Part shown: piece by piece, positions 1 through 63,423 of the stretch | Numbering within the stretch: position 1 is the stretch's first letter | Layout of the letters: each line of letters begins with the position of its first letter | IMG/VR virus record: IMGVR_UViG_3300032665_000026 | Span: 1-63,423 of that record | From: a virus | Reading direction: 5' to 3' (one strand) | Length of the DNA: 63,423 nucleotides | Translations under genes and position numbers: made by a program | The notes under the pieces: generated by a model | What the model was told of the DNA's origin: nothing | Seen by the model: only the letters and a program-made list of their open reading frames with translations | Database searches by the model: none

Positions 1-2
1 GC

Positions 3-842
3 CCTACGGGTATTACATCAGTTCAGGTTGTTGCCATTGGTGGCGGCGCGGGCGGAAATGCAACCGTTGGTGGTGATTCCTACTTTAGTTCTCTCACAAC
101 TGTTTGTGCTCCTGGTGGGTCTAGTTCGACTACCGCTTACGGTAACGCTGCTGCTGGTGGTACGGGTGGTGGTGCAACGGGTGGTAAGGGCGGTGGAGGT
201 GGCGGTGCAGGTGGTTACGGCGTCGCTGGTGGAAACGGCGGGTCGAACGCCGCCGGTTTAAGCGGCAGTTCTGGTGCGGGTGCAGGTGGTGGTTCCGCTT
301 CTACATCAGCCCACGGTGGCGGTGGCGGTGGTGGTTCCAATCTTTACGGCTACGCGGCTGGTACATCAACAGGTGGAGGCACTGGCGGTAACGGTGGCGG
401 TGGAGGTCTTGGAACCAACTCAAACGAAAACGGTGGCGCTGGTGGTACGGTCGCAACAACTGGTGTTGGGTCGGCAACTGCTGGGCTTCCCACGGGTGTA
501 ATATCGGGAACTGTATCAGCAAGTGCATCTACAAATGGTGGTGGTAACGCAACCGCAATCGGTACGGCCTACGGAGCCGGTGGTGGTGCATTTGGCGGTG
601 GAGGTGGCGGTGGCAACAACGGCACGGCTTACGCAGGCGGCAAGGGTGGATACCTTTGCTATAATACAGTTGCAGTAACACCTGGTAATACTTACACAGT
701 CGTAGTGGGGGTAGGCGGCCTTGACGGTAGCAACTACGGTGGTGGTGGTGGATCAGGCGCAGTTCGAATTATATGGGGCGCTGGTCGCAGTTTTGCAACA
801 AACACAAATGTCGGAACAACTACTAACGAGGTTTACAACTAA
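3..842 (+). CDS. Glycine-rich tail fibre/adhesin C-terminal region (5' partial)
   Basis: The open frame enters from the left edge and ends at TAA 840-842. The visible 279 residues are dominated by Gly-rich runs with Ala, Ser, Thr and Asn. The segment ends in the pattern GGSGAVRIIWG...R, which is typical of glycine-rich receptor-binding tips of phage tail fibres. The role is inferred: host-surface recognition at the tail tip. Other frames are also open here because of the GGT-rich codons, but only this frame gives a sensible fibre protein. It is followed with a one-base overlap by a small gene ending in nearly the same residues, and then by baseplate genes. Confidence 0.8.
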   Translation, partial: PTGITSVQVVAIGGGAGGNATVGGDSYFSSLTTVCAPGGSSSTTAYGNAAAGGTGGGATGGKGGGGGGAGGYGVAGGNGGSNAAGLSGSSGAGAGGGSASTSAHGGGGGGGSNLYGYAAGTSTGGGTGGNGGGGGLGTNSNENGGAGGTVATTGVGSATAGLPTGVISGTVSASASTNGGGNATAIGTAYGAGGGAFGGGGGGGNNGTAYAGGKGGYLCYNTVAVTPGNTYTVVVGVGGLDGSNYGGGGGSGAVRIIWGAGRSFATNTNVGTTTNEVYN

Positions 843-1051
843 TGTCCACGCTTGCTTTTGTAGACACAAACGGAAACGTAACGCTTGTGTTAAACACCGA
901 CCCTTCTTTGGCTCCATCCTTTACACAATCATCTCATATTGTTGATGTTAGCGATTTAACCGCTCAACCCTTGGTTGGTTGGGTTTATGACGGGATTAAT
1001 TTTTCAGATCCAACAATTGTTGAGTCTACTACCAATGAGGCCTATAACTAA
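842..1051 (+). CDS. Small tail-fibre-associated protein
   Basis: This encodes 69 residues starting at an ATG that overlaps the preceding TAA by one base (TAATG). The protein contains VGWVYDGINF, a phrase common near the N-termini of small fibre-assembly or fibre-accessory proteins. Its last seven residues (TTNEAYN) nearly repeat the end of the preceding fibre (TTNEVYN). Function as a fibre chaperone or fibre subunit is inferred from position and this similarity, and no catalytic motif is visible. Confidence 0.65.
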   Translation: MSTLAFVDTNGNVTLVLNTDPSLAPSFTQSSHIVDVSDLTAQPLVGWVYDGINFSDPTIVESTTNEAYN

Positions 1052-1101
1052 TGTTATGGGCAGTTATGACCGCTTGGTGCGAAGCTGAACGGCTAGCATA
1101 A
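1051..1101 (+). CDS. Possible 16-residue ORF after fibre genes
   Basis: An ATG overlaps the stop of the preceding gene by one base, exactly as at 842, and opens 16 codons to TAA 1099-1101. The product is Trp/Ala-rich with no recognisable motif. The coupling geometry is the only support, and it may be a chance ORF or a remnant of a third repeat of the 3' end seen twice upstream. Confidence 0.25.
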   Translation: MLWAVMTAWCEAERLA

Positions 1102-1124
1102 TGTATTATTACCCCTATTTTGCT

Positions 1125-1130
1125 TAAGAT
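1125..1130 (+). promoter_or_regulatory. Possible -10 element before gp25 gene
   Basis: TAAGAT lies three bases upstream of the ATG at 1134. No Shine-Dalgarno sequence is visible before that ATG, and no good -35 can be seen. It resembles the -10 at 8181 and could drive a leaderless or near-leaderless transcript of the baseplate genes. Weak support. Confidence 0.3.
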
Positions 1131-1133
1131 AGT

Positions 1134-1586
1134 ATGAAAACTATCTCAATCAGCAATGGTGATATACAATTGAGTGGTGGAAAGATCCAATTCGCTATTG
1201 GTAATAACAAGCTTGTGCAAGATATCACAAGATGGCTGGAAGAACCACTCGGAACAGGTCCAACTACACCTGGTTTTGGTAGTTTATTACTTGGAATGAT
1301 TGGTCAACAACTTAATAATTCGTCTATTAGCTCAATCCAGAGTGAGATAAGTAGAGTATTACAGCTTTATTTAGGACAACAGATTCTTAGTTTACAAACT
1401 GCTCAGAATTCTGCTCAGCTTTCTCTATGGAACAAGAGCGAAATTATTCAAAGCATAGATTCTGTTAACGTGACTGTACAAAACAGTAGTATTTTAGCTA
1501 ATATATCAATAACGACTTTGGCGAGTAATACAATCGATCTAACAGTGTCTTTAGACAATAACGGAGTTAACGTATACAATGGCTGA
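1134..1586 (+). CDS. Baseplate wedge protein, gp25/GpW-like
   Basis: This 150-residue protein has the size and layout of the T4 gp25 / P2 GpW lysozyme-like baseplate wedge family. An N-terminal strand-rich segment leads to an IxxxLxTxPGxRxxxPxFG-like core, visible here as residues around RWLEEPLGTGPTTPGFGS. A helical part and a C-terminal strand pair follow. Its position directly before a baseplate J protein, overlapping it by eight bases, supports the call. It would link the tail tube/sheath initiation complex to the baseplate arms. There is no obvious ribosome-binding site. Confidence 0.75.
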   Translation: MKTISISNGDIQLSGGKIQFAIGNNKLVQDITRWLEEPLGTGPTTPGFGSLLLGMIGQQLNNSSISSIQSEISRVLQLYLGQQILSLQTAQNSAQLSLWNKSEIIQSIDSVNVTVQNSSILANISITTLASNTIDLTVSLDNNGVNVYNG

Positions 1587-4026
1587 TACCTCAGGAGTTT
1601 TAGCTAGGCTGCAAGCAGCACTATCGGTTTATGACCCAACATGGGATGTTGGAGTGGGCACCGCAACGTATAAAATCCTCGAAGCTGTATCTCAAGAAAT
1701 TGCTTATGCTAACAACAATTCAATCCTTCAAACTTATAGCTATGACATAAATACGAAATCAGGCACTGAGTTAGATGCCTTCTGCAACCTCTTCGGTATC
1801 TATCGTCAGCTGGGTAAAAGAGCAACTGGTCTGGTGACTTTCTCAATTGGCTCTGCTGCCACATCAATCATTGATATCCCCATTGGTACCCAAGTTGCCA
1901 TTCCTGTGGGCGGTAGTTATACAGCAGCCGTATACTTTGCCACTACAGCGCCAGCGATCATTAATGTTGGAGACTTTTCTCAAGACGTTCCAGTCGTAGC
2001 TGTATTGCCAGGAGCATTTGGTAACGCACCAGCGGATACAATTATCACGAAGATAAGTGCTCTTATGGGTGTTACTTCGGTTAATAACAACAGTGCAATC
2101 TCAGGCGGTTCTGACCCAGAGAGTGATTCAGCGCTCCGTGGCAGATGGCAGAGCACAGTATTTAGCAACACCGCTGGTACATATAGTAAATACATCCTTA
2201 CTGCTTTACAAGACCCAAACGTTACTTTAGCTAACGCATTCGGTCAACAAAATTATTTTGATGAGAATCTTCAGATATCGGGTACTTTAAGCAACAATAC
2301 TGGAACAGGCGGTGTCCAGCTAAACTTCGTTGCTTATAGCGGGCAAACAATAAATAATATCACTTACAGCGGGACTACGCTAGTGGCCACTAGTGGCATA
2401 GGTACAGCGACCACTCCTGGTGGTTTACAAGCATCTTTGAACACTATGATAAATAATGTTTATCCATCGTTTGTTACTAATAATGGGTTCACATTCTTAG
2501 TAAGTGGTACTACAACTATTTCTAACGGTTCTTTCACCGTTGGCGCTAATATGCCACTACCCTACAGGTTGACAATGTCTGGCACCACTATCAGTGGAGT
2601 AACTACTTCTGGCGGGTATACCTACTACGAATCAGTGACCTCGAGCAATCCTGATATTGGTTACCCAGGGACTCTTTCTTACAATGGCACTGTTAGTGGA
2701 TATTTATTCCCACAAGGTAATGAACTTGTTGGTAGTGGTCTAAACACTTATAGCCAGATAACATTCGCTAATTTAACTGACTATTACTATCCAACAACGC
2801 CAACTACTCAGCTAGCACTGACAATCGGGAATAGTACCAATAACCAAGCATTATTCTTAGGCAACACTGTAGAAGTAATTTCAGAGTATAGCCCAGCATC
2901 GAGTAGATCTACTGCAATTGCCAGCGGTAACTTTGTAGATGTTTTTATAAATGGCACTACTTCTAGCTCTATAACAGAGCAGATGGTATTCAACCCTAAC
3001 TTCATTTTAAGCAACGGATCAAGTACTAATTATCTGAATACAAATAATTATATATTAGCTAGTGGTACATTGGCATCAAGTAATACATCAACTAGCGGTG
3101 ACATTTATGTGCCATTGAATCAACAGCCAGCAATAAACTTCCCATCACAGTTGAGTATCTCTTCTTCGGGGGTTGCTGATACCGTCTACCTTTATAATGT
3201 TGCTACAGGTAGTGGTTTAACATACCCAATCGCTCTCAACCCCTATGCTTCTACAACGTTTACAGCAACAACCAGCTCAGGTGCTTTGATCGCTGGTACT
3301 ACTTTCCTCAACGTAACAAACGCAAATAGTTTCTTATACCCAGGAATGGCTTTGGCGAGTGGTGCTGTTGTTAGCGGTGCGAATTATTATATCTCTAGTA
3401 CCTCTACCAGCGGTATAACTTTGAATACTGTCTTACCCGTTGGTGCTTCAATCTCAGGTTCAGTAACTGGCAAAGCCATTGTCTATCCAATTTATGATAA
3501 TACAAACAATCAGAACAGTGTGCTACAATCCACTGGTCTTGTCTTCGACACTTCAACACCATTAACATCTTGGCCAGCTCTTCCAACGGGTAATAACATC
3601 AGTTGGCTTACTTATACACATGGCTATAACAGCGATGTTACTACTGTAGAATCATTGACTCAGCAAAGCAGACCGCTGGGTGTTAATACGCTAGTCCACC
3701 AAGTAAATTACGTAAATTTGACAATAAATGTCAATGTAGTAATCAGCACTGGCTATAGCCAATTAACTGTAGAATCAAACATCTATAATCTATTGAATGC
3801 ATATTTTAACAACTATACCTTTTTAGGTACAATATCCTTTGCTGACATTAACTCACAGATCTTATCTGTTGGTGGTATATCAAATTGCAGAACGACTAGC
3901 ATCAATGTCGTTGCCCTTGACGGTACAACTATTAGCACAAAGACCAACGATTTTATGTTAGCTAGTAACCAGCTGCCAAACCTTTATAACATAAACTTTA
4001 TTATCAGGGGATCTAGTAACTTCTAA
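1579..4026 (+). CDS. Baseplate J-like protein
   Basis: This 815-residue protein matches the layout of baseplate J / gp6-like wedge proteins. The first ~100 residues include the family phrase TKSGTELDAFCNLFGIYR, in which the Leu-Asp, Gly and Arg positions are typical. A region rich in Gly, Ser and Thr follows (an expanded beta domain), and the C-terminus has alternating strands. It starts inside the gp25 gene and its TAA overlaps the next ATG, so the three baseplate genes are translationally coupled. It is longer than P2 gpJ (about 300 residues), the extra length being the Ser/Thr/Gly-rich middle. Confidence 0.8.
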   Translation: MADTSGVLARLQAALSVYDPTWDVGVGTATYKILEAVSQEIAYANNNSILQTYSYDINTKSGTELDAFCNLFGIYRQLGKRATGLVTFSIGSAATSIIDIPIGTQVAIPVGGSYTAAVYFATTAPAIINVGDFSQDVPVVAVLPGAFGNAPADTIITKISALMGVTSVNNNSAISGGSDPESDSALRGRWQSTVFSNTAGTYSKYILTALQDPNVTLANAFGQQNYFDENLQISGTLSNNTGTGGVQLNFVAYSGQTINNITYSGTTLVATSGIGTATTPGGLQASLNTMINNVYPSFVTNNGFTFLVSGTTTISNGSFTVGANMPLPYRLTMSGTTISGVTTSGGYTYYESVTSSNPDIGYPGTLSYNGTVSGYLFPQGNELVGSGLNTYSQITFANLTDYYYPTTPTTQLALTIGNSTNNQALFLGNTVEVISEYSPASSRSTAIASGNFVDVFINGTTSSSITEQMVFNPNFILSNGSSTNYLNTNNYILASGTLASSNTSTSGDIYVPLNQQPAINFPSQLSISSSGVADTVYLYNVATGSGLTYPIALNPYASTTFTATTSSGALIAGTTFLNVTNANSFLYPGMALASGAVVSGANYYISSTSTSGITLNTVLPVGASISGSVTGKAIVYPIYDNTNNQNSVLQSTGLVFDTSTPLTSWPALPTGNNISWLTYTHGYNSDVTTVESLTQQSRPLGVNTLVHQVNYVNLTINVNVVISTGYSQLTVESNIYNLLNAYFNNYTFLGTISFADINSQILSVGGISNCRTTSINVVALDGTTISTKTNDFMLASNQLPNLYNINFIIRGSSNF

Positions 4027-4970
4027 TGGCTGGTAACATTTTCCCCGTTAGGGTCCATACTACTTTTGATCAAAAAGTTAGTAACTTTCCCGACAACGTT
4101 TATAATTTCGATGACAACGATAATTTAACAACGTTAATGAAAATTTTATTGGGGAATAGTGGTACGGGCCAATTAAACAATATACAAATTGCTGCTAAAA
4201 TAAGCCAACAAAATATAGAGTTCAATAACCTTGATGACATACTCGGTACCATCCTTGATGTAAAAAGGAATTCAAGCGAAATTTATAGTTTTGCAACCAA
4301 TCCATTCATTGACCAACTTGTAACTGATCAATGGCAAAGTATCATAACAAGTGATGCTTCCTATAGAGAGCGCCTGCTCGGTGCAGCGGAAGCTTTTCAG
4401 ACCGGTGCTACTCTATGGGGTGTTGTTACGCTGTGCGAAGCACTTACCCAAATGAAGTTTTATGTAACTGAGAGTTGGAGATCGCCTGGTCATGGTAGGA
4501 GCTCGATCAATAATGCTCAAGAGATCGTTCTAATACCTTTGATTGGTGGAAGCCTTTGGTCATGGAACCAACAATTAGCTCAAGCAGTCCTTAGCACAGC
4601 ACAAAAATTGATTCCGTGTAACTTTATCATTAGTTTCGGCACACCGATACAAACATTCACTCAAGTTTCAGGCTCATATGTCATAACTACTAATGGGTAC
4701 TCAGAGTATTTCCATTTAGAAACTTATGTCAATGCGAATCAAATCAACCCGCCAGGGAACATCCTTCCTGGAGCTAATAGCAGATACTGGGTCCAAAACA
4801 ATGCGACAACCCTGGCACCAAACTTTGCCCACTTACAGACGCAAGAAACAATAATTGATATGACAGGCAATATTGCTTATTGCAATAGCACCGATACGAC
4901 TGGTTACCCAGCAAATAGTATTGCCAACCTTGGCGTCGAAGTGACTTCTACTATCTATGGGGCACAATAA
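4026..4970 (+). CDS. Baseplate/tail protein in the gpI position
   Basis: This 314-residue protein sits immediately after baseplate J, with start and stop overlapping its neighbours by one base. In P2-like gene order this is the position of tail protein I, but the sequence itself was not recognised. It has an Asn-rich N-terminal third, a central mixed helical segment around YRERLLGAAEAFQTG, and a C-terminal strand-rich region. A virion structural role is inferred from context only. Confidence 0.65.
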   Translation: MAGNIFPVRVHTTFDQKVSNFPDNVYNFDDNDNLTTLMKILLGNSGTGQLNNIQIAAKISQQNIEFNNLDDILGTILDVKRNSSEIYSFATNPFIDQLVTDQWQSIITSDASYRERLLGAAEAFQTGATLWGVVTLCEALTQMKFYVTESWRSPGHGRSSINNAQEIVLIPLIGGSLWSWNQQLAQAVLSTAQKLIPCNFIISFGTPIQTFTQVSGSYVITTNGYSEYFHLETYVNANQINPPGNILPGANSRYWVQNNATTLAPNFAHLQTQETIIDMTGNIAYCNSTDTTGYPANSIANLGVEVTSTIYGAQ

Positions 4971-7900
4971 TGTCAATTATCCCACAGAACACAGACCCTT
5001 TAAAAGATTATGTAACACAAAACATACAACCACCAATGACATTAAATGGTCTTGTATACAATAAAGTTTATGCTCACACAGGTGTTGTAGACTCGTTGGG
5101 TAACACCCAACAAACTGGTTATTCCGATCCTAATTTAGGTATAACCAACAACTCTAATAACATATCTACTTTTGAACAAGTTTTGCAAACGAGTTGGATT
5201 TCTGACACAGACTTCGGTGGCCCCAATAGCAACCCCGTTGTTCTTAAGTACGTTCTATCTAACAAGATAACGTATTACAACACAGTGCAATTAGCTGTAC
5301 TCAACGTCCCTTGCTTCGTAGAACTTTTGGACCAAAATGGTTCTGCGTTGCCAGGAACTTCTACTTTTATGATAGTCGGTGGAAGCGATATCAATACAAC
5401 AGATGACTGGGTTAGTCTAAATTATACAGCACCATCGACTCTTACGGCAGCAGCGAGTGGTAGTACCCAAGCTTCTATCTCTTTAAGGATAACGAGAAAC
5501 CAAGCTGTCCAAACGTATCAGAACCAATCTTTACCAGTTAATACACCTTATTCGATTGGCGTAACTGATTTCCGGTTCGGTCTTAGCGTGATGCAGGAAT
5601 CTGACATCCCATTGCCAGTTATCAACAATACGACACCATTAAACGGAATCATAACAAATCCAAGCGGTTTGATAACAACACAAAACTTTTTTGGTTTTGT
5701 AGAAAATTATCAGTTTACAAACAACAGCGTTTCTAACATATTTAATAATGACACCGCCTATTGGAAATGTTCTCCACAACCAGTTAAAGATTCTATTGTT
5801 TATTTTTACGCAAAGATTAGTGACCCAAGCCCAACTGCTATCAATAGAATTTATGTAGATCCAATTTATAGTGGTTGTAAATTTAATGTTTACTACACAA
5901 CAAACTCGGTAAGTGGTGGAATAGACCCAAGCCAATTTTATTGGGCTCCTATCCAGAGAGATTTTACTCTGCGTAAAGGCATCTATGAAATACCAACGAC
6001 CTCTTGCACGTATCTTAAGTTCGAATTCACGAAGTTAGTCCCAGAAGTTTATGACTTGCCGGTTGATTCCATTGCTAGAACAGTAAACATATTTCCACCG
6101 GATGTTGAACAATATTACTATGATCTTGAGCAATCTATCATCGATGGTAATAATGTCAATTACTCTTACACAGTTGGCAACAACCCAACAACTCAGACGC
6201 AGAACTCAAACCAGCTTAGTTCATCAACTGTGTTCGGTGCTGCTACAAATACAGTAGCAAACAACAATAGCTGGCCTAGTCTCGCTGCGCTCAATACTTC
6301 ACAACTCGGTGCATCGACAACCGTTGGTAACAACACGAGCTCTACAGTTATTGATCCAACAAAAAGCTACAAGCTAATAGATAGCAACGGCCAGTATAAT
6401 TTCCAATCATACTCTGAATTTTTGGATAGAAGGTTTTATGACACTAGAATCCATAATTACAATCAAGTAACAATCGATCAAAGTTGGCATCAATCGTATT
6501 TTGTTGGAGTTAGATATTTAACAACATTCTATGAGGTTGTCTATGATGACATGCGTGGAACGCCACAGAACCTGTTATCAAGGAACGGGAGTAACACTGG
6601 TTTCGCTTCACAAGATATAAATTACGTTTATATGAATACGAATGATACAGCTACGACCCCATGGATCCAAACTATCGATTCATTTAGTAGCTTTAATGTG
6701 GCTGGTCTTACAACTGACTGGAAAAGCTTTTTAACGCAGAATAATTCAATCAACAATGATATTACGTTGATGAATTATACCAACCCAAGTGTTATAAACA
6801 AAAACTCAATTGTTTCTATAGTAAGCAACTTTGGTAATGATGCACAAATAGTTCAAGTAGTTCAGAACCAACCAGGTATCTATGGTGTAGAAACACCTCA
6901 ATACAACGCGTCAACAAACCTATTAAGCTACTACGACGCGAACTTCACATCTGTTTCAGGTAATACCAATAAAGATTGGTTTGGTCTTGGATCGACCACA
7001 GTAACAGGTACCTCAGTATCTTGGGTCAATGGTACCACGGGTGGCACAGCCAGCGGTTTGTCTGTGAGTGGTGGATCATACTCGGTTGCGTATAATTTCA
7101 CCATACCGAACGTTTATAGCACCATGGGTACAACTCCGTGGACATTAGCACTTGGTACGCCATCGCTCGGTACAGTTGGGTACGCGAGCTATAATCCTAC
7201 TGGAACTGGTATAAACTATTATTTTCTTGCTACGTTGCAAGCATCAACTACCACAACTGGTACGTTGTACACACAGTTTATTAACCCAACAACAAGCGGA
7301 GTAATTTCTGGGACCCTCGTAAGCGGCAATACTATAACCGTAACCGGTGGCGTCACAAATGTTATGACGGTTACTGGAACCAATTATGTAGGTAGTACTC
7401 CTAGTAATACAATCCAAGTTGTTATTAGTGGGTCTAGCGGTACACCATTCAATATTTACCAAGCTGGTGCCTTTGCCTCACCCACATCCAGCTGGGTTAC
7501 TACTGCTGACCGAAGCAACATGAGAATTAGTGGTGTCGCAAGAATGTTCTTGCCACAAACCAACCAGGGTAACTACCAGATAAACTTAGTGGCTTACTCC
7601 ACCAGTATAAAATCCAATGGTGTTATACTTGCCTCGAAGAGCTATCTCCCTGGCGCAATGCCTGTTAATACTTGGTTTGATGTTGAGCTAGAAACATTTA
7701 CTGGCTCTAATTACCAATGGTTTAGTGTCCAGGTACTTCAGCTCAATGGGATCGCTGAGCCATTCTACTTGAGCATGCTTGCCCCCTTCTATCACCCAAT
7801 CCGTTATGAATACCGGAATACTATCAATGGCACATGGTACCCAATCACAACAGGGATCAATGACCCAGAAGTATTGATCAGCACAGCTTCAGGCATCCCA

Positions 7901-8161
7901 GCGAATGGTATCCAATTGAGAATGACTTCTCTAGACCCAGGAACATTCATTTCAGGCGTCAGTCTTGTTCCTAACTACAAACAGAACCCTTACTACTCAA
8001 ATCTACAGATTGATTACCTAGGTGGTAGTAAAACAAATGAAGTAGAATCACGTACTGCCATAGAGAATAAACCATATTTCCAACTGAATACTGAAGTGCA
8101 TCCTGCTATCTTTGACATCAATAGGATTGCTGGGACAATCATCCCATACTCGATCGATTGA
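4970..8161 (+). CDS. Large tail/baseplate structural protein
   Basis: This 1063-residue protein is rich in Asn, Thr, Ser, Tyr and Gly, has few charged residues, and is predicted to be mostly beta-structure, as expected for baseplate peripheral or fibre-attachment proteins. The region around residues 640-830 consists of Gly/Ser/Thr-rich repeats similar to those inside baseplate J. It is the last gene of the coupled tail block, and its stop overlaps the -35 of the next promoter. No enzymatic motif seen. Confidence 0.65.
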   Translation: MSIIPQNTDPLKDYVTQNIQPPMTLNGLVYNKVYAHTGVVDSLGNTQQTGYSDPNLGITNNSNNISTFEQVLQTSWISDTDFGGPNSNPVVLKYVLSNKITYYNTVQLAVLNVPCFVELLDQNGSALPGTSTFMIVGGSDINTTDDWVSLNYTAPSTLTAAASGSTQASISLRITRNQAVQTYQNQSLPVNTPYSIGVTDFRFGLSVMQESDIPLPVINNTTPLNGIITNPSGLITTQNFFGFVENYQFTNNSVSNIFNNDTAYWKCSPQPVKDSIVYFYAKISDPSPTAINRIYVDPIYSGCKFNVYYTTNSVSGGIDPSQFYWAPIQRDFTLRKGIYEIPTTSCTYLKFEFTKLVPEVYDLPVDSIARTVNIFPPDVEQYYYDLEQSIIDGNNVNYSYTVGNNPTTQTQNSNQLSSSTVFGAATNTVANNNSWPSLAALNTSQLGASTTVGNNTSSTVIDPTKSYKLIDSNGQYNFQSYSEFLDRRFYDTRIHNYNQVTIDQSWHQSYFVGVRYLTTFYEVVYDDMRGTPQNLLSRNGSNTGFASQDINYVYMNTNDTATTPWIQTIDSFSSFNVAGLTTDWKSFLTQNNSINNDITLMNYTNPSVINKNSIVSIVSNFGNDAQIVQVVQNQPGIYGVETPQYNASTNLLSYYDANFTSVSGNTNKDWFGLGSTTVTGTSVSWVNGTTGGTASGLSVSGGSYSVAYNFTIPNVYSTMGTTPWTLALGTPSLGTVGYASYNPTGTGINYYFLATLQASTTTTGTLYTQFINPTTSGVISGTLVSGNTITVTGGVTNVMTVTGTNYVGSTPSNTIQVVISGSSGTPFNIYQAGAFASPTSSWVTTADRSNMRISGVARMFLPQTNQGNYQINLVAYSTSIKSNGVILASKSYLPGAMPVNTWFDVELETFTGSNYQWFSVQVLQLNGIAEPFYLSMLAPFYHPIRYEYRNTINGTWYPITTGINDPEVLISTASGIPANGIQLRMTSLDPGTFISGVSLVPNYKQNPYYSNLQIDYLGGSKTNEVESRTAIENKPYFQLNTEVHPAIFDINRIAGTIIPYSID

Positions 8162-8186
8162 TTTTTTCAATCAGTCATGCTAAGAT
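8158..8186 (+). promoter_or_regulatory. Sigma70-type promoter, extended -10, leaderless
   Basis: TTGATT (8158-8163), a 17-base spacer and TAAGAT (8181-8186), with TG one base upstream of the hexamer (extended -10). The expected start, 6-7 bases after the -10, coincides with the ATG at 8193. No Shine-Dalgarno precedes that ATG, so the helicase mRNA is probably leaderless, a common mode in actinobacteria. Confidence 0.6.
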
Positions 8187-8192
8187 GCTTTT

Positions 8193-10052
8193 ATGCCCAA
8201 AGAGAAGACAATCTATGTTCAGAAGAGCAAACTTTTAAATGGGGTATTGAGGTACTCGACCCTTGATAACAATTTCAATGGTTCATCATTCCTTGATACG
8301 TATGGAACTCTTAAGAACCGAGATAAAATTGCTGAGTTCACAGAGCTAGCAATCAATGGTGGCTATACAATCATCTATGAAGATGACGAAGCCAAGACTT
8401 TGCATGATGAACTTTACGCCTGCAGCGTGGGCAAATACGTTGTTGATAGCCCCTTCTTAAACGATCACAATCTATTCCCATTCCAGCACGTTGGATTGAA
8501 TTATGTGTGGAAGCAAATGCACACAGAGAGCCCTAGGGTCTTAGTCCAATGGGACACTGGTGCTGGGAAAACCTTACTCAGTTGTTTAACAAGCCAGAAG
8601 CTTTTTGATAACAACGATGTTGATCTAGTCCTCGTATTCTCAAAGAAAATCAAGCAATACGACTGGGAACAAGAATTCCGACGCATGACATACTTGTCTG
8701 TAGATAGGGTAAGCGAGAAACTAACCCGAGCAAAAAGGCATAAGTTCTACAAGGAAAATAAAAGCCAAGTCCTTTGTCTTAACTATGAAAAAGTACGAGA
8801 AGGCAACCTTGTCAAGGTTAAGGGCAAGCGCAACCGTGTCCGATCATATGACCGTACAGACTTGATGCAAGTCCTCGAGCTTATCGAAGGAAAGCGCGTG
8901 TTAATCATCATTGATGAGGCGCAGAAGATTAATACAGGATCCTCATTGCTTGGCGAAGGTTTCTATAATGTCATCAATGATCCCAAGAATGATGTGCGTG
9001 TACTAGCATTGACCGCAACCCCATATACGACTAGCCCATTGAATATCCGTAACATTTTTTCTATTGTTGAACCTGGTATTAACGACGTTAGTAACATGCC
9101 ACGTGATGTTTTTAAGCGTTTTTATGGCAAAGAGTTCGGCATGTTCAACAACGGTTATGTCCAAGAACTCTATGTAAAAGAATGGGATAGGACTAAGCTC
9201 CCACTCCTAGGTAAAAAGCATGAGAATTGGACACACATCGCAATGAAGAGTGATCCGACTATCGCTGCACAATTCCCTGAAAGCATGCCTAAGAAAATTA
9301 TTTATGAATTGTCTGACATCGATCGTGCTGTTTACGATTGGGCTGAGGAACGTGCTAGGGAGAAGTATAACCCAGATAACCCAGTGGCAAACTGGTCTTA
9401 TATTGATATGCTTAGAATGATTTGCAATACAACCGAAGGCCTTAAAAAGAGTGAGAGCCGATTCGCCAAGGAGATTGTCGACCAATTCGGAGATGTTTTA
9501 AGCTTAAGCAATAGTGCTAAGTACCAGATCATTGAAAACAATATCGAAGAATATATCGAGAATGGTGAGAAAGTTGTACTGTTCACATTCTGGACCAATG
9601 GTACTTTGTTCCCTTATCTAGAAGCTCTAAAGAAGCGCTTCCCGGATATTCCAGTATTACCTATCTGGGGAGTTGGTATGAGCAGCGATACTGTAACTGA
9701 AAACATTAAAACCTTTAACTCCACTAAAGGGCCTGCTATACTTATTACTTCAGACGTAGGTCAGGAAGGTCTAAACTTATATGCCCCTTACCTTTGGAAC
9801 ATCGAAGTACCGCGCACTTACTCAGACTATAAGCAGCGTGCCAATAGAATCAATCGAGCAGACTCTAAAAGCAAAGGTATTGACCACACTTGGATCTTTC
9901 GAGCGGTGGCTGCGAACACGATTGAAGAACGAGCAGACGCCAAGATTCTACGTAGACGAGATGAAGCAGAAGCAATTCGTGGAGTAATCGACGAGGATGT
10001 AGACTTGTACGATGTGATAGATTTAACACCAAAAGGATTTCTATTCGGATAA
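8193..10052 (+). CDS. SF2 DEAD/DEAH-type helicase
   Basis: This 619-residue protein has a full set of superfamily 2 helicase motifs. They are a Walker A WDTGAGKT at about 120-127, a DEAQ box at 241-244, motif III LTATP near 274, and a C-terminal helicase domain with GQEGLNLY and the arginine-finger motif QRANRINRAD near 550-565. It resembles Snf2/UvsW-like phage helicases used in recombination or replication-fork remodelling. Substrate choice cannot be read from sequence. It is transcribed from its own promoter, apart from the tail genes. Confidence 0.85.
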   Translation: MPKEKTIYVQKSKLLNGVLRYSTLDNNFNGSSFLDTYGTLKNRDKIAEFTELAINGGYTIIYEDDEAKTLHDELYACSVGKYVVDSPFLNDHNLFPFQHVGLNYVWKQMHTESPRVLVQWDTGAGKTLLSCLTSQKLFDNNDVDLVLVFSKKIKQYDWEQEFRRMTYLSVDRVSEKLTRAKRHKFYKENKSQVLCLNYEKVREGNLVKVKGKRNRVRSYDRTDLMQVLELIEGKRVLIIIDEAQKINTGSSLLGEGFYNVINDPKNDVRVLALTATPYTTSPLNIRNIFSIVEPGINDVSNMPRDVFKRFYGKEFGMFNNGYVQELYVKEWDRTKLPLLGKKHENWTHIAMKSDPTIAAQFPESMPKKIIYELSDIDRAVYDWAEERAREKYNPDNPVANWSYIDMLRMICNTTEGLKKSESRFAKEIVDQFGDVLSLSNSAKYQIIENNIEEYIENGEKVVLFTFWTNGTLFPYLEALKKRFPDIPVLPIWGVGMSSDTVTENIKTFNSTKGPAILITSDVGQEGLNLYAPYLWNIEVPRTYSDYKQRANRINRADSKSKGIDHTWIFRAVAANTIEERADAKILRRRDEAEAIRGVIDEDVDLYDVIDLTPKGFLFG

Positions 10053-10066
10053 AAAGGAGGTGACAA

Positions 10067-10087
10067 ATGAACCAACACCAAGAGTAA
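10067..10087 (+). CDS. Six-codon leader ORF upstream of lytic enzyme
   Basis: A very strong Shine-Dalgarno (AAAGGAGG, about 10053-10060) precedes ATG 10067, but this frame stops after six codons. The same frame re-opens at TTG 10112, which has only a weaker AAGGA site. It may be a translated leader controlling the downstream secreted enzyme by re-initiation, or the real start may have been lost through an in-frame TAA. Confidence 0.35.
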   Translation: MNQHQE

Positions 10088-10111
10088 TTATTCCTCAAGG
10101 ATTGGAAAATT

Positions 10112-10459
10112 TTGTTAAAGAAAACAATTATTACATTTGCATTATCATTAAGTTTATTTTTAGTTCCCTACACAGCATCAGCAGCAACAAAGCATCATCA
10201 TGTTGCTAAGATTATTCTGAGCGCAACAACCCTAGCCAAATGGCAGAAGGTTGCTAAGTGCGAAGAAGGAGGGAATTGGGGATATTTTAGTTATTGGTAC
10301 CCAGATGCATTAGGTATCGATAGACCCAACTGGATTCAGTTCGGGGGAAGTGTTGTAAAACCAAGTAGTAGAGCAACCCAAATAACCGTAGGGACAAAAT
10401 TCCTAAAGGCATATACTATGAGTATGCCTGATCAACAGGGCTACTGTGCCCCATGGTAG
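10112..10459 (+). CDS. Secreted Rpf-like/transglycosylase-like cell-wall protein
   Basis: This 115-residue protein starts at TTG with AAGGA ten bases upstream. Residues 1-24 are a classical signal peptide (Lys-Lys, hydrophobic core, TASAA cleavage region). The phrase WQKVAKCEEGGNWG near residue 45 matches the core of resuscitation-promoting-factor / transglycosylase-like domains of actinobacteria, including the likely catalytic Glu and the first Cys of the conserved disulfide (partner near the C-terminus in YCAPW). It probably cleaves peptidoglycan glycan strands outside the membrane, for lysis or host stimulation. It is close to a bare domain in size. Confidence 0.75.
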   Translation: MLKKTIITFALSLSLFLVPYTASAATKHHHVAKIILSATTLAKWQKVAKCEEGGNWGYFSYWYPDALGIDRPNWIQFGGSVVKPSSRATQITVGTKFLKAYTMSMPDQQGYCAPW

Positions 10460-10474
10460 AAAGATAAAGATAAA

Positions 10475-10690
10475 ATGACAATTAAAAAATATGCTCAGAT
10501 TCACGTTGATGTTATGGAACTGCTCCTTAGCGGAGAGATGCATAGCACACTGGTCGGCAAGCAGATTACACTCGGTGGTTCCAAGGAAAGTACCGTTAAG
10601 CAAGCCGACGAATTTGCACAATACATTGTAGATCTGCTCAAGAAGGCGGAACAATTTAGAAAGGACAATGTAAAGAGCAGCAATTCGTAG
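10475..10690 (+). CDS. Hypothetical protein
   Basis: A 71-residue soluble protein, mixed helix, ending in a Lys-rich helix (LLKKAEQFRKD). ATG 10475 lies 16 bases after the lytic-enzyme stop with an AAAGATAAAG purine stretch upstream. No known family recognised. Confidence 0.6.
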   Translation: MTIKKYAQIHVDVMELLLSGEMHSTLVGKQITLGGSKESTVKQADEFAQYIVDLLKKAEQFRKDNVKSSNS

Positions 10691-10700
10691 CTTATCTAGT

Positions 10701-10787
10701 GAGGGCGTTTCTCGCCTCTCCTGAAGGGCCTGGTCTTCCTCGGGGGTTGCAGTCGGTGTTCATACCTTGACTCCCCCCGAGGCCCTT
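10701..10787 (+). ncRNA. Structured intergenic RNA, two hairpins
   Basis: A short hairpin at 10701-10718 (GAGgGCG/CGCCTC) precedes a long composite hairpin at 10724-10787. The composite pairs AAGGG with CCCTT, CCTCGGGGG with CCCCCGAGG, AGTC with GACT, and GGT with ACC around a six-base apical loop. It is far more GC-rich than the flanks. No U-tract follows, so it is not a simple rho-independent terminator. It lies between the small gene and whiB and could be a small RNA, attenuator or processing signal. Confidence 0.5.
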
Positions 10788-10813
10788 ACAGCTACTGCTT
10801 CCACATAAATATT

Positions 10814-11182
10814 ATGGAACTAAATACACTTGACCTGAAATGGCAAAAAGATGCTGCTTGCGCATCTATGTCATCAGAAGATTATGATGCTTTCTATCCA
10901 AAACATGGCAAAGTGTTTTTGAAAGAAACCCTAGCTATCTGCAATAGCTGCCCAGTTAGTTCATCTTGTCTAGATTATTCTCTTAAGTATGAAGAATATG
11001 GCTATTGGGCAGGGACCGGCACTACTGAACGTAGAAAGATGCGCAAAGAACTTGGCATCGAATTGGTTACATTGAACTCAGAGTTCATTAGAGACCAAGT
11101 AATTGAAACAATCAAAGAAACCTACCATCCAGTTAAGATTCAAGGGCGTGGTAGAAAGACTACAGTTAAGGATGAAGTATGA
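10814..11182 (+). CDS. WhiB-family iron-sulfur transcriptional regulator
   Basis: This 122-residue protein carries the four cysteines of WhiB-like proteins in order: C17 (in DAACAS), C43 and C46 (CNSC), and C52 (SSSC). The signature GYWAGTGTTERR turn follows, with a basic C-terminal tail (GRGRKTT). The family binds a 4Fe-4S cluster and modulates sigma-factor-dependent transcription, and it is restricted to actinobacteria and their phages. Encoded copies usually reprogram or mimic host WhiB. It overlaps the next gene by four bases. Confidence 0.88.
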   Translation: MELNTLDLKWQKDAACASMSSEDYDAFYPKHGKVFLKETLAICNSCPVSSSCLDYSLKYEEYGYWAGTGTTERRKMRKELGIELVTLNSEFIRDQVIETIKETYHPVKIQGRGRKTTVKDEV

Positions 11183-11871
11183 AAATTGGTTTAATCGTTC
11201 CAGTTCTAAATATTTTTGAGCAGGCAATCGATCTTGTCTATAGTGCGGAGAGTGAACACGATCTAAAGGTCTTTATTCAGCCACAATATCGAGTCCAGGT
11301 GCCACTCGCAGCAGCATGGAACCGTGGCATCCGACAAGCTATTGCAGCAGACTGCGATGTCATTATTGTAAGCAACGATGATGCAATGTTTGGTCCAAAA
11401 ACCATTGACCGTCTTGCGGAGAATGTACTTGATATGGATGACAAGTATGTAATGGCATTCCCAGTGGACGTGCTCGACGGTCTAACCGATCCCAGTGATA
11501 TCCTGTTCGGTGATGGATGGGACCTAGACATTACTAACCCAGAAGATCAATCGTTCTCCTGCTTTGCTATCAAGCCAGACTTCTTCGACAAGTGTGGGAC
11601 TTTTGATGAGAACTTTGACCCAGCTTGGTGGGAAGATGCAGACATGAAATACCGTATGCACTTGCTTGGGTACAAGACTTTACAAACAGTTGTTCCATAC
11701 GTGCACTTGCGTCATCAAACTACGCAGAAGTTAAACCTCCCTCTCAACTCTATGAAGAGTGGAGAATACTTCGTAAAAAAGTGGGGTAGTGCTAAGAAAG
11801 ACTTGCATGAGACTTACGTTAACCCGTATAATGATAATAGTCTAAGTCCAAAAGAGTGGAGACCGTTGTGA
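11179..11871 (+). CDS. GT2-like glycosyltransferase
   Basis: This 230-residue protein has a GT-A-like fold: an N-terminal strand KIGLIVPVLN, a mid-protein VIIVSNDDAMFG segment with the acidic motif that binds nucleotide-sugar and metal, and a later WWEDADMKYR containing the conserved ED pair of family 2 enzymes. It is the first of three overlapping glycosyltransferase genes. The target (virion protein, modified DNA base or host wall) cannot be deduced. Confidence 0.75.
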   Translation: MKIGLIVPVLNIFEQAIDLVYSAESEHDLKVFIQPQYRVQVPLAAAWNRGIRQAIAADCDVIIVSNDDAMFGPKTIDRLAENVLDMDDKYVMAFPVDVLDGLTDPSDILFGDGWDLDITNPEDQSFSCFAIKPDFFDKCGTFDENFDPAWWEDADMKYRMHLLGYKTLQTVVPYVHLRHQTTQKLNLPLNSMKSGEYFVKKWGSAKKDLHETYVNPYNDNSLSPKEWRPL

Positions 11872-13139
11872 GCAAGATTAGAGTATTAGCCTGGGGTGAC
11901 TACGCGTGTAGCACAGGCTTCGGTACCGTAATGAAAAACATTATGGGAGAAATCAATAAGTCTGGTAGCTATGAGATCGATGTCGTAGGAGTCAACTACG
12001 ATGGTGGTCCATACGACACCACACTATGGCCAGGTAACCTATGGCCAGCAATCAGTGCTCTTCGTACACAAGGGCCTTATGGGGACGTTTTTGGTCGTCA
12101 AGTATTCTTAGACTTGCTCGCTCAGCGTGACTATGACATCGTATTCATCGTTCAGGATACTTTCATTGTTCAACCTATTGTCCCCCAGATTCTAGAACTC
12201 CAGCGTACAAAGCCTGAGACCTTTTCAACAATCTACTACTACCCATTCGACTGCACACCACAGGAAGACTGGGTTAAGCAGTGTGTGGCAGCTTTTGACT
12301 TCCCCGTAGCGTACACTGAATATGCTAAGAATGAGAGCCGGAAGTACATTGGTTCAGCTGCTGATAAGCAAGACGTTATTTACCACGGCACAAATACCAG
12401 TAACTTCTTCCCGCTGTCACCAGAGGGTAAGAAACGCGTTAAAGAAGAGATTTTCTCTGCTGTAAAAGATAAGTTCATCATTACCAATGTGAACCGCAAC
12501 CAGGGTCGTAAGGATGTATCACGTAGCCTTATGATTCTGAAGCAGCTCCGTAATATTGGTGTCGAGGACGCATTCCTTTATATGCATATGCAGGAGACTG
12601 ATTTCGGTGGTAGCATCATGAAGATGGCTAGTGCTATTGGTGTGGTCCCTGATAAGGACTTCACGATTCCCAACCCGCAGCAGTTTGGTGCTCACAGTGG
12701 GTTCCCAATCGAATTCCTCAACCAGATCTACAATGCAAGTGATCTTTACTTGACCACAACGCATGGTGAAGGATGGGGTCTAAGCATCACTGAAGCTATG
12801 GCTACTAAGCTCCCTGTCGTGGCCCCTAACAACACATCTTTGCCAGAGATTCTTGGAGATGATCGTGGTTGGAGAATTAGCAGCGGTCATACGCCTACCC
12901 ACTGGGTGATCAAAGAGAATGACAATGAGCGTATGCGCCCTCTGATGGATGTAGAAGAGGCTGCTGAAACAATCAAGTACATCATGGAACACCCAGAGGA
13001 AGCTGCTCTTAGAACAGAGAATGCTCACGCATGGATTCTAGACAATACTTGGGATAAAGTTTGCAAGCAGTGGACCAATGTATTCAATAAGGCAACCAAT
13101 AAGGCCCGAACAGCGCGAAAGTTCAAGGCACAAAAGTAA
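11868..13139 (+). CDS. GT4-like (GT-B fold) glycosyltransferase
   Basis: I place the start at GTG 11868, which overlaps the preceding TGA (GTGA) and has GGAG about six bases upstream; an in-frame GTG at 11856 is less likely. The C-terminal half has the donor-site pattern of retaining GT-B enzymes: YLTTTHGEGWGLSITEAMA followed by PVVAPNNTSLPEI. The first half carries the acceptor-domain strands. It is about 423 residues, normal for the family. It likely acts after or with the flanking transferases on the same acceptor. Confidence 0.8.
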   Translation: MSKIRVLAWGDYACSTGFGTVMKNIMGEINKSGSYEIDVVGVNYDGGPYDTTLWPGNLWPAISALRTQGPYGDVFGRQVFLDLLAQRDYDIVFIVQDTFIVQPIVPQILELQRTKPETFSTIYYYPFDCTPQEDWVKQCVAAFDFPVAYTEYAKNESRKYIGSAADKQDVIYHGTNTSNFFPLSPEGKKRVKEEIFSAVKDKFIITNVNRNQGRKDVSRSLMILKQLRNIGVEDAFLYMHMQETDFGGSIMKMASAIGVVPDKDFTIPNPQQFGAHSGFPIEFLNQIYNASDLYLTTTHGEGWGLSITEAMATKLPVVAPNNTSLPEILGDDRGWRISSGHTPTHWVIKENDNERMRPLMDVEEAAETIKYIMEHPEEAALRTENAHAWILDNTWDKVCKQWTNVFNKATNKARTARKFKAQK

Positions 13140-13924
13140 TGCCACGCCGTGTAGTTAGCATCACACCATTCTGGAATGAGACGCATATCCTTGAATTGCG
13201 TCTAGGCATCCTAGAAGATGTAGTTGATAAGTTCTATACGGTAGAAGCATCACAGACGTTCACAGGCATTGATAAACCAATGCTAGCCAACACAATCCAG
13301 CACCCAAAACATTCTGTAGTAGCTATTGATTTCCCCAAAGATATAATGGGTAGATCAATAGCTACGCAGGAATGGGGTCGAGAGAATTATCAAAGAGATC
13401 TGATCATTGATCTCTCTGAATACGATGATGATGATATCGTTCTAATCACTGACCTTGATGAGATTCCAAACCCAATTGCTGTTAAATTCTTGAGAGATAA
13501 CTTTGATCCTGATTTCACCTATGCATTCGACATGGTGGTCCATCAATATTATTTAAATAATCAAAATCTTGGCGAGGGTGTTTGGTCGAAGGCAAAAGCA
13601 TGCAGTGTAGCTGAATATCGTCGCGATGGATTCTGGGCCACTGGTCTTAGATTAGATGACAATTCTATTCATATACCAAATGGTGGATGGCATTGGACAT
13701 ATATTGGTGACCCAGAATTTATAAAGAATAAGATTGAAGCATTCGCTCATACTGAATTCGACATAGATAATGTCAAGAGCAACCTCGAGTACCATTATGA
13801 AAATAATACAGATACTCTTGGAAGAGGTTTTCAACTTCAGTTAGTTGAACTTGACAACGACTCATACCCAAAGTATATTAGAGACAACAAAGTTAAGTAC
13901 AACAAATATATTAAGGAACTTTAA
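13139..13924 (+). CDS. GT17-like glycosyltransferase
   Basis: This 261-residue protein matches family 17 (beta-1,4-GlcNAc-transferase-like) phrases. It has an N-terminal ITPFWNETHILELRL, VEASQTFTG, FPKD, then a metal/nucleotide motif LITDLDEIPNP and GWHWTYIG. Its start overlaps the preceding stop by one base. It completes a three-gene glycosylation cassette. Confidence 0.75.
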   Translation: MPRRVVSITPFWNETHILELRLGILEDVVDKFYTVEASQTFTGIDKPMLANTIQHPKHSVVAIDFPKDIMGRSIATQEWGRENYQRDLIIDLSEYDDDDIVLITDLDEIPNPIAVKFLRDNFDPDFTYAFDMVVHQYYLNNQNLGEGVWSKAKACSVAEYRRDGFWATGLRLDDNSIHIPNGGWHWTYIGDPEFIKNKIEAFAHTEFDIDNVKSNLEYHYENNTDTLGRGFQLQLVELDNDSYPKYIRDNKVKYNKYIKEL

Positions 13925-14119
13925 ATGTTTCGAATGACTTTTGATGAGTGGTTAGAATATGGTGAAGAGCATGGTTATTGCTCAGAACAATTTTGTAATA
14001 CTCATGATCTTGTCCCAATGCATGAAAGTGAACAAAAAGCATGGGAAGAATATGGTGAAGACCCATGCGCCCATATGGTACGATTGGGTAGTCTAGAAGA
14101 TTGGGACATTAGCAAATGA
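13925..14119 (+). CDS. Hypothetical acidic protein
   Basis: A 64-residue, strongly acidic protein directly abutting the GT17 stop. It contains His/Cys/Glu/Trp-rich phrases (YCSEQFCNTHD) that might bind metal. It is the last gene before the first tRNA. No family recognised. Confidence 0.6.
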   Translation: MFRMTFDEWLEYGEEHGYCSEQFCNTHDLVPMHESEQKAWEEYGEDPCAHMVRLGSLEDWDISK

Positions 14120-14125
14120 TGCTCT

Positions 14126-14198
14126 GCTCCTATAGCTCAGTTGGAAGAGCAGGGGACTTTTAATCCCAAGGTCGTTGGTTCGAGCCCAACTGGGAGCA
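14126..14198 (+). tRNA. tRNA-Lys (TTT)
   Basis: Cloverleaf with a 7-bp acceptor (one G-U), D-stem AGCTC/GAGC type, anticodon loop ACTTTTAAT with anticodon TTT, and T-arm with a TTCGAGC loop. The 3' CCA is not encoded (A discriminator followed by CT). First of a tRNA set lying among small genes. Confidence 0.9.
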
Positions 14199-14263
14199 CT
14201 CCGAACGAAGCAAATACCGTAGATGCAGCAAGCTCCTGGGAATGAGATTAAACTTCCCAACAA

Positions 14264-14338
14264 CGGGTAGTAGCGCAGCTTGGTCAGCGCATCTGGTTTG
14301 GGTCCAGAGGGTCGGGGGTTCGAATCCCTCCTACCCGA
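14264..14338 (+). tRNA. tRNA-Pro (TGG)
   Basis: Acceptor CGGGTAG/CTACCCG pairs fully. The anticodon stem TCTGG/CCAGA encloses loop TTTGGGT with anticodon TGG, and the T-loop is TTCGAAT. The CCA tail is not encoded. Confidence 0.92.
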
Positions 14339-14345
14339 CGCAGTA

Positions 14346-14416
14346 GCCCTTGTAGTACAGTGGTAGTACACTAGACTTGTAATCTTGTGACGGGAGTTCG
14401 ATTCTCTCCGGGGGCA
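14346..14416 (+). tRNA. tRNA-Thr (TGT)
   Basis: Acceptor GCCCTTG/CGGGGGC (with G-U pairs), D-stem GTAC/GTAC, anticodon loop CTTGTAA with anticodon TGT, T-loop TTCGATT. One mismatch in the anticodon stem. CCA not encoded. Confidence 0.88.
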
Positions 14417-14439
14417 CGTAGTATGATAAGGTTGTTATC

Positions 14440-14448
14440 TGGTATGAT
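14440..14448 (+). promoter_or_regulatory. Extended -10 promoter before tRNA-Leu
   Basis: TGGTATGAT (TG-N-hexamer) lies about 14 bases before the tRNA-Leu 5' end. A second TATGAT lies at 14422-14427. There is no good -35. The same nonamer appears at 16955. It could give separate transcription of the tRNA and following genes. Confidence 0.4.
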
Positions 14449-14461
14449 GGTTTTTGTATAA

Positions 14462-14535
14462 GCCCTGATATCCCAATTGGCAGAGGAAGGGCGCTTAAAA
14501 CGCCCCAAGTGTGGGTTCGAGTCCCACTCAGGGTA
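14462..14535 (+). tRNA. tRNA-Leu-like (TAA), short variable arm
   Basis: The anticodon stem GGGCG/CGCCC encloses loop CTTAAAA, giving anticodon TAA (reads UUA). Acceptor pairs 2-7 are Watson-Crick, with G-U as pair 1. The T-arm is GTGGG/CCCAC with loop TTCGAGT. The variable region has only about five bases, unlike the long arm of normal bacterial Leu tRNAs, so the amino-acid identity is uncertain. Confidence 0.8.
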
Positions 14536-14548
14536 CTAAGGAGATAGT

Positions 14549-14782
14549 ATGGCAATGACATTAAAACAAGCAGCGACGATTATGCTAGAATTGTGTAAGA
14601 TTCCTGCTGAACCGAAGCTCGTTGCAGCATTTAACAACTATGATGTTAATAGTATGTGGATCAAAAGTGTGCTTAAGGGAGCTGCTCCGGCAGCAAGCAC
14701 GTTGAGTAATCCTTATTATGAGGAAGCATTAAACGTTTTACGTGCAAATGGAATTGATATTAATATCTTTGATACCAACTAG
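14549..14782 (+). CDS. Hypothetical protein
   Basis: A 77-residue helical protein, ATG 14549 preceded by AAGGAG. It contains Ala-rich helices and ends in a DINIF segment. Sits between tRNA-Leu and a membrane protein. No family recognised. Confidence 0.65.
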   Translation: MAMTLKQAATIMLELCKIPAEPKLVAAFNNYDVNSMWIKSVLKGAAPAASTLSNPYYEEALNVLRANGIDINIFDTN

Positions 14783-14796
14783 TAGAAAGAAAAAGT

Positions 14797-15093
14797 ATGC
14801 AGAGTAAGAATAAGTTTTTTATCGCAGTACCAGTGATTGTAATTATAATCTTATTATCTATTATTGGAGCTGTTCATCTTATCCATCCACAATGGATTGG
14901 TGAGCAAACTGATAAAGCTGGATACTTCCAGAAAGCAGTGGGACTGATCACGGATGCACCACATGCTACCGCTGAACTGTTCTATTCAACCCTAGAAGAC
15001 TTGGTGATCTTGTTTGTGGGCATCTCTTGGGGTAAGCGAATCTGGCACAAGGAACACAAGAAGTTTGACGAAGAACACGGAGTGAAGCACTAA
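14797..15093 (+). CDS. Small membrane protein
   Basis: This 98-residue protein has one strong membrane segment (residues about 7-30, VPVIVIIILLSIIGAVHLI) after a short basic N-terminus. A second weaker hydrophobic stretch near residue 72 (EDLVILFVGISWG) and a charged C-terminal tail rich in Lys/His/Glu follow. A holin-like or superinfection-related role is possible but unsupported. Its stop overlaps the next start. Confidence 0.65.
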   Translation: MQSKNKFFIAVPVIVIIILLSIIGAVHLIHPQWIGEQTDKAGYFQKAVGLITDAPHATAELFYSTLEDLVILFVGISWGKRIWHKEHKKFDEEHGVKH

Positions 15094-15392
15094 TGCCAAC
15101 TACTTGGGTAAAAATTGAACCACGTTTGTGCCAATGTGGTTGTGGGACTATTATTACAAAAAAGGAGAAAAGATCTCAAGGTCGTTTTTGCCAGGGGCAC
15201 ACATTCAAATCAGCAATAAATCGTGTACCTAACCCTTCTGCTCTGACTGAAGAGGATTATGCACGAATCCGTAAGATTCCAGCATGGAGAGCTGTTTATG
15301 AATCAGTAGAAGGCATTCTAGGAGAGTCTTTTAATGGCTATGAAGTGGTTAACTATGGTACACTAGAAGAGTTGGACGATCTTATTTATTAG
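15093..15392 (+). CDS. Zinc-ribbon-like hypothetical protein
   Basis: A 99-residue protein whose N-terminal part, CQCGCGTII...GRFCQGH, carries four cysteines and a His spaced like a small zinc-binding motif seen in HNH-associated and phage DNA-binding proteins. The C-terminal half is acidic. Function unknown. Confidence 0.6.
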   Translation: MPTTWVKIEPRLCQCGCGTIITKKEKRSQGRFCQGHTFKSAINRVPNPSALTEEDYARIRKIPAWRAVYESVEGILGESFNGYEVVNYGTLEELDDLIY

Positions 15393-15399
15393 ATCACAT

Positions 15400-15474
15400 G
15401 CCTCTATAGCACAAGGGATAGTGCAAAGGAGTTCTAACCCTGGGATCTCAGTTCGAGTCTGAGTGGAGGCACCA
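15400..15474 (+). tRNA. tRNA-Arg (TCT)
   Basis: Acceptor GCCTCTA/TGGAGGC, D-stem GCAC/GTGC, anticodon loop GTTCTAA with anticodon TCT, T-arm CTCAG/CTGAG. The anticodon stem has mismatches at both ends. Unlike the others, the 3' CCA is encoded (15472-15474). Confidence 0.85.
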
Positions 15475-15475
15475 A

Positions 15476-15547
15476 GGATGATTAGCTCAGCGGTAGAGCA
15501 ACTCGTTTACACCGAGAAGGTCGGGAGTTCAATCCTCTCATCATCCA
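15476..15547 (+). tRNA. tRNA-Val (TAC)
   Basis: Acceptor GGATGAT/ATCATCC pairs fully. D-stem GCTC/GAGC, anticodon stem ACTCG/CGAGA around loop TTTACAC (anticodon TAC), T-loop TTCAATC. It begins two bases after the encoded CCA of tRNA-Arg, so the two are co-transcribed. Confidence 0.9.
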
Positions 15548-15548
15548 C

Positions 15549-15577
15549 TTGCAACGTAGCAAGAATAATGATATAGT
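15549..15577 (+). promoter_or_regulatory. Sigma70-type promoter
   Basis: TTGCAA (15549-15554), exactly 17 bases, then TATAGT (15572-15577). The start would fall near 15584, ahead of AAGGAG (about 15589-15594) and ATG 15600. Confidence 0.55.
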
Positions 15578-15599
15578 TATTTATGAGTAAGGAGAAAGT

Positions 15600-15938
15600 A
15601 TGCGTAAGAGTTCTAAGAGAAACTTATTTTTGTTCGGTGCTAGCATGGAAATGATTGCAGCGGGTAAGACACTAGAAATGGCTAGAAAGAGTATGGAAAA
15701 AGAAGAAGAAAGAGTCGCTAATGAGAATGCTCTACATGAGCAAAATTTTAGCCAAGAATACCAATATGTTTTTTATGAGCGTGCAGTAAAGAGCGTTTCA
15801 AAAACTGTATCGGACCTGCTAGAGATAATCGTTGCGAATGACATTGAAATCGATGATGCTATCCTATCAGAAGCAAACCGAATTCTTGTTATGATGGAAT
15901 GGGTACTATTGAATGAAGGAGAAGACAATGGAAGTTAA
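15600..15938 (+). CDS. Hypothetical protein, coiled-coil-like
   Basis: A 112-residue protein with an Arg/Lys-rich start and a long charged helix (about residues 28-50). AAGGAG precedes the ATG. First gene of the operon leading to the Ntn hydrolase. No family recognised. Confidence 0.65.
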   Translation: MRKSSKRNLFLFGASMEMIAAGKTLEMARKSMEKEEERVANENALHEQNFSQEYQYVFYERAVKSVSKTVSDLLEIIVANDIEIDDAILSEANRILVMMEWVLLNEGEDNGS

Positions 15939-16254
15939 GTTGAGCGTAAGCATCGGTGCTACCCTGCAGGTAAAGAATGCCAGGGGAGAATGGGACTGGA
16001 TCAAACCAGAAGTGGGCTGCGAGATTAGTATGAACAAAAATGAGGTTGGTTCTCCAGAAGTTTTATCAGACCAATTCGCTGCTATGTGGGATCAAGTTGT
16101 AGGTCCTCAGTTTGCATCGGTCGTACAAGAGCTCATTGCTGAACAGTCTCCCAAGACAGAAGAAACTGTTGAAGAGACTGCTAATGACGTTAGTGTTGAA
16201 GAAGATCTCATTGAGGAAGAAAAGCCCAATACCGATGAGGACGACTACTACTAA
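15928..16254 (+). CDS. Hypothetical protein with acidic C-terminus
   Basis: The ATG at 15928 is preferred over 15913 because AAGGAG lies six bases upstream of it. About 108 residues; the N-terminal half is strand-rich (VKLSVSIGATLQV...WDWIKP) and the last 40 residues are almost all Glu, Asp, Thr and Ser. A low-complexity acidic tail like this is typical of phage nucleic-acid-associated or inhibitor proteins. Overlaps both neighbours. Confidence 0.65.
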   Translation: MEVKLSVSIGATLQVKNARGEWDWIKPEVGCEISMNKNEVGSPEVLSDQFAAMWDQVVGPQFASVVQELIAEQSPKTEETVEETANDVSVEEDLIEEEKPNTDEDDYY

Positions 16255-16379
16255 TGGATGAATTTGATGCGTTTGTAAAGAAACATAATATTCAACCAGA
16301 TGAAATGGGCCCAGCATTTGCTGCCTGGTTATCAGGTGCCACTGGGTGGGATGGGAACTTTAAAAAGGTTGAACAATGA
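16254..16379 (+). CDS. Small hypothetical protein
   Basis: A 41-residue ORF with TAATG overlap to the preceding stop and ATGA overlap to the next start, so it is translationally coupled on both sides. Acidic N-terminus, GWDG near the end. Likely expressed with the Ntn hydrolase that follows. Confidence 0.6.
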   Translation: MDEFDAFVKKHNIQPDEMGPAFAAWLSGATGWDGNFKKVEQ

Positions 16380-16930
16380 CAGTCATCGCAGCAGCTTTGA
16401 CCATTGATAGCGGTGTTGTCATCGTAGGTGACTCAGAACTTTCTACCCCATACACAAAGGACAGTGATGGTTATAGCAAAGTTTGGGTTGATGAGATCAA
16501 CGAAGGTTATATTTTCGGTGGTGCTGGCAACCTAAGAGATATCCAAGTTATTAAGTATCATGTATCATGGCCTTACTACAGAGACATCTATCCTGTCGAA
16601 GAGTTCGTTGTTAAGGAAGTCGTTCCTAAGATGCGTGAAGCCCTACTCGATAACGGTGTGAAGATGGAAGAGTATGAAAGCTCGTTCATCATGGCATGGG
16701 AAGATAACTTAGTTGTTATCGATGAAAAGTTTGGCGTTACAATTCCCAATAGTGCACGGTATGCCATTGGCTCTGGCCAGAGTGAAGCTTTGGGAGCGCT
16801 TGGTAACGAGGGCGGTTGGACAAAGAACGATGTGATCGAAGCAGCAAATCGTGCTATGGTTACAGCAGTCGGTGTCAGTGGTCCATTGTTCACAATCGAC
16901 ACGGTTGATCTGGTTGTAAGACAAGCATGA
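16376..16930 (+). CDS. HslV/proteasome-like Ntn hydrolase
   Basis: This 184-residue protein resembles HslV and proteasome beta subunits (174-230 residues). After Met removal the N-terminus would be a Thr (TVIAAALTIDSGVVIVGDS), the usual catalytic nucleophile. GDS carries the Asp equivalent to HslV Asp17, GYSKVW the Lys equivalent to Lys33, and AIGSGQSEALGAL the Ser-containing turn that completes the active site. IFGGAGN corresponds to the HslV FAG segment. There is no propeptide. No HslU-type ATPase is next to it, so it may act alone, with a host ATPase, or on phage proteins. Family placement is by motif only. Confidence 0.7.
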   Translation: MTVIAAALTIDSGVVIVGDSELSTPYTKDSDGYSKVWVDEINEGYIFGGAGNLRDIQVIKYHVSWPYYRDIYPVEEFVVKEVVPKMREALLDNGVKMEEYESSFIMAWEDNLVVIDEKFGVTIPNSARYAIGSGQSEALGALGNEGGWTKNDVIEAANRAMVTAVGVSGPLFTIDTVDLVVRQA

Positions 16931-16938
16931 ATTATTAT

Positions 16939-16967
16939 TTGACATCATTATCGTGGTATGATAAGAT
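16939..16967 (+). promoter_or_regulatory. Sigma70-type promoter
   Basis: Perfect TTGACA (16939-16944), 17 bases, TAAGAT (16962-16967); an overlapping TGGTATGAT extended -10 lies at 16955-16963. AAGGA stands before ATG 16997. It opens the replication-gene block. Confidence 0.65.
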
Positions 16968-16996
16968 TTATAACATAAACAGTAAGGACAACTCTA

Positions 16997-17686
16997 ATGA
17001 AGCAAAACTACATTATGCCCCAAAAGAAAGTACTCGCTACTACTCCCCTTCAGGAGGTTACGGAACCTACCTATGGGGAATCCAGCAAGGCTCAATCCCG
17101 AGCTGACGTACGTCGAACTAGTGCCAACGAAGAAGGTCTACTGATAGCAGTAGATGCCATCAATGGCTTGAATGAATTGATGTATTCTTTTGATGCAAAG
17201 GTTGCAAAGCCATTGTCACCAGTAGAGATCGATTCCTTGGCTGCTGAACTCGTTGCTGTGCGTAGGGTGAAGGATATAGTAGAAGGCCGTGAGGCATCTC
17301 TGAAGGCTTATGCGACTGAAGTAATCAATCTCAACATTGCTTCTATTGGCAACGATCCTTCAGAGACGAGTGGTTACCTTGTAAGCCCAGAGAATGGTAT
17401 CAAGCTTTCGAAGGAAGTCACGGGTGGTAAACTCAATATCGATATCGATTTGCTTGAGCAAGTTCTAGATACCGATCAATTCAAATCAGTAGTAAACATT
17501 GTAGAGACTCAGACTATTACTACAAAGCCTGATGGAAGCAAGCTAATTGAGGCAACGAAGGCATACCAGTTGAACGAAGAATGCCTCGAGAAGGAACTCA
17601 AAATAGGTAACATCGGCATGGAACAGGTTGTAAAGGCGACCATGCCTGGGAAGATTCGCTCAGCTTTTTATGTCCGAAGCCTATAA
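16997..17686 (+). CDS. Hypothetical protein of replication block
   Basis: A 229-residue protein. The first 40 residues are disordered and basic, followed by helices (VDAINGLNELMYSFDAKVAK) and a C-terminal Lys/Thr-rich part. It resembles no family I can name. It is the first gene after a strong promoter and overlaps the HTH gene by 17 bases, suggesting an early or replication-associated role. Confidence 0.65.
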   Translation: MKQNYIMPQKKVLATTPLQEVTEPTYGESSKAQSRADVRRTSANEEGLLIAVDAINGLNELMYSFDAKVAKPLSPVEIDSLAAELVAVRRVKDIVEGREASLKAYATEVINLNIASIGNDPSETSGYLVSPENGIKLSKEVTGGKLNIDIDLLEQVLDTDQFKSVVNIVETQTITTKPDGSKLIEATKAYQLNEECLEKELKIGNIGMEQVVKATMPGKIRSAFYVRSL

Positions 17687-18035
17687 GAAAAAGAAGGATA
17701 GCTTAAAGCTTCGAGACGATAAGCCATTGTTTACTGTTGCAATGGCTGCTGCTTTTTTTGATCTTAGTTCACAATCATTGAGGCAAAAAGAGCAATATCT
17801 TTTTGATTCTTTCGGTGAGCCAATCGTAATTAGCAGGACTCCTGGAGGAGATCGCAGGTATAGTCTTAATGATATACTAAAGATAGCTCATGCGCTAAGA
17901 AGAATGAATAAGATGACGGATAGACAACTTCGGTTAATTATTCTTCGTGTTGATTCTTTTAAAGAGCCAATCAAAAAAACTACGTTAAAGTATCGCAAAG
18001 GTACTATCAAAGGTGTTAGAGTAGACCCAACATGA
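17670..18035 (+). CDS. MerR-like helix-turn-helix protein
   Basis: The segment from residue about 20 (LFTVAMAAAFFDLSSQSLRQ) through the wing ISRTPGGDRRYSLNDI matches a MerR-type winged helix: an HTH followed by the GGxRRY wing and a helix. The protein is 121 residues with basic ends and no effector-binding domain. It may be a phage transcriptional regulator or excisionase-like DNA-bending protein. It overlaps the exonuclease gene by four bases. Confidence 0.7.
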   Translation: MSEAYKKKKDSLKLRDDKPLFTVAMAAAFFDLSSQSLRQKEQYLFDSFGEPIVISRTPGGDRRYSLNDILKIAHALRRMNKMTDRQLRLIILRVDSFKEPIKKTTLKYRKGTIKGVRVDPT

Positions 18036-18982
18036 AAAAATGCTTAATCTTACTCGATGGCCACAATATTTTTATTAGATCGTTTTCCGGTTTAATGAGA
18101 CAAGGGCTTAGCGCACCAGATGGTTCTGGCACCTGGGGGACGTTCGGTGCTTTCAATACAATTGCTAGCATAGTTCGTAGGCATAACCCAACACATGTTA
18201 TGATCGCCTTCGATAAAGGTCGTAGCTCAAAGCGTTTGGCTATAGATCCAGAGTATAAAGCTAATCGGAAACGTAGAGATGATAAGCCAAGAAATCCTAT
18301 GGACGAAGCTTTCTCTCAAGAGTTCAAGCCACAACTTTCTGCTTTTATGGAATTATGCTTAAAGAATGGCATACCTTATATCCAATTAGAAAATGTAGAA
18401 GCTGATGATATCATTGCTACCGCAGCGTTGAGATTCTCAGAAGTGTTTGATAAAATAATCATTGTAAGCGCTGACCATGACTTACACCAATTGATTAGAC
18501 ATAACATCGTTGTTATTAAACCTAGTATTAGTTCCCGTGATATCGAAGAAGAAATTTTTAATGTCGAATCAGTGCTAAAAGAATGGGGTGTAGAACCTCA
18601 ACGCCTGCCTGAGATATGGGCTCTGATGGGAGACAAGGGAGATAATGTCAAAGGCATCCCAGGAGTAGGACCTAAAAAGGCTACTAAACTTATCAAGGAA
18701 CATGGCGATTTGAGTACTGTACTTGATTTAGATGATCCTAAGATCTCTGAGAATATTGATATTGTAAAGAAAGCATTCAGCCTGATAGAACTAGGTATCG
18801 ATGAAGAATTGCCATTCCCTCCTTTAGGGCAGCTACAATTTAATCCTATCCAACCAGGTTCAGATTACTCTGATGAATTAGAAGAACTTTTTGATCTACT
18901 TGGTTTTGTACAAATAAAGGATAGATGGAAACATCACAACCTGTGGTTAGATGCCCCTAGATTTGGTAAAAGATTACGATGA
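18032..18982 (+). CDS. 5'-3' exonuclease / flap endonuclease
   Basis: This 316-residue protein has the conserved FEN/Pol I 5'-nuclease motifs: the N-terminal metal ligand in LLDGHN, FDKGRSSKR, the VEADDIIA acidic cluster, SADHDLHQL, and GDKGDNVKGIPGVGPKKA, the helix-hairpin-helix with metal ligands. It would remove RNA primers and flaps during lagging-strand synthesis, complementing the DnaE-type polymerase further along. Confidence 0.88.
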   Translation: MKKCLILLDGHNIFIRSFSGLMRQGLSAPDGSGTWGTFGAFNTIASIVRRHNPTHVMIAFDKGRSSKRLAIDPEYKANRKRRDDKPRNPMDEAFSQEFKPQLSAFMELCLKNGIPYIQLENVEADDIIATAALRFSEVFDKIIIVSADHDLHQLIRHNIVVIKPSISSRDIEEEIFNVESVLKEWGVEPQRLPEIWALMGDKGDNVKGIPGVGPKKATKLIKEHGDLSTVLDLDDPKISENIDIVKKAFSLIELGIDEELPFPPLGQLQFNPIQPGSDYSDELEELFDLLGFVQIKDRWKHHNLWLDAPRFGKRLR

Positions 18983-18985
18983 CAA

Positions 18986-20062
18986 ATGTCTGATTGGATT
19001 ATCAACCCTAACTTAGATATGGTAAGCATCCTAGCCCAATATAGCCGCTTTTTAGAAAGTGATTATAGGATGGCTATAGAACATTTAGAAATCCCTAGGA
19101 CATTCGAAGAGAATGATACCAAAACAGGTCGAAACTTCTTAATAATAAGTTATAAAGAAGCTCCATGGGTAGTTGCTAAGAGTGTGTTTCTTTGCTTGAA
19201 GCTAGCTGGTCCAGATAGCGTAGTTGTAAAGACGTATAGCTTAGATGATTATTTCATGGTGCAAAATGTGTTCGAAAACTTTGGTGAAGGTGTACGTACT
19301 AAAGTTTTATTGACAATGCATGATGAGTTAAAACTCAGTAACGATTGGCGTGATGAGATAGAATTGTCAACAGATATAATAGTGTTTGGTGATTCCAACG
19401 CCATGGAAGCATTCCGTGAATACGAAACAGTAGACCGTCGTGTATGGGAGCATGGTTTCAAGTTTAGTTTTGGTGTCGTAAAATCAGAGAACCTTAACAT
19501 GACAATCATCAGACAAATCTGTTTTGATTTCTTCAGCTTTTATGGTGAAGGTACATTGGCACCAAAGTTCTATTTCATCATTGGGCCGATAACAAAATCT
19601 ATGGTAAAGCATTTCAGTGCAACGATGCAATCTTTGTACGAGATAGCGATCGACGAATACCGCAGTAAGCTTCCATTGACCCGTAAAAGCGATTTAGCAA
19701 AGAACCTCGTTGAAGCGAATCACTACGCTAAATTTGTACGCATTGATAGTTTGAACTCAAGAGAAAAGTTTGATAAGCTCTACGGTGACATAAGATTGAT
19801 TCATGTTGATGATCTAGAGCAGATCGGTGATTACATCGATAAAGTTGGTGATAGTATTAGTACTATCGCAGTGAACTTTGAAGATGATCATGATGTGCTA
19901 GACTATCTAGAAGATCGTATGGTCATGAGAGTTTGTGAAGTTGGAGAAATGCAATTTCCAGAATTCTTTGAGCAGTATGACAACATAGATGATTTCAATA
20001 TCTATGCACCAGAGGAAGATGATCTAGATTGCTTCTTTAACGGTGATGAAGACTATATTTAA
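18986..20062 (+). CDS. Hypothetical protein of replication block
   Basis: A 358-residue acidic protein starting four bases after the exonuclease stop. Mixed alpha/beta with a Rossmann-like middle (TDIIVFGDSNAMEAF) but no nucleotide-binding loop, and a very acidic C-terminus (EEDDLDCFFNGDED). I do not recognise the family. Position between exonuclease and helicase loader suggests a replication accessory role. Confidence 0.65.
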   Translation: MSDWIINPNLDMVSILAQYSRFLESDYRMAIEHLEIPRTFEENDTKTGRNFLIISYKEAPWVVAKSVFLCLKLAGPDSVVVKTYSLDDYFMVQNVFENFGEGVRTKVLLTMHDELKLSNDWRDEIELSTDIIVFGDSNAMEAFREYETVDRRVWEHGFKFSFGVVKSENLNMTIIRQICFDFFSFYGEGTLAPKFYFIIGPITKSMVKHFSATMQSLYEIAIDEYRSKLPLTRKSDLAKNLVEANHYAKFVRIDSLNSREKFDKLYGDIRLIHVDDLEQIGDYIDKVGDSISTIAVNFEDDHDVLDYLEDRMVMRVCEVGEMQFPEFFEQYDNIDDFNIYAPEEDDLDCFFNGDEDYI

Positions 20063-20092
20063 TTCTTAAGTAAGGAAAGAGAGGAAGTAACC

Positions 20093-20374
20093 GTGACAGG
20101 TTTATTGTCAAAACCATGCATCCAAAAGTTGTATGATAAAATTATTGGGATTAAGATCTATAGAATGCTGTTGACACTCTGTGTAGCAATTAGTATTTTA
20201 TTAATTATCCCAATCGTACTGGTGACATCACCAATTTTGGTTGCATGGGATCTAGCTAAAAATGTAATAAATAAAAAGACAGCAATCAAAGAACAGAACA
20301 GTGACGGATTCAAAAGTTTCTGGGATAATTTCAATGATAAGCAAGACGGATGGAATAAGATGGGTAAAGATTAA
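20093..20374 (+). CDS. Small membrane protein
   Basis: Starts at GTG 20093 behind GAGGAAGT. 93 residues with one long hydrophobic segment (about residues 24-52) and a soluble polar tail. Its stop overlaps the next ATG. May anchor replication proteins to the membrane, but this is only inference from location. Confidence 0.6.
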   Translation: MTGLLSKPCIQKLYDKIIGIKIYRMLLTLCVAISILLIIPIVLVTSPILVAWDLAKNVINKKTAIKEQNSDGFKSFWDNFNDKQDGWNKMGKD

Positions 20375-20760
20375 TGGATAAAATTCAAGACAAGTTAGCT
20401 CAAGTATCAGATGTAATGTTCGAAAGAAACATTGCTATCATTGCGGGTAAACGCCAAGAAGTACAAATCTTTAGTGATGGTTTTGTCTACGAAGGTTTCC
20501 TGTGCGGGCTTGACGAAAAATGGGTACAACTCTATGGGCATGAAGAGAACAATAAAGATAACATTGATTCTCAGTGGAGATTCATCCTAATAAGCAAAGA
20601 GAATATTTCAGCGATTGGACCCACTGGTCGTAACCTAGGTGATATCGATGAAGTAACACGCGTTTGGATCAGTAAGAAGATTCAGATTTTTTCAGATGTT
20701 TCTGAAAAGTTTCTGTCAGCAAAGGTAAACAAAAATGACAATAGAAGAGAAAAGCTTTGA
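20374..20760 (+). CDS. Hypothetical protein, possibly Sm-like fold
   Basis: This 128-residue protein contains QIFSDGFVYEGFLCGLDEKW, then a short insertion and FILISKENISAIGP. This alternation resembles the Sm1 and Sm2 strands of LSm/Hfq barrels (gain-of-loop Gly, Asp, then an ILI...I-G pair). The match is partial, and the canonical Asp-Phe-Asn RNA-binding triad is absent. If real, it would be an RNA-binding chaperone. Otherwise unknown. Confidence 0.6.
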   Translation: MDKIQDKLAQVSDVMFERNIAIIAGKRQEVQIFSDGFVYEGFLCGLDEKWVQLYGHEENNKDNIDSQWRFILISKENISAIGPTGRNLGDIDEVTRVWISKKIQIFSDVSEKFLSAKVNKNDNRREKL

Positions 20761-21202
20761 TGGACCTCTTGCTAACTATGATGATGATAGTTACGATGAG
20801 ATAGTAGAAGTAGAACGAGCAGCAAGTAAAGAAGATCTCGTTAAAGAATTAGATTTGTCAAAAGCTAATGCACGAGAATTGTTGTTGTATTTTTGTAGTA
20901 GATTCAAAGAGACTCAAGGCTACGACTACAACGTAGAGTGGGTCAAAGAAACATCGATTCTTAAGTCTTTTAAAGAACGTTATGGTGATAACGCTGGGTT
21001 AATGATTGAGCTCCTTTTTGATAAGCACAAGGGCAAGATTAATGATAAGGTGTTCACTATTACAGCTTTTAGTCAGGGCAGTAAATGGATGCAAGACATC
21101 CTTTACGTTGAGTTGCAACAAGATAAAATTAAAGAAGAAAACCGACCAAGTTCAGAAGGGTTAATGTCAACTGATGATTTCCTTAAACGATTCAATGTTT
21201 GA
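20735..21202 (+). CDS. Hypothetical protein, possible helicase-loading accessory
   Basis: 155 residues, acidic N-terminus, helical core (LLLYFCSRFKETQGYDYNVEW) and a C-terminal DDFLKRFNV. It overlaps both the previous gene and the DnaC-like loader gene by 26 and 29 bases. The tight coupling to loader and helicase suggests a role in primosome assembly. No signature motif. Confidence 0.65.
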   Translation: MTIEEKSFDGPLANYDDDSYDEIVEVERAASKEDLVKELDLSKANARELLLYFCSRFKETQGYDYNVEWVKETSILKSFKERYGDNAGLMIELLFDKHKGKINDKVFTITAFSQGSKWMQDILYVELQQDKIKEENRPSSEGLMSTDDFLKRFNV

Positions 21203-21974
21203 TTGGCAGAAGGATTATGTCAATCTCAAGTATGATTTCCTAGACGATGATGAGATCGACTACCTAGCATTAAAGTACCCACAGTTTGAGACCTTCAATA
21301 AGCGTGGTTGCCCCACGTGCGAAGATCGATCATGTGGCGATTGCAAGATTCAGCTACAGCTTTATAAGCACTACCTGCGTGCAGGCATTGGTTTGAATTA
21401 TCAGAAGCTAAGCTGGGAAGACTTCCACGGTGATGAGAAGGCATCGGACCTCGCTCGTATTTACCTAGGTCAGCACAAGGAATTCGTCAAGGGTGGTATG
21501 GGATGCTTGTACCATGGTTCATGGGGAACCGGCAAGACACTCCTTACTAGTCTTATCGCTAAAGAATTGGTTAAGCTAGGCTACAAGGTGTACTTCGCTA
21601 CCTTCACCCAAATGGTTGACGAGTTCACCCGTGGTTGGGGAAGCAATGAGGACAAGGCTCGTTTCGAGAGCAAGGTAGTAAAGAGTGATGTATTCTTCTT
21701 AGATGACATTGGCAAGGAATTCCGAACCAAAAACAATCTTAGTGAAGCAACATTCGACCACGTGCTTCGTCAGCGTGCGCTCGATAACCGACCAACATTC
21801 ATCACCACGAATATGACGATTGAAGAATTGAACGAGGGATACGGTAGTGCTATTTTCTCATTGTTGAAAGAGCGTATGATCGTTCACAACATGGAAGGTA
21901 TCGACTACCGTGAGTATGCAAGAAACCGTACTCTAGATGAGATTAAGACCGGACAAGTAAGAAAGATTTTGTAA
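21174..21974 (+). CDS. DnaC-like helicase loader ATPase
   Basis: This 266-residue AAA+ protein has Walker A GSWGTGKT at 115-122, Walker B FFLDDIG near 174-180, and sensor TFITTNMT. Ahead of the ATPase is a four-Cys zinc site (C46, C49, C54, C57: CPTCEDRSCGDC), resembling loader proteins of the DnaC/DnaI class. It would place the downstream DnaB-type helicase onto ssDNA. An in-frame ATG at 21195 is an alternative start lacking a ribosome-binding site. Confidence 0.85.
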   Translation: MISLNDSMFDWQKDYVNLKYDFLDDDEIDYLALKYPQFETFNKRGCPTCEDRSCGDCKIQLQLYKHYLRAGIGLNYQKLSWEDFHGDEKASDLARIYLGQHKEFVKGGMGCLYHGSWGTGKTLLTSLIAKELVKLGYKVYFATFTQMVDEFTRGWGSNEDKARFESKVVKSDVFFLDDIGKEFRTKNNLSEATFDHVLRQRALDNRPTFITTNMTIEELNEGYGSAIFSLLKERMIVHNMEGIDYREYARNRTLDEIKTGQVRKIL

Positions 21975-23257
21975 TGGATATTGAACGCAGCCTTATAAAG
22001 CATTTCACCAACCTAGAGAGCTTTCAAAAGATTTGGGACCAAGGTATTCGTAGTGAGCACTTTTTCGATGTAGGAATCCGGGAGCTGTTTGACTACAGCC
22101 TTGATTACTACGTCCGCAGTGAATTCAAGCAGACGGTGACACAAGATTTCCTAGAGACAAAGTTTGATGATTATTTTGATCGTCATGACTGGCCAGAAGA
22201 GGAATACCTTGTTGGTGTACTCATCGAAGAAATGGTGACAAAATACCGTAAGTCAACTGCTCAGGGCGCATTACTACAAGCAGCTAACGCTTTGGATAAG
22301 GACCCTGAAGAAGGCATCTCGATCGCTTTAAGTAACCTTTCAAGAATCCAGAGTGACACTAGCACCCGTGCACGTATTGAAATCTATGGCGAAGGTTATG
22401 ACCGCCGTGTTAACCAATACATGGATGAAGTTGCTAACCCTACAAAGGATAAGAAAGGCATTTATCTTGGCTGGGATGCTCTTAATGACCACATGTATGG
22501 GATCCGCAAGGGTGAGCTTGCCGTGGTCGTTGGTATCCCAAACGTTGGTAAGTCATGGGTTGGATCAGTAATCGCACTAGAGGCAGCACGACGCAAGAAT
22601 AAGGTTTATTTCGCATCGCTAGAATTGAGCAAGGAGCTTACGCTCATGCGACTCGACTGCCTAGTCAGTGGTGTCCCTTACACTCGTTACGAACGTGGTG
22701 AACTTACTCCTAATGAGTTGAAGCGCCTTAAAGATGCTCGGGAAGAGATCATGGAATTTGGTGAGTACCTTCTTATCGATTCTCCAAGCAAGAAATCTGA
22801 GCGTAGTGTCATGGAACTTTATTCCAAGGCTAAGCATTGGGGTGCCGAACTTATGGTAGGTGACCAACTGTCATGGATCACTACTGATAAGAACTTCGGT
22901 TCAAACAGCAACTACCAATCGTTGCAAATGTCTGAAGTAATCACCGATGTCGCAGCTACTAATCGTGAGATGGGTATGGCATCCGTATGGCTTGCTCAGT
23001 TCAACCGTGAGGCTACGAAGAGTAAGAAGGGTCGTGGTGGTCTAGGCAATATCGGCCTTAGCTCACAGATCGAACAGATCGTAGACATTGCTCTCGGAAT
23101 CGGCTGTACTCAGGAGATGAAGCGTCAGGAAGCTCTAGTGCTTGATATCATGAAGAGCCGACGAAGCAACCTCAAGTCTTGGATGATGAGCATGGAGTTG
23201 CATGATCGAACCAACTTGAGTATTGTCAGAGAGTACGAAGAAGCTAACGCTGAGTAA
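21974..23257 (+). CDS. Replicative DnaB-like helicase
   Basis: This 427-residue protein has a small N-terminal helical domain and a RecA-like C-terminal domain. It has Walker A GIPNVGKS at about 187-194, motif VYFASLELS, Walker B LMVGDQLSW, and motif 3/4 phrases MASVWLAQFNREA and LSSQIEQIVDIALGIG. It unwinds DNA 5'-3' at the fork. The start overlaps the loader stop by one base, giving coordinated synthesis. The block ends at a strong hairpin terminator. Confidence 0.88.
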   Translation: MDIERSLIKHFTNLESFQKIWDQGIRSEHFFDVGIRELFDYSLDYYVRSEFKQTVTQDFLETKFDDYFDRHDWPEEEYLVGVLIEEMVTKYRKSTAQGALLQAANALDKDPEEGISIALSNLSRIQSDTSTRARIEIYGEGYDRRVNQYMDEVANPTKDKKGIYLGWDALNDHMYGIRKGELAVVVGIPNVGKSWVGSVIALEAARRKNKVYFASLELSKELTLMRLDCLVSGVPYTRYERGELTPNELKRLKDAREEIMEFGEYLLIDSPSKKSERSVMELYSKAKHWGAELMVGDQLSWITTDKNFGSNSNYQSLQMSEVITDVAATNREMGMASVWLAQFNREATKSKKGRGGLGNIGLSSQIEQIVDIALGIGCTQEMKRQEALVLDIMKSRRSNLKSWMMSMELHDRTNLSIVREYEEANAE

Positions 23258-23263
23258 TACACG

Positions 23264-23301
23264 GGTGTGGTGGTCTAGAATTTTGCCTAGTCCACCATAC
23301 C
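23264..23301 (+). terminator. Strong hairpin after helicase gene
   Basis: GGTGTGGTGG-T-CTAG pairs with CTAG-T-CCACCATACC around an eight-base loop: 14 of 15 positions pair (one T-T, one G-U). It starts seven bases after the helicase stop. The U-tract is poor, so it may end or process the transcript; actinobacterial terminators often lack U-tracts. Confidence 0.6.
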
Positions 23302-23313
23302 TGTTGTAAAACC

Positions 23314-23322
23314 TGCTAGTAT
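23314..23322 (+). promoter_or_regulatory. Possible extended -10 (TGC-TAGTAT)
   Basis: TGCTAGTAT directly after the terminator-like hairpin, 38 bases before ATG 23361. No convincing -35. Similar TGC-TAnnAT elements occur at 8178 and 26078. Confidence 0.35.
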
Positions 23323-23360
23323 GATAAACAGTGCAACAATAGTAGAGAAAGTTAGTAAGT

Positions 23361-23789
23361 ATGCAAACATTTTTACCCTATGAAAGCTTCAAAGAGTCAG
23401 CTGCATCGCTAGACCGTCAGCGTTTGGGGAAACAGCGGGTCGAAACTATGCAAGTTATGAAAGCCCTATTCGATCCTTCCTACGGTTGGCAGAACCATCC
23501 AGCTGTAAATATGTGGCGTGGTCACGAATGGTACCTTTATCTGTACCAGCTTGCTATCTGCAATGAATGGACTTCACGCGGGTATAAAGATACTTGCCTA
23601 GAAAAAACCACAGACATCATTCTTGGTAAGCCATTCGGATTGACAAAGCCTGATTGGTTAGGCAATGAAGAATTCCATCGCAGTCATCGTAGCAATTTGA
23701 CACGCAAGCTGCCTGAACATTATAATCAATTTTGGGATGAAGCAAATGATCTTCCCTACGTCTGGCCAGATGAAATCCTTGTACCATGA
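23361..23789 (+). CDS. Pyrimidine-dimer glycosylase-like DNA repair protein
   Basis: The N-terminal MQTFLPYESFKESAASLDRQRLGKQRVE resembles the small pyrimidine-dimer DNA glycosylase family (T4 endonuclease V-like, and actinobacterial relatives). These begin with a catalytic-terminus segment, the Leu-Asp-xx-Arg-Leu-Gly-Lys-Gln-Arg-x-Glu motif and an aromatic NHPAVNMW. At 142 residues it is the usual size. It may excise UV lesions. No active-site assignment can be proved by eye. Confidence 0.65.
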   Translation: MQTFLPYESFKESAASLDRQRLGKQRVETMQVMKALFDPSYGWQNHPAVNMWRGHEWYLYLYQLAICNEWTSRGYKDTCLEKTTDIILGKPFGLTKPDWLGNEEFHRSHRSNLTRKLPEHYNQFWDEANDLPYVWPDEILVP

Positions 23790-23814
23790 ACTGCTTTAAA
23801 CTCGGAGAGAAACT

Positions 23815-23955
23815 ATGAATTTTAAATGCTTGTTAAAAGGCCATGACTACGGTAAGTGGTGTGAAGCTGTTAGGGCAAACGAATATGGTGAAGTCCCAAT
23901 AATTATTCGCTACTGCAATAATTGTAAATCAAGAGACTGGGTGAAGAGAGTATGA
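23815..23955 (+). CDS. Small protein with Cys pair
   Basis: A 46-residue ORF at ATG 23815 behind CGGAGAGA. It contains KGHDYGKW and YCNNCKSRDW, a CxxC resembling half a zinc ribbon. Stop and next start overlap (ATGA). Confidence 0.6.
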   Translation: MNFKCLLKGHDYGKWCEAVRANEYGEVPIIIRYCNNCKSRDWVKRV

Positions 23956-24341
23956 ACTGCCGACACTGTAAGGAAACTCTCGTACAAGTAGATCTTGAAA
24001 ATGGTGATTGGTTCCCCATCCATGAAGGTTGGAGGCAGAATGTCTACACTCATCAAGCACCAGCCCGACCACCGAATCGCAGAAACGGAGAAGCCATGAC
24101 CATCAAAACATTTACCGTGTACCGCAAGGGCGACTTAAGCGAAACCCACGACGAAAATCAACGACCATTTGGGCCAGACATTGCCGCCTACTGGGGTGTT
24201 GTTTTCCCAGACGGAACCTGCGTTCTCCGTTGGAACGGTCCTTCGGTGTCCCACAGCATTTGGGCCTCGTTCGAGGACGCCATGAAGGTCCACGGACACC
24301 CCGAACCTCGCTATGGCACAGAGATTGTGTGGCACTCGTGA
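23952..24341 (+). CDS. Hypothetical protein, GC-rich segment
   Basis: A 129-residue ORF. The first 25 residues start with a CRHC metal-binding pair. From residue about 49 (MTIKTFTVYRKG) the rest could stand as an independent 81-residue protein. From about 24058 the DNA is visibly more GC-rich and uses different codons from neighbours, suggesting a recently acquired segment fused to an older small zinc protein. Function unknown. Confidence 0.55.
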   Translation: MNCRHCKETLVQVDLENGDWFPIHEGWRQNVYTHQAPARPPNRRNGEAMTIKTFTVYRKGDLSETHDENQRPFGPDIAAYWGVVFPDGTCVLRWNGPSVSHSIWASFEDAMKVHGHPEPRYGTEIVWHS

Positions 24342-24556
24342 CCCCCGCCGGACGCCAAGCCCTACGAGAGAAGCACAGCAAGCGTCTTAATGACGGGGGG
24401 CGGTGCTTGGCTTGTGGTGGAGCAATGTCACACCCCTGCGACGTAATCAAGGTACTAGACGCTTACGAAGAACTCTATGATGATAATAAGAAAACATTAG
24501 AAGCATTGACGATAGCGTTGAATTTTGCCCAATCACTAGCAAAGATGATCCCATGA
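24338..24556 (+). CDS. Small Cys protein, paralogue A
   Basis: Starts at GTG 24338 overlapping the previous TGA (GTGA). 72 residues: RQALREKH near the N-terminus, a CLACGG pair, then CDVIKVLDAYE. It is a paralogue of the next gene. Proteins with a terminal Pro-Cys-Asp-Val-ILe-x-x-Leu-Asp-Ala phrase are common in actinobacteriophages, function unknown. Confidence 0.65.
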   Translation: MTPAGRQALREKHSKRLNDGGRCLACGGAMSHPCDVIKVLDAYEELYDDNKKTLEALTIALNFAQSLAKMIP

Positions 24557-24591
24557 CTGAAGACGAGCGCCAAGCCCTACGAGAGAAGCAC
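24353..24591 (+). repeat. Tandem gene-segment duplication
   Basis: A 24-base sequence at 24353-24376 recurs identically at 24568-24591. A second block starting TGCGACGTAATCAAGG recurs about 235 bases later with two changes. Both fall at equivalent positions of the two small paralogous genes, so the duplication is recent or maintained by conversion. Confidence 0.8.
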
Positions 24592-24834
24592 CGAGAAATA
24601 TTTGATGATTACGGCTCAATCTGCGATTACTGCGATAGGTGCGGTTGTGGCGAGTATTACGTGGAGTGGCCCTGCGACGTAATCAAGGTACTGGATGCTT
24701 ACGAATCATTGATTGAATACCATTATCATGATGGGGATACTGACCGAGAGGACCCGTGGTGTAGGACTTGCTGGAAGCCATATCCCTGCGAAAAGGGAAA
24801 GGCTTTAGGACACCCTGACGGAGCAGAAGTATGA
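24553..24834 (+). CDS. Small Cys-rich protein, paralogue B
   Basis: 93 residues sharing RQALREKH and CDVIKVLDAYE with the preceding gene, but with extra cysteines (CDYCDRCGCG and a C-terminal WCRTCWKPYPC), suggesting two zinc sites. Overlaps both neighbours by four bases. Confidence 0.65.
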   Translation: MTEDERQALREKHREIFDDYGSICDYCDRCGCGEYYVEWPCDVIKVLDAYESLIEYHYHDGDTDREDPWCRTCWKPYPCEKGKALGHPDGAEV

Positions 24835-24941
24835 CCCCCGAAGAACTACCTAATCTTGTTGGTTTTGGTACAGTTTTTGAAGCTTATAAAAAGGTTGAAC
24901 CAGTCTATATTATCAGTCGTGATGGTTCATTAATGCCCTGA
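24831..24941 (+). CDS. Small hypothetical protein
   Basis: 36 residues with ATGA overlap to the previous stop. No motif. Supported by coupling and absence of any other reading in this spacer. Confidence 0.45.
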   Translation: MTPEELPNLVGFGTVFEAYKKVEPVYIISRDGSLMP

Positions 24942-24967
24942 CAATGGGGGGAAGGTGAGTATTATCT

Positions 24968-25078
24968 ATGAACGCTGAAGAACTTGTAAAAGATGTAAAG
25001 ACCTGTAAAGGATCACTTTGTATGTTCCATGGGCGTATCTTTGGATGTCACCAAGAGGATGAGAATTGTAATGCATGA
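24968..25078 (+). CDS. Small Cys/His protein
   Basis: 36 residues ending in CHQEDENCNA, with four Cys and two His overall. The ATG at 24968 follows GGTGAG weakly. Ends within the primase gene start. Possibly a small metal-binding protein. Confidence 0.45.
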   Translation: MNAEELVKDVKTCKGSLCMFHGRIFGCHQEDENCNA

Positions 25079-26075
25079 TATATTCAACGGCCTCAACGCT
25101 TATGTGGTGCTACAAGACATTTTAGGAGTAGGCGAGATCCATGAGAGTGGCGATGAGCTTATTCACTCGTGCCATCTCCGCATTGGCAACCATAAGAATG
25201 GGGATCAAAGCCCCAGTGCTAGCTTAAATAAAGATACTCTATTGTTTAATTGCTTTACGTGCGGGGGCGGTAGCGTAATTTGGCTAGTTCAGAACTCACT
25301 GAATGTAAGCCGTGAAGAAGCCGTTGCAATCCTCATGGGAGAAGCCAATGGGACTACGATCGTGCCGATTGAGGATTTTATCAAGCGTTTGGAAGGTGTT
25401 TTCGAGCAAAACCATCATGAACGTACTGATATCCCCATCTACAGTGATACATTGCTTAGACGTTGGGAAGGCCCATGCGACTACCTTACCTCCAGAGGGG
25501 TCTCAGAGGCCGTACAACGGGAGATGCGAACTGGTGTAGAGAAGAACCGGTCAGAGGTCCAAAAATCCCCACAGGGAGAGCGGATGGTTGCTGTCGATAG
25601 GGTTGTAATACCACATTTCATGAAAGGTCAACTAGTTGGATGGGTAGCACGTAAGCTACAAGATATTCAAGGAATTCCCAAGTACAGGAACTCTAAGGGT
25701 TTCCCTCGAGGTGCATGGCTGTTTAATTTGGATAATGCAATCTTGCACGATGAGGTGTACGTTGTTGAGAGCCCAATGAGCGTCCTTGTGATGAAAAGTC
25801 GGGGTATTGATAACGTCGTAGCAACATTCGGCGCAAAAGTTGATGCTAGCCAACTCGCTTTGCTACGTAATTTCTCTCGGGTGATTATCTTTATGGATGG
25901 TGACGCCCCTGGTCGTATGGCCACGAGTCATCTTATAGAGAGTTTAGGGAGTTATACGAAATTATCTATAATTGAGACCCCCGATGATGAAGATCCTGCT
26001 ACGCTAGATGTTATACCCGCTTCAGTAAATTCTTTTGAGTATCAGTTAAAACACTGCTTGACTTACAGCAGTTAA
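25071..26075 (+). CDS. DnaG-like DNA primase
   Basis: The start at ATG 25071 is chosen because AAGAGGATGAG precedes it (an upstream in-frame ATG at 25029 would overlap the small gene). About 334 residues. The N-terminal zinc ribbon is CHLRIGNH...CFTCGGG. The Toprim core carries YVVESPMSVLVMKSRG and FSRVIIFMDGDAPGR, the metal-binding Glu and Asp-x-Asp. It is shorter than cellular DnaG, lacking a full helicase-interaction domain. Makes RNA primers for the phage polymerase. Confidence 0.85.
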   Translation: MHDIFNGLNAYVVLQDILGVGEIHESGDELIHSCHLRIGNHKNGDQSPSASLNKDTLLFNCFTCGGGSVIWLVQNSLNVSREEAVAILMGEANGTTIVPIEDFIKRLEGVFEQNHHERTDIPIYSDTLLRRWEGPCDYLTSRGVSEAVQREMRTGVEKNRSEVQKSPQGERMVAVDRVVIPHFMKGQLVGWVARKLQDIQGIPKYRNSKGFPRGAWLFNLDNAILHDEVYVVESPMSVLVMKSRGIDNVVATFGAKVDASQLALLRNFSRVIIFMDGDAPGRMATSHLIESLGSYTKLSIIETPDDEDPATLDVIPASVNSFEYQLKHCLTYSS

Positions 26076-26086
26076 GCTGCTACTAT
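26058..26086 (+). promoter_or_regulatory. Sigma70-type promoter, extended -10
   Basis: TTGACT (26058-26063), 17 bases, TACTAT (26081-26086) with TGC just upstream. It overlaps the primase stop. Predicted start near 26093, about 65 bases before the ssDNA-binding protein gene. Confidence 0.65.
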
Positions 26087-26157
26087 TGAAGATGCAGTAC
26101 AACAACAAAATAATAAAATACATACAGCCCTAGGGCTTTTAATAGAAAGATAAACTA

Positions 26158-26991
26158 ATGGCGTTGCAAAAAGGCATGGCTGCCGTAAAAGCCAGTATTG
26201 AACGTTCACAACAGAGTCAAGGCCCTCGAACGTATGAGCAGACTAAGTGGTTCTATTGGCGGTCTACAGAGACAAAGGCTCTGCGATTCCTGACGGATTC
26301 CAACGACATCTACGTCGTGCCAGTGCATGACAAGGTCCCTACCTTCGACGGTAAGACGACAGCTTTCGTCTGCCGTAGTGCGTTCGAAGAGTCTTGTGAG
26401 CTTTGTGCTCGTGAGAAGGGCACCCCTGGTGCGTACCGTCGTGATGTTGGTTATGGCATTGCCGTACTTCGTGAAGAAGTTAAGGAAAATGGTAAGACCA
26501 CTGGCTACCGTGATGTTACTGAAGAGTACGAAGACGTGGTAGACGGTAAGACTGTCATCAAGAAGCGTCCTTATGTCGGCATCGTCTCACAGGGTATGCG
26601 AAACTTCTGGAATCAGATTGCTGTTATCTCCGAGAAGTATGGGTCACTTCGTGATCGTGAAATCGAGATTATGCGACAAGGTGCTGGTACTGACACCACG
26701 TACATGGCATTCGCCCAACCTGAGAAGGAAATCGCCAACATGGACAGCCGTTACGAGAAGTTTGTACCAGACCTTGAGGCCTACCTCAAGCGTATTGGTT
26801 CAGCCGAGTACTACGACGCGAAGATCCGTGGTATTGTTAAGGATAAGATGGATAAGAAGCCATCTAGCTCCAGCAATTACTCCGCACCAGCAATGGCTGT
26901 TGAAGAAGAGTACGCAGAGGATGACTACGTATCCATTGAGGAAGAAACCACCGCAGAGCGTTTGCAGCGTAAGCTAGCAGCTCAGGCATAA
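26158..26991 (+). CDS. Single-stranded DNA-binding protein
   Basis: A 277-residue protein with a basic N-terminus and an aromatic strand-rich core (TKWFYWRSTETKALRFL). It has a Cys cluster, FVCRSAFEESCELC, that may bind zinc like gp32-type proteins. A disordered Ser/Lys linker and a highly acidic C-terminal tail (EEEYAEDDYVSIEEE) follow. This layout matches phage ssDNA-binding proteins, whose acidic tail recruits replisome partners. It has its own strong promoter, consistent with high expression. Confidence 0.75.
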   Translation: MALQKGMAAVKASIERSQQSQGPRTYEQTKWFYWRSTETKALRFLTDSNDIYVVPVHDKVPTFDGKTTAFVCRSAFEESCELCAREKGTPGAYRRDVGYGIAVLREEVKENGKTTGYRDVTEEYEDVVDGKTVIKKRPYVGIVSQGMRNFWNQIAVISEKYGSLRDREIEIMRQGAGTDTTYMAFAQPEKEIANMDSRYEKFVPDLEAYLKRIGSAEYYDAKIRGIVKDKMDKKPSSSSNYSAPAMAVEEEYAEDDYVSIEEETTAERLQRKLAAQA

Positions 26992-26993
26992 CG

Positions 26994-27011
26994 TTTGCTT
27001 CCACAAGCAAA
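26994..27011 (+). terminator. Short hairpin after ssb-like gene
   Basis: TTTGCTT / AAGCAAA, a 7-bp stem with a CCAC loop, starting three bases after the stop codon. No U-tract. Could end or stabilise the ssb-like transcript. Confidence 0.45.
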
Positions 27012-27017
27012 ACCCAG

Positions 27018-27071
27018 CTAGTATGCCCAGAGTGCACACCATAAGCGATCGTTGCGCTCTGGGTATGCTAG
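27018..27071 (+). promoter_or_regulatory. Inverted repeat upstream of groES
   Basis: CTAGTATGCCCAGAG (27018-27032) pairs with CTCTGGGTATGCTAG (27057-27071): 15 positions with two wobbles, loop of 24 bases. It lies 24 bases before the GroES start. It could be an operator (two-fold symmetric, like heat-shock operators, though not the CIRCE sequence) or an RNA hairpin controlling groES. Confidence 0.6.
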
Positions 27072-27094
27072 TTACCAAAACAAAAGGAATGAAT

Positions 27095-27385
27095 ATGTCG
27101 TTTACTGTACTAGAAGATAAAGTAGTAATTAAGATTGCACAGGTAGAAGAAACCACTGAGAGTGGCCTTTACATCCCTGATTCAGCTGCTGCCATGCCAG
27201 AAACTGGTGTTGTGGTTGCCGTAGGTCCTGGTAGAGTTACCAGTAATGGCACCCTGCTGCCTACTGGCATTAGTGTTGGTGATACAGTAGTATTTAGCAA
27301 GCGTTCTGCGCAGAAGATTGTGATCGAGGATGAAGACTATCTTGTCTTCCTTTCTGACCACATTCTTGCTATTGTAGAAAACTAG
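27095..27385 (+). CDS. groES: GroES-like co-chaperonin
   Basis: The start at ATG 27095 has AAAGGA about six bases upstream; it gives 96 residues, the normal GroES length. Matches include VLEDKVVIK, the mobile-loop region TTESGLYIPDSAAAMPETG, the roof and core GVVVAVGPGR, and VGDTVVFSKRSAQ and DYLVFLSDHILAIVE. It would cap host GroEL to fold phage proteins, perhaps the capsid protein, like T4 gp31. No GroEL gene is in the window. Confidence 0.85.
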   Translation: MSFTVLEDKVVIKIAQVEETTESGLYIPDSAAAMPETGVVVAVGPGRVTSNGTLLPTGISVGDTVVFSKRSAQKIVIEDEDYLVFLSDHILAIVEN

Positions 27386-27485
27386 TTTGCATTAAGTTTC
27401 GGGTCCTGGTATCCCCTTCCAACGCCCGTGAAGTAGCTGAAGTCTAGGATAGGCTGCTTCCTCCTCCATATAGTAAGGTTGAATC

Positions 27486-28889
27486 ATGACAGATAAATTA
27501 GTCGCTTTACACGTTCATTCAGAGCACAGTTGCCTCGATGGTCTCGCAACAATCGATGATATTGTTAACCGTGTAGTAGACCTTGGGCAGAGTGCCGTAG
27601 CTATTACCGATCACGGTGAATGCAGTGGCCACCTACAGCTCCAGCATGCAGCTGATAAGGCTGGTATCAAGCCCATCTATGGCATGGAAGGTTACTTCAC
27701 CGAGAATCGCCATGAGAAAGCTGGCAAGAAGGGCGAGAACTACGACCACATGACAATCCTGGCAATGAATTCCAAAGGCCTAGAGAACTTGTGGTCACTT
27801 TCCAGCCTTGCTTATATCGAAGGTAGCTACTACGGCAACCCACGCTTCGACTGGGAACTACTGGAAAAGTACAATGAAGGGCTTATCATCACTGGTGGTT
27901 GCATGGGTGGTTGCATCGGTAAGCACCTTAAAGATGAAGGTAATTATTCAAAGGCTGTAGAGCGTATCGGTCGATACCAAGCGATCTTTGGTGAACGATT
28001 CCACCTAGAGCTGCACACGTATCTTGACCCAGAGAGCAACGAATGGAACTTGCGCGTTGCAGAAGCTGCTCTTGACTACAGCGTTCCTCTGATTACCGTA
28101 GCAGACTCTCACTACGCTAAGCCCGACCAGTGGTATGCGCATGAACTCATGACAGCTATCCAGATGGGCAAGACCATCAATGACCCATCACGGTTCAGCT
28201 ATGGTTCTAATCAGTTGTGCCTCTTCTCAGAGGAAGAGACTCGTAGCCGTTTAAGCTATCTACCCGATTCGATTGTTGACGGAGCTATCAAACGTACTGG
28301 TGAGATTGCTGATATGTGCGATGCTCGGGTACCAGGCTCACGTAAGATGCCTGTATTCTACAATACTGCCAAGATGGACGAACGTAAGATGCGTGAGACT
28401 GCCGAAGAAGGCTTCGCCCGTAAGATCGTTGGGCATACCGCTGAAGATATGATTCAGGTATATCGAGACCGCCTAGAATACGAGATCGAAATCGTTACCA
28501 CTCGTGGATTCCCAGGCTACTTCTTGACCGTACAAGACCTCATCAATTGGAGTAAGAGTGAAGGATTCCTTGTAGGACCTAGCCGTGGATGTTTTTTACC
28601 TGGATCTTATGTAGGACAGTGTAATGGAGAACATAAGTTAATAGAGTTAATAGAGAAAGGTGACAAGGTAACAAATTACTTTGAAGGTGAAAGTACGGTT
28701 ATTAATACATTTGTTTATGAAATCGATGAAGATATAATTTCATTAGAATTCGAAGACGGTGCGATAATAAAATGTACGCAAGATCATAAGTTCTTGACTC
28801 AAAGAGGTTGGGTGCCTGCCATCGAATTAACGCTAGATGACGAGGTAATAGAACATTATGCAAGTTTACAAGACGACGAACAAAATTAA
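27486..28889 (+). CDS. dnaE: DNA polymerase III alpha, N-terminal part with split-intein N half
   Basis: This 467-residue product has two parts. Residues 1-368 are the N-extein: a PHP domain (LHVHSEHSCLDG, ITDHGECSG, GMEGYF) and the start of the polymerase palm up to GPSRG. Residues 369-467 are an intein N half beginning with Cys. The open frame then stops, and the rest of the polymerase is encoded separately after a homing endonuclease gene. It must be joined by protein trans-splicing to the product starting at 29768. The spliced polymerase would be about 1097 residues. Confidence 0.9.
   Translation: MTDKLVALHVHSEHSCLDGLATIDDIVNRVVDLGQSAVAITDHGECSGHLQLQHAADKAGIKPIYGMEGYFTENRHEKAGKKGENYDHMTILAMNSKGLENLWSLSSLAYIEGSYYGNPRFDWELLEKYNEGLIITGGCMGGCIGKHLKDEGNYSKAVERIGRYQAIFGERFHLELHTYLDPESNEWNLRVAEAALDYSVPLITVADSHYAKPDQWYAHELMTAIQMGKTINDPSRFSYGSNQLCLFSEEETRSRLSYLPDSIVDGAIKRTGEIADMCDARVPGSRKMPVFYNTAKMDERKMRETAEEGFARKIVGHTAEDMIQVYRDRLEYEIEIVTTRGFPGYFLTVQDLINWSKSEGFLVGPSRGCFLPGSYVGQCNGEHKLIELIEKGDKVTNYFEGESTVINTFVYEIDEDIISLEFEDGAIIKCTQDHKFLTQRGWVPAIELTLDDEVIEHYASLQDDEQN
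28590..28886 (+). other. Split intein, N-terminal half (99 residues)
   Basis: It begins with Cys1 (CFLPGSYV, block A), has block B with the TxxH motif in KCTQDHKFLT, and ends after 99 residues, close to the N-half length of known DnaE split inteins. It is inserted at the polymerase active-site loop between ...GPSRG and SAGGS.... The coding DNA becomes more AT-rich right at the junction. Confidence 0.88.
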
Positions 28890-29793
28890 CGGGAAATTTT
28901 ATATAGGGCAAGATACACACGATGATCCAAACTATTATGGGTCAGGGGTTGCCATCGTGAATGCTATAAAATTTTATGGAAAACTTAATTTTTTTAAAGA
29001 AGTACTCCAAGTTTGTAATACTATAGATGAACTCAATCAAGCAGAGATAGAATGGATTAGCAAACTAGATGCTAACAACAGGAAAATAGCTTACAATATA
29101 CAACCAGGTGGTAACCAAAAAGATTCGTATACAAATAACCCTAATAGAGAAGAGATTCTTAGAAAGTTAATAGAATCTAATGCAAGAGTTAATAATGATC
29201 CCGTGCTATCTAAAGCCAAACAAGATAAAACCACCGAAACAAAGATGAAGAATGGTACTCATCCTTCTTTGCCTGGAATGAAAAAAAAGTATAGTGAAGC
29301 TAATAAGGGTAGAGTATTTACAGAAGATACTTGTAAGAAAATTAGTGAAGCTAATAAAGGCAAAGCAAAGACTGAAGAACATAAAAAAAAGTTATCTTTA
29401 GCTAAAAAGGGGAAGCCTTCATCCAACAAAGGTAAGAAAATGAGTAAAGAAGGCATAGATAATATCAAATCGTCATGGACTGACAATCGTAGAGTTAAAC
29501 ATTCACAAATATTTTCTGGTAGGATTGTTTCGGAAGAAACTAAGAAAAAAATATCTGAATCTAAAATTGGGAAACCTGGCACACCGCATACGGAGGATTC
29601 TAAGAAGAAAATCTCTGAAGCCAATAAAGGGAAAATATTCTCAGAAGAATCACGAAAGAAAATGTCAGAAAGCAGTAGGGGACAAACTGCATGGAATAAA
29701 GGTATCCCATGCACAGAAGAAACAAAAGAAAAGATTCGTCAAAGTATTTTGAGTAAGAGAGAGAAAAATGAAGCTAAAATCAAAGACGATTGA
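28858..29793 (+). CDS. GIY-YIG homing endonuclease with NUMOD repeats
   Basis: 311 residues. The N-terminus VYKTTNKINGKFYIG is a GIY-YIG nuclease signature. It is followed by YYGSG, a catalytic Glu in QAEIEWISKLDA, and YNIQPGG with the Asn of the family. The rest is a run of NUMOD3-like repeats (SEANKGKxxTEE...) and Lys-rich linkers that bind DNA. The gene overlaps the intein-N ORF by 32 bases and the intein-C ORF by 26. It likely cuts intein-less dnaE alleles, spreading the whole insert. Strongly AT-rich. Confidence 0.88.
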   Translation: MQVYKTTNKINGKFYIGQDTHDDPNYYGSGVAIVNAIKFYGKLNFFKEVLQVCNTIDELNQAEIEWISKLDANNRKIAYNIQPGGNQKDSYTNNPNREEILRKLIESNARVNNDPVLSKAKQDKTTETKMKNGTHPSLPGMKKKYSEANKGRVFTEDTCKKISEANKGKAKTEEHKKKLSLAKKGKPSSNKGKKMSKEGIDNIKSSWTDNRRVKHSQIFSGRIVSEETKKKISESKIGKPGTPHTEDSKKKISEANKGKIFSEESRKKMSESSRGQTAWNKGIPCTEETKEKIRQSILSKREKNEAKIKDD

Positions 29794-29875
29794 GCACTAT
29801 GTAGGCCCAGTCTATGATATTGGTGTATCGTCACAAGATCATAGTTATATTATTGGGAATAAAGTTGTCCACAAC
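29768..29875 (+). other. Split intein, C-terminal half (36 residues)
   Basis: It contains block F VYDIGVSSQDHSYII and block G NKVVHN with penultimate His and terminal Asn, followed by Ser as the +1 extein nucleophile. At 36 residues it equals the length of classic DnaE split-intein C halves. AGAGAGAG lies before its ATG, so it is translated independently. Confidence 0.88.
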
Positions 29876-32065
29876 TCAGCTGGTGGTTCATTGCTGTCAT
29901 ACGTAATGGATATTACTGAGGTAGACCCTATCCCATCCGGCCTTATCTTCGAACGGTTCCTTAACCCTGAGCGCGTAAGTATGCCAGATATTGACATCGA
30001 CATGCCAAAGCTAGAACGTGGTATGGTACGCGTTTACCTCGAAAAGAAGTATGGCCGTTATAACATTGCTTCGATTGGCACATCGAACACCTTAGGGCCA
30101 AAGCAGTCAATCAAGGATGTTTGCCGTGGTTTAGGTATCAACAAGGAAGACACTCAAGAGATGTGTGACATCATTGAGGATGACTGGAACCTTAAGAACC
30201 GTGGTGCCAGCTGGGCAGATGTTATGCATCAGTATTCTAAGGATTATTCGCCGTGGATGGTAAAGTATCCTAAGCTATTCGATAATCTTCCTGAGTTTGT
30301 CAATCACATTCGTCACACCAGTGCTCACGCTGCAGGTATCGTAATCAGCAAAGATACACTCATTGGTGCTATGCCATTGCGCTACAGTCCTAGCCAAGAT
30401 GATATCCGCACACAATTCGATATGAACGGTGTAGACGAGCTTGGGTTCGTCAAGATCGACTTGCTCGGACTCCGCACACTTAGCACACTTATGGCTGCAT
30501 TAGATCTAATCAAGGAGAGCAACGATGGCACCCTACCTTTCCGTCATTTCTATGAATGGAACTACGACTGGGACACCTATTACAACGATAGTGCTGTCTG
30601 GGACTCCATCTGCACCGGTAACAATATTGGGTTATTCCAAATCGAGACAGGTCCCCTTAGAAGTCTGGTTAAGCGATTCCAACCAAGAAGCATAGAAGAC
30701 CTCTGCACCATGATTGCCATCTACCGCCCAGGTATTACTCGGTCAGTAGACTCTGAGACTGGACTTAATCTTCTCGAGATGTACATGCAGAAGCGTGAGG
30801 GCAAGCGTAACGTAACGTATAAGCACCCTAAGCTACGCGACATCCTCGGTGTATCCTACGGTAGTTTCGTTTATCAGGAACAGATCATGGAAACATGTGT
30901 AGCGCTAGCTGGCTATACCATTGTTGAGACTGACCGTGTTCGTAAGGCAGTGGCCAAGTCTAACTATGAGGACATGAAGGACGAAGCTGAGATCTTTGTT
31001 CAGAAGTGTATCGACAATGGAATCGATAAAAAGACTGCAGAATCTATTTTTGATGATATGCGTGCCTTTGGTATGTATGGTTTCAACAAAAGTCACGGTT
31101 ATGGTTATTCAATGCTCTCCTACTGGACTGCATGGGTGAAGCATCATTACCCGCAGGAGTTCATGACTGCATTGTTCCGTACTAATCCCAACGATAGTGT
31201 TATTTACCAGCGTGAATCTCGCCGTATGGGTATTGAGGTCCTTGGTCCAGACATTAACGAGAGCGGTGACAACTTCACACTCACTAGCGATGGGAATATC
31301 CGTTATGGTCTAAGCAAGGTTAAGCACGTTGCAAACGCTGCAGCTGAGATCAATAAGTTTGGCCCATTCGCTAGTATGGAAGACTTCTTGAACCGTGTGC
31401 CGACAAAGCGCATTAACAAGCGTGTTATTGTATCTATGATTAAATGTGGTGTCTTCGATAGTTTATGCGGTGACCCAAAAACTGCTTTGTACGAGTATTA
31501 CAAGACCCGTAAGGAATATAAAAAATATGTTGATAATAATTGCGATGCTGTTTGTATTTATTGTGCTGGACGTGACAATTATTTCGATTGTCTTTCAATC
31601 AACGTTGAAGCGATTGATGCGCGTGGTGCTAACGAACAGGACCTTTTGGGTACTATGGTTAGTATTGATCCTCTTGCTGATTACATCGAAGTAATTGAAG
31701 AAGAACACAATTTCCCCGGAGAGAAGCACATGTTCCAAGGTGAGAAAGCAATGCTCGGTGGTATCGTAACCATGATCAAACCATTGGTAACAAAGAAGGG
31801 CAAGCACCCAGGATCCGAAATGTGCCAACTATGGGTGGAACTACCGATCTCTAGCCTTGAAGACGATATGCTTGAAGAAGAAGAAGAATTATCGCAGAGA
31901 GATGAGACAGTACAGATCGTCGCATTCCCAGAAGCTTATAAAAGGGTGAAGAATGAGCTTGAAGTTGGTACACCTGTTCTGGTCCAAGTTGAGAAAATGC
32001 GTGATGGCTTAAGCTTAAGAAGTGTATTCCGACTTGACAAACTTAAAACCGATGCAGTAATATAA
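29768..32065 (+). CDS. dnaE: DNA polymerase III alpha, C-terminal part with split-intein C half
   Basis: This is a 765-residue product. Residues 1-36 are the intein C half. From Ser37 the C-extein begins with SAGGSLLSYV, the polymerase active-site loop, then MPDIDIDMP with two catalytic aspartates, and VKIDLLGLRTLS with the third. Fingers and thumb segments, a helix-hairpin-helix-like part and an OB-fold region follow. The coding is continuous to the stop. Function depends on trans-splicing with the 27486 product. Confidence 0.9.
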   Translation: MKLKSKTIEHYVGPVYDIGVSSQDHSYIIGNKVVHNSAGGSLLSYVMDITEVDPIPSGLIFERFLNPERVSMPDIDIDMPKLERGMVRVYLEKKYGRYNIASIGTSNTLGPKQSIKDVCRGLGINKEDTQEMCDIIEDDWNLKNRGASWADVMHQYSKDYSPWMVKYPKLFDNLPEFVNHIRHTSAHAAGIVISKDTLIGAMPLRYSPSQDDIRTQFDMNGVDELGFVKIDLLGLRTLSTLMAALDLIKESNDGTLPFRHFYEWNYDWDTYYNDSAVWDSICTGNNIGLFQIETGPLRSLVKRFQPRSIEDLCTMIAIYRPGITRSVDSETGLNLLEMYMQKREGKRNVTYKHPKLRDILGVSYGSFVYQEQIMETCVALAGYTIVETDRVRKAVAKSNYEDMKDEAEIFVQKCIDNGIDKKTAESIFDDMRAFGMYGFNKSHGYGYSMLSYWTAWVKHHYPQEFMTALFRTNPNDSVIYQRESRRMGIEVLGPDINESGDNFTLTSDGNIRYGLSKVKHVANAAAEINKFGPFASMEDFLNRVPTKRINKRVIVSMIKCGVFDSLCGDPKTALYEYYKTRKEYKKYVDNNCDAVCIYCAGRDNYFDCLSINVEAIDARGANEQDLLGTMVSIDPLADYIEVIEEEHNFPGEKHMFQGEKAMLGGIVTMIKPLVTKKGKHPGSEMCQLWVELPISSLEDDMLEEEEELSQRDETVQIVAFPEAYKRVKNELEVGTPVLVQVEKMRDGLSLRSVFRLDKLKTDAVI

Positions 32066-32088
32066 TTACAGTTAAGAAAGGTAGCTCA

Positions 32089-32232
32089 ATGGCTCGTACA
32101 GCATCAAAAATGAAAAGATGGCGTTGCCCAAAATGCAGCGAAGAGATCCAAGCAATTGGTAGCGCAGTAGCTCACCGTTGCACCATGAACAAGAACCTAA
32201 CCACTATGTGGGAACTAGTAGAGGAATTGTGA
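32089..32232 (+). CDS. Small zinc-ribbon protein
   Basis: 47 residues behind AAGAAAGG. RCPKCSEEI and HRCT give a CxxC...HxxxC-like metal site. Stop and next start overlap by one base. Confidence 0.65.
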   Translation: MARTASKMKRWRCPKCSEEIQAIGSAVAHRCTMNKNLTTMWELVEEL

Positions 32233-32537
32233 TGAAGTATACAAATCTAGAGAATAGCAATATTAAATTATTGGCGCATGAACCAGACGAATGCAAAAGT
32301 CCTGATGCATGCACGATTCATAACCGCACAGACCACCATATGCGGAGCTTTAAGCAATTCTATCGATTTGGTCGTGGCATCATGGAACGTATCTGTAGCC
32401 ATGGCGTAGGCCATCCAGACCCAGATGACATCCGCATAATTAATAAGGCTGACGACGGGGTACATGGCTGCGATGGTTGTTGCATCCGTTTTGCTACTGA
32501 GGAAGAGTACGCTGATTCTCAGAAGTATGGTGAATAA
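32232..32537 (+). CDS. Hypothetical His/Cys-rich protein
   Basis: The start at ATG 32232 overlaps the preceding TGA by one base; an upstream in-frame ATG would run through that gene. 101 residues with HEPDECKSPDACTIH, HGVGHPDPDDIR and GCDGCC: a cluster of potential metal ligands. Function unknown. Confidence 0.65.
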   Translation: MKYTNLENSNIKLLAHEPDECKSPDACTIHNRTDHHMRSFKQFYRFGRGIMERICSHGVGHPDPDDIRIINKADDGVHGCDGCCIRFATEEEYADSQKYGE

Positions 32538-32755
32538 TGCACTTGTTTCTATTCCTAACTATATTAGTAGCAGCAAAAGCATATGTAACTTTTCTCTATA
32601 AGTTTTGGGATGGTCGCACCATTGACGGTACGGACTTAGAAGGCATCTATACCTGGAGCGCAGTGCTCTTTTCATTTATACTTAGTATTATTCTCATAGT
32701 AGTGATGGTGTATAGTATGTCAACAGTGTTTCTAAGGATTAGCGATGAGCTTTAA
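32537..32755 (+). CDS. Small two-span membrane protein
   Basis: 72 residues with an N-terminal hydrophobic segment (about 2-20) and a second (about 40-64) separated by a short charged loop. The N-out/N-in orientation is unclear. Overlaps the next gene by 11 bases. Holin-like size, but not near the lytic enzyme. Confidence 0.6.
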   Translation: MHLFLFLTILVAAKAYVTFLYKFWDGRTIDGTDLEGIYTWSAVLFSFILSIILIVVMVYSMSTVFLRISDEL

Positions 32756-33050
32756 CCCTGATTCAAAATGTCTATACTGTCACGTAGATATTGTTGCCAC
32801 TGATGGGGATAAGGGTATAGACTCTAGCGGTGTACTAAAGTGTTACCCATCGGCCGGTACAATGTCTACTTTACATAAGCCTCGTCTAAACCCAAAAGCT
32901 AATAACTCACGTAGGCAAGAGATCGAAGAAGAGTATTATGTAGTTAGACAGACTCACATCGATGCTCAAGCTCGGGTAAAAGAAACACATTATCTGGAGC
33001 TTGAAGCGCACAAGCTATACTTAAAGAAATTACACGAAGAAGGATTGTAG
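32745..33050 (+). CDS. Hypothetical protein
   Basis: 101 residues: KCLYCHVD near the start (one CxxC pair plus His), then a long charged helix rich in Glu, His and Leu at the C-terminus. Stop overlaps the next GTG start. No family recognised. Confidence 0.6.
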   Translation: MSFNPDSKCLYCHVDIVATDGDKGIDSSGVLKCYPSAGTMSTLHKPRLNPKANNSRRQEIEEEYYVVRQTHIDAQARVKETHYLELEAHKLYLKKLHEEGL

Positions 33051-33172
33051 TGCAGATCACCATAAACATTGATCAGAGAACGTACCAGAACTTGATGCGT
33101 GACGCTCAATACTATAGAATTACTGGCATAGAAGATTTCATCGAAACTAAATTAGAGGAGCTGTATGGCTAA
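33050..33172 (+). CDS. Small hypothetical protein
   Basis: GTG 33050 overlaps the preceding stop. 40 residues with a strand then two helices (QITINIDQRTYQNLMRDA), a pattern compatible with a ribbon-helix-helix DNA-binding protein. Ends inside the RecA gene. Confidence 0.5.
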   Translation: MQITINIDQRTYQNLMRDAQYYRITGIEDFIETKLEELYG

Positions 33173-34274
33173 AGACGCGATCGATAAACTTATTTCAGAT
33201 TTAAATAAGTTCACACCGGAAGGCAGTCTTAAACCACTTGTTCTACGTGGTAACAGTATCGAAAAGGTGAATGCTATCCCTTGCTTCACACCCGCATTAG
33301 CGTACCTTCTGGGTATTGGTGGATGGCCTGAGGGTAAGCTCATCGAGTTCTTTGGCAAAGAACACTCTGGTAAGACTTCATTCGCTATTATGGCATTGAA
33401 GGACTGCTACGATTATTACAAGGGCGAAAAGATGGTCGCCATCATTGACCTTGAACACCGTTTCAACCCTGAATGGGCAGAGAAGCTTGGGCTTAAGGTC
33501 GATGACAACCTAATCGTTGTACAGCCACCAGACGCAGAGACAGCTACTGATATGATGGTTGCCCTAATTAAGAGCAAGCAAATTGGTGCTATTGTGTGGG
33601 ACTCCGTAGGAGCAGCAGCTACTAAGCACAGCATGCAGCAACTCACTGATAAGAACGATAAGATGGGTGGTAACGCTGCCGTTATGAAGCGTAACGTCCA
33701 GACTGTTGCCCCATTAGCTAACCTGTACGGTGTCACCTGTTTCTATCTTAACCAACTCCGTGCTGATATGGATGGGTACAACCGTCCCATGACTCCAGGT
33801 GGTCACGCAGTCAAGCATGCGATGAGTGTACGTATCTACCTACGCCCAGGTAGCGATAAGTACTTTGACAAGATCAACGGTGAGAACACCCAGGTTGGTA
33901 ACCCAATTGTTGTCAAGACAGTAAAGAATAGCTATGGCCCTCCATTCCGTGAGGGTTGGACTGATTTCTACAGCCAGCCGTGTACTTTCTTGGACCATCC
34001 AGGTATTGATACGAAGCGTGACCTTGCTCGTATGGGTATTTTGCTAGGTGTAGCCACCCGTGGTGGTGCTTGGTTCACTTGGAGAGATATTAAGGCTCAA
34101 GGCCGTGATACTTTCTTCGAACAGATTTGGAATAGTGGCATGGCAGAAGAATTCGAAGCAGAGATCGTAACTGCTATCAAAAAGGGCTCAGGTATGGCAG
34201 TGGTAGAAGATGATGATTTCTTCGGTAGACCATTGACTGATGCAAAAGATGACTTACACGACCCAGAAGTTTAG
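33165..34274 (+). CDS. recA: RecA-like recombinase
   Basis: 369 residues with Walker A GKEHSGKTS at 64-72, Walker B IGAIVWDSVG, a loop L1/L2 region with NLYGVTCFYLNQLRADMDG, and the multimerisation-like N-terminus typical of RecA/UvsX proteins. The C-terminus is acidic. It would pair homologous DNA for recombination-dependent replication together with the SF2 helicase, ssDNA-binding protein and nucleases of this genome. Confidence 0.87.
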   Translation: MAKDAIDKLISDLNKFTPEGSLKPLVLRGNSIEKVNAIPCFTPALAYLLGIGGWPEGKLIEFFGKEHSGKTSFAIMALKDCYDYYKGEKMVAIIDLEHRFNPEWAEKLGLKVDDNLIVVQPPDAETATDMMVALIKSKQIGAIVWDSVGAAATKHSMQQLTDKNDKMGGNAAVMKRNVQTVAPLANLYGVTCFYLNQLRADMDGYNRPMTPGGHAVKHAMSVRIYLRPGSDKYFDKINGENTQVGNPIVVKTVKNSYGPPFREGWTDFYSQPCTFLDHPGIDTKRDLARMGILLGVATRGGAWFTWRDIKAQGRDTFFEQIWNSGMAEEFEAEIVTAIKKGSGMAVVEDDDFFGRPLTDAKDDLHDPEV

Positions 34275-34286
34275 AAAGGAAACATA

Positions 34287-34583
34287 ATGAATATTGGAGA
34301 TACAGTAACTACAGTTAATTCACTAGGTACCATCGTTGGTGTTGCCACGAATGGTTTGCCAATCGTTGAATGGGCTTCTAAGGAATACATGACCTATGCG
34401 CCAGAAGAGCTCATCGTTGTAGAACTTCCTGAGCCCAATGACGAACTTAACCCGATGAGCGAAGAAGAAGAGGAAGCGTATCAAAAATGGCTTCTTGCTA
34501 AGCGCGAAGAGAAGACAGAGTCATTCGTTAAGATGGTAGAAGAAAAGATTGAAGAAAACAACAAAGAAAAAGGCACAGAATGA
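34287..34583 (+). CDS. Hypothetical acidic protein
   Basis: 98 residues. The first 40 form a small beta-barrel-like segment (IGDTVTTVNSLGTIVGV) resembling SH3/KOW-type domains. The rest is a Glu/Lys-rich helix. AGAAAGGA precedes the ATG. Follows recA directly. Confidence 0.65.
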   Translation: MNIGDTVTTVNSLGTIVGVATNGLPIVEWASKEYMTYAPEELIVVELPEPNDELNPMSEEEEEAYQKWLLAKREEKTESFVKMVEEKIEENNKEKGTE

Positions 34584-34747
34584 CTGAGCACGAAGAAGAA
34601 TACGAAGGCGTAACCCTTTACGTTGATGCTGAAGGATGGCCAGATAACCTAGAAGGGTTGCACCTCATCGAACAGAATGTATACATGGAAAATGGTAAAG
34701 TCAAGATCATTGGCGACCCAATCTGGAAATTTGGGGAGGATGGATGA
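34580..34747 (+). CDS. Small acidic hypothetical protein
   Basis: 55 residues, overlapping both neighbours by four bases. Strand-rich, highly acidic (pI very low by eye). No motif. Confidence 0.6.
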   Translation: MTEHEEEYEGVTLYVDAEGWPDNLEGLHLIEQNVYMENGKVKIIGDPIWKFGEDG

Positions 34748-34908
34748 GTTGGATTGGACATTTTTGCCATGAATGCCATGTAAAGTTTATAAAGGCTAGA
34801 GACTATATCATTCATCACAGTGAGAATCACTTGTCTAGCAACCAGAGTAAAGATTCTATAGAATGGGAAGAGTCACTCGCTAGGCAGAAGTTTAAGGAAC
34901 AAGAATGA
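34744..34908 (+). CDS. Small C2H2 zinc-finger protein
   Basis: 54 residues; CHECHVKF followed by IIHHSENH gives a C-x2-C...H-x-H pattern of a classical zinc finger, then a charged helix. ATGA overlaps on both sides. Confidence 0.65.
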   Translation: MSWIGHFCHECHVKFIKARDYIIHHSENHLSSNQSKDSIEWEESLARQKFKEQE

Positions 34909-35072
34909 CGTACGAACCAAAAAAAGCTAATTGTAAGAACTGTCACCGTAAGTTCGGTGATATCAGAGAAATTTTACAAGGCGCTGATGGAACATGGGTT
35001 CATCAAACGCGCTATTATGATGTTAAATGCAACCCTTTTGATGCTTGGGTGGCTGAACCCGAGGAGGGGTGA
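34905..35072 (+). CDS. Small Cys/His protein
   Basis: 55 residues with CKNCHRKF and later HQTR...KCNP, a probable zinc-binding arrangement. Coupled to both neighbours. Confidence 0.6.
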   Translation: MTYEPKKANCKNCHRKFGDIREILQGADGTWVHQTRYYDVKCNPFDAWVAEPEEG

Positions 35073-35206
35073 TGGAAGAAAAAGATAACATGGACAGATT
35101 AAAGCATGGTTGGGGAGAACGTTTACTCCACATACAGAATTCACCTGGGAACCCTTTGAACTGGTTCAAGAAAGAAGAAGATGATGGCAACGCCGAAGAA
35201 AGCTGA
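35072..35206 (+). CDS. Small hypothetical protein
   Basis: 44 residues starting at an ATG overlapping the preceding TGA by one base. Charged, Trp-containing, no motif. Its 3' end lies within the next gene. Confidence 0.5.
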   Translation: MEEKDNMDRLKHGWGERLLHIQNSPGNPLNWFKKEEDDGNAEES

Positions 35207-35522
35207 AATGACTGAATTCGAAAAAGTCATCAAAGAAATCACAGATCTTCATAATAAGAAGCAATCAGACTATGGTCGTCCAGAACAGGGCGACCCATTC
35301 GCCAATGTCCGTGCCAGCGAAGATTTCGGTATCCCTGGTTATTTAGGTGCTGTTATCAGGGCCAATGACAAAGTCAGACGAATCCAGAAGTATGCTCGTG
35401 GTGGTACAATGATTAATGAATCTGTCGAAGATTCTCTGTTAGATGCAGCAGTATACTTTATCATCGCTCTGTGCCTATTCAGGGAAAACGATGGGAAACA
35501 AGACCAGACTGTGGAGGGATGA
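35181..35522 (+). CDS. Conserved phage protein, possible nucleotide pyrophosphohydrolase-like
   Basis: 113 residues with KQSDYG, DPFANVRAS, GAVIRANDKVRRI and ESVEDSLLDAAVYFIIAL. This set, an all-alpha protein with an acidic helix EDSLLD, is characteristic of a family widespread in actinobacteriophages and reminiscent of MazG/dUTPase-type all-alpha hydrolases. Enzymatic activity is inference. Start may be ATG 35181, 35184 or 35208. Confidence 0.6.
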   Translation: MMATPKKAEMTEFEKVIKEITDLHNKKQSDYGRPEQGDPFANVRASEDFGIPGYLGAVIRANDKVRRIQKYARGGTMINESVEDSLLDAAVYFIIALCLFRENDGKQDQTVEG

Positions 35523-35526
35523 TCCA

Positions 35527-35706
35527 ATGGAATACACCAATGCCTACCTCGTGAATAGGGTAACCACACTCGAGGCGATGCTAAACCGTGTCAAAGAAGT
35601 TATTGAACTCGTTGGAGTGGATGACGATATCAAAATTCCTATGATTAAGGGTACATTAAACCCTTATGGGGTTACTAAGCAAGTGCCAAACAAAAATGAA
35701 GCGTAA
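35527..35706 (+). CDS. Small hypothetical protein
   Basis: 59 residues. The start at ATG 35527 has GGAGGG nine bases upstream. Helical N-terminus (NRVTTLEAMLNRVKEVIELV), then Pro/Lys-rich tail. Overlaps the HNH gene by 11 bases. Confidence 0.6.
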   Translation: MEYTNAYLVNRVTTLEAMLNRVKEVIELVGVDDDIKIPMIKGTLNPYGVTKQVPNKNEA

Positions 35707-36121
35707 CCTATGGAGAAAAGTAGAACGTGAAGGCGATTGCTGGGTCTGGACTGGTAGTACAGCTAATCGAGGGTACGGTAGCATCCACCACGATGGTAGG
35801 AACGGCTATCTTCCTCACAGACTAGCCTATGAGCTCCTGGTTGGGCCGATACCTGAAGGTTTAGTACTTGACCACATGTGCCAGAATAGACGCTGTGTGA
35901 ACCCTAAACATTTGGATCCTGTGACAAACCGTGTTAATATCTTACGTGGTAAGAGTGTTGCAGCCTTGAACTTCATCAAGACTGAATGCGTCAATGGCCA
36001 TCCATTCGATCAGAAGAATACAAAAATTAGGAAGGATAAGACAAGATCATGCAGACAATGCGAAAAAGATCGTCTAAAAAAGTTCAGAGAAAATCAAAAG
36101 CTACAAAAGCACCAGAGGTAA
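35696..36121 (+). CDS. HNH endonuclease
   Basis: The start at ATG 35696. 141 residues with the phage HNH pattern: an N-terminal GDCWVWTGSTANRGYG, HRLAYELLVGPIPEG, then LDHMCQNRRCVNPKHLDPV, which supplies the His-Asn-His metal site, and a C-terminal CxxGHP...C-x2-C zinc part. It is a free-standing homing-type nuclease, probably a mobile gene within the small-gene cluster. Confidence 0.85.
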   Translation: MKRNLWRKVEREGDCWVWTGSTANRGYGSIHHDGRNGYLPHRLAYELLVGPIPEGLVLDHMCQNRRCVNPKHLDPVTNRVNILRGKSVAALNFIKTECVNGHPFDQKNTKIRKDKTRSCRQCEKDRLKKFRENQKLQKHQR

Positions 36122-36123
36122 AA

Positions 36124-36303
36124 ATGGGTAAGAAGATCGATATGGCAATTGATTCTGTCTACGCATTGACAGTTGAAGCCTATGGTAAAGTTGATCATCA
36201 TGCCAGTGAACATGATTTTGGTTATGCTCAGGGTCTTACCGAAGCTATGAAAGTTCTGCGTGATATCCAGCAGGGCAATAACCGTAGGTTCCCTCGTTAC
36301 TAA
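36124..36303 (+). CDS. Small hypothetical protein
   Basis: 59 residues, ATG 36124 preceded by AGAGG. Helical with a His-rich middle (KVDHHASEHDFGYAQG). Stop overlaps the next start. Confidence 0.6.
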   Translation: MGKKIDMAIDSVYALTVEAYGKVDHHASEHDFGYAQGLTEAMKVLRDIQQGNNRRFPRY

Positions 36304-36473
36304 TGGGGACAGAAAGCTACTGGCGTCATGAGCACAGCAAATTGCAGGAAGAATTGCGTCAAGTGTATCAACAAGTAAACTATTACGTCAATGAGAATAC
36401 TAGATTACGTGAAGAGAATGAAATACTGAAAGATCATTTCATGGGATCTGAAAGCAAGGTAGAAAATGAATGA
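36303..36473 (+). CDS. Small coiled-coil protein
   Basis: 56 residues, almost entirely a Glu/Gln/Leu/Asn coiled coil (LQEELRQVYQQV...NTRLREENEILK). Coupled to both neighbours. Resembles small oligomerising adaptor proteins. Confidence 0.6.
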   Translation: MGTESYWRHEHSKLQEELRQVYQQVNYYVNENTRLREENEILKDHFMGSESKVENE

Positions 36474-36636
36474 ATGCAAGCATAGCAAAGAAGTAAATGG
36501 TAAGCTCGTACCTTATCACTCTTATTTCTGCCCAGATTGTGATGAACGACTCATCCCGCAGGAGATGAATCCTTGTGCACACCCAAAGCGTAGAGATGGA
36601 ACATGTGTAAAGGTAGGCTGTTATGGAAAACTTTGA
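36466..36636 (+). CDS. Small Cys/His zinc protein
   Basis: 56 residues with NECKHSKE, FCPDCDER and CAHP...CVKVGC: two probable zinc sites. Overlaps both neighbours. Confidence 0.6.
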   Translation: MNECKHSKEVNGKLVPYHSYFCPDCDERLIPQEMNPCAHPKRRDGTCVKVGCYGKL

Positions 36637-36841
36637 AGATAAATGCTATCATGGGTTAGATGGTGTTGGCTTGCCAGGAACTTTGAATAGTGTCGCCACC
36701 AACCAGGAAAGAAAACAAATTAAGTTTTGCTGCCTATGCGGTGGTGAAGTTGTTGAATATGACCCAGAGAGTTTTACCCCAAATTTATTAGGGATTTCCC
36801 CAGTCATGGAAAGTTTTGATAACAATGGTGAGGAAGAATAA
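36623..36841 (+). CDS. Hypothetical protein with zinc pair
   Basis: 72 residues; FCCLCGGEVVEY forms a zinc-ribbon-like hairpin in the middle and the C-terminus is acidic. AAGG lies upstream of the ATG. Confidence 0.6.
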   Translation: MENFEDKCYHGLDGVGLPGTLNSVATNQERKQIKFCCLCGGEVVEYDPESFTPNLLGISPVMESFDNNGEEE

Positions 36842-36842
36842 T

Positions 36843-36986
36843 ATGGAATGTGAAAATTGCTTAGATACAATTAAACTCGGTAAAGTATGGTGGGTTCATC
36901 ATACTACAAACGATACATGGTGCTATCCTATGAGCAACCAATTTGCTACAGAGTACGTGGTAGCCAAACCCAAAGAGCTTGTATGA
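36843..36986 (+). CDS. Small hypothetical protein
   Basis: 47 residues; MECENCLDT gives an N-terminal CxxC, then a Trp/His-rich stretch (VWWVHHTTNDTW). Starts two bases after the preceding stop. Confidence 0.55.
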   Translation: MECENCLDTIKLGKVWWVHHTTNDTWCYPMSNQFATEYVVAKPKELV

Positions 36987-37002
36987 AAGAATTAAGTAGA
37001 GT

Positions 37003-37200
37003 ATGACAAATAAACTTTGGGTAGCTAAGCTTAGTAATAAAAAGATTCATCTAGAGTACAATAAAAGAGTACCCAGAAAGAAGAAGAAGTTTATTAAAGA
37101 TATTTTTAAGCTAGCTGGAGATGCATCAGGAGATATTGTTCTTGTGAGCCCTAGGTTGATTGATGTACTCAATGGTCTAAAAATTAAGCTAGGGAAATAA
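37003..37200 (+). CDS. Small basic hypothetical protein
   Basis: 65 residues with a very basic middle (RVPRKKKKFIKD), suggesting nucleic-acid contact. Its stop overlaps the next ATG. Confidence 0.6.
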   Translation: MTNKLWVAKLSNKKIHLEYNKRVPRKKKKFIKDIFKLAGDASGDIVLVSPRLIDVLNGLKIKLGK

Positions 37201-37619
37201 TGGGAAAGATGCAACAAAAAATGTCACAACGCCAAGAGCGGGAGCTTGAAGCAGAGTGGCCAGAGGCAGAACGTACAGTTGGTTCTGGAAACAAGTGGCA
37301 GAAGGCGGATCTACAAACTCAAGAGACTCAGAACATCGATTTTGTCATCGAGTGTAAGAGCACACAGAGCAATAGTTTTAGCATTACTAAAAGCATTTGG
37401 AATACGGTAAAGAGCCATGCTCAGAACAAGAGCTGGACATCTAGACCCATCCTTGCAGTTAGGCTCTATGGCCCTACTATTGAGATGACAGAGTGGGGAG
37501 AGCGAGAGAACACCGCAGAGACATTACCAGTTGAGCTAGATCTTATCTGCATGGGAAAGGATGATTGGCTCGAATTCTATTACGACTATTTACGGTTGAA
37601 GGAACTAGAAAATGGCTGA
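37200..37619 (+). CDS. PD-(D/E)XK nuclease, Holliday-junction-resolvase-like
   Basis: 139 residues with an N-terminal SGNKWQKADLQ, the Asp of IDFVIECKST (D...ExK, the catalytic core), then SFSITKSIW. This is the layout of small archaeal-type resolvases and related phage nucleases. It may resolve recombination or packaging intermediates. Overlaps the next gene by eight bases. Confidence 0.7.
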   Translation: MGKMQQKMSQRQERELEAEWPEAERTVGSGNKWQKADLQTQETQNIDFVIECKSTQSNSFSITKSIWNTVKSHAQNKSWTSRPILAVRLYGPTIEMTEWGERENTAETLPVELDLICMGKDDWLEFYYDYLRLKELENG

Positions 37620-37857
37620 AGAACAACTGCAATTTGATATCTTCCGTGAGTATGGTACTGCTTACTCACTCGGGTATAAATCAGGTGATGAAGTAAAGAT
37701 GGTTGATCCCGTAATCATGGGAGATATTACTCCCGGCTGGAAGATGGACGAAAATATTATGCAATTTGAAGGCCATCAATGGCAAGTAATCAGTTCTACC
37801 GTAAAGATCTATGGTGTTTACTACAACGCAACAATTAAGAGAGAGAACAAAGAGTGA
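37612..37857 (+). CDS. Hypothetical protein
   Basis: 81 residues, strand-rich (a small barrel-like protein), lies between two PD-(D/E)XK nuclease genes and overlaps both. May be a nuclease partner; no family recognised. Confidence 0.6.
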   Translation: MAEEQLQFDIFREYGTAYSLGYKSGDEVKMVDPVIMGDITPGWKMDENIMQFEGHQWQVISSTVKIYGVYYNATIKRENKE

Positions 37858-38603
37858 GTTTTCTTGATCGTACGTTAGCTGCGTACCAAAATGATGAACC
37901 TATTACACGATACATCGAGGAAGCCTTAATGCTTGGCGATGTTTTCCCTGAAGAGTATCCTGTCAAGGTTTACAACAAGGAACGTAAATTTGATAACATG
38001 TATCACCCTTCTTCTGATGTAAGTGCCGGTGAATTGCAGCTATATTATAGGTTCCATCCAGAAAAGAGGTTATCATTACAAGAAGAAAGAATAACACCAA
38101 CGCTCGCTATGACGTTCCAGGTTGGCTCGGTTTTTCACTCTGTAATACAGAACTTATTGATCCATTTAGGCTTCACCACCTTGGACAAAGTAGAAGTGAA
38201 ATTCAGAAACGAAGAGAGAATGGTCGCTGGTGCAGTCGATGTGTTAGAACTAATAACTCCAGATGGAGAAAGCTTTTTAGTCGATATTAAGAGCACCAAC
38301 CAGCTTCCTAAAGAGGCTAGTTATCAATATGCCATGCAGCTTAGGACGTATCAGGATAATTGCCCTGGTGCACCTGACCGCATGGCATTATTGTTTATTC
38401 AGAAGGCTTATCCGCATAAGATTAAGACAATCGAAGTTAAGAAGGACCAAGATGAACTTGATAAAGTATACGACAAGTGGGATCGTGTTCGAGTGGCCAT
38501 CAAAAACAACGATCCATCTGGACTCAAGCACTGCTGCAACGGTCCTACAGATGAAGTTTTTCTTGGATGCCCTGCGCGAAAAATCTGCCACTACTACAAC
38601 TGA
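37854..38603 (+). CDS. PD-(D/E)XK exonuclease (RecB/Cas4-like)
   Basis: 249 residues from GTG 37854 (GTGA overlap). The catalytic core reads VFHSVIQ, then GAVDVLELI...FLVDIKST (Asp and D-x-K) and YAMQLRTYQ. The C-terminal cysteine cluster (HCCNGPTDEV...GCPARKIC) resembles the iron-sulfur cluster of RecB/Cas4 nucleases, but no N-terminal cysteine was seen. Likely processes DNA ends for recombination with RecA. Confidence 0.78.
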   Translation: MSFLDRTLAAYQNDEPITRYIEEALMLGDVFPEEYPVKVYNKERKFDNMYHPSSDVSAGELQLYYRFHPEKRLSLQEERITPTLAMTFQVGSVFHSVIQNLLIHLGFTTLDKVEVKFRNEERMVAGAVDVLELITPDGESFLVDIKSTNQLPKEASYQYAMQLRTYQDNCPGAPDRMALLFIQKAYPHKIKTIEVKKDQDELDKVYDKWDRVRVAIKNNDPSGLKHCCNGPTDEVFLGCPARKICHYYN

Positions 38604-38998
38604 TGAGTAAAGAGTGCATAGTCTGTTCAAAACCAACACAGAACGCAAGGCTATCCTACTGCTCGAACAAATGTAAAGCTCAAAAGAAGCATGAATATAG
38701 CGTAGAGTATAGACTCCGCACTGTATACAACATGACTCTTGAAGATTACAACTCCATCCTTGAAGAACAGGGTGGAGTTTGCGCTATCTGTGAGACAAAA
38801 CCTAAGAAAGCTAAGTTAGCTGTTGATCACAACCATGTGACAGGCCAGATTCGTGGACTCTTATGCAAGATGTGCAACCATCGTGTACTTGGCGGAGCTA
38901 AGGAGAATGCTGATATTCTTCGTAAGGCTGCAGACTATCTCGAGAACCCACCTGCTCAGTACAGAGGGCTCATATCAGCTGAGTATTTAACTAAATAG
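38603..38998 (+). CDS. Recombination endonuclease VII-like HNH nuclease
   Basis: 131 residues; the start overlaps the exonuclease stop by one base. It has an N-terminal zinc finger (CIVCSKP...YCSNKCK), then the endonuclease VII core QGGVCAICE, AVDHNHVTG, RGLLCKMCNH. T4 gp49-like enzymes resolve branched DNA before packaging; free-standing homing relatives also exist. Confidence 0.85.
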   Translation: MSKECIVCSKPTQNARLSYCSNKCKAQKKHEYSVEYRLRTVYNMTLEDYNSILEEQGGVCAICETKPKKAKLAVDHNHVTGQIRGLLCKMCNHRVLGGAKENADILRKAADYLENPPAQYRGLISAEYLTK

Positions 38999-39000
38999 TA

Positions 39001-39029
39001 TTGATGTACTGATGTAATTAAGATATACT
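39001..39029 (+). promoter_or_regulatory. Sigma70-type promoter
   Basis: TTGATG (39001-39006), 17 bases, TATACT (39024-39029). Start near 39036, 21 bases before ATG 39057. It may launch the block that runs to the terminase. Confidence 0.6.
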
Positions 39030-39056
39030 AACCTAGTCGTTTGAGAATGGAAATAG

Positions 39057-39620
39057 ATGAGTTCATACAGTGGTTTCAGGAAGGGCCTAGAAGGTCTTAC
39101 CGAACCAGAGCTTGATGTCGCACATGATGATAAGTTCGGTGATCTTCATCGTTTTGTAGTCAGATCTTTCAGGTGGGAGAGCAAACCTGAAGAGAAGGAA
39201 ATGCTTGATAGTATTGAGCAGATCGTTAGTTCCTTTATGCAAGAGTATATTGATCCCGCTGAGGTTATCATTGCTCGTTTTAACTCGGGTGGCGACATCG
39301 GTGGTTCAGAAGGTGATCGACTGTTCCTTAACTTACAAAGCTCTCTCGTGGCGATTGAGGAAGAAGTCACCCGCAGATACCTTAAAGCACAGTTCTCTTA
39401 CTACATGCTAGATGATAAGTACAACACTTCGTACGTAAAGCATGCAAAGGGTACGACGAATGATTTAAATGCTCGTGCTCGTATGGAAACAAGAGACGAT
39501 CGTTTGTTCTACTTCGTGCAGTATAGCGCATGGAGAATCATTAATGATAAGGTAAATAGCTTGAAAGCTACTCAGAGACATATCCAAAACCAATTGTATA
39601 GGAACAGCTATGGACGATGA
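39057..39620 (+). CDS. Hypothetical protein
   Basis: 187 residues, charged and helical, with KEEMLDSIEQIV-like segments and a basic C-terminus. First gene after a promoter and overlapping a sigma-like gene by 11 bases. Function unknown; possibly regulatory or morphogenetic. Confidence 0.65.
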   Translation: MSSYSGFRKGLEGLTEPELDVAHDDKFGDLHRFVVRSFRWESKPEEKEMLDSIEQIVSSFMQEYIDPAEVIIARFNSGGDIGGSEGDRLFLNLQSSLVAIEEEVTRRYLKAQFSYYMLDDKYNTSYVKHAKGTTNDLNARARMETRDDRLFYFVQYSAWRIINDKVNSLKATQRHIQNQLYRNSYGR

Positions 39621-39981
39621 TCTCCCAAAGAAGAGAAAGTCTAGGATCCAAGAAGTAGTTAGAGGCCAGATGACCTGGCAAATTCTAGAACGTATTCTAA
39701 ATAATTATTGGGAGTGGTACGAGGTTTATCTTACTTCTGGTAACCCTGAGCTTCAGTTGCTTAATGGTATAACCATAAATATTTATGATGTTATGAAAGG
39801 TATAGACAGACTTCCGCCTCGTCAAAAGCAGGCAGTTGTACTCTCATGCCTTGAGAACCGTAAAGAAGTCGAAGTAGCAAGAATGATGGGTTTCACAAAA
39901 TGGTCATCTCAGGTGGGCATGTATAAAAGAAAAGCTTTGCAGCAGCTTTGTCGTACAGTCTGGAGCACGGAGATAGACTAA
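39610..39981 (+). CDS. Sigma-factor region-4-like protein
   Basis: 123 residues. The C-terminal 55 residues read LPPRQKQAVVLSCLENRKEVEVARMMG and continue as a helix-turn-helix ending KRKALQQL, the pattern of sigma70 region 4 (Leu-Pro-x-x-x-x-x-Val...Glu-x-Ala...Ala-Leu-x-x-Leu). The N-terminus is basic. No region 2 is present, so it may be a partial sigma or anti-sigma-type regulator of late genes, possibly acting with WhiB, which normally contacts sigma region 4. Confidence 0.65.
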   Translation: MDDDLPKKRKSRIQEVVRGQMTWQILERILNNYWEWYEVYLTSGNPELQLLNGITINIYDVMKGIDRLPPRQKQAVVLSCLENRKEVEVARMMGFTKWSSQVGMYKRKALQQLCRTVWSTEID

Positions 39982-40355
39982 TGGGTGAAGAAAACACGAT
40001 TGAACCAACAAATGATCCTACGCCTGAACAACAGTATAGCAAGCTAGAAAACACATATAGAGATAGACTCCCTCAAAATTGGGAAGAAATGAGTATGGGT
40101 GCCAAGCTAGATTGGTTCGGCCACCGCATACTGCTCGATCTTAGAGAAGAATCTGGTAGAGAAGCCACAAAAGATTGGGGATTCCTCAGCGAATACCAAT
40201 TAGAGCGGCGTAGACGCAGAGAAGTCCAGAGCAAATTAAACGGTTGGGATGAATTGCCACCGAAGCAGGGTGTGTTTAGGCGAACGCATGTTGATAAGAA
40301 CAACCTTTTGACAGGTAGAAAACCCGAGGATAAAAATGGACCGCAGAACCCGTGA
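39981..40355 (+). CDS. Hypothetical protein
   Basis: 124 residues starting at the ATG that overlaps the preceding TAG by one base. Acidic N-terminus, then a basic middle (QLERRRRREVQSKLNG). Overlaps the next gene by 20 bases. Function unknown. Confidence 0.6.
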   Translation: MGEENTIEPTNDPTPEQQYSKLENTYRDRLPQNWEEMSMGAKLDWFGHRILLDLREESGREATKDWGFLSEYQLERRRRREVQSKLNGWDELPPKQGVFRRTHVDKNNLLTGRKPEDKNGPQNP

Positions 40356-41073
40356 GTATAAAGATCTAGTTAAGATGACGCCTACTACGGCTGATTTGCT
40401 TAGCGAAGAGATAGATGGTGAGATTTTCCTCTATAAGTACTCACCTTTATGCAAGATTTGCAATAGTAGCGATGAATTGAAGAGCATCATTGATTCATTA
40501 CTTTTGTTCCCTAAAACGTATAAAGAGGTGCTTACCCTCGTTCAACCACTGCAAGATAAATTAGGCATTGAAGGCTCAGATCGCATCAATTACGAGAATA
40601 TTCGTAATCACCAGAAGAACCATCTGCCTTTTGAGAAGAAAATCGTACGCGACATCGTTGAAAAACGTGCCCGTGAGAAAAATCGTAGCATATTAGATGC
40701 TGGCGAACGAGGATCAGCAGGTTTGCTAACTGCAGAAGCTTTCTACGAAATAATCGTTGCCAAAGGTTTCGAAGACATTGCTCAGGGTTATGAGAAACCT
40801 ACACTAACTCAGACAATGCATGCGATGGAAATGCTTCAAAAGCTTGAGAAGGAAGGGCAGGACAACTATCGTCCTGAAGACCTCATTAGCCAACTTGACG
40901 TTATTCTACTAGCTATTCGTGATACCCTGCCATCTGATATGAAGGAAAAACTCTTTAATAAGATCGAAGAGTACCAGAACGGTTCGGTTGACGTTCCGGG
41001 CAAACCTAAAAAACTTAAGCAAGCTGACTTTGGAGAAGAATATATTGATGTTGATCTGGAAGAAGACTTCTAA
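40336..41073 (+). CDS. Candidate small terminase subunit
   Basis: 245 residues. A Cys pair (CKIC) with SSDELKSIIDSLLLF, then YENIRNHQKNHLP, resembles the N-terminal DNA-binding part of small-terminase-like proteins in actinobacteriophages, where a short HTH is followed by a HxxNHLP turn. A long helical middle and an acidic tail follow. The large terminase is 8 kb downstream, so the assignment is tentative. Confidence 0.5.
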   Translation: MDRRTREYKDLVKMTPTTADLLSEEIDGEIFLYKYSPLCKICNSSDELKSIIDSLLLFPKTYKEVLTLVQPLQDKLGIEGSDRINYENIRNHQKNHLPFEKKIVRDIVEKRAREKNRSILDAGERGSAGLLTAEAFYEIIVAKGFEDIAQGYEKPTLTQTMHAMEMLQKLEKEGQDNYRPEDLISQLDVILLAIRDTLPSDMKEKLFNKIEEYQNGSVDVPGKPKKLKQADFGEEYIDVDLEEDF

Positions 41074-41129
41074 ATATATGTAAAAAGTACTTTAAAACGC
41101 TAGAGTAATTGTAATTATTAGGAGTATCT

Positions 41130-41576
41130 ATGGATAAATTATCAGCAAAAATTCCCAGATTTCCCAGACGAGGCATCCCTACTGATGAAGCTGACGCCCC
41201 AATCCGCTTTAGATCTTCTAAGACTGTAATTACTGACTTAATCAATGAGGAGACTGGCGAGCCAGCAATCCCAATAGGTTCAGACCCACAAACAGAGGTA
41301 AGACGATCAGAAAATCGTCAACAAGGTAACCTAGGATTCAATAGTTATAATGAGTTCGCAAAATCTGGATTAACACAGATGTATTCATCTGATCCCGAGG
41401 CAATAATACCGAGCGCTAGAGATGAAAATGGAAGAGTAGATCCAGGTCTTACTAAATCCGGTCTAGTTGTATGCCATAGATGCAAACAGAACGTTAGCCC
41501 AAGCAGAGTAACCCCAAAGAAGCAAAGGAACGGCGAATACCACAAGGTATGCCGCAGTGGTTGTGAAGAATGGTAA
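41130..41576 (+). CDS. Hypothetical protein, C-terminal zinc pair
   Basis: 148 residues behind TTAGGAG. Disordered, Pro/Arg-rich N-terminus; C-terminal CHRCKQNV...CRSGCEEW looks like a zinc site. First of a block of hydrophilic proteins preceding the terminase. Confidence 0.65.
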   Translation: MDKLSAKIPRFPRRGIPTDEADAPIRFRSSKTVITDLINEETGEPAIPIGSDPQTEVRRSENRQQGNLGFNSYNEFAKSGLTQMYSSDPEAIIPSARDENGRVDPGLTKSGLVVCHRCKQNVSPSRVTPKKQRNGEYHKVCRSGCEEW

Positions 41577-41600
41577 TCCTTAAAAGATTAGGAAATAATC

Positions 41601-42437
41601 ATGGTTGTTAACGAACCAGAACTTAGTAAATCTGGCCAGGATTATAAAGATTTGGCTGAAGGCTTCGCTAGAACCGTCAAAGATAACGGTGAGAAGGCCC
41701 CAGATGATGTTCGACTTGGGCGTAATGCTCAGATTTCTAAGTCAAAAGTACCTAGCTTATACAGAGGAATCAATAAGAATGCGACGAGCATCATAGAAGG
41801 TGGTAATGAAAATTACCCCGTAATGAGCTATGATCCTAATGCTGGTTCATTCCCAAATTCTCCCAGGTTCACGAAGGCTTTAAGAGATGCTTGGCCTTCT
41901 TTCACAGCTATTAGCAATAGTATGCAAAGCGGCTATTACAGCGATAAAGATGAGAAGACCATCTTACATCCTTGCGCCATTAGTAACGACGTAGGTAAGC
42001 ACTTACACGACTTTTTGAGCACTAGAAAAGCAGGAGATAGCATGGAAAGCATGCCATTTTCTGGTATAAGTAGTGTAACAAAATGCCCAACATGCACTGA
42101 TTGCATCGACTGCCATCGTCATAAAGAAGAAATGGTAAAATCTTTGCACGGTTTACTTGGCAAAGATGATGGTATGAGATTGTACCACGCTAAGAATCTA
42201 ATAACTACGTTAAATAGCTGGTCTAGTCACCACGATTCACGTGGTGGAGATGAAGACACCTGCGAAGATAGACGCTATGATGGTTGCAGCGAAGGCCATA
42301 AACGTATTGGTGGCGGCTTGAAAACATTGGCATATAAGCTAAATAGATCTTTAGAAGATGATTACGCAGCAGCACCTGGTATCGGTGGTGGTTGGCACCG
42401 TGATAAGGGTGATGGCGATGAAGGTGAAGCATACTAA
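41601..42437 (+). CDS. Hypothetical protein with Cys cluster
   Basis: 278 residues, hydrophilic. CPTCTDCIDCHRH near residue 172 is a dense metal-binding cluster, and CEDRRYDGCSEGH lies later. Gly/Asp-rich C-terminus. Its stop overlaps the next start. Unknown family; possibly an internal virion protein. Confidence 0.65.
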   Translation: MVVNEPELSKSGQDYKDLAEGFARTVKDNGEKAPDDVRLGRNAQISKSKVPSLYRGINKNATSIIEGGNENYPVMSYDPNAGSFPNSPRFTKALRDAWPSFTAISNSMQSGYYSDKDEKTILHPCAISNDVGKHLHDFLSTRKAGDSMESMPFSGISSVTKCPTCTDCIDCHRHKEEMVKSLHGLLGKDDGMRLYHAKNLITTLNSWSSHHDSRGGDEDTCEDRRYDGCSEGHKRIGGGLKTLAYKLNRSLEDDYAAAPGIGGGWHRDKGDGDEGEAY

Positions 42438-45133
42438 TGAAAAAAGTCAGTGATATTTTCTCTAAGAATAAAGGGACTGTTGCAGAAGACAAACCACAGG
42501 ATGCTGGCCGCGTAGGTGCATTCCCTGTGGAAATGGGCGAGATTACTGGTGCGTCTAACTGCAAATGTTTTAAGACATTCGTTAATGAGCGCACTGATCC
42601 AAGTACGGGCGCAATAACTAGTGATTTCCCTCACTCATATGCGATGGAAATGCTCAAGCACCCAACGAGGAGCATAAAGCGTTCACAACCATACCATCGT
42701 TTTGTGGTCGACAAAATCATGGGATTAATGGACGAGCCTGATGCTGTAAAAAGAGAACAGAATGTAAAAGTCCTCGAGGGCTTGCACGAGCAGTCTGGTT
42801 CTGGTGACATACGTTCTAGGAATATTGGCTTTATAAACCACTTGGTCAGCCATGCCCAAAATTCTGGTATGAGCCAAAAAGAGACTGAAGATAAAATTGG
42901 TCTGTCATCTGGAGAGATGCAATCGTTTAGATCCGCCAGAGGGGGTATGGCTTATAAGACTGAACAGGAGCAAAAGGCTAATAAAGTACGCTCAACACCA
43001 ACTTCACCCAGCTCATTCGGCATAGAAGACTGCGCCACGTGTGAACACCATCGACAGAATTTTAACAATGGCATCCTCAGCGTCAAGAAAGATCAAGCCG
43101 ATAAGTTATTAAGAAGCGGCCCTATCTCTTCAGAGTATGCGAATAGGGCTGCCGCTGGTGTGGCAAGTGATGTTTATAAGCAATGGCGTGCAGATGAAGA
43201 GCCATCTTTGGAAGCAGGTATAAGCACCCACCTTCTGCATGATTCGCTTGATAGTTGGGACAAGCACAACAAGTCTGCGCACGGCATCTCTTTTAAAGAT
43301 GTTGACCAAGATATTCAGAGTAAAGCAGATAATAAACCCAGGAAGAAAAATAGGTCTATTGGTGGATGGTCAATAGAGAGAACACCAGGTGTATCAACAA
43401 CTGATATTACTCCTTCTTTTGAAAGAAAATCATACGAGACTGAAGAAGAGCACGGGAAACGCCTCGATTATCTCACTAAGAAACTTAGAGCCGAAACACT
43501 AAGCGCCACTGAGACAAGAGAACCTCTTGTAAAACCAAAAAACTTGCTCTACCAGCCATCATCGATGGAAGGAGTAGAGAAAGCTACAGAATACCCAAGC
43601 AGACAAGGTCCCATCGTAGGTCCTTCTCCCAGCGTAGACACTGGTGCGACCATGCAAACTGGCGAGAGTTGGAATAGTGTAAGACCAATCGAAGATCCTG
43701 GCCTGAAAAGAAGAACGATATACCGTACTCCGCGTTTTAGAGCTGAGGGGTTCGAAGAAAAGGACGAGAACAAGGTTACGTACTATGAGAAAGAACGTGA
43801 GAATCCAAACCCAATGGTATACAAGCCATCGGAAGATCCTCGGTCTATCTTATTCGAGAATCCAGTACATACAGAAGAACATCCAGAGATAACTCATCCA
43901 GCATTACGTTCTGGCTTGGCGGCTAACTTACCGAGAGAACATAAGTTCTTGTTCCAGCGAGAACGTGTACTACCAGATTTGAGTGGTTACGAAGACTTCA
44001 ACAAAAAGTTGGATGCATACAAGAACCAACCGACCCATGAGTCGGTGGATACCGGTAGAACAGAAGAGATAGAAGAGCCAGTAACTGAAAAGAAGCTAAA
44101 GCTTGATGAAAGCGGCAATCCAGTAACTCGGAAAATAATTCCTGATCGTGGCAAAAAACGAACCCTCGTCCAGGCTCCTTCCGAATACGAGGAGAGCGTC
44201 TTCGAAGAAGTACCTAAATTAGACCGTAGCGGGAAGCCAGTCACTAAAAAGACCACTCGTAGAATATTTGAGCAACGCCCCATCCCTCAAGAAAGAATGC
44301 TTCCAGCACCCGTTTTGAGTGACGATGCAAAGCATAATTATGAGTCTTCATTCAAAGATGCTTTAACTAAGGCCTACCCCTATATTGATACGACCACCGA
44401 ATCAGGTAGACAAGCAGCCATGCAAACTCTTAAATCTGAGCACGCCAAGAGGATTGGTGAATTAGAGGCTATTCGTGACGAAAGCATGCAAGCAAAGAAC
44501 CGCAGAATCCAAGCAAAGAAAGATAATAAAATGATCCGCAGCACATTCAATTCAAATACTAAGTTGGCTAGCGGTATTGGTGCTGCCATTGTTAATCATG
44601 TCGCAACACACGGTGTCGATGGCGTTAAACAACTCGCCAATCATGTCGTCGACTATGCCATGGGAAAGACACATAGCTCCAACGCTGGCACATGCCCCAT
44701 AACAGTTGCAAATACACCTGGCATTCCCAGTGGTGTTAACGCTCAAAGTTATGTTCAAGCACAGTGCGATAACTGGCGCCAGGGTGTAATTAATAACGTA
44801 ACCAAAGACCAGAATGGTAGCGGCGCTGCTCACATGCCAGGGAAAGTCATGGATTTCTTGAAAGGTACGTTCCTTGTCGGTAACGGTGCAGCAGCAGTCG
44901 CCGTAAGAAATAAGCTAAAAGAGCGTGAAAATAGTCGAAAGAGTGGATCTCGTGTATCTGCTAATATAGACTCTATACAAGATAAGTTGTCAGCGGCCAA
45001 GAAGAATGTTATCTGTACCGACTGTGGTGCTAAGGGCTGCGAAGGTGACCCAGCATGCCGCCAGCGTGTATTAGAAAAAATGCGTGGTGTAGCCGCTGAT
45101 AACTCTTTCAATACAATAGAACACAACAGCTGA
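42437..45133 (+). CDS. Large hydrophilic hypothetical protein
   Basis: 898 residues, highly charged, with long disordered Pro/Glu/Lys-rich regions (about 290-640), a Cys pair CATCEHH near 200, and a C-terminal CTDCGAKGCEGDPACR zinc-like site. Begins MKKVSDIF, nearly identical to an eight-codon stub after the terminase. Possible internal head or ejection protein by context; no enzymatic motif recognised. Confidence 0.65.
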   Translation: MKKVSDIFSKNKGTVAEDKPQDAGRVGAFPVEMGEITGASNCKCFKTFVNERTDPSTGAITSDFPHSYAMEMLKHPTRSIKRSQPYHRFVVDKIMGLMDEPDAVKREQNVKVLEGLHEQSGSGDIRSRNIGFINHLVSHAQNSGMSQKETEDKIGLSSGEMQSFRSARGGMAYKTEQEQKANKVRSTPTSPSSFGIEDCATCEHHRQNFNNGILSVKKDQADKLLRSGPISSEYANRAAAGVASDVYKQWRADEEPSLEAGISTHLLHDSLDSWDKHNKSAHGISFKDVDQDIQSKADNKPRKKNRSIGGWSIERTPGVSTTDITPSFERKSYETEEEHGKRLDYLTKKLRAETLSATETREPLVKPKNLLYQPSSMEGVEKATEYPSRQGPIVGPSPSVDTGATMQTGESWNSVRPIEDPGLKRRTIYRTPRFRAEGFEEKDENKVTYYEKERENPNPMVYKPSEDPRSILFENPVHTEEHPEITHPALRSGLAANLPREHKFLFQRERVLPDLSGYEDFNKKLDAYKNQPTHESVDTGRTEEIEEPVTEKKLKLDESGNPVTRKIIPDRGKKRTLVQAPSEYEESVFEEVPKLDRSGKPVTKKTTRRIFEQRPIPQERMLPAPVLSDDAKHNYESSFKDALTKAYPYIDTTTESGRQAAMQTLKSEHAKRIGELEAIRDESMQAKNRRIQAKKDNKMIRSTFNSNTKLASGIGAAIVNHVATHGVDGVKQLANHVVDYAMGKTHSSNAGTCPITVANTPGIPSGVNAQSYVQAQCDNWRQGVINNVTKDQNGSGAAHMPGKVMDFLKGTFLVGNGAAAVAVRNKLKERENSRKSGSRVSANIDSIQDKLSAAKKNVICTDCGAKGCEGDPACRQRVLEKMRGVAADNSFNTIEHNS

Positions 45134-45146
45134 GAAAGAATAAACA

Positions 45147-45632
45147 ATGACTACTGACCCATACGACCTGCCAGGAATTCGCCCTGAGGATGTAAAGCAA
45201 ACACCTGCTCAAATTGCACAGGTTAATGCTTATCTTGCTCAACAGAAGGCTGAAGAAGAAGCACTCGGTAAGGAGCAGCCCATTGAGCTTATGGAATCAG
45301 AACTCATGGGTGTTTGGAAGCTCCTGCAGGAACTCCAGGACAAATATGGTTATCGCAAGGGTAGCTTCGAAAACCTTACATCCATGCGCAATGAAGCTGA
45401 TGAAAAGTTCGCTTTGCTTGGTTTTCAAGTCGTTGTAGACTGGGTAATGCCAGGAATTAGTTCAACTCCTACTCCACCTACCATTACTATCGTAGGGCGC
45501 ATCGATGGTAGCGTATTCAACAATGAACAGAACCGTTATGAGACTGGTAAGGGTGTCGCTGACACATATTACGAGGCTAAGCGTGCAAGCCTTGGGATGA
45601 GCAGTAAGAAGCTCATCCTCCCCGGAATGTAA
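45147..45632 (+). CDS. Hypothetical protein
   Basis: 161 residues, helical N-terminus rich in Gln/Glu, C-terminal strand segment (PTITIVGRIDGS). AGAAAGAATAAAC precedes the ATG. Unknown; conserved-looking virion-assembly neighbour. Confidence 0.65.
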   Translation: MTTDPYDLPGIRPEDVKQTPAQIAQVNAYLAQQKAEEEALGKEQPIELMESELMGVWKLLQELQDKYGYRKGSFENLTSMRNEADEKFALLGFQVVVDWVMPGISSTPTPPTITIVGRIDGSVFNNEQNRYETGKGVADTYYEAKRASLGMSSKKLILPGM

Positions 45633-45642
45633 CAGGTAACCT

Positions 45643-47217
45643 ATGCTTGATGATCAAATACAGAATATAAAACTGGCAATCATCGAGAAGCATACACCTG
45701 ACTTCTTGGAAGCTAGGAACAAGAAACACCAAGTAAATATGTGGTATGAAAAGCCTGGTGGTGAACCAGAACCTCGTACTGTTATACCATCTGAACTTGG
45801 TAAAGATCCAAAGAGTGGTAAAACATACCTCAGAGCTTTTTGCCTAAGCAGAAAAGACTGGCGCAGTTTTAGGTTAGACCGTGTGCATAGTATAATCTCT
45901 ACAGAGCCTAGAAGTATTGAGCCACCGGAAGATCCCACTCCATTCTCTCCTAAGGGCAATAAGTCTTCGGTTGATACAACGGTTGAAGAAAAGCCAAAGT
46001 ATGAACACCAAGGATATTTCCACGGCGTGTTAGAAATGCCCGAGGACATCGGTGATAATAAATCTCCATCTAAAAAGGATGGCATAACTAAAGAAGAAGC
46101 TGATGAAGCTAAAGGTGATGCTGGTTTAAATCTACCTTCATATTCTTTTGCCAGAGGTCTTGGTATCAGCCATTCTGATGTTATGGATGCTAACAGCTGG
46201 GACAAGGGGAAACGTCCAACTAAGCATATATTACATAACATCGGTGGAAAGAGGGGTCTCTTCGACTATGATCGTCATCTTGATGATTATGCCAATGCTA
46301 GGCGATCAGGTGCTAGCCACGAACAGATTAAAGAAGCTTACTCCAAAGGCGTAGACTGCCGCACTTATGTTGCTGGTAAGACTGCTGGTATGCCACATGG
46401 TGAGATATTAGATACCCATTCCCGTGGTTTAACCCCATGGGAAATAAGACATAGGGAACAAAAGAGAAAAAGCGTGGAAGATTATAAAGATACTTTCGAT
46501 GTTGGCAGTAGCGAATCAAAAGTTGAGCCAACTGATGAAGAATATAATCATGTTAAAAGTCTTGATGTAGATCCCCAGAGTTTTGATAAGGCAACGTATA
46601 AAAGGTTACGTAACATTGGTGCAACTCATAACAATTGCGTAGAAGCATTGACTGATGGAATCCCATTGGAAGATTATGAGACAGCGTACAAGAACAATGG
46701 TGACCATTCCAAGGCCAAACAAGAGGCTCTAGGATACCAAAAGAATTACGCCCAAACTATCAGCGACAACGAAAAGCTTTTAAACTCAACGGGTGGAAGG
46801 CACCTTCAGGGCGCGACCATATACAGTTCAAATGTTGAGCATGATGATGATGTAAGAGACCTTTTTGGTCACCATTTGGCATTAAAGAATAGACCCAAAC
46901 TTGGTGGTAATTACATAGACACACCATGGCGTAGGCGTGCTAACGAGTGGATGTTGAATGAGTGCTCTAAGTTAGACCCATCGTTGAAAGAACATGTCAG
47001 TAATACTGAAGTTAATGATGATAGCATGATATTACCGATAGAATCCTACTACGATAAGACTAACAAGCTTACGAATCACTATCGTCTAAAGCAAGCACAG
47101 AGTAGAACAATAGGTGAATTTGTTAAGAATAGAAGAGCAGTTAACTCACTGGTTAACCTAGGCAGCAGTCAATTCTTGCCTTCAGACTATCAGCACGATA
47201 AGTACGAGGAAGAATAA
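45643..47217 (+). CDS. Hydrophilic hypothetical protein
   Basis: 524 residues. The first 100 residues form a WYL-like/strand-rich segment (PRTVIPSELGKDPKSGKTYL...RSFRLDRVHSII) reminiscent of WYL or SH3-type ligand-binding folds. The rest is repeats of short helices with SHEQIKEAYSKGV-type phrases. Overlaps the exonuclease start by one base. Function unknown. Confidence 0.6.
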   Translation: MLDDQIQNIKLAIIEKHTPDFLEARNKKHQVNMWYEKPGGEPEPRTVIPSELGKDPKSGKTYLRAFCLSRKDWRSFRLDRVHSIISTEPRSIEPPEDPTPFSPKGNKSSVDTTVEEKPKYEHQGYFHGVLEMPEDIGDNKSPSKKDGITKEEADEAKGDAGLNLPSYSFARGLGISHSDVMDANSWDKGKRPTKHILHNIGGKRGLFDYDRHLDDYANARRSGASHEQIKEAYSKGVDCRTYVAGKTAGMPHGEILDTHSRGLTPWEIRHREQKRKSVEDYKDTFDVGSSESKVEPTDEEYNHVKSLDVDPQSFDKATYKRLRNIGATHNNCVEALTDGIPLEDYETAYKNNGDHSKAKQEALGYQKNYAQTISDNEKLLNSTGGRHLQGATIYSSNVEHDDDVRDLFGHHLALKNRPKLGGNYIDTPWRRRANEWMLNECSKLDPSLKEHVSNTEVNDDSMILPIESYYDKTNKLTNHYRLKQAQSRTIGEFVKNRRAVNSLVNLGSSQFLPSDYQHDKYEEE

Positions 47218-47948
47218 TGTTTAATGCCAAGTACGCCAATTCTGAAGAGTTCGACAATAGCATCTTCGAGAGGCCTGAAGGAGAACGTCTATATAGATCA
47301 GTCCCTAAGCTAATCGTTGGGTTCGATACGGAAACTACTGGTTTTAAGCCTGTTAAAGAAGAACCAGTATCTTATGGTATGGTTGTTTATAGGCATGGTA
47401 AAAAAACTGATGAACATGAGCACTTTCTAGTACATAATGGTTCTTTCCCAAACTCACCAGGTGCCACGAGCGTTCACCACTTTACCGATGAAGATTTAGA
47501 ATCTAGTTATAGCGGCAACATTATAAAAGATCACACCGGGAATATATTCAGCCCTGCTTTGCACCCACAGGTTGGTATTAATAGATTCGTTCAAAGATTA
47601 GCACACTACCAGAAACAAGGTGCTGTTTTCTTAGGTTCGAATCTCGGTTTCGACCATAATATGCTAGAGCACAATTATGCTAGATACAATCGCTTACCTA
47701 TTAGCTCTAGTGGGTTTGATCTTGCTGATGCTAGAAAAAGAACTATAAATACTGACGTGCATGAAGGTGTTATAGAACCTAGAGCAATTAAAGATAGAAA
47801 GCATCCAGGCTATAAATCGCATGGCCTTGAACAATTATGTTCAGATTACGGCGTCGATTTGGGTAGACACACTTCAATGGATGATGCCAACGCAGCAGTT
47901 AAAGTGTTCCTTAAACAAGTAGATCGAGTGAAGCGAGAAGGACGATGA
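47217..47948 (+). CDS. DEDD-family 3'-5' exonuclease (DnaQ-like)
   Basis: 243 residues. Exo I GFDTETTG (Asp, Glu), Exo II NLGFDHNMLEHNY (Asp), and Exo III HTSMDDANAA (His and Asp) are all present, indicating an active DnaQ/RNase T-type nuclease. It could proofread for the phage polymerase, but it lies with packaging-region genes and carries an N-terminal NAKYAN tag resembling that of its neighbours. Overlaps the next gene by four bases. Confidence 0.82.
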   Translation: MFNAKYANSEEFDNSIFERPEGERLYRSVPKLIVGFDTETTGFKPVKEEPVSYGMVVYRHGKKTDEHEHFLVHNGSFPNSPGATSVHHFTDEDLESSYSGNIIKDHTGNIFSPALHPQVGINRFVQRLAHYQKQGAVFLGSNLGFDHNMLEHNYARYNRLPISSSGFDLADARKRTINTDVHEGVIEPRAIKDRKHPGYKSHGLEQLCSDYGVDLGRHTSMDDANAAVKVFLKQVDRVKREGR

Positions 47949-48208
47949 CAGAATGGAACATACGTTATGCATCTGTTGGTGGTAGCGGTATAGATTATAA
48001 AAAGATCTCACCATTTTGCATAGAAAGCAAGAGTTATTGCCCATCTTGTAAACATCTAGACCAAGTTGAAGCAAAGAATAAAGACAAAGATGGCAAAGTG
48101 ATCGATAAAGATCACGCAAAAACCATTAAAACAGTTCGTGGAATACACAAAGGTGATATAAATACTATGTTACCAAAAGCAGCTAACAAAGAAGGAAACA
48201 ATGCGTAA
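47945..48208 (+). CDS. Hypothetical protein with WNIRYA N-terminus
   Basis: 87 residues beginning MTEWNIRYASVG, then YCPSCKH (zinc-like pair) and a Lys/Asp-rich tail. One of four genes here sharing the [FW]-N-x-[RK]-Y-A motif at the N-terminus. Overlaps both neighbours. Confidence 0.65.
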   Translation: MTEWNIRYASVGGSGIDYKKISPFCIESKSYCPSCKHLDQVEAKNKDKDGKVIDKDHAKTIKTVRGIHKGDINTMLPKAANKEGNNA

Positions 48209-48563
48209 AGTATCTAGAGCAGAAGAACTTTCAACTACTATTAACTTCCACACGGCTAGTGATAGGTGCGAGGGTCCTAACTGTCTTAATAAGCCTGAGC
48301 CTGGTGCTAGCCATTGTGCTTCATGCGCTGATAAGGTAGCTAATCCAACCAGTCGTCCATACGAAGTATCGAAGACAGCTGGCGCATGGCCTAGCGAAGT
48401 AGATCACAACGCTCACATTTCTAGCATGGAAACATTGGCAGATCACCACTCAAAGGGTGTTGCTTGGCACTCTAAGCAAGGTGATAAGGTTCAGGCTGGT
48501 CGTCACGCTGCTGCACTTGCTGCTCTCACTGGTGCCATTGAAGCTTGCAAGATTGCGAGATAA
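48201..48563 (+). CDS. Hypothetical protein with zinc motif
   Basis: 120 residues; CEGPNCLNKPEPGASHCASCADK is a probable four-Cys zinc site, followed by a His/Ala-rich helical C-terminus. Sits among the N-terminally tagged proteins but lacks the tag itself. Confidence 0.65.
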   Translation: MRKVSRAEELSTTINFHTASDRCEGPNCLNKPEPGASHCASCADKVANPTSRPYEVSKTAGAWPSEVDHNAHISSMETLADHHSKGVAWHSKQGDKVQAGRHAAALAALTGAIEACKIAR

Positions 48564-48565
48564 TC

Positions 48566-48928
48566 ATGAATTGGAACTTACGTTACGCTAAAGATAAAGA
48601 GAGTGGCAAATTTAAGCCACCAGCATCAGTGCAATCCGCTGCCAAGCATGCACTCAAACTAATTGAACAAGGTAAAGCTGGTGACGGTTTTACTAGCGTA
48701 GGTCGTCACCGCGCCCATCAGCTTGCCGCTGGTGAGATGGTTCCTCTTAGTGACATCAAGCGTATGCACTCATACTTCTCACGCCATGGTGTTGACAAGA
48801 AGGGTAAAGACTGGAACAATGATAGCCCAGGTAAGGTAGCATGGCTTGCATGGGGTGGTGACGCTGGTAAATCATGGGCAGCTAGCATCGTAAAGAAGCA
48901 TGGCGGCGGAAAGAAAGAGAAAGACTAA
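48566..48928 (+). CDS. Conserved phage protein, WNLRYA N-terminus
   Basis: The start at ATG 48566 gives MNWNLRYAKDKESG. 120 residues. The body reads PPASVQSAAKHALKLIEQGK, GFTSVGRHRAHQLA, then KRMHSYFSRH and SPGKVAWLAWGGDAGKSW. This core recurs in many phage and mobile-element proteins, often fused to head-maturation components. Function unknown. Overlaps the next gene by one base. Confidence 0.7.
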   Translation: MNWNLRYAKDKESGKFKPPASVQSAAKHALKLIEQGKAGDGFTSVGRHRAHQLAAGEMVPLSDIKRMHSYFSRHGVDKKGKDWNNDSPGKVAWLAWGGDAGKSWAASIVKKHGGGKKEKD

Positions 48929-49368
48929 TGAAATTTAACGAACGATACGCTAATGAAAAGACTGCTAACCAGTACATTGAGAAGCAGGGCGATAAGTGGG
49001 TCATTACACAAAAAGGTACCGGTAAGGTACTGTCGCACCACGACACAAAAGAAAAGGCTGAAGCCTCTTTCGCTGCTATGATGGTAAGTAAGCACGGTAG
49101 TGGTGATAGAAAAGAAGCCGCTCTAGGTTGCTTGAGCTGTGGTCGTCCTAAGGGCACCAAGCCTGGGAAATGTGGTAAAGAGGGTGGCCAAGAGTGCAAA
49201 GATGCTATGAAGGAAAAGGCCAGAGGCAATGCTGCTAATGCTACTAACTACGCTGACCATAGTATAGGTGATTCCTACACTGTCGTTAGCCATGTCTCGG
49301 CTGATGAATCTGACCATAACACTAGCCCATGGCTTGAGCGTTATAGTAACCTTGATTCAGATTGGTAG
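48928..49368 (+). CDS. Hypothetical protein, FNERYA N-terminus
   Basis: 146 residues beginning MKFNERYANEKTANQ. A middle segment KWVITQKGTGKVLSHHDTKEKAEASFAAM resembles a small compact domain found in phage and bacterial 'virion-associated' proteins. CLSCGRP is a Cys pair. The C-terminus is disordered. Member of the tagged set immediately before the terminase. Confidence 0.65.
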   Translation: MKFNERYANEKTANQYIEKQGDKWVITQKGTGKVLSHHDTKEKAEASFAAMMVSKHGSGDRKEAALGCLSCGRPKGTKPGKCGKEGGQECKDAMKEKARGNAANATNYADHSIGDSYTVVSHVSADESDHNTSPWLERYSNLDSDW

Positions 49369-49371
49369 ACC

Positions 49372-51366
49372 TTGCCAAAGATAACTAAGAATTCTAATGC
49401 CAATATCTTACGTGGTCAAAATGACTTCTTTGAGATAGCGAAGAAAAGCCTCAAAGAGAACCCAGAGCTACCAGACATTGTTACGTTCGCTGAGCACCCC
49501 GAATTCTTAGGCCGTAAGCTATACCCTCGTCAAAAGACTTTACTCCGACTTATGTGCCTGGAAACAGAACACATGACAGACTATGACTATGAAGTCATTG
49601 ATGAATGGACAAAGAATTTTGATCGCAATGGAGTGGCAATTGGTGTCTCCCCTGATGTTCTTGAGCGCGTAGATTACCTTAAAGCAAATGGCTATAAACA
49701 TTTCCGTGAAGTAGTCAATATCACTGGTCGTCGTGGTGGTAAAGGCCACATTGGTGGTATCATGGGTGCGTATCTTAATTGGCAGCTAATTATGCTAGAT
49801 GATCCCCAATGGTATTACGGCATCGATAAATCTAAAGATATTTATACGTTGTGCGTAGCTACCAACATTGAACAGGCTAAGCGCTACCAATTTGCTGACC
49901 TTTCTAACACGATCATTGATGCTCCTTGCTTCCAGCCATATATCGCTGACTCTAAAGAGCATTTCCTTGCGTTGCGTACTCCTGCAGACATTAGACGTAT
50001 TGCAGCATTCGAAGCTAGAGGTCTACGACCAAGTCGTTTGATCGCTAGTGTTCGGAATATGGCTGTTACGAGTAACTCTAAAGCCAGTCGTGGTGCTACG
50101 GTATACTCAGTTCTGTTCGACGAGTTCGCACACATGATCGAAGGTACAGGTGGCGCCAGAACGTCTGAAGAAGTCTATAACGCTATTACTCCCGCATTGG
50201 ACCAATTCAACAAAGATGGTTTTATCTATATACCGTCGTCACCATTCACAAAAGTTGGTAAAGCGTATAACTTGTACGAGTCTGCCCTAGAGCGTAACGT
50301 AGAAGAGAACACTCCCGCTTATCCCAACATGATGATGGCTCAGCTCCCTTCATGGGGCCCCTATGAAGACTGGGCAGACCCACGAGCAACAGGTGGGTTT
50401 AATTTCCGTGGTGCTCCTCAAGAATATGATGAAAGCATGAAACTCCTTGAAAAACGTGAGCCTGATGCTTTTAAGGTAGAGCGGATGAGCCAGTGGGCTG
50501 AAGTTACCAACGCTTACCTTAACCCTAAGATGGTTGAGCGTATGTTCGAACCATTCATTGACTCTAAGGGTGAGACTCGTATCCTCGAGCCAGTTTTCGA
50601 AGGTAAGTTTAGCGTAATTTATCAGGGGCACTGCGACCCATCGAAGAGTGGTGCTAACACTGCTGCGATGATTGGTCACGTTGAAAAGATGTATGACGAA
50701 GAAGATGGCGAAGAATGGTACCACGTTATCATTGACTGGATTAAGGTATGGGATCCTGAAGACTATGAAGACCATCAGATCGACTATGAGCAGGTAGAAG
50801 AAGAGCTTGTAGACATACTATGCTCGTTCCGTACTACTAAAGTATTCTCATTCGACCAATATGGTGCTTTCGTTACGCTTCCTAGACTAAAGAAGCGTCT
50901 ATCGCAGCTTAACCCACCACATAAGGTTAAGATACGTGAAGAAAAGTTCTCCAAGGAAAGCAACATGAAGCGTGCAGAACGTTTCAAATCTGCTATTGGT
51001 ATGAACTGGATCCACTCATACCGAGATGACTTTGGTCCTGATGGCACTAGCTTATTAGAACAAGAACTTAAATTCCTTCAAGAGATTAATGGTAGGGTAC
51101 GTAAGCAGGACTTTGGTCCTATTCGCACAGAAGACCTCTCGGACTGCATCATGGTTATTGTTGATGGTTTGCTCGAAGACAACTTCGTTAAGCTAGAGAT
51201 GCGTGATCGTCTTAGCAACACCAATCTATACCCTGGTTCTCAAGGTGGCTATCACACACGTAATTCTAGTGATATGCAACCTGTCTCTGCCAGAGATAGG
51301 CTAAGAGTATTCGGTGCTCAGCGAGCAAACCGTGACTACGGTGGTATGTCAAGAGGCCGACGATGA
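49372..51366 (+). CDS. terL: Terminase large subunit
   Basis: 664 residues starting at TTG 49372. ATPase domain: Walker A-like GRRGGKG at 119-125 and Walker B SVLFDE with D250/E251, then the coupling-motif region IPSSPFT. Nuclease domain: the first Asp in GHCDPSKSG (D422) and a later acidic site near TEDLSDCIMVIVDG. It packages phage DNA into proheads and cuts it. Slightly longer than typical large terminases (about 500-600). It is the last plus-strand gene, facing the minus-strand operon. Confidence 0.88.
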   Translation: MPKITKNSNANILRGQNDFFEIAKKSLKENPELPDIVTFAEHPEFLGRKLYPRQKTLLRLMCLETEHMTDYDYEVIDEWTKNFDRNGVAIGVSPDVLERVDYLKANGYKHFREVVNITGRRGGKGHIGGIMGAYLNWQLIMLDDPQWYYGIDKSKDIYTLCVATNIEQAKRYQFADLSNTIIDAPCFQPYIADSKEHFLALRTPADIRRIAAFEARGLRPSRLIASVRNMAVTSNSKASRGATVYSVLFDEFAHMIEGTGGARTSEEVYNAITPALDQFNKDGFIYIPSSPFTKVGKAYNLYESALERNVEENTPAYPNMMMAQLPSWGPYEDWADPRATGGFNFRGAPQEYDESMKLLEKREPDAFKVERMSQWAEVTNAYLNPKMVERMFEPFIDSKGETRILEPVFEGKFSVIYQGHCDPSKSGANTAAMIGHVEKMYDEEDGEEWYHVIIDWIKVWDPEDYEDHQIDYEQVEEELVDILCSFRTTKVFSFDQYGAFVTLPRLKKRLSQLNPPHKVKIREEKFSKESNMKRAERFKSAIGMNWIHSYRDDFGPDGTSLLEQELKFLQEINGRVRKQDFGPIRTEDLSDCIMVIVDGLLEDNFVKLEMRDRLSNTNLYPGSQGGYHTRNSSDMQPVSARDRLRVFGAQRANRDYGGMSRGRR

Positions 51367-51389
51367 AAAAGTTTAGAGATATATTCTGA

Positions 51390-51417
51390 GGGTAGTTTTT
51401 GCACATACCCAGGTGCG
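51390..51417 (-). ncRNA. Pseudoknot motif, copy 1
   Basis: On the minus strand, stem GCAC/GTGC encloses loop CTGGGTAT, then an A-rich linker and TACCC, which can pair with GGGTA of the loop. It lies between the convergent terminase and minus-operon ends and may act as a processing or 3'-end signal. On the plus strand the same DNA forms GGGTA/TACCC. Confidence 0.5.
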
Positions 51418-51429
51418 CCTTCACACGGA

Positions 51430-51624
51430 TTAATCTAATAGTGCATGAACATTGATGCACCAGTACTTATCACCAGCAAGAGCTTCCCACATGGCTAAGT
51501 TCTCGTGTTTCTTCCATTCAGCTCCAGGCACAGCAGCTTGGGCTTTATTTAAACTAGTATATAGTCCAGATATTTCCATGCTATTGTAGCTGGTATCATA
51601 GAGTAATGCATAAACTATTTTCAT
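51430..51624 (-). CDS. Hypothetical protein
   Basis: 64 residues, alpha/beta (KIVYALLYDTSYNSMEISGLYTS, then a helix). Last gene of the minus operon. No family recognised. Confidence 0.65.
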   Translation of the reverse strand: MKIVYALLYDTSYNSMEISGLYTSLNKAQAAVPGAEWKKHENLAMWEALAGDKYWCINVHALLD

Positions 51625-51632
51625 GTTTATAT

Positions 51633-52328
51633 CTATCCTTCTATGACAGTCTGATTTAAGTTGGCGTTCTTGCCACTTAGTATACCAGCATCGTACCCGT
51701 TAATAGAAGTTAACTTATCTGATTGTCTGGATTTCTTTTTACCAACACTTTGAAAATAATCTTCGATAGCATGCTGCTTATCTCGGACTACTAGCTCCAC
51801 TGATGTACCAATAATTTCATTATCCTTAATGACTTTGGCCTTAGATTCTTTGATACGTTCACTAATAGTAACAGCATACCCTGCAAAGAAACTCTTTGTC
51901 CAAGCTTTAACTGGCAAAGTATCATTATAAATAGCCTTAGCTTTTTCTAACTTAATTTTCATCTCGCTAACCATATGGGGACAAAGGATCTCGTAAAGAG
52001 TTAAGCAAAAATCAATATCGCTTTGATAACCATAGATCATGCAGTAACCATCTCCTCGCAATACCTTGCAAAAGTTATGTTTAGCAATGGAATTAAGTAG
52101 CACACTCTTATCAATAAGATATGGTTTATTTACTTCAATCCTTGATGAAGTAATGCCACCAGAACCCACATGGTTATTAAGCTGAGCTTCCTCAATCTGG
52201 TATTGCGTAATGAGCTCCTGAGCAAGTGATTGAGCTGCTGCTACTTCTCCAGGGTGATTACTACTCTCCGCTAAGCGTAAGATTTTTTGTACCCTAGAAA
52301 TAATATCAGTAAGTTTGCTTACCATCAT
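51633..52328 (-). CDS. DUF2786-like protein
   Basis: 231 residues. The N-terminal RVQKILRLAESSNHPGEVAAAQSLAQELI...YQIEEAQ matches the DUF2786 pattern (a short helical region seen in phage and bacterial proteins of unknown function). The remainder is helical and basic. Its leader contains hammerhead-like element 1 and an AAGGAAGGA site. Confidence 0.7.
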   Translation of the reverse strand: MMVSKLTDIISRVQKILRLAESSNHPGEVAAAQSLAQELITQYQIEEAQLNNHVGSGGITSSRIEVNKPYLIDKSVLLNSIAKHNFCKVLRGDGYCMIYGYQSDIDFCLTLYEILCPHMVSEMKIKLEKAKAIYNDTLPVKAWTKSFFAGYAVTISERIKESKAKVIKDNEIIGTSVELVVRDKQHAIEDYFQSVGKKKSRQSDKLTSINGYDAGILSGKNANLNQTVIEG

Positions 52329-52349
52329 TGTTCCTTCCTTGTTATAGTC

Positions 52350-52413
52350 TAGCCATCATCGGCGGAGAGACGACTAATCCTCTCCGTACACCTCCCGGTG
52401 TTTCGGCAATTCT
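52350..52413 (-). ncRNA. Hammerhead-like ribozyme candidate 1 (variant core)
   Basis: On the minus strand, directly after the stop of the 52412-52657 gene: GAAA, stem III ACACC/GGTGT with GGGA tetraloop, UA cleavage position, and stem I CGGAGAG/CTCTCCG. Then comes a CCGATGAT core where canonical would be CUGAUGA, and a possible stem II GCC/GGC. Topology is type II (stem II open). The U4 position is C and there is one extra base, so activity is uncertain. Confidence 0.5.
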
Positions 52414-52657
52414 AACTTAACAGCTTATTAATGCTTTTGATGTGGATATTCATGTTACTTATCTGCTCTTCCATAGCTTTCAAAGCACATTCGTACAGAG
52501 CTAAAGCTGCCTCATAGACTGATATGTTAAGGCTTCCCTTGTGATTGTTATAGATCTCAAAACCCTCTAACAATTCAGTGAAGCATTTACTTACTTCGTC
52601 TAATTGATTGACCATAGACTGTACTTGCGAAATTTTGTCTTCGCCAATTACTTGCAT
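52412..52657 (-). CDS. Hypothetical helical protein
   Basis: 81 residues, helical, with Leu/Glu/Met-rich amphipathic segments (VQSMVNQLDEVSKCFTELL). Possible coiled-coil oligomer. Its stop abuts hammerhead-like element 1. Confidence 0.65.
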   Translation of the reverse strand: MQVIGEDKISQVQSMVNQLDEVSKCFTELLEGFEIYNNHKGSLNISVYEAALALYECALKAMEEQISNMNIHIKSINKLLS

Positions 52658-52675
52658 TATATGCCTTACTCTTAT

Positions 52676-52969
52676 TTAATATTCTCCATCGTACTCGTAT
52701 GAGTCGATGTATTCATATGAAGCGTCAAATGTTACTTCTTCCTCCTTTCCTGTTTTAGGGCAGATATAATAGAATGTACCTTCTCCATCACCCCAGCTAC
52801 CGCTAGTTACCCAACCACCGCTATATATACTCCCACTGCGATTGTGTGAGTAACAAGTCATAGTGATGCCTTCGATACCAGTATGTGGTTCACCACAAGG
52901 GCATTCTACATCTCTAGTAGCTTCCTCTTCAATCGGTTCTGGTTCATCATCTGGTTCGTAATATCCCAT
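52676..52969 (-). CDS. Hypothetical acidic protein, zinc-like
   Basis: 97 residues, acidic N-terminus, CPCGEPH, CYSH and YICPKTG supply a possible zinc site; Tyr/Asp/Glu-rich tail. AAAGGAG precedes the ATG. Its leader carries the AGCTAACTCC repeat element. Confidence 0.65.
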   Translation of the reverse strand: MGYYEPDDEPEPIEEEATRDVECPCGEPHTGIEGITMTCYSHNRSGSIYSGGWVTSGSWGDGEGTFYYICPKTGKEEEVTFDASYEYIDSYEYDGEY

Positions 52970-52996
52970 TGTTTCTCCTTTATTTTTATTGTTATA

Positions 52997-53021
52997 TGTG
53001 AAATGCGAGGAGTTAGCTTCC
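52997..53021 (-). repeat. Intergenic repeat element, copy 1
   Basis: TGTGAAATGCGAGGAGTTAG (plus strand reading) and flanks recur at 59507-59530 with one substitution and one indel. Here it lies immediately after the stop of the 53022-53144 gene and before the leader of the next. Likely a small RNA element of the minus transcript. Confidence 0.55.
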
Positions 53022-53144
53022 TTATAGGAAGTCTACTAGATCTCCATCAAAGCCGTAGCTTTCAAGCTCACGATACATAGAAACAGGGCTAATTTTCCCA
53101 TTGTACATGTCGCTTACTAGTTCTTCTACCTGTTCATCATCCAT
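53022..53144 (-). CDS. Small acidic protein
   Basis: 40 residues (MDDEQVEELVSDMYNG...), ATG at 53144 behind AAAGGA. Helical, acidic. Sits just downstream of the best hammerhead candidate. Confidence 0.6.
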   Translation of the reverse strand: MDDEQVEELVSDMYNGKISPVSMYRELESYGFDGDLVDFL

Positions 53145-53161
53145 GATGTATCCTTTATTTA

Positions 53162-53227
53162 ACCTATCTCATCAGTCCATAGGCGGTCAACCCTATGAAT
53201 ACGCCTCCCGGCGTTTCGATTCATTAA
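53162..53227 (-). ncRNA. Hammerhead ribozyme candidate 2 (canonical core)
   Basis: Minus strand, starting at the stop codon of the upstream gene. It reads GAAA, stem III ACGCC/GGCGT with a GGGA (GNRA) tetraloop, GUA cleavage triplet, stem I TTCATAGG/CCTATGGA (8 bp, one G-U), and the complete core CUGAUGA. Stem II is GAT/ATC, extended by TTAA/TTAA across a 3x3 internal loop. All universally conserved hammerhead positions are present in type II topology. Cleavage would separate the two flanking cistrons. Confidence 0.78.
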
Positions 53228-53377
53228 TTAATACTCAGCACAGCCACAGTCATAGCCATTGGCAAAATTGCTGCAGCAGTAACTTACTTGCACTACTTGT
53301 CCAGAGGCATTGCGCATATAACCATCTGGTAATGTATCATCATATACATCTGAATCAAATTGGATTGTGTAAGTCAT
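53228..53377 (-). CDS. Small Cys-containing protein
   Basis: 49 residues: MTYTIQFDSDVYDD..., ending YCCSNFANGYDCGCAEY with five cysteines, likely metal-binding or disulfide-containing. GGAG precedes ATG 53377. A longer opposite-strand frame here is a shadow. Confidence 0.6.
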   Translation of the reverse strand: MTYTIQFDSDVYDDTLPDGYMRNASGQVVQVSYCCSNFANGYDCGCAEY

Positions 53378-53380
53378 AGC

Positions 53381-53509
53381 TTACATCTCCTTAACTATTA
53401 GTTCAATTACTCTGTCGAGAGTATCCGATTGACCGCACTTATAGGGATCATCTCCCAACTCAAACGGATAAAACTTCATGATCTTTTCGATCAGCTCATT
53501 TTTATTCAT
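53381..53509 (-). CDS. Small hypothetical protein
   Basis: 42 residues (MNKNELIEKIMKF...), helical. ATG 53509 overlaps the previous stop by four bases; its own stop is followed three bases later by the next start. Confidence 0.55.
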   Translation of the reverse strand: MNKNELIEKIMKFYPFELGDDPYKCGQSDTLDRVIELIVKEM

Positions 53510-53736
53510 GACACTTCTTTCCAGTTGTTGTTGTTTAATTGATCTAATGTGTCTTGGAACTCGTACAATATATCCCTCTCAGTCTCACCAGTTTCTGTGA
53601 AAGGATCAGCAAATACCCACTCGTTTAAGTTAGGTACAAAAACGTTCTTACCTTTATCAAAACGGGCAAGAGTTGTTTCCCAATCTATGTACCAACCTTT
53701 ACTCTCAGACCACGTTACCACGTAATGATATTCCAT
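53506..53736 (-). CDS. Hypothetical protein
   Basis: 76 residues, Trp-rich strands (VVTWSESKGWYIDWETT) then an acidic helix. Part of the tightly packed small-gene cluster. No family recognised. Confidence 0.65.
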   Translation of the reverse strand: MEYHYVVTWSESKGWYIDWETTLARFDKGKNVFVPNLNEWVFADPFTETGETERDILYEFQDTLDQLNNNNWKEVS

Positions 53737-53741
53737 TATAC

Positions 53742-53885
53742 TTATTCTCCTACTTCTGTATCTGTCAAGAAACCGTAGACACGTTTAAGATTATGGATAG
53801 CACGTTCTACGCTGCCATCTTTCTCTGAATCATTGATAGCCCATTTAGTTAGGCTAATTGCTGCCTCTAGTGTCTCTGGATCCAT
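53742..53885 (-). CDS. Small hypothetical protein
   Basis: 47 residues from ATG 53885, which overlaps the preceding stop (TAATG) and has GAGGAAGAG upstream; a longer in-frame extension to 53951 would overlap the neighbour. Helical (LEAAISLTKWAIND). Confidence 0.6.
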   Translation of the reverse strand: MDPETLEAAISLTKWAINDSEKDGSVERAIHNLKRVYGFLTDTEVGE

Positions 53886-54091
53886 TACTCTTCCTCCTTG
53901 TTTCCGGTTACTGTGTAACCTTTCTCTACTACGAACCAATCGTCGTTCCAACCGTCAATCCAGTCGGGGCTTGATTCATCTGGCTCAGGGTGGTTGACGT
54001 ACAACCAACCCCACCCTTCCTCAAAACTATCAAACTCAATACCATCAAACAGGATGTTGTTCATCCAGTCGCGGATAAGGTACTTACTCAT
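53885..54091 (-). CDS. Hypothetical Trp/Asp-rich protein
   Basis: 68 residues rich in Trp and acidic residues (EEGWGWLYVNHPEPDESSPDW...). AGGAAACAATG start. Such Trp/Asp-rich small proteins recur in this cluster (compare 54568-54759). Confidence 0.65.
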   Translation of the reverse strand: MSKYLIRDWMNNILFDGIEFDSFEEGWGWLYVNHPEPDESSPDWIDGWNDDWFVVEKGYTVTGNKEEE

Positions 54092-54100
54092 TGTTTCCTC

Positions 54101-54289
54101 CTAAGTATGTGTGCAACATGAACTACAGTCACCACAGTCACCACAACGACCATCACGACTAGCTAATTCATATTCTCTACCACAGGTGTCACACTCACCC
54201 ATCTCACTACATATGGGGCATAAACCATTGCAATGCTGACAATAGTTTTCATATACAGTAGGTCCATGATCACATGGTTCACATATCAT
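54101..54289 (-). CDS. Cys-rich zinc-finger protein
   Basis: 62 residues with 13 cysteines in CxxC pairs (CEPCDHG, CQHCNGLCPIC, CDTCGRE, CGDCGDCSSCC). Probably binds two or three zinc ions; the layout is rubredoxin/zinc-ribbon-like. Role unknown. Confidence 0.7.
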   Translation of the reverse strand: MICEPCDHGPTVYENYCQHCNGLCPICSEMGECDTCGREYELASRDGRCGDCGDCSSCCTHT

Positions 54290-54299
54290 AACTTACTCC

Positions 54300-54455
54300 T
54301 TACTTGATTGGGAACTCATTGAGGAATGTTTCAAAGACTGATGCCCGAGCTTTGTCCAGCTCATTGTTTAACTCATCGAGATCATCTTGATCTAAATCAG
54401 TGAAATCAATCTCTTCAAACCATTCTTCTAGGTTATCTTTAGTTACTTCATCCAT
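54300..54455 (-). CDS. Small acidic protein
   Basis: 51 residues (MDEVTKDNLEEWFEEIDF...), strongly acidic helical. ATG overlaps the upstream stop (TAATG). Confidence 0.6.
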   Translation of the reverse strand: MDEVTKDNLEEWFEEIDFTDLDQDDLDELNNELDKARASVFETFLNEFPIK

Positions 54456-54568
54456 TATACTCCCCAGCATTCATCACATGTACCATCATCACATTCGTCA
54501 CATGGGTGCTTTAATGGAGTATCTAACTCCATACCGCATGTTAAACAAATAGGATATTTCTTACTCAC
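54455..54568 (-). CDS. Small Cys-rich protein
   Basis: 37 residues starting at GTG 54568 (TAGTG overlap). CLTCGME and CDECDDGTCDECW form a compact four-to-six-Cys zinc site. Overlaps both neighbours. Confidence 0.55.
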   Translation of the reverse strand: MSKKYPICLTCGMELDTPLKHPCDECDDGTCDECWGV

Positions 54569-54759
54569 TATGCTTCCTCTCCTGTGTTTACGATAGCCCA
54601 ATCATCCCAATCGATGTTGTCCCACCAGAAGTCAGACTCTAATTGCTTATCTATCAGTTGCTGACCATCCAACCACTGATTTAGTTTCTCGGTTGCTTCT
54701 TCGGGGCTGCTTGCTACAACAGCAACGTCCATAGAAACTTTTGTGTAATACTCTTTCAT
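54568..54759 (-). CDS. Hypothetical protein
   Basis: 63 residues: N-terminal strand (YYTKVSMDVAVVASSPEEATEKL) typical of small phage alpha/beta proteins, then Trp/Asp-rich tail (FWWDNIDWDDW). No known family. Confidence 0.65.
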   Translation of the reverse strand: MKEYYTKVSMDVAVVASSPEEATEKLNQWLDGQQLIDKQLESDFWWDNIDWDDWAIVNTGEEA

Positions 54760-54762
54760 TGC

Positions 54763-54888
54763 TTACTCCTCTAACATATTTATTACTTCATTGAGCTGTT
54801 CACATCGATCCAACAATTTAGCAATAACTTTCATTGCTTCTGCTAAGTTAGTTGGAGTCTCGATGCCATAATCAAACAGTAACATCAT
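54763..54888 (-). CDS. Small helical protein
   Basis: 41 residues (MMLLFDYGIETPTNLAEAM...), start inside the end of the whiB-like gene (17-base overlap). Coiled-coil-like C-terminus. Confidence 0.5.
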   Translation of the reverse strand: MMLLFDYGIETPTNLAEAMKVIAKLLDRCEQLNEVINMLEE

Positions 54889-55141
54889 ACTTGCTACCTT
54901 TCTTTGGCATTCCTTTGACTGCCCTACGCTGTAGCTGTGTCATACCACCGAAGATACCAACGACCACGTTGTTATCAATGGCGTACTTTAGGCATTCCTG
55001 TTGCACTATGCAATTGTCACAGTATACCTTAGCTGCATCCATCTTTATTTTTATTTCTCTTGGTAACATTCTACCTTCAAAGAAAAACACATCAGTGTCT
55101 ACACCGATGCAATTGGCATCATCACGCCAGTTCTGATTCAT
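54872..55141 (-). CDS. Second WhiB-family iron-sulfur regulator
   Basis: 89 residues. The four cysteines appear in order: ANCIG, then CDNCIVQQEC (CxxC and C). VVVGIFGGMTQLQRR takes the place of the usual G-[VI]-W-G-G signature, with Phe replacing Trp. Shorter than the copy at 10814. WhiB proteins bind a 4Fe-4S cluster and sigma region 4. It may control this strand's transcription. Confidence 0.82.
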   Translation of the reverse strand: MNQNWRDDANCIGVDTDVFFFEGRMLPREIKIKMDAAKVYCDNCIVQQECLKYAIDNNVVVGIFGGMTQLQRRAVKGMPKKGSKYDVTV

Positions 55142-55311
55142 TTTATCTCCTCTACCTCATCTACTTCCATTTCATGACCATCGATGAGGAATGCATGGCC
55201 GTTTGCCCACACATCTTCTGCCCATGCTTCAGGAGTATAGCCCTTAGGCATGTCTTCTTCGGTGAATTCATAATAGTATTCAACCGTAGCAATGGCTGTA
55301 TACTTTTTCAT
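55138..55311 (-). CDS. Small hypothetical protein
   Basis: 57 residues (start at ATG 55311 with AAGGGGGT upstream; 55314 also possible). Starts with a strand (KKYTAIATVEYYYEF) and ends acidic. Overlaps neighbours by a few bases. Confidence 0.6.
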   Translation of the reverse strand: MKKYTAIATVEYYYEFTEEDMPKGYTPEAWAEDVWANGHAFLIDGHEMEVDEVEEIK

Positions 55312-55700
55312 CATACCCCCTTAAATAAACTGATGAATTCATCAAACGTCACTGGATCAGTTGCAGTCCACTTGATAGTTTCTTGGTAGTGTTCTATGCT
55401 GATGTCTGAGTAATCAACTTCTTTAATCACAACAGTCCTATCTACATGGTTAACTACAACAATACGCCATACGTCATCATGCTCTGATAGACCAATGCCA
55501 TAGCCAGTTTCACCCATTACTTCACCGAAAATCATCTCTGAGAAGATGATACGGTTGAGATACTCATCATCACCCCAACGACCTTTCCCACGCCCTAGAG
55601 CATTAGCTACAGTCATAGGAAGATAATCAGCACCCCAATGGGTATACAAAAACACTGAACCCTCAGCACTAACCAATTCTACCTGTCCACGGTCTCCCAT
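55311..55700 (-). CDS. Hypothetical protein
   Basis: 129 residues, mixed alpha/beta, with YTHWGADYLP, a phrase found in a widespread family of small phage proteins of unknown function. Preceded by tRNA-like element 1 and the leader AAACAAGCAAGGAG. Confidence 0.7.
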   Translation of the reverse strand: MGDRGQVELVSAEGSVFLYTHWGADYLPMTVANALGRGKGRWGDDEYLNRIIFSEMIFGEVMGETGYGIGLSEHDDVWRIVVVNHVDRTVVIKEVDYSDISIEHYQETIKWTATDPVTFDEFISLFKGV

Positions 55701-55733
55701 GTTATTCTCCTTGCTTGTTTAACCTCATTATGA

Positions 55734-55794
55734 GGAGCACCCTAAGCTAGATTCGAACTAGCATACATCACCACCAATTGGCTAGGGATACCTT
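55734..55794 (-). ncRNA. tRNA-like acceptor/T-arm element 1
   Basis: On the minus strand, two bases after the upstream stop: ATCCCTA pairs with TTAGGGT (7 bp), and inside it GCTAG/CTAGC closes a T-loop TTCGAAT. A 20-base linker with TTGGTGG, like a D-loop, replaces the D and anticodon arms. The 3' side ends GCTCC, not CCA. Conserved with element 2, with compensatory changes in both stems. May be an RNase P/Z substrate or translation-control element. Confidence 0.7.
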
Positions 55795-55796
55795 AA

Positions 55797-56345
55797 CTAC
55801 CAGCTACTTACGTAATAAACGTCGTGACCTTTATTAATTGCTTCTCGTGCTTCCAAGATAAGTTCCAGGTCTTCATTGTAGTAATATGAATCTGAATTCT
55901 CACCAAAGAAAAATCCTGAAGTTGAAGGTAATGTACCAAGGCGTACATGCATTTCTAACTGGTCCAAGTCACCAACATTTAACCTCAACGGTTGGTTGTT
56001 AAAGATTCGAGACTTGTGTAAATTAGCAGCCATCGAAGCATACTGCTCTTGTCGAATGATAGCTTTCATAGCTTCTTCAGATGTTACCATCTCAAGCATC
56101 TCTGGGGTAACTTCTGACTTATCGACTACACCAACCATGTGAGCAACAACTTCAGTAAGAAACCTTTTATCTCCTTCAAAGCCTTGCGCGTTTGCTTTGC
56201 TATTGAATAGATCTTCCATCCATCCTTCAAGGTTGGGGTGCTTACGACGATAAGCTAACTCAAATGTATCAGCATCTTCTGAGTACATAAAGTCAGTGTT
56301 ATCTTCATGACGTTCAACCATGAATACGTACTGGTCTAAACCCAT
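55797..56345 (-). CDS. Conserved phage protein
   Basis: 182 residues. Begins MGLDQYVF and contains RKHPNLEGWMEDL and, near the C-terminus, LPSTSGFFFG...YYYNEDLELILEA. The GFFFG/YY phrases define a widespread tailed-phage protein family, often annotated without a verified function. It is flanked on both sides by tRNA-like elements. Confidence 0.72.
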   Translation of the reverse strand: MGLDQYVFMVERHEDNTDFMYSEDADTFELAYRRKHPNLEGWMEDLFNSKANAQGFEGDKRFLTEVVAHMVGVVDKSEVTPEMLEMVTSEEAMKAIIRQEQYASMAANLHKSRIFNNQPLRLNVGDLDQLEMHVRLGTLPSTSGFFFGENSDSYYYNEDLELILEAREAINKGHDVYYVSSW

Positions 56346-56382
56346 AATCTTACTCCTTGTTTAACTTACTATTCCCTACTTG

Positions 56383-56440
56383 GGAGCGTCCTAAGATGGG
56401 ATCGAACCATCATACATCATCACCAGATTAGGACCACCTT
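56383..56440 (-). ncRNA. tRNA-like acceptor/T-arm element 2
   Basis: Minus strand, right after the stop of the 56442-56849 gene. GTCCTAA pairs perfectly with TTAGGAC, and inside, GATGG/CCATC closes T-loop TTCGATC. The linker TCTGGTGATGATGTAT replaces D and anticodon arms. AAGGT before and GCTCC after match element 1. Multiple stem positions covary between the two copies. Confidence 0.72.
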
Positions 56441-56441
56441 A

Positions 56442-56849
56442 CTACTCTACATCAGGGAACAACGACCTAAGGTAACTACCATCTAAGATAGAAGACGTTG
56501 CTGCTTTTGCTGCTTCAATGATTTCTGCAGCTTTTTCTAGGCTATCAATCGCTAGAGTGTTGCCTTCATCATCAATGCCACCAGTGATAATGATATCACC
56601 GACAATCATATCAGTCATGCCATACTCGTGAATCCATAGAGCAGTCCCGAATACGTTCATGCGTGGGTTCTCAACGAGCTTTCCTTCGTCATCGATCCAC
56701 AGATCAATACCGAGTGAATCGATACTTACGCATTGGATCAAGCCACCACCAGTGGCTGCTTTCAGTTGCTTGTATGAATTTGCCTCATCAAAGTCAACGA
56801 TTGCAATCTCATTGGTAGCTGCATCAGAAGTGATTGCATACTTTCCCAT
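56442..56849 (-). CDS. Hypothetical protein
   Basis: 135 residues, mixed alpha/beta, C-terminal helix EKAAEIIEAAKAATSS. No family recognised. The leader contains pseudoknot copy 2 and AAACAAGTAAGGGG. Confidence 0.68.
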   Translation of the reverse strand: MGKYAITSDAATNEIAIVDFDEANSYKQLKAATGGGLIQCVSIDSLGIDLWIDDEGKLVENPRMNVFGTALWIHEYGMTDMIVGDIIITGGIDDEGNTLAIDSLEKAAEIIEAAKAATSSILDGSYLRSLFPDVE

Positions 56850-56880
56850 TATATTCCCCTTACTTGTTTGGTTTATTTGA

Positions 56881-56910
56881 GTGGGCAGTTTAATGACATA
56901 CCCAGGTCAT
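56881..56910 (-). ncRNA. Pseudoknot motif, copy 2
   Basis: On the minus strand: stem ATGAC/GTCAT encloses loop CTGGGTAT; after linker TAAAC, TGCCCA pairs with TGGGTA of the loop (6 bp with one wobble). It lies between the stop of the 56921 gene and the leader of the next gene. Confidence 0.65.
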
Positions 56911-56920
56911 ACTAACTTAA

Positions 56921-57634
56921 CTACTTAGGGAAAACAATTTCAATTTGCTTACCATTAATAGTAATGAACTGCGGTGCAGCAGGTACATCTGGTTCTACTG
57001 GTGCTACTGATACAGGTTCTAACACTGGATTAATTGCTTCAATAACGTCTCCGATACTATCAAACATCATACTAAAGCCTGGAATATCTGCTTTGTCTCC
57101 ACCGAAATCCCATGCGCTTGTGTCAATGGTGAATGAGGTATCAATCATTGGTTCGGGTTCTACTTCTGCTACAACAGTAGTTGGTGCATCTTCAGTAACA
57201 CTGGAGGTAGTTTCAACCGTTGTAGGAATAGTAGAATATACCATACCTAGATCTGACTTCTCTTTCCAAACACCATCGATTGAGATGCAAGGATTCAAGA
57301 CAATGCCAGTCTTACCAACCTCGTACGATAGACCAAGCATACGGTAGAGAAAGTACTTACGCGCAATATCTCGATTAGTCTCAGTCTGTGCCATTTGTAG
57401 CATCGTAGCGATATTTGCCTTAGCATCTTGGTGAGTTGCATAGAACATACGCCCAATGATAGTACGTGCTCGTCCAGTTTCTTCATCGTTCTTAGAACAA
57501 CGAATATCTACTCGGGAGAAACTTGTTGGTGTCTCCTTAGTAACAGTGAACGCTAGGTCAACTATGTCGCGAGTACGACTAGAATTCCAGCACTTACCAT
57601 CTGGTTTTGGTACCCAGATAAGTTCGTTAGTCAT
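56921..57634 (-). CDS. Hypothetical protein
   Basis: 237 residues. The first 120 residues are alpha/beta with a Cys pair; the C-terminal half is a disordered Val/Thr/Glu/Pro-rich tail ending FITINGKQIEIVFPK. Possibly a DNA-binding or host-takeover protein. No family recognised. Confidence 0.65.
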   Translation of the reverse strand: MTNELIWVPKPDGKCWNSSRTRDIVDLAFTVTKETPTSFSRVDIRCSKNDEETGRARTIIGRMFYATHQDAKANIATMLQMAQTETNRDIARKYFLYRMLGLSYEVGKTGIVLNPCISIDGVWKEKSDLGMVYSTIPTTVETTSSVTEDAPTTVVAEVEPEPMIDTSFTIDTSAWDFGGDKADIPGFSMMFDSIGDVIEAINPVLEPVSVAPVEPDVPAAPQFITINGKQIEIVFPK

Positions 57635-57667
57635 CTTACTAGTTCCTTCCTTACTTGTTTATTTGAC

Positions 57668-57732
57668 CTCTTCATTCAGCCGGTGGTGGTCAATCCACCG
57701 AGAGTCCTCCCGGACTTTCTGTTCTTATTACT
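57668..57732 (-). ncRNA. Hammerhead-like ribozyme candidate 3
   Basis: Minus strand after the stop of the 57733-57915 gene: GAAA, stem III AGTCC/GGACT with GGGA loop, UC cleavage position, stem I TCGGTGG/CCACCGG. The loop ATTGACCA shares TTGACC with candidate 2. Then CUGAAUGA, the core with one inserted A. No clear stem II pairing, so this may be degraded. Confidence 0.45.
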
Positions 57733-57915
57733 TTAATCTTTAACTCTTGGTGTGCAAAGGCCATCCATAATGAGTCCTTCTGCCATGCGACCGTAATGAC
57801 CTTGAAGACTCCAAGCCATTCCAGTGTCAATCAAGTACTGAAACAGTTCAATTGTTTCCTCTCCATTCAAACTGCCCTGTTCGTAGTCAATAATATTAGA
57901 TAGTGTATCGTACAT
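57733..57915 (-). CDS. Conserved small phage protein
   Basis: 60 residues. IIDYEQGSLNGEETIELFQYLIDTGMAWSLQGHYGRMA is a highly recurrent phrase in tailed-phage genomes, function unknown. AAAGGAGAAT precedes the ATG. Confidence 0.75.
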   Translation of the reverse strand: MYDTLSNIIDYEQGSLNGEETIELFQYLIDTGMAWSLQGHYGRMAEGLIMDGLCTPRVKD

Positions 57916-57939
57916 AATTCTCCTTTTTATTTTATTGTT

Positions 57940-58362
57940 TTACAACGGGTAACCAGAAATACTGCGGATATAACTACTAGGGCCAACAGGCTCTGGTGCT
58001 TTAGCGCTTTCATAACAGCTTAATTGCTCAATGAACCAAGCTTCTGCTTCAACTGATCTTTTACCATACAGCAATCTTGCACTGAATAATAGAGCATCAA
58101 CAAAGTTTTTAGCAAGATAAGAGCTTTGAAACTCTCGTACAAATAATACTTTATTTGCTACTTTCTTACCATCATCCCGCTTACGAACGATAAGCCTTGC
58201 ATTCTTATTAACAATGCCGTATTGAGAACCAGCTTCTAACGTAAAAGATAGATCTACATTATGATTGTATAGCCACCATTTTCTTTCAGGATGTGTTTTG
58301 GCAGTCCAAACAACATCATCATCATTCTTCCTTAGACGCCAATGCAATTCACGACTAATCAT
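57940..58362 (-). CDS. Hypothetical protein
   Basis: 140 residues, strand-rich N-terminus (RELHWRLRKNDDDVVW) and Lys/Arg-rich middle. Overlaps the 58359 gene by four bases. Function unknown. Confidence 0.65.
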   Translation of the reverse strand: MISRELHWRLRKNDDDVVWTAKTHPERKWWLYNHNVDLSFTLEAGSQYGIVNKNARLIVRKRDDGKKVANKVLFVREFQSSYLAKNFVDALLFSARLLYGKRSVEAEAWFIEQLSCYESAKAPEPVGPSSYIRSISGYPL

Positions 58363-58580
58363 GATTCTCCTTGCTTAACAAACTTATTAACAAGTTTGCC
58401 CATGTCTTCTGAGCTTGGAACCTCTTCCGAACTAACATCGAATACAGCTGCCTTTTGACTCTTGGCAAACTCTTCGACCATTAGCTTGAAATAAGCACCG
58501 AATGATTCCATTTGATCAGGATCATCGAACTCAACTTCGATAGTAAGGTTAGGACCTACTTGAGTACCTTTAATCTGCAT
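58359..58580 (-). CDS. Small hypothetical protein
   Basis: 73 residues (MQIKGTQVGPNLTIEVEF...), strand then helices; ends acidic. AAGGAG before ATG. First gene after the large non-coding region, with pseudoknot copy 3 in its leader. Confidence 0.65.
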   Translation of the reverse strand: MQIKGTQVGPNLTIEVEFDDPDQMESFGAYFKLMVEEFAKSQKAAVFDVSSEEVPSSEDMGKLVNKFVKQGES

Positions 58581-58607
58581 AGCTATTCTCCTTGTTTAGT
58601 TATTTAT

Positions 58608-58637
58608 GTGGGCACTTTATCGTCATACCCAGGACGC
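58608..58637 (-). ncRNA. Pseudoknot motif, copy 3
   Basis: Minus strand: GCGTC/GACG stem, loop CTGGGTAT identical to the other copies, linker ATAAAG, then TGCCCA pairing with TGGGTA. Stem bases differ from copy 2 with pairing kept, which argues for selection on structure. Confidence 0.65.
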
Positions 58638-58675
58638 CATACACTCGTGTAACACACAGGTAGTAGGCTAACCTA

Positions 58676-58693
58676 CATGAGCTGCTCCTCATG
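58676..58693 (-). repeat. Hairpin module A, copy 1
   Basis: Minus strand ACTCAG followed by CATGAG-GAGCAG-CTCATG. Related modules (CTCAG or CTCAC, hairpin with GGGAAG-type loop) occur near 58859, 59139 and 59297. In this and the next copy a pseudoknot motif follows downstream. Confidence 0.5.
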
Positions 58694-58745
58694 CTGAGTC
58701 TGTGTTGCATCACATCGCGTCGCGGTCCATGCGATACACAAGAAA

Positions 58746-58776
58746 GGGGGCAGTTTTTCTGTCATACCCAGGACGC
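58746..58776 (-). ncRNA. Pseudoknot motif, copy 4
   Basis: Minus strand: GTC/GAC short stem, loop CTGGGTAT, linker AGAAAAAC, then TGCCC pairing with GGGTA of the loop. Lies inside the large non-coding region. Confidence 0.55.
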
Positions 58777-58858
58777 AACGATTACTCTACCTTCCAACCG
58801 ATAAGCTGGCTTCTTACGCTCCGCCGCGTGTGTTCTTTCCGGCATCCACTACTTCCGA

Positions 58859-58876
58859 TATGAGCTTCCCCTCATA
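58859..58876 (-). repeat. Hairpin module A, copy 2
   Basis: Minus strand ACTCAG then TATGAG-GGGAAG-CTCATA. Same order as copy 1; loop purine-rich. It precedes pseudoknot copy 4, so the pair hairpin-plus-pseudoknot is duplicated. Confidence 0.5.
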
Positions 58877-59473
58877 CTGAGTGTGTTATCAAACTAATCG
58901 TGTCTCTGTCCCTGTCATCAACTTCATGAGCTTGTCCTAACAACCATAGCTTAATTACAACAGGGCCTATGTACACAACGAAGCATACATAGGCTTGAGC
59001 TTTATTCCAGACGCTGTGCTCAAAGCGCCCCTAGTTCCTTTGTATCATACCAACTAGGAAGTATTATTGAGCTAACGGATCAAACCGGCTACATTGAGGC
59101 AGTAGCTTCCCTTCTATTAAGTAGGCTTCTGATTACCTCCATACGCTTCCCCGTATGGTGAGGATGGCAGTTGCAGATGCCAGCTGGGACGGTTTATACT
59201 CACCGTGAGTAGCACCCATACCAACCATGACAGCTGGTATGGGTTCATCCGTTAAGAGTGGATGGGTTGGCTAGGTTTAAGGAGAGCCTACGTTCCTGTG
59301 CAAACTTCCCCCTGCACTGAGAGGTTTGTTTGGTAGTACCCGTCTACCAGCTTTCAGTTCTTTAACTGAATAAGCCATGAAAGCAACCGCCTCTCCTACT
59401 CACGGCATAGCCCAGGCCAGGGTTTTAATGACAACCCTCCACATCATGATGCTTTTAACGTGATCCAAACACG

Positions 59474-59531
59474 TCTATTGAGCTAACCCCACACACACAC
59501 GTTGTTTGTGAAATGCGTGGAGTTAGCTCCT
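59474..59531 (-). repeat. GAGCTAAC hairpin with intergenic repeat copy 2
   Basis: GAGCTAAC-CCCAC pairs with GTGG-A-GTTAGCTC across a loop containing TTTGTGAAATGCG. Its 3' side (59507-59530) is the second copy of the element at 52997. TTGAGCTAAC also occurs at 59068. Confidence 0.5.
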
Positions 59532-59667
59532 TAGAGCTGATAGCTTCCTCAAGAAACCCAGAGGAGCTATGGAGATGCCACAACAAGAAGGAAAAGCACT
59601 CTCCATAACCCCTCTCAATTGCTTGAGCGAAGTATATGTCGAGCTTATCATCCTTGCCGACGTTATG

Positions 59668-59988
59668 CTATGATCCCAGAAGAACCTTAGCTTTTGCTAG
59701 GGCAGTTTCGAATCCAGCAATACTATCGAGAGCATAGACGCCACTGAGCTTGAGAGCGATCTCAATTTCCTCAACGACATCGACAAGTCCTTTAGCTACC
59801 GTTTGGTAGATGATGACTTTGTTCTCGAGAGCAGCGATCTGTTCTTTGGACAGATCAACCAGTTTGTCGACATTGATGAGAAGATCGACAAGTATCAGGG
59901 AATATTCCCTTAGCTTATCGATGTCCTCAGCAACGTTGATCTTGGATTGAATCTCTTCAACCCGTGCCTGGATACCAGTAGTGTTCAT
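59668..59988 (-). CDS. Hypothetical coiled-coil protein
   Basis: 106 residues from ATG 59988 (AAGGAG upstream). Helical throughout: RVEEIQSKINVAEDIDKLREYS then LSKEQIAALENKVI, heptad-like. Possibly oligomeric; unknown role. Confidence 0.65.
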   Translation of the reverse strand: MNTTGIQARVEEIQSKINVAEDIDKLREYSLILVDLLINVDKLVDLSKEQIAALENKVIIYQTVAKGLVDVVEEIEIALKLSGVYALDSIAGFETALAKAKVLLGS

Positions 59989-59998
59989 CGCTTTCTCC

Positions 59999-60358
59999 TT
60001 ATGCCCAGTGGTCCTGGTGACCACAATTCTTGTTGGTACCATCGCACTCAGGGTGATGAGCACTGTGCCATTGGAATGGCGCACCCAAAACATTGACAGC
60101 TTCTTTCTGCAAGATGTCATAGAGTTCATTGAGGTGGTCAATCGTTAGCTTAAGCCCAAGAGGGAACATGCGACTAGCATTTTCCAACTCATTGACGCTG
60201 CTATCCTCATTCATCAAGATCTGAGCAATGATTGAGAAAGGTGAAATGATCTCACCCATCTTACCACCCCAGTCCTTGATGCCCTCAAGGAATTCAACGT
60301 GAGCAATACGTGCCTCAGCTGCTTCATCAAGTTTCAAGTCGAGATTGAACTCTTCCAT
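59999..60358 (-). CDS. Hypothetical protein
   Basis: 119 residues from ATG 60358 (CAAGGAGCAAC). Acidic helices and a C-terminal His/Cys-rich tail (HSAHHPECDGTNKNCGHQDH) that may bind metal. Confidence 0.65.
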   Translation of the reverse strand: MEEFNLDLKLDEAAEARIAHVEFLEGIKDWGGKMGEIISPFSIIAQILMNEDSSVNELENASRMFPLGLKLTIDHLNELYDILQKEAVNVLGAPFQWHSAHHPECDGTNKNCGHQDHWA

Positions 60359-60424
60359 TGTTGCTCCTTGTTTATTTGTTACAGTACCAATCTGGTACAC
60401 TGTGTATCATAAGACACACATGGC

Positions 60425-60457
60425 ACTCAGGTGTAACCATATAGACCACACCTGAGT
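60425..60457 (-). other. 10-bp inverted repeat in leader/terminator position
   Basis: ACTCAGGTGT / ACACCTGAGT, perfect 10-bp stem with a 13-base loop, 33 bases beyond the stop of the VWA gene. A second hairpin TTGAGT/ACTCAA precedes it on the minus strand and GTACC/GGTAC follows in the next leader. May terminate or process between cistrons. Confidence 0.55.
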
Positions 60458-60490
60458 TGTTGAGTTATAAGTTACTCAATGAACTTGGGG

Positions 60491-61984
60491 CTAAAGCAAA
60501 CCAAGCAAAGCGTCACGGATAGGACCAGCAGGCTTATTGATAAGCTTGCCAGCCTTGAACCCCTTGACTGCTTCTTCAACACTCGGAATCATAATGATCC
60601 GGTGCTTCTTGACCAGTTGAGCACACTGCTTAGTTAATTCATTGTTGCGTCCATCAGTCTTGCTGGTGACGATACCATCACATACCCAGATAAGATCCTC
60701 ACCGGGATGACGTTGATTGATAGCCCACGTAAGAGCAGGACCATCAACACCGTTACCCATCCCACCTACAGATGGGATCTCAGCTACACGCCAACCACGC
60801 CTAGCAAAGATCCAAGCATTGGGCTGATCATCACCACAGTGACTGTACGCCATGATGACAGCAGCTGGTGCTGCCTCAACGATGGACTCGATGTCAGATT
60901 GAGTCAGGCTCATAGAACCTGAGATATCAATCAACACCACGCCACCACGTACCCTCTTCTTGTGAGTGAAGATTCGTCGCTCAGGGTCAGTGTAAAGTCG
61001 GCTGATGTTGCCGATGCTACGACCGAACTGAGCAGGCTTACGCTTGCGCTTCATGTACCCTTCTACCTCAACAGATAGCACGAGAGAATCATCGATGTTA
61101 AGCTTGGCAAACATGCCACGCTCATCGGTGGGGAACTCGTAATCATCAGGTAGCTCATCTTTGAGTGGAGTTCTAAAGGGAGATAACTTACCCTCTTCAC
61201 TCGGCTCAGTGGATTCACCATACTCTGAAGCACGCTTATCCTCTTCCTCGTCACGCTCACGCTGGATAGTTTCAGGAGCTTTCATGCCTGTTGAAGCATA
61301 CTGTGAGATCTCAGCAGCAACACGGATTGTGTTGTTGAAGCCACGAGGGCCAGTAACACCACCACCAAAATCGTATGGGGAAGTGTCACCGAGATCCATG
61401 GGATCACCCAACAGAACCTTATCGAGCCTCTTGCTGAGCTTACGCAACCGCTCAGACCATTCAGGGTTCACAGACCTAACGCCACTCGCGAACGAGTCAA
61501 ACGATTTGGTACCGTGATGCTCCACAGTGAACTTGAGTGCCTCATCCCAGTGCCTAGACGACTTGCCTGTAGCAAGCATCACTCCACGCTTCTTCTCATT
61601 GCCAAGTATCTCGTTAGAATCAACGCCCTTGAGCTCTAAGAATGGCTTGGCGACAGCATTGACTCGGGCTTGTTCTGCAACACGAAGCATAGCATCAGTA
61701 ATACCATGCGACTTGTAAGTAATACCACCCTGCTTGTAAATGTTGTCATCCATTGGAGAGATACGAGCTTCAATTAGCTTGCGCACCTTCAACTGCTGTG
61801 ACTGACTGTCCCCCGTGAGAGGGACAGCCAATACACTCGCAGCGAAGTCTACACCAGCGCCGTACTCACCCACTGTTGTAACAACTTCCCAGTTGTTACC
61901 AGTAGGCGCATCATCACGGTATGAAACGATCGCACCAACTAGTGGCTTGACCCCTTCTTCCTCGATAGCGTAGTCTTCACTCAT
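60491..61984 (-). CDS. VWA-domain protein (MoxR partner)
   Basis: 497 residues. The C-terminal 150 residues are a von Willebrand A domain with the MIDAS motif DISGSMS at 353-359 and later metal-loop residues in GGMGNGVDGPAL and VCDGIV. The N-terminal part is charged with an acidic linker (ERDEEEDKRASEYGES) as in CoxE/YehP-type VWA proteins. It pairs with the MoxR ATPase whose stop overlaps its start. Together they likely remodel or insert cofactors into a target complex. Confidence 0.8.
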   Translation of the reverse strand: MSEDYAIEEEGVKPLVGAIVSYRDDAPTGNNWEVVTTVGEYGAGVDFAASVLAVPLTGDSQSQQLKVRKLIEARISPMDDNIYKQGGITYKSHGITDAMLRVAEQARVNAVAKPFLELKGVDSNEILGNEKKRGVMLATGKSSRHWDEALKFTVEHHGTKSFDSFASGVRSVNPEWSERLRKLSKRLDKVLLGDPMDLGDTSPYDFGGGVTGPRGFNNTIRVAAEISQYASTGMKAPETIQRERDEEEDKRASEYGESTEPSEEGKLSPFRTPLKDELPDDYEFPTDERGMFAKLNIDDSLVLSVEVEGYMKRKRKPAQFGRSIGNISRLYTDPERRIFTHKKRVRGGVVLIDISGSMSLTQSDIESIVEAAPAAVIMAYSHCGDDQPNAWIFARRGWRVAEIPSVGGMGNGVDGPALTWAINQRHPGEDLIWVCDGIVTSKTDGRNNELTKQCAQLVKKHRIIMIPSVEEAVKGFKAGKLINKPAGPIRDALLGLL

Positions 61985-62730
61985 TACAGTGAAGCCGTCG
62001 TGCTCAAGGTACCGAGACGAATGACATCGATGATAGAGTCAGCAAGCTTACCGAAGACAAGCTTTGCAGCACGCTCCGTGGAGAACGCTGGGTTCTGACG
62101 CAGAAGCTGGAACTCCTTCCAAGCACGCAATGAAGCACGCTCGCCGTTCTGACCAGCAACAATAGCTGCAGCAAGCATGCGCAACTCTGGTGGCAATGCA
62201 GCGACCAACGCAGCCGGGTGGGCAGCGTCAATCTTGATTGCAACCGGGAAGCGGTCACGCAATGGAGCAGCGATCATGTTGGGATCCGTGAAGTTCGTGG
62301 TCATGATAGCCGAGAAGTTCTCATTAGGACGAATAGTCTCGCCCGTGTAAGGATTCTTCCAGACCGATGACTCCGCACTGTCAAGGAACGCCATCAGCGT
62401 CGACTCAACGTCACCGGAAGCACGGTTGATCTCGTCAATAACTGCACGAGCACCGGACTTCCAAGCACGAGCCAATGCACCCTCGACGAAGCCGAAACCA
62501 CCGCTAGGCGTAGGCAGCATTGCACCTACGATGTCGCCTGTGGTCATGTCCTCGGAGCAGATGAGTCGCTCAGACCCAGCGTCACCGACGCCGAGAGTGA
62601 GAGCCGAGTAGGTCTTGCCGGTCCCAGGAGGGCCGTACAGGATGACCTTCTTGACACCTGCAGCGATTACGTCCTCCAAGTCGATGAAGCACTGGGGAAC
62701 GGGAATGCCTTCGTATGAAGTTTCGCTCAT
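61984..62730 (-). CDS. MoxR-like AAA+ ATPase
   Basis: 248 residues: Walker A GPPGTGKT at 33-40, Walker B AVIDEINR, sensor AIMTTNFTDP, arginine-finger region LRDRFPVAI. A typical MoxR sequence with a short lid domain. The region looks more GC-rich than the neighbouring small genes. A chaperone or assembly role with the downstream VWA protein is inferred. Confidence 0.85.
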   Translation of the reverse strand: MSETSYEGIPVPQCFIDLEDVIAAGVKKVILYGPPGTGKTYSALTLGVGDAGSERLICSEDMTTGDIVGAMLPTPSGGFGFVEGALARAWKSGARAVIDEINRASGDVESTLMAFLDSAESSVWKNPYTGETIRPNENFSAIMTTNFTDPNMIAAPLRDRFPVAIKIDAAHPAALVAALPPELRMLAAAIVAGQNGERASLRAWKEFQLLRQNPAFSTERAAKLVFGKLADSIIDVIRLGTLSTTASL

Positions 62731-62785
62731 AATAGTTTTCCTTCTTGTTTGTTTGTTGTTTTACGGTGCTTGTTATCACCGGACA

Positions 62786-62803
62786 CATACCGGTTATGGT
62801 ATG
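62786..62803 (-). other. Hairpin between tRNA and MoxR gene
   Basis: CATACC / GGTATG, six base pairs around a six-base loop, six bases after the 3' end of the tRNA on the minus strand. It may define the tRNA 3' processing boundary or the leader of the MoxR gene. Confidence 0.4.
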
Positions 62804-62808
62804 TATCG

Positions 62809-62878
62809 CACTGCAGATGGGAATCGAACCCACAATCTTCTAGCTGAACTAGACGCTCTACCATTGAGCCACTGCAGT
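62809..62878 (-). tRNA. tRNA with UCA anticodon (opal-reading; Trp-like)
   Basis: Minus strand cloverleaf, 70 bases. Acceptor ACTGCAG/CTGCAGT pairs fully, D-stem GCTC/GAGC, T-arm GTGGG/CCCAT with TTCGATT loop. The anticodon loop GTTCAGC gives anticodon TCA, which pairs with UGA. A1-U72 and discriminator G73 match bacterial tRNA-Trp identity. The anticodon stem is only 4 bp and the loop could fold as 5 bases. CCA not encoded. Confidence 0.6.
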
Positions 62879-62891
62879 AACCACTTACCTA

Positions 62892-63338
62892 CTAGTAACG
62901 CTTGTTGTCATAAACAAGGCGAGAGGTATAGGTTTCTGTCGCATGAGTGAAAGTGATGACCGATGCTTTAAACTGCGCAAGACTAGCACCATTACCAAGC
63001 ACCAACAACGTTGTTGAAGCAAGGCTTGACAGAGCAACAGCCAATACATTGGTGTCACTGTTCAGTGTGTAGTCAGGAGAGTTAGAGTGACGGTTGAGCA
63101 CAATAGCATCGTTAGCCAGTGCATGAGCAGCGGCTCGTGATGCAGAAAGATTGTTGTTGTTAAGCCCAATCTCCAGTGCTGAATAGTCCTTAAGCATCTT
63201 TGACACGATCGGTTGTGTCGCATGCTTCCAAGCATTGTACTTACTCAGTGGGCTAGCACTGACAGCAACTGCAGGGAGCATGAGTGTTGTAACCACAACC
63301 ACACTCGCAACCTTCTTAGTTAGACTAATTAGATTCAT
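62892..63338 (-). CDS. Secreted hypothetical protein
   Basis: 148 residues from the second of two adjacent ATGs (AAGGAG spacing favours 63338; 63341 is possible). Residues 1-27 form a signal peptide (LTKKVASVVVVTTLMLPAVAVSASP). The mature part is Ala/Ser/Asn-rich helical. No enzymatic motif. It may act on or in the host envelope. Confidence 0.65.
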   Translation of the reverse strand: MNLISLTKKVASVVVVTTLMLPAVAVSASPLSKYNAWKHATQPIVSKMLKDYSALEIGLNNNNLSASRAAAHALANDAIVLNRHSNSPDYTLNSDTNVLAVALSSLASTTLLVLGNGASLAQFKASVITFTHATETYTSRLVYDNKRY

Positions 63339-63376
63339 CATTTCTCCTTGTTTGTTTGGAATAACAGGTGTTACTC

Positions 63377-63418
63377 CGATGGGTACCCAAGCCTGTCGTC
63401 CGACTTGGATACCCATCG
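63377..63418 (-). other. Long hairpin in leader of secreted-protein gene
   Basis: CGATGGGTA pairs with TACCCATCG, then CCAAG with CTTGG (one internal mismatch), 14 bp in total with a 12-base loop. It lies about 37 bases upstream of the start codon, with AAACAAACAAGGAG between. Another structured leader of the minus operon. Confidence 0.55.
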
Positions 63419-63423
63419 CAGCA

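Follow-up and report, generated by a model that had tools for sequence, protein, structure and literature searches.

Exchangeable structured RNAs at the gene junctions of a phage operon and their probable role as message punctuation

The minus-strand operon at 51390-63423 of the window (the whole 63,423 nt stretch of viral DNA analysed, IMG/VR record IMGVR_UViG_3300032665_000026) is probably punctuated by RNA, with hammerheads and RNase P substrates cutting its transcript and compact pseudoknots capping 3′ ends. Its genes overlap tightly except at spacers that hold structured RNA, namely three type II hammerheads, one tRNA body, two mini-tRNAs and four copies of a pseudoknot, along with strong hairpins and a modular RNA of ~1 kb that has a pseudoknot at its end. 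Punctuation by hammerheads has been proposed before; the remaining devices appear to be new in this role. About ten related phage lineages (labelled L190-L195, L197 and L200-L202) carry the same operon, while a search of named phages for close DNA relatives of the window found none, and the VWA gene had no match in viral contigs or named phages.

Nearly all of the structured elements listed on the minus strand by the initial annotation are present, as judged by coordinates, descriptors, folding z-scores and comparison with relatives, and its description of tight gene packing was borne out, gaps at the other junctions being mostly -17 to +24 nt. The claimed placement was likewise confirmed: the elements start mostly 4-18 nt past a stop codon, with the exception of the pseudoknots at 58774 and 58636, which follow noncoding RNA. 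When the window and its relatives are pooled, the distance from the stop codon is 4-13 nt for pseudoknots (with a single outlier at 36), 5-18 nt for the hammerhead GAAA and 6-33 nt (mode 6-7) for tRNA-like elements. Proximity to stop codons is also expected from the compactness of the genome.

The hammerheads have their GAAA at 57719, 53217 and 52404, and share a stem I of 7-8 bp, a stem III of 4 bp plus an A-U pair, and a loop-tail pairing of 5-7 bp. As in the type II family, it is stem II that is open, the other two stems being closed. The second (53159..53220, minus strand) carries the canonical core CTGATGA/GAAA and a 6 bp loop-tail pseudoknot; all core features (CUGAUGA, GAAA and an NUH site, here GTA) are present, and cleavage is predicted between 53200 and 53199. 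The first (57663..57722, minus strand) is a variant with core CTGAATGA, in which a proper stem II is absent, a loop-tail pseudoknot (TTGACC/GGTCAA) is formed, and cleavage is predicted between 57702 and 57701; its homologue in L192 has the canonical CTGATGA. The third (52345..52408, minus strand) is a variant with core CCGATGA, lies upstream of the DUF2786 gene and has a predicted cleavage site between 52387 and 52386. The same junction holds a hammerhead in L191, L194, L195 and L200 (by descriptor) and in L190 (by eye). A permissive descriptor matched 17 operon spacers of the window and its relatives versus 0 of 760 shuffled spacers, and the matches include the U3/A8 core covariant TTGATAA, which has been reported as natural (PMC3088659). 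An insertion after A6 of the core gives low activity (PMC3088659). In the window, two of the three ribozymes depart from the consensus in their cores and may cleave slowly. Against RF02276 the canonical hammerhead (53221-53158) scored 29.3 bits (E 0.00012 on a 111 nt query), and an Rfam scan of the 12 kb operon gave no RF02276 match; because the gathering score of 37 bits was missed, the window ribozymes are named only hammerhead-like, by structure and short of certified family membership. Self-cleavage is plausible, since the core is conserved along with the NUH site and the loop-tail pairing. Tandem type II hammerheads between (pro)phage genes were described by Perreault et al. (2011; PMC3088659), who proposed that they cut long transcripts into shorter mRNAs. 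The present hammerheads resemble those in type II architecture, in the loop I-tail pseudoknot and in their intergenic phage positions, but they form one class among several in the operon and are replaced by tRNA bodies or mini-tRNAs at orthologous junctions.

The element that had been named a tRNA (62810..62878, minus strand, ~13 nt past the stop at 62892) is indeed a tRNA body, with acceptor, D and T arms, but not a decoding tRNA: its anticodon arm is short, with a loop of 5 nt (TTCAG). Two hairpins follow, to 62763. Neither this nor the other tRNA bodies have CCA at their 3′ side. The orthologous bodies of L190, L191 and L197 likewise lack a normal anticodon loop (hairpin loops of 3-5 nt). 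Since the normal 7 nt loop is absent in all four phages, decoding is not the conserved property, and a suppressor or selenocysteine tRNA is ruled out; the ARAGORN call of tRNA-SeC(UCA) is misleading given the 5 nt loop. The two mini-tRNAs (56388..56434 and 55739..55788, minus strand) go further, and lack both D and anticodon arms. The first consists of a 7 bp acceptor, a linker and a T-arm, and each is followed by a small hairpin (to 56373 and 55722, respectively). Single-sequence folding of the two was not significant (z -1.0 and -0.6), so their support is comparative: the junction of the second holds a mini-tRNA in L190, L192-L195 and L200. All 20 distinct tRNA-like elements of the operons show the features of an RNase P substrate (acceptor/T-stem helix, T-loop, and a purine at position 73 followed by C74). 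The 7 nt anticodon loop on a 5 bp stem of a decoding tRNA is lacking in the bodies of the four phages, and the arm is missing altogether in the mini-tRNAs. Cutting of the tRNA bodies by RNase P is plausible from their acceptor/T-arm, and a mini-tRNA can be seen as a tRNA that has lost the decoding arm and retained the part that RNase P reads. In vitro, RNase P accepts the tRNA-like end of TYMV as a substrate (PMC12710915). As in mitochondrial tRNA punctuation, tRNA shapes stand between genes and are presumably cut by RNase P; unlike it, the anticodon arms here are non-decoding or absent, down to acceptor plus T-arm, and the setting is a phage operon with ribozymes mixed in.

The compact pseudoknot is a 27 nt H-type structure with the layout P1, CU, P2, 1 nt, P1′, AAAC and P2′, a pattern for which 0.01 occurrences are expected by chance in the window. 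On the minus strand, one copy (51390..51416; GCAC/GTGC and GGGTA/TACCC) closes the operon opposite a convergent gene, a second (56883..56910) separates the 237-aa gene from the DUF3846 gene, a third (58748..58774) is at the 3′ end of the main body of the giant RNA, and the fourth (58610..58636) comes after a small RNA behind the giant RNA and is followed by an A-rich leader and RBS. A GGGAA/TTCCC variant lies on the plus strand between tRNA-Lys and tRNA-Pro (14233..14260, approximate ends). A relaxed descriptor was too loose (490 matches versus 350 in shuffled sequence) and was dropped; the strict descriptor gave 139 matches versus 2 in shuffled and 0 in reversed sequence. Pairing was found in 97.1% of cells versus 74.9% when shuffled, with 75 double changes, in sequences chosen partly for pairing. 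At 134 hold-out sites anchored only on the loop and P2, P1 positions 2-4 pair in 100, 99 and 84% of cases, compared with 46, 41 and 44% after permutation. L1 was CU in 82/82 pseudoknots when left free, and within the 27 nt the CU, the terminal A-U and the AAAC are invariant. Its strong covariation makes this a further compact pseudoknot family, spread over phages of several phyla, a single-stranded DNA virus included. It was found in phages that infect Actinobacteria, cyanobacteria or Rhizobium, as well as in a microvirus; cultured carriers include the phages Rhodococcus Trina, Microbacterium Count, Arthrobacter Amigo and cyanophage S-RIM4. In 257 Gb of bacterial and archaeal genomes, only 26 stretches matched.

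Across phages the pseudoknot usually lies 4-10 nt past a stop codon, and other copies stand ahead of tRNA genes, ahead of promoter-like sequences or at convergent gene ends; only 4 of 144 are inside ORFs. Pseudoknots also stand at the end of giant RNAs, and at that of a small RNA with a promoter-like sequence behind it. These contexts suggest a 3′-end element and do not indicate cutting, and the pseudoknots probably protect 3′ ends. Many sites have an RBS and start codon downstream, which is compatible with a translational role. Luteovirus frameshift-site pseudoknots likewise have a short L1, a one-nucleotide junction and an A-rich L3; the phage pseudoknot differs from these, and from those of TYMV and gene 32, in lying past stop codons, in its own invariant CU, A-U and AAAC, and in its occurrence where a gene or a noncoding RNA ends. 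A literature search by motif letters and topic found no description of it, with incomplete coverage, so that an earlier description is possible.

At orthologous junctions of related phages, one device replaces another. Upstream of the AAA-ATPase gene (c2) there is a tRNA body in the window, L190, L191 and L197, a mini-tRNA in L194 and L195, and a hammerhead in L200-L202. The L195 mini-tRNA has the same acceptor (ACTGCAG/CTGCAGT) as the window tRNA body and a T-arm identical except for one base. The junction from c0b to c10, 3′ of the 237-aa gene, holds a pseudoknot (window, L190-L192) or a mini-tRNA (L194, L195), and the spacer upstream of c0b holds a hammerhead (window, L192-L195) or a mini-tRNA (L190). 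Exchangeability can thus be read directly from the sequences, and amounts to a natural experiment on shared function. Because unrelated devices swap at orthologous junctions and keep about the same distance from the stop codon, a shared purpose at gene boundaries is well supported, and the evidence suggests one job, namely to mark or create the ends of single messages. The proposal that different devices cut or fold the transcript therefore stands as regards a shared purpose, but cutting is not indicated for the pseudoknot, and 'gene-by-gene control' goes beyond the evidence. Some orthologous spacers in relatives have no recognisable device.

In the proposed mechanism, a single long minus-strand transcript would be split between genes by RNA devices that can stand in for one another, each sitting just beyond the stop codon, roughly where the leading edge of a terminating ribosome lies. 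Self-cleavage of a type II hammerhead would leave hairpin III at the end of the upstream mRNA and hairpin I at the start of the downstream one. In tRNA bodies and mini-tRNAs the anticodon arm is degraded or lost, and the cut would be made by RNase P of the host, perhaps also by RNase Z. Pseudoknots would stay uncut, as 3′-end caps halting 3′ exonucleases behind mRNAs and noncoding RNAs. The sequences themselves show the structures, with their covariation, placement and exchange; it is cleavage, end protection and an effect on expression that we infer here. The arrangement suggests that, in some phages, long operon transcripts are divided by exchangeable RNA parts instead of promoters and terminators. 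More tentatively, at somewhat below even chances, the 27 nt pseudoknot could be a very widespread element and a general phage 3′-end cap, interchangeable with ribozymes and mini-tRNAs in a modular code that sets message ends without promoters or terminators.

The devices could instead be translational insulators, structures at the leading edge of the terminating ribosome that govern termination, ribosome release or re-initiation and so keep the translation of adjacent genes apart, with any RNA cutting incidental. The 4-10 nt spacing is uniform over three unrelated device types, an ORF start often comes next (59/144 pseudoknots), and the short L1 and A-rich L3 resemble those of mechanically strong viral H-type pseudoknots. 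Insulation has no need of self-cleaving ribozymes or RNase P substrates, however, and pseudoknots are likewise found at the ends of noncoding RNAs and of convergent genes; we consider this reading unlikely. Rather less likely still, the pseudoknot may itself be an RNase P substrate, so that both non-hammerhead classes would act through this enzyme. Cleavage of H-type pseudoknots by RNase P is known in vitro, and the one of T2/T4 gene 32 is a claimed substrate (PMC12710915); pseudoknots are also swapped for mini-tRNAs at the same junction. The published cleavage requires a 3′ RCCA (PMC12710915), whereas in the present pseudoknots P2′ is followed by A in 49/82 and then by variable bases. Do pseudoknots in mRNA block exonucleases inside cells, or does RNase P cleave them there? 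This has been posed as an open question (PMC12710915), for which this operon provides a direct setting.

That the spacers are transcription units, with promoters and a terminator-like pseudoknot, is very doubtful: some pseudoknots of other phages do precede promoter-like sequences, but a U-tract lies within 14 nt of only 30/144, the hammerheads and tRNA bodies that occupy these slots are not shaped like terminators, and promoter-like sites in the operon are at the level of shuffles (25 versus 23.2 expected, a weak test), consistent with the earlier view that it works without many promoters. A ligand-sensing riboswitch of the downstream gene, to which the invariant CU, A-U and AAAC within 27 nt and a layout resembling preQ1-I riboswitches might point, is scarcely credible, as the downstream gene is inconstant (often a tRNA gene, convergent gene or promoter-like sequence) and Rfam at gathering score over 20 loci gave no riboswitch and no family covering the pseudoknot, save one unsure wcaG match. 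Identity with wcaG RNA was rejected, the overlap being at one site (L127) with low alignment confidence; it is apparently a separate RNA behind the pseudoknot.

The giant modular noncoding RNA (58640..59667, minus strand) is built of repeated hairpins, CTCA-(7 bp)-GGGAAG-AGG, with 11 distinct modules showing full pairing, and is kept in place in nine relatives. Like GOLLD and ROOL (PMC12286853) it is a large structured phage noncoding RNA; unlike them, it has GGGAAG-loop hairpin modules and a pseudoknot at its end, and its identity with a known large RNA was dropped as it had no match in Rfam, including GOLLD and ROOL. Pairing in trans between its conserved loop and the leader of the AAA gene is unsupported, being a perfect 14 nt in the window and at most 9 nt in the leaders of relatives. 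The repeat element GCTAACTCCTCGCATTTCACA (52991..53021, minus strand) has a second copy inside the giant RNA and belongs to an 86% match with a stretch of it. An exact search of viral contigs for the element gave no match; similar sequence lies upstream of c12 in L190, L191 and L197. The inverted-repeat, multi-hairpin spacer after the VWA gene (60395..60490, minus strand; z -4.3) corresponds to hairpins in L190-L195 and a hammerhead in L200-L202. A long hairpin of about 17 bp (63365..63423, minus strand; z -8.1, with equal stability in 0/200 shuffles) lies upstream of the ORF ending at 62892, and hairpins resembling it are found ahead of a gene in L190 and L191.

The elements that the initial annotation had placed in the minus-strand operon (51390–63423), namely pseudoknots (four were located), three hammerheads, two tRNA-like elements, a tRNA, hairpins, a repeat and a giant RNA, were all found at the positions it had given. 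Its claim of tight gene packing between them also held, as neighbouring genes mostly touch or overlap in the list of gaps. Its suggestion of few promoters fits a promoter scan of the operon, a weak test, which gave no surplus of promoter-like sites.

The source, a 63,423-base IMG/VR virus record, carries a T4-like baseplate wedge gene together with genes for a helicase of DnaB type and a polymerase of DnaE type (the latter with ~33% identity to Rhodococcus E3/Finch and Mycobacterium phages), which mark it as distantly related to actinobacterial phages; no DNA-level relative was found in a collection of named phages. The DnaE-like polymerase (27486–32065 (+)) is split into two ORFs (27486–28889 and 29768–32065) with a NUMOD3-motif gene (28858–29793) between them, an arrangement consistent with a homing-endonuclease insertion. 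A RecA search retrieved 28 related viral contigs, of which 13 have the VWA gene of the operon and nine have DNA resembling the giant RNA. Thirteen operon regions (L190–L202) were compared, including near-duplicates (L192/L193, L195/L196 and L200–L202); with the window they represent about ten lineages.

Gene clusters (c labels) and structured RNAs were mapped jointly and tabulated for each junction. The flanking proteins are 28–91% identical to those of the window, so the junctions are orthologous. Between c14 and c2, the AAA-ATPase gene, L190 and L191 carry a tRNA body and L195 a mini-tRNA (a tRNA without D and anticodon arms); before c2, L200–L202 have a hammerhead, and L192 a tRNA-like element missed by the descriptor. 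The junction from c0b (a 237-aa gene) to c10 holds the pseudoknot in the window, L190, L191 and L192, and a mini-tRNA in L194. Before c0b the window and L192–L195 have a hammerhead, and L190 a mini-tRNA. Strong hairpins follow the VWA gene in most, with a hammerhead there in L200. Mini-tRNAs precede c8 in seven, and hammerheads precede c5 in the window, L191, L194, L195 and L200 (and, by eye, L190). The substitution of unrelated devices for each other at the same junction is best explained by a common task at message ends. Hammerheads would cut themselves and tRNA bodies would be cut by RNase P, structured ends remaining in both cases.

Twenty distinct tRNA-type elements were recognised in the operons, all combining a 7-bp acceptor with a T-arm whose loop reads TTC[A/G]A; base 73 is a purine and base 74 is C. 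The majority are mini-tRNAs, in which a 10–19 nt linker replaces the missing arms; the descriptor gave 25 matches in 2.7 Mb of strand, some being portions of ordinary tRNAs, against two in shuffled sequence. At the junction before c2, fuller bodies occur in the window, L190, L191 and L197, and none should decode normally, since their anticodon-arm loops, as read from the sequences, are only 5, 3, 4 and 5 nt, respectively. The L195 mini-tRNA at this junction has an acceptor stem identical to that of the window's tRNA body and a T-arm differing by one base, so it has probably lost the decoding part.

Hammerhead 53217 (named, like the others, by its GAAA position) consists of GAAA, a 4-bp stem III with a GGGA loop, a GTA cleavage triplet, an 8-bp stem I, CTGATGA and a 3-bp stem II, with loop I pairing with the tail over 6 bp. 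This is the layout of the type II ribozymes in PMC3088659, and its Rfam score is 29.3 bits, below the cutoff of 37. Hammerheads 52404 and 57719 have altered cores, the latter with an insertion after A6, a change for which low activity is reported (PMC3088659). A permissive search matched 17 spacers of the window and relatives, and 0/760 shuffled ones. The hammerheads of relatives include a TTGATAA core, i.e., U3 and A8 together, a covariation recorded in the same paper; a GATAA form is repeated in L194–L196.

The pseudoknot consensus runs from a P1 of 3–6 bp closed by C-G, through CU, a P2 of 5–6 bp ending A-U, one A/U and P1′, to an L3 ending AAAC and P2′. Viral contigs contain at least 119 stretches matching the window-derived pattern and at least 120 matching a second variant; with a somewhat stricter pattern, the whole set of bacterial and archaeal genomes gave 26. 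Pairing was tested on sites anchored by loop and P2, P1 pairing not being selected for. P1 positions 2–4 were paired in 100, 99 and 75% of sites (permuted, 53, 58 and 39%), and in 100, 99 and 84% of 134 hold-out sites (permuted, 46, 41 and 44%). L1, left unconstrained, was CU in 82/82. In a count on 38 sequences, chosen in part for their pairing, 97.1% of cells were paired (shuffled, 74.9%), with 75 double changes. Variants of P2 include GGGTA/TRCCC, GAGCA/TGCTC, AAGCA/TGCTT, AGGCA/TGCCT, TGGTA/TGCCA, GGCCA/TGGCC and GGACA/TGTCC. In a small unbiased test of P2, 15 of 22 non-GGGTA anchors paired fully, compared with 29% after permutation.

The pseudoknot usually lies 4–10 nt past a stop codon. 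Among named phages it is found just past annotated stops in those of Rhodococcus, Microbacterium, cyanobacteria, Rhizobium, Lentibacter/Roseobacter and Arthrobacter, and 24 nt past one in a microvirus. At 82 of 144 sites an ORF of ≥60 codons ends no more than 25 nt before it, and four sites lie within an ORF; downstream there may be an ORF start (59/144), a tRNA gene (14/144) or a convergent ORF (12/144), and 30/144 have a U-tract. At nine loci with a small RNA of ~100 nt after an hsp20-like gene (L012, L014, L028, L037, L050, L066, L090, L108 and L117), inspection of the sequences showed the small RNA preceded by a promoter-like sequence and terminating in the pseudoknot, in most cases with another promoter-like sequence directly 3′; two unrelated small-RNA bodies share this end. 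The giant RNA also ends in it, in the window and in those relatives that have one. The pseudoknot thus goes with the upstream feature, whatever lies downstream, and the case for a 3′-end role rests mainly on this. It lacks any signature of cutting, and a block to 3′ exonucleases would fit the contexts in which it lies. The main rival to a task at message ends is translational insulation, because the 4–10 nt spacing shared by the devices fits the edge of a terminating ribosome.

Punctuation by tRNAs is classic. The cutting of phage transcripts by hammerheads was proposed in 2011 (PMC3088659), and RNase P is known to act on pseudoknots in vitro (PMC12710915). Neither Rfam nor the literature searched, whose coverage leaves out most subscription papers and all preprints, yielded the mixture of devices, their exchange, mini-tRNAs lacking an anticodon arm or the pseudoknot family.

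The giant RNA (58640–59667 (−)) has a conserved 5′ hairpin, a stretch of variable length and then modules of the form CTCA-(7-bp stem)-GGGAAG-AGG. The 11 distinct stems are all paired, the CTCA flank, not selected for, occurs in nearly all modules, and the whole looks like a new large RNA. In the window, its conserved loop (59600–59575 (−)) has 14 nt of perfect complementarity to the AAA gene leader (62749–62736 (−)); this is not shared by relatives, in which at most 9 nt match.

Some spacers hold structures outside the device classes. Another compact type of pseudoknot (TATGGGTTCCACC...AACGGGCCCA) is found repeatedly past stop codons in L190–L193 and L197, at the junction after c6 and, in L197, between c0b and c10. 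The L199 spacers at positions 1286, 1860, 2392 and 7014 have minihelices of ~9–12 bp past stop codons, with loops such as AGTCAAAT, which may be tRNA bodies reduced still further. In bacterial MAG contigs of Omnitrophota, Deltaproteobacteria and others (L128, L130, L132, L133, L139 and L145–L148), a recurrent small hairpin motif (e.g., GCAGTGACGGCTGCCATAGATAGTC) precedes the pseudoknot, possibly forming a distinct larger RNA with the same fold. Another self-cleaving device adjoins the pseudoknot in L019, where a Pistol ribozyme (6338–6415; 44.3 bits, above cutoff) lies ~60 nt upstream.

Follow-up and report, generated by a model that had tools for sequence, protein, structure and literature searches.

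Type II hammerhead ribozymes (RF02276) are the closest described relatives of the elements considered here. In these RNAs a GAAA segment is followed by hairpin III, a UH cleavage site, hairpin I, the core CUGANGA and an open stem II, and a pseudoknot between loop I and the 3' tail has been described for them (Perreault et al. 2011, PMC3088659). They lie in clusters between phage genes, with multiple copies flanking the genes and cleavage tested; clustered phage hammerheads were proposed to process long transcripts, and tandem sets were shown to cleave (PMC3088659). Descriptions of the hammerhead core treat it as almost invariant, and this assumption underlies the database models. The natural departures from it recorded in PMC3088659 were rare: A6a (an A inserted after A6), U13a, C3U with G8A, a U15.1-A16.1 pair, and U4C in a viroid. 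U4C has considerably lower activity in vitro, yet supports viroid infectivity, and a natural hammerhead with an insertion after A6 showed low activity when assayed (PMC3088659). A variant-core hammerhead also precedes a phage gene by a few nucleotides in the haloviruses HF1/HF2 (HHphage), where a mapped transcript 5' end falls within 3 nucleotides of the cleavage site (PMC3088659). Intercistronic self-cleaving elements that process mRNA are a known kind; the elements described below include recurrent core variants.

The window, by which we mean the whole stretch of DNA analysed, is a virus record of 63,423 bases from a phage represented solely by metagenomic sequence; it carries phage structural and replication genes and may be an incomplete genome. 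Its genes are read from the minus strand to the right of ~51.4 kb, and no DNA similarity was found between the window and isolated phages. Three spacers in this minus-strand region are best explained as intercistronic type II hammerheads stabilised by a pseudoknot. Two of them, copies 2 and 3, would be maintained variants, probably slower in cleavage, rather than decayed copies; we put the probability of this reading at about 0.8.

Hammerhead anatomy of the three spacers

The features concerned are as follows.

53156..53223, minus strand: copy 1 (53217), type II hammerhead with a canonical core, CTGATGA at 53175-53169
52343..52410, minus strand: copy 2 (52404), type II hammerhead with a U4C core, GAAA at 52404-52401
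57659..57725, minus strand: copy 3 (57719), type II hammerhead in which an extra A follows A6 and the standard stem II pair is missing, GAAA at 57719-57716
51633..52328, minus strand: gene downstream of copy 2, 231 aa, DUF2786/DUF7168
52412..52657, minus strand: gene upstream of copy 2, stop codon 7 nt ahead of GAAA
56921..57634, minus strand: gene downstream of copy 3, 237 aa
57733..57915, minus strand: gene upstream of copy 3, 60 aa, DUF7417, stop codon 13 nt ahead of GAAA
57456-57743, plus strand: antisense open reading frame overlapping copy 3, from a mechanical list of reading frames

The window was scanned blind with a descriptor of fixed order: GAAA, hairpin III (loop GGGA), UH, hairpin I (loop of 8 bases), a core resembling that of hammerheads and a short stem II. 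It returned three minus-strand matches (53217, 52404 and 57719) and none on the plus strand, and when the whole window was shuffled 150 times with its dinucleotide composition preserved, neither strand gave a match. Both variant spacers of the preliminary description, given there as 52350-52413 and 57668-57732, were recovered on the minus strand with the architecture it reported, and their position behind a stop codon was borne out. Over the three copies the ribozyme begins 7-13 nt after the stop codon, and 24-37 nt separate the end of the core from the following start codon. All three have the permuted order GAAA, III, UH, I and CUGANGA-like core, loops closing stems I and III while stem II is open, and all three retain GAAA and the A15.1-U16.1 pair followed by H17. 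The stability given by an energy model is modest (z about -1.5).

Copy 1 has stem III CGCC-GGGA-GGCG, stem II ATC/GAT of 3 bp and cleavage predicted at 53200/53199. In copy 2, stem III (CACC-GGGA-GGTG, 52400-52389) is followed by U16.1-A17, with cleavage predicted at 52387/52386, and by stem I, CGGAGAGG/TCTCTCCG (52386-52379 / 52370-52363). The core CCGATGA (52362-52356) leads through a bulged U (52355) into a 3-bp stem II in which GCC (52407-52405) pairs with GGC (52354-52352). Replacement of U4, as noticed earlier, is therefore confirmed (CCGAUGA). The 'extra base' reported with it is not a core deviation; it is an ordinary bulge before stem II, seen in 25 of the 70 parsed copies, and U4C is thus the sole true core change in copy 2.

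Copy 3 has stem III GTCC-GGGA-GGAC (57715-57704), U16.1-C17 with cleavage predicted at 57702/57701, and stem I TCGGTGG/CCACCGG (57701-57695 / 57686-57680). Its core, CTGAATGA at 57679-57672, contains the inserted A (57676-57675), and no G-C pair closes the base of stem II, much as the preliminary description had it; the G10.1-C11.1 pair is also missing from the L039 orthologue. The energy model offers a competing alternative fold for this copy. The strict core CUGANGA is present in copy 1 and not in copy 2 (CCGAUGA) or copy 3 (CUGAAUGA), and the latter two are classed as homologues and core variants of the type II hammerhead, not as consensus members. The Rfam Hammerhead_II model called none of the three in the window at gathering or relaxed thresholds. 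Searches based on the consensus miss members of this kind.

Covariation and the loop I to 3'-tail pseudoknot

In each copy the loop of stem I can pair with the tail that immediately follows stem II, a feature that the first reading of the sequence had missed. Such a pseudoknot is common in type II hammerheads without being obligatory. The pairings are TTGACC:GGTTAA in copy 1, TAGTC (52376-52372) : GACTA (52349-52345) in copy 2 and TTGACC (57693-57688) : GGTCAA (57668-57663) in copy 3. The pseudoknot explains the TTGACC loop that had been reported as shared between copies. That sharing holds for the copies at 53217 and 57719 and fails for the copy at 52404, whose loop is ATTAGTCG. Across 64 copies the complementarity of loop and tail exceeds that of re-dealt pairings with z about 7. 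Within the window's phage group none of 5000 shuffles was as high, and on the core-variant set one of 3000 was.

Covariation of the stems in relatives had been proposed as a check, and it is found, including at an orthologous site where the stems have been rewritten and remain paired. Among 20 distinct sequences 93.6% of cells are paired, against 65.2% when shuffled and 35-41% when slid, and 80 cells show changes on both sides against 24 in the shuffled set. Covariation is also seen on 73 distinct sequences, in an alignment that was fitted to the model and so leans towards the structure. Covariance-model scores are 73.4, 67.2 and 59.9 bits for copies 1, 2 and 3, all of them members of the training set and hence not independent; copies outside that set (L044 at 12874, L042 at 10214, and L036 at 4747, 2880 and 2065) score 36.8-67.4 bits.

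These results bear on two alternatives that do without a ribozyme. Chance resemblance or conserved coding sequence might be suspected from the antisense reading frame over copy 3, yet the shuffled windows gave no match and stem covariation already refutes it. The preliminary description had named conservation in a coding frame as a result that would count against it; orthologous spacers instead vary by indels and sit between stop and start codons, and we regard this explanation as scarcely credible. Alternatively, the spacers could simply be paired hairpins that protect mRNA ends, direct processing of the RNase III type or control translation, with catalysis irrelevant. Two stable adjacent hairpins placed right before ribosome-binding sites would suit such a role. 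A double hairpin would not, however, need the unpaired positions of the core, the pairs C3-G8 and 15.1-16.1 or the pseudoknot, all of which are kept or compensated, and this makes the proposal very improbable.

Core variants in relatives and in unrelated phages

A DNA-pattern scan for this hairpin III with a canonical core gave 26 viral stretches, most with paired stems and ahead of a start codon. Six pattern matches (L010, L014, L017, L030, L032 and L033) were judged on inspection to be chance, their stems being unpaired. Scans with single proteins of the window (the DUF2786 and 237-aa proteins) found no relatives, and syntenic relatives were recovered using alignments of the orthologues of these proteins. 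A hammerhead precedes the DUF2786 gene in six of nine distinct lineages, counting the window. At this site, which separates the 52412-52657 gene from the DUF2786 gene, the core is CCGATGA in the window, L042/L049 and L036/L051, CTGATGA in L044/L048, TTGACAA (C3U with G8A) in L035/L053 and TTGACGA in L058; the stems of these orthologues are rewritten and their pairing is kept. The remaining three lineages (L054, L055/L056 and L057) have no ribozyme there, so that the copy 2 ribozyme is not essential. Mycobacteriophage Piro94 has no room for a ribozyme spacer there, since its DUF2786 gene directly adjoins the neighbouring one. In a tree of seven concatenated proteins (FastTree) the window adjoins L051 and L053, and L042/L049 adjoins L044/L048. 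U4C must then have arisen more than once, or be old and later lost; either way it has been kept through the rewriting of the stems.

At the copy 3 site, orthologues of the 237-aa gene in L005/L039, L042 and L044 also have a hammerhead in front, and no ribozyme was found in L051 or L035. In L039/L040/L041 the core is CTGATGA with a stem II as weak as in the window, in L042 and L044 GAUAA replaces GAAA, and in L057/L058 the spacer looks degenerate. The A insertion is absent from the orthologues of copy 3. Conservation of the core deviations in relatives, also proposed as a check, is therefore seen for U4C, in three lineages at one site, whereas copy 3 is alone in its insertion among the orthologues.

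Unrelated phages carry both deviations as well. Hammerheads were scored as complete when stem III was paired and stem I had at least 5 bp. A general pattern, CYGAWKRW, demands A or T after the core and misses most U4C copies, and a dedicated U4C pattern was used. Complete hammerheads made up 31 of its 45 viral matches (the 31 collapsing to ~22 distinct sequences) and two of its three matches in bacterial genomes. The pattern for an A after A6 gave four viral matches, all complete; two of these, L124 and L125, differ by a compensated pair in stem I. The counts stand for these two core changes by themselves, and any excess of U4C over other substitutions, for example lethal ones at G5 or A6, is presumptive.

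The window's phage group holds all five kinds of variant listed in PMC3088659. It has U15.1-A16.1 instead of A-U in the L036 copies at 4747 and 2880 (and apparently, by eye, in L040 at 1305), a GAUAA insertion in four copies of L042 and L044, C3U with G8A in three copies, and C3U alone in L058. What were rarities in that study are here the majority, with non-canonical cores in 14 of the group's 19 copies; U4C by itself was found in the ~22 distinct viral sequences counted above. The corresponding figure for secondary copies in other phages, that is, copies other than those selected by pattern, is two of 36 (Fisher p about 2.5e-7; copies were tallied manually, and the value is optimistic because those sharing a genome are not independent of one another). 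Among well-parsed copies no change was seen at G5, A6, A9, G12, A13 or A14. The group thus amounts to a natural mutational scan of a well-studied small ribozyme, in which most copies deviate at tolerated positions and the structure is kept. It differs from HHphage, whose insertion adjoins C3 and stem I and was investigated as an adaptation to high salt.

Predicted catalysis, inheritance and movement

Sense-oriented and placed between one gene's stop codon and the following ribosome-binding site, the ribozymes would be transcribed as part of polycistronic phage mRNA. Judging by its anatomy, each would sever the transcript between hairpins III and I. This would leave the upstream mRNA with a terminal hairpin carrying a 2',3'-cyclic phosphate; the downstream mRNA would start with a hairpin bearing a 5'-OH, a short way ahead of its ribosome-binding site. 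The type II permutation would in this way place a hairpin on both new ends and could protect both mRNAs. The analysis itself shows the fold, its covariation, the pseudoknot, orthology at fixed sites and the recurrence of the variants, and we infer cleavage, a slower rate in copies 2 and 3, and an effect on mRNA processing or stability.

The strongest competitor of this reading, though in our view an improbable one, is that copies 2 and 3 have decayed and no longer cleave, leaving copy 1 alone active. Their core residues are off consensus, copy 3 has orthologues with canonical CUGANGA, the spacer at its site in L057/L058 looks degenerate, and the published U4C and after-A6 variants are slow (PMC3088659). 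Decay had been offered in the preliminary description beside persistence as active variants. It does not hold as the main explanation, as both deviations recur in unrelated phages within complete folds that have pseudoknots, and U4C persists in three lineages whose stems I and III have been rewritten with pairing kept; it is as variants that the deviations find support. The constancy of G5, A6, A9, G12, A13 and A14 is, moreover, what selection on catalysis predicts. Since U4C and the after-A6 insertion were slow or of low activity, not inactive, in PMC3088659, copies 2 and 3 are by analogy more likely slow than dead. This is least certain for copy 3, given its orthologues without the insertion, weak stem II and competing fold. 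With the standard pair at the foot of stem II missing and the insertion confined to this one contig among the orthologues, copy 3 may represent a recent loss, or the inserted A an error of assembly.

Beyond the preferred reading of copies 2 and 3 as maintained, probably slower variants lies a broader and rather doubtful suggestion. Phages may maintain a large class of type II hammerheads with non-consensus cores, U4C foremost and also A after A6, U13a, C3U/G8A and U15.1-A16.1, which are deliberately slow or conditional and thereby set, spacer by spacer, how much of the polycistronic mRNA is cut and how much stays intact. Such a class would be 'previously overlooked' as judged against open-licence literature, and earlier reports of common U4C phage hammerheads may exist. 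Why phages put self-cleaving RNAs between genes, and whether the rate of cleavage is tuned, become testable questions with these copies.

A stop codon lies close ahead of 64 of 67 copies (median distance 8 nt), and an open reading frame starts after the core in all 67 (median 28 nt), 64 of them with a motif like a ribosome-binding site. The suggestion that the ribozymes are spreading between cistrons stands in part. Copy 1 appears to have moved, its closest match (88%) being a ribozyme that L044 has at another site. For copies 2 and 3 the best matches are ribozymes at orthologous sites, which amounts to vertical inheritance: copy 2 is 83% similar to those of L042 and L051 and 68% to copy 1, and copy 3 is 86% similar to its L039 orthologue. 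From these patterns of similarity, the ribozyme sites appear to be inherited and occasionally re-seeded. Elsewhere, the culturable Streptomyces phage Paedore (host Streptomyces lividans) has ~13 copies, and L025 carries ~10 that are nearly identical in stem I, core and tail, which in L025 suggests recent spread inside one genome.

Phage genomes with many hammerheads, and possible copying within one

Many of the roughly 10 type II hammerheads in a single genome, IMGVR_UViG_2518285562_000001 (L025), are near-identical in stem I, core and tail despite differing in hairpin III, a pattern of sequence that suggests recent copying inside that genome. Streptomyces phage Paedore (L009) carries about one hammerhead per spacer across ~9 kb, and related Streptomyces phages, e.g. 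R4, show ~88% identity to this region. Paedore is culturable, so it can be used for testing its hammerheads.

Paedore, NC_054671.1 (stretch 40885-52743), sense strand: type II hammerheads, about 13

Variants and a probable relic in syntenic relatives

Four hammerheads in two syntenic relatives of the window have GAUAA replacing GAAA, an insertion of the type named U13a by Perreault et al. 2011 (PMC3088659).

L042, 10214 and 11052: GAUAA hammerheads
L044, 12874 and 13538: GAUAA hammerheads

At the site of copy 3, the window's hammerhead at 57719, the orthologous spacer of two further relatives (L057, 770-905; L058, 260-396) retains a TTGACC/GGTCAA-like pair between stem I loop and 3' tail and has lost both GAAA and the core; this spacer is probably a hammerhead relic.

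Other possible features of the window

52967-53048, minus strand: weak preQ1-II riboswitch-like stretch (23.7 bits)
62808-62878, minus strand: tRNA predicted by ARAGORN, anticodon TCA, labelled SeC

The riboswitch-like stretch directly precedes the gene at 52676-52969; its score falls below the preQ1-II cut-off of 47 bits, and the likeness probably arose by chance. The predicted tRNA could read UGA.

Follow-up and report, generated by a model that had tools for sequence, protein, structure and literature searches.

Type II hammerhead ribozymes, their pseudoknot and their occurrence in clusters flanking phage genes were described in 2011 (Perreault et al., PMC3088659). In the same work, clustered phage-type hammerheads cleaved in vitro, one triple array also cleaved in E. 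coli, and cleavage depended on the pseudoknot; for the prophage clusters it was proposed that a long transcript is cut into operon- or gene-length mRNAs (PMC3088659). The members collected in Rfam family RF02276 have an open stem II, closed stems I and III, a CUGANGA/GAAA core and an NUH cleavage site (PMC3088659), all of which recur in the element treated here, HH1. It lies in a 63,423-base IMG/VR virus record, the whole of which was analysed and is called the window below, and it is one of three hammerheads (HH1, HH2 and HH3) that the covariance model R2 finds there, all on the minus strand (Table 1). HH1 is an additional member of the published class, which itself is not new; the window alone adds one further example.

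Anatomy of HH1 and its placement between two genes

Read directly on the minus strand, positions 53220-53159 hold every defining residue of a type II hammerhead. G12-A13-A14 is the GAA at 53217-53215, stem III is closed by A53214-U53201, and the NUH triplet is GUA with A17 at 53200. Stem I is 8 bp long including one U-G pair; behind the core, GAU (53168-53166) pairs with AUC to form stem II, whose closing pair G10.1-C11.1 is present as G53168-C53218, and a single A leads into the tail GGUUAA. Stems I and III are closed by loops and stem II is open, both from direct reading and from compensatory changes in homologues. The original prediction had described the GAAA, the 5-bp stem III with its GGGA loop, the GUA, the 8-bp stem I, the exact core CUGAUGA and the GAU/AUC stem II, and had held that all conserved hammerhead residues are in place; direct reading bears out each of these.

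A further proposal, that stem II is extended by pairing of TTAA with TTAA, is allowed by the letters but was rejected. Among 143 distinct hammerheads, the 5′ flank pairs with the 3′ tail no better than background (z 1.4). Loop I, by contrast, pairs with the tail far better than with re-dealt tails (z 15.9). Judged by these statistics, the outermost element of HH1 is the pseudoknot between loop I and the 3′ tail and not a longer stem II; UUGACC/GGUUAA gives it six pairs, and a pseudoknot of this kind is a common, non-universal feature of the type II class. Its counterparts elsewhere are built from other letters, namely UUGACC/GGUCAA in the relative L012, AUUAGCC/GGCUAAU in L011 and L012, and UUGAUU/AAUCAA in L008.

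HH1 occupies, as had been predicted, a spacer between two phage cistrons; the genes there run closely packed along the minus strand. The end of its tail is only 2 bases from AAAGGA, the ribosome-binding site of the downstream 40-aa ORF. The same arrangement is widespread: when a simple rule is used to call ORFs, a stop codon stands at most 40 bases upstream of 127 of the 143 copies, against 14 for the antisense strand and 19 for random places; for a start codon with a ribosome-binding site at most 40 bases downstream, the corresponding figures are 84, 11 and 11. To judge from these positions, a stop before and a start after the ribozyme is the geometry expected for a cut between cistrons.

Table 1. 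Positions of HH1 and its parts, of the neighbouring genes and of the other hammerheads (window coordinates, except for phage R4)
Feature	Positions	Strand	Evidence or remark
HH1, type II hammerhead ribozyme, canonical core, with pseudoknot	53159..53220	-	direct reading and covariance models
HH1 stem II 3′ strand AUC; C11.1 at 53218, partner GAU 53168-53166	53218..53220	-	direct reading; columns covary
HH1 stem III ACGCC-GGGA-GGCGU, 5 bp, GNRA loop, closing pair A15.1-U16.1	53201..53214	-	direct reading, covariation
HH1 predicted cleavage site, A17 (53200) / U1.1 (53199)	53199..53200	-	inferred from hammerhead numbering
HH1 stem I UUCAUAGG/CCUAUGGA, loop I GUUGACCG	53176..53199	-	direct reading, covariation
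HH1 core C3-A9 CUGAUGA	53169..53175	-	direct reading
HH1 3′ tail GGUUAA, pseudoknot partner of loop I UUGACC (53190-53185)	53159..53164	-	covariation, pairing statistics
Upstream ORF, 49 aa; stop codon ends 7 bases ahead of HH1 stem II	53228..53377	-	
Downstream ORF, 40 aa, acidic; AAAGGA at 53156-53151	53022..53144	-	no Pfam match
HH2, core CCGAUGA plus U after A9 (U4C, U9a)	52343..52408	-	R2, 33.0 bits
DUF2786/DUF7168 gene, 231 aa, directly downstream of HH2	51633..52328	-	
HH3, core CUGA-A-UGA (A6a), without G10.1-C11.1 pair, 6-bp pseudoknot UUGACC/GGUCAA	57661..57723	-	R2, 33.9 bits
237-aa gene downstream of HH3	56921..57634	-	no Pfam match
Streptomyces phage R4 (L168), nine hammerheads, unannotated	3593-11278	-	small-gene arm

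Model scores and covariation

A loose pattern of the hammerhead core is expected 0.01 times per window, and a strict structural descriptor with the stems required matched once in the window and never in 400 Markov-resampled windows (25 Mb). Scores from covariance models are divided. RF02276 (Hammerhead_II) aligns to HH1 from end to end, but at 29.3 bits the element stays below the curated gathering score of 37 bits, so that on Rfam's own model the expected match fails; it succeeds on the independent model R2, and homologues of the same clade (49.0, 37.4 and 37.3 bits) do exceed the Rfam cut-off. R2 was built from alignment A5, whose 18 type II hammerheads were taken from other IMG/VR contigs, none of them of the window's clade, and gives HH1 57.4 bits (E 1.6e-14; its calibration was short, which makes the E-value rough and leaves the bit score unaffected). 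A second model, R1, made from five clade homologues with the window excluded, gives 42.6 bits; its match at window positions 17278-17333 (plus strand) has no hammerhead core and was taken as chance. HH1 is invisible to routine annotation because a search with RF02276 over its own 63,423-base record yields no match at E 1; likewise, an Rfam scan of the whole window at the gathering score returned tRNAs and no hammerhead, and the spacer matched no cultured phage by blastn. The tRNA genes number seven, six clustered at 14126-15547 (plus strand) and one at 62809-62878 (minus strand).

Covariation was assessed in two alignments. In A5, two-sided changes are seen in 14 of the 21 pairs, the pseudoknot included, amounting to 78 cells where shuffles give 22.6, and the signal is lost when the partners are slid against each other. 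In the clade alignment A6, for which one G-C pair in stem I of the window copy was omitted to fit the columns, 13 of 21 pairs show such changes.

The thought that HH1 is a chance resemblance, or an intrinsic terminator taken for a ribozyme, could draw on the RF02276 score under the cut-off, on the GC-rich hairpin of stem III, which is like a terminator stem, and on the ordinary minimum free energy (MFE) z-score of the region (-1.28). The MFE fold is, however, uninformative for HH1 because it cannot model the pseudoknot, and the GC stem is not directly followed by a U-run, nor is any minus-strand terminator called near 53200; the last two points led to rejection of the terminator reading. Together with the empty 25 Mb of resampled sequence, the compensatory changes and the homologues already refute a chance origin, whose probability we put close to nil. 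On this body of sequence evidence HH1 is confirmed, and it was correctly named a type II hammerhead.

Relatives, arrays and variation of the core

The window most likely derives from a phage of Actinobacteria, because the cultured phages with the most similar terminases are the Rhodococcus phages Finch and E3, the Gordonia phage Stormageddon and mycobacterial phages (best 42-44% identity), and because a WhiB gene lies nearby. On its plus strand (27486-32065) it also has a DNA polymerase III alpha-like frame with an apparent intein-like split and a homing-endonuclease-like ORF inside (28858-29793), all named by eye. Seventeen relatives were collected via the terminase, most of which carry one to five hammerheads, always on the small-gene strand: five in L008-L010, four in L011, L012 and L017, two in L007, and at least one in L001, L002, L004, L005 and L016. 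L013 has a weak R1 match (14.2 bits) and no R2 match; none was found in L003, L006, L014 and L015, which are fragments, so that absence there is weak evidence, and R2 finds none in the cultured E3, Finch and Stormageddon. The two copies of L007 (14828-14889 and 15410-15471, minus strand), 582 bases apart and near the contig end, are identical, possibly by tandem duplication or as an assembly effect.

The junctions at HH2 and HH3 are shared with relatives. The junction of the DUF2786 gene carries a hammerhead in seven of them (L001, L002, L004, L007, L008, L011 and L012); a scan of viral contigs with the DUF2786 protein as query found no relatives, whereas the loci fetched by terminase do contain DUF2786 homologues. 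HH3 has its counterpart ahead of the orthologous gene in L005, L011 and L012, and the form of HH3 with stem II unpaired is common to L005 and L016. HH1 itself is not conserved in place: L001 and L002, the closest relatives by terminase (90% identity), have no hammerhead of its sequence, and its two flanking ORFs have no counterpart there or in the other relatives. Over 73 bases, HH1 shares 85% identity with the L012 copy at 17277, which precedes the orthologue of the gene behind HH3; copies thus persist at junctions and also appear at new ones, either through movement of the ribozymes or through exchange of the genes around them.

The core varies in a few ways. U4C is found in HH2, at 13480 in L011 and at 19507 in L008. 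An extra U after A9 (U9a) is found in HH2, at 13526 in L012 and in L004, where it joins a core reading UUGACGA; HH1 is without it. Copies at 14563 and 14822 of L011 and L012, respectively, read UUGAUAA, that is C3U with G8A, four copies of L011 and L012 have GAUAA in place of GAAA (U13a), a pattern scanned in its U form and present in four stretches of the viral contigs, and HH3 has an extra A after A6. C3U with G8A, A6a (with low activity), U13a and a mismatch at 10.1-11.1 were all reported by Perreault et al. There, U3-A8 counts as a compensatory variant that retains activity, and the U13a insertion occurs naturally and should be tolerated (PMC3088659); a reading of the UUGAUAA and GAUAA copies as dead was dropped on this account. 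Exact patterns searched in viral contigs gave 106 insertions after A9 (100 U, 4 C and 2 A; at least three pairs were required in stem II, and a G insertion is indistinguishable) and, among distinct sequences, 18 with C and none with A or G at position 4; both scans were limited to one stem III shape and copies from related phages are non-independent, which makes these figures counts and not rates. As far as sequence counts can tell, the biases towards U and C argue that U9a and U4C are kept and are not decay. To our knowledge the text of the published work carries no report of U4C in nature. In the hammerhead of the viroid CChMVd, de la Pena and Flores (2001, J Biol Chem 276:34586, cited in PMC6155905) are said to have found an extra nucleotide, A, between A9 and G10.1, and an extra U there reportedly raises the rate 3-4 fold; the insertion of the phage type II hammerheads is, by contrast, commonly U, as in HH2.

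These altered copies bear on the possibility that the fold is real but the family mainly a structured spacer, either a hairpin-capped mRNA boundary or a pseudoknot controlling translation near the ribosome-binding site, and that any cleavage is weak or incidental. Retention of the stems and the pseudoknot in HH2, HH3 and the UUGACGA copy of L004 would suit such a spacer, as would the closeness of the HH1 tail to the ribosome-binding site. The core is, however, far stricter than a spacer needs, since across IMG/VR substitutions of G5 occur in one stretch and of A6 in none, against at least 120 stretches with the canonical core; moreover, the common changes are narrow (U9a, U4C, and C3U with G8A) and several are compatible with activity. 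We therefore regard a mere spacer as improbable and retain the reading as a ribozyme, of which some copies with altered cores, such as HH2 and HH3, may be weak or dead.

Whereas the canonical pattern has at least 120 viral stretches, a near-identical form of it (gap limit 34 vs 40) was matched by only 44 stretches in a bacterial and archaeal genome collection of 257 billion bases, which ties the type II hammerhead strongly to phages. The 77-kb viral contig of L050 holds an array of 13 R2 matches, and the contig of L103 one of 10. Above the Rfam cut-off there are nine matches in Streptomyces phage R4 and seven in Hank144, all on the small-gene strand; six of the nine R4 copies have the extra U after A9. 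Three annotated genes of R4 (gp60.1, gp67.1 and gp75.1) sit on ribozymes and are probably spurious. Several start codons also seem to have been annotated too far upstream: those of gp72, gp76 and gp81 fall ahead of a ribozyme, and for gp77 and gp79 the start is within one. In the literature searched, which covered few subscription journals, no paper names the arrays of R4, Hank144, L050 or L103. One more copy is unsurprising to specialists; the useful by-products are that a cultivable phage carries an array and that the core varies within narrow limits.

Proposed role and comparison with known systems

With the anatomy, covariation, stop/start placement and homology of HH1 observed, we infer its transcription, its cleavage and any effects on mRNA stability or translation by analogy. 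Positions 53220-53159 very probably form an active, pseudoknot-stabilised type II hammerhead, predicted to cut a minus-strand transcript between cistrons; the likeliest role is the cutting of polycistronic phage mRNA proposed by Perreault et al. The minus-strand gene run would be transcribed, and the RNA would fold once the tail GGUUAA emerges and loop I can pair with it, a pairing that would keep stems I and II next to each other. By analogy with the family, the RNA should then cut itself between A53200 and U53199. The hairpin of stem III and a 2′,3′-cyclic phosphate would then form the end of the upstream message. The downstream message would start with a 5′-OH and the stem I hairpin, and the 40-aa gene's ribosome-binding site and start codon would follow within 60 bases; such a cut would, as originally suggested, define the 5′ end of this gene's RNA. 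Together, HH1, HH2 and HH3 would split a single long transcript of the phage into shorter mRNAs with hairpin ends. A17 in place of the usual C17, together with the U-G pair in stem I, may slow cleavage at HH1.

Two window copies only 0.8 kb apart enclose three small genes, and cleavage at both would give one fragment a 2′,3′-cyclic phosphate and a 5′-OH end; pairs of hammerheads might accordingly release gene-length RNAs that a host ligase of the RtcB type closes into circular mRNAs. Splicing or circle formation was raised as an option by Perreault et al., who looked and found no such products (PMC3088659), and the sequences here give no sign of ligase partners or of selection on spacing; we consider circles very unlikely and prefer division into linear mRNAs. 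A broader idea, which we offer tentatively and with some doubt, is that the arrays are a standing mRNA-processing layer in a number of phage groups that are not related to one another, among them the R4-like Streptomyces phages and the clade of the window, and that the core variants U9a and U4C would have been selected for this; copies persist at junctions while the core shifts between canonical and variant states, as if the cleavage rate were tuned for each junction. R4, whose host is S. coelicolor A3(2), is cultivable and has nine hammerheads, so that the processing idea is directly testable there.

The window set resembles the RF02276 class in its pseudoknot between loop I and the 3′ tail, its place in the spacers between phage genes, its several copies per genome and the changing identity of the flanking genes (PMC3088659). 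HH1 departs from the family in its score, its 8-bp stem I with a U-G pair, its A17 and its AU-rich tail, and its siblings in core changes, which are U4C with U9a in HH2, A6a with loss of the 10.1-11.1 pair in HH3, and U13a in L011 and L012. The pseudoknot hammerhead of crystal structure 8YDC (PMC11300833) has the same core, and there, as in HH1, a pseudoknot of loop and tail does the job of the contacts between stems I and II; it is, however, a ribozyme designed with two strands, whose pseudoknot takes the place of the whole of stem II, whereas HH1 retains a stem II of 3 bp. HH3, unlike HH1, may be without stem II. The prophage clusters of Agrobacterium tumefaciens, Azorhizobium caulinodans and Clostridium scindens likewise have several copies on one strand around small phage genes; they were tested in vitro, that of A. 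tumefaciens also in E. coli (PMC3088659). The arrays described here reach nine copies in R4 and 13 in one viral contig.
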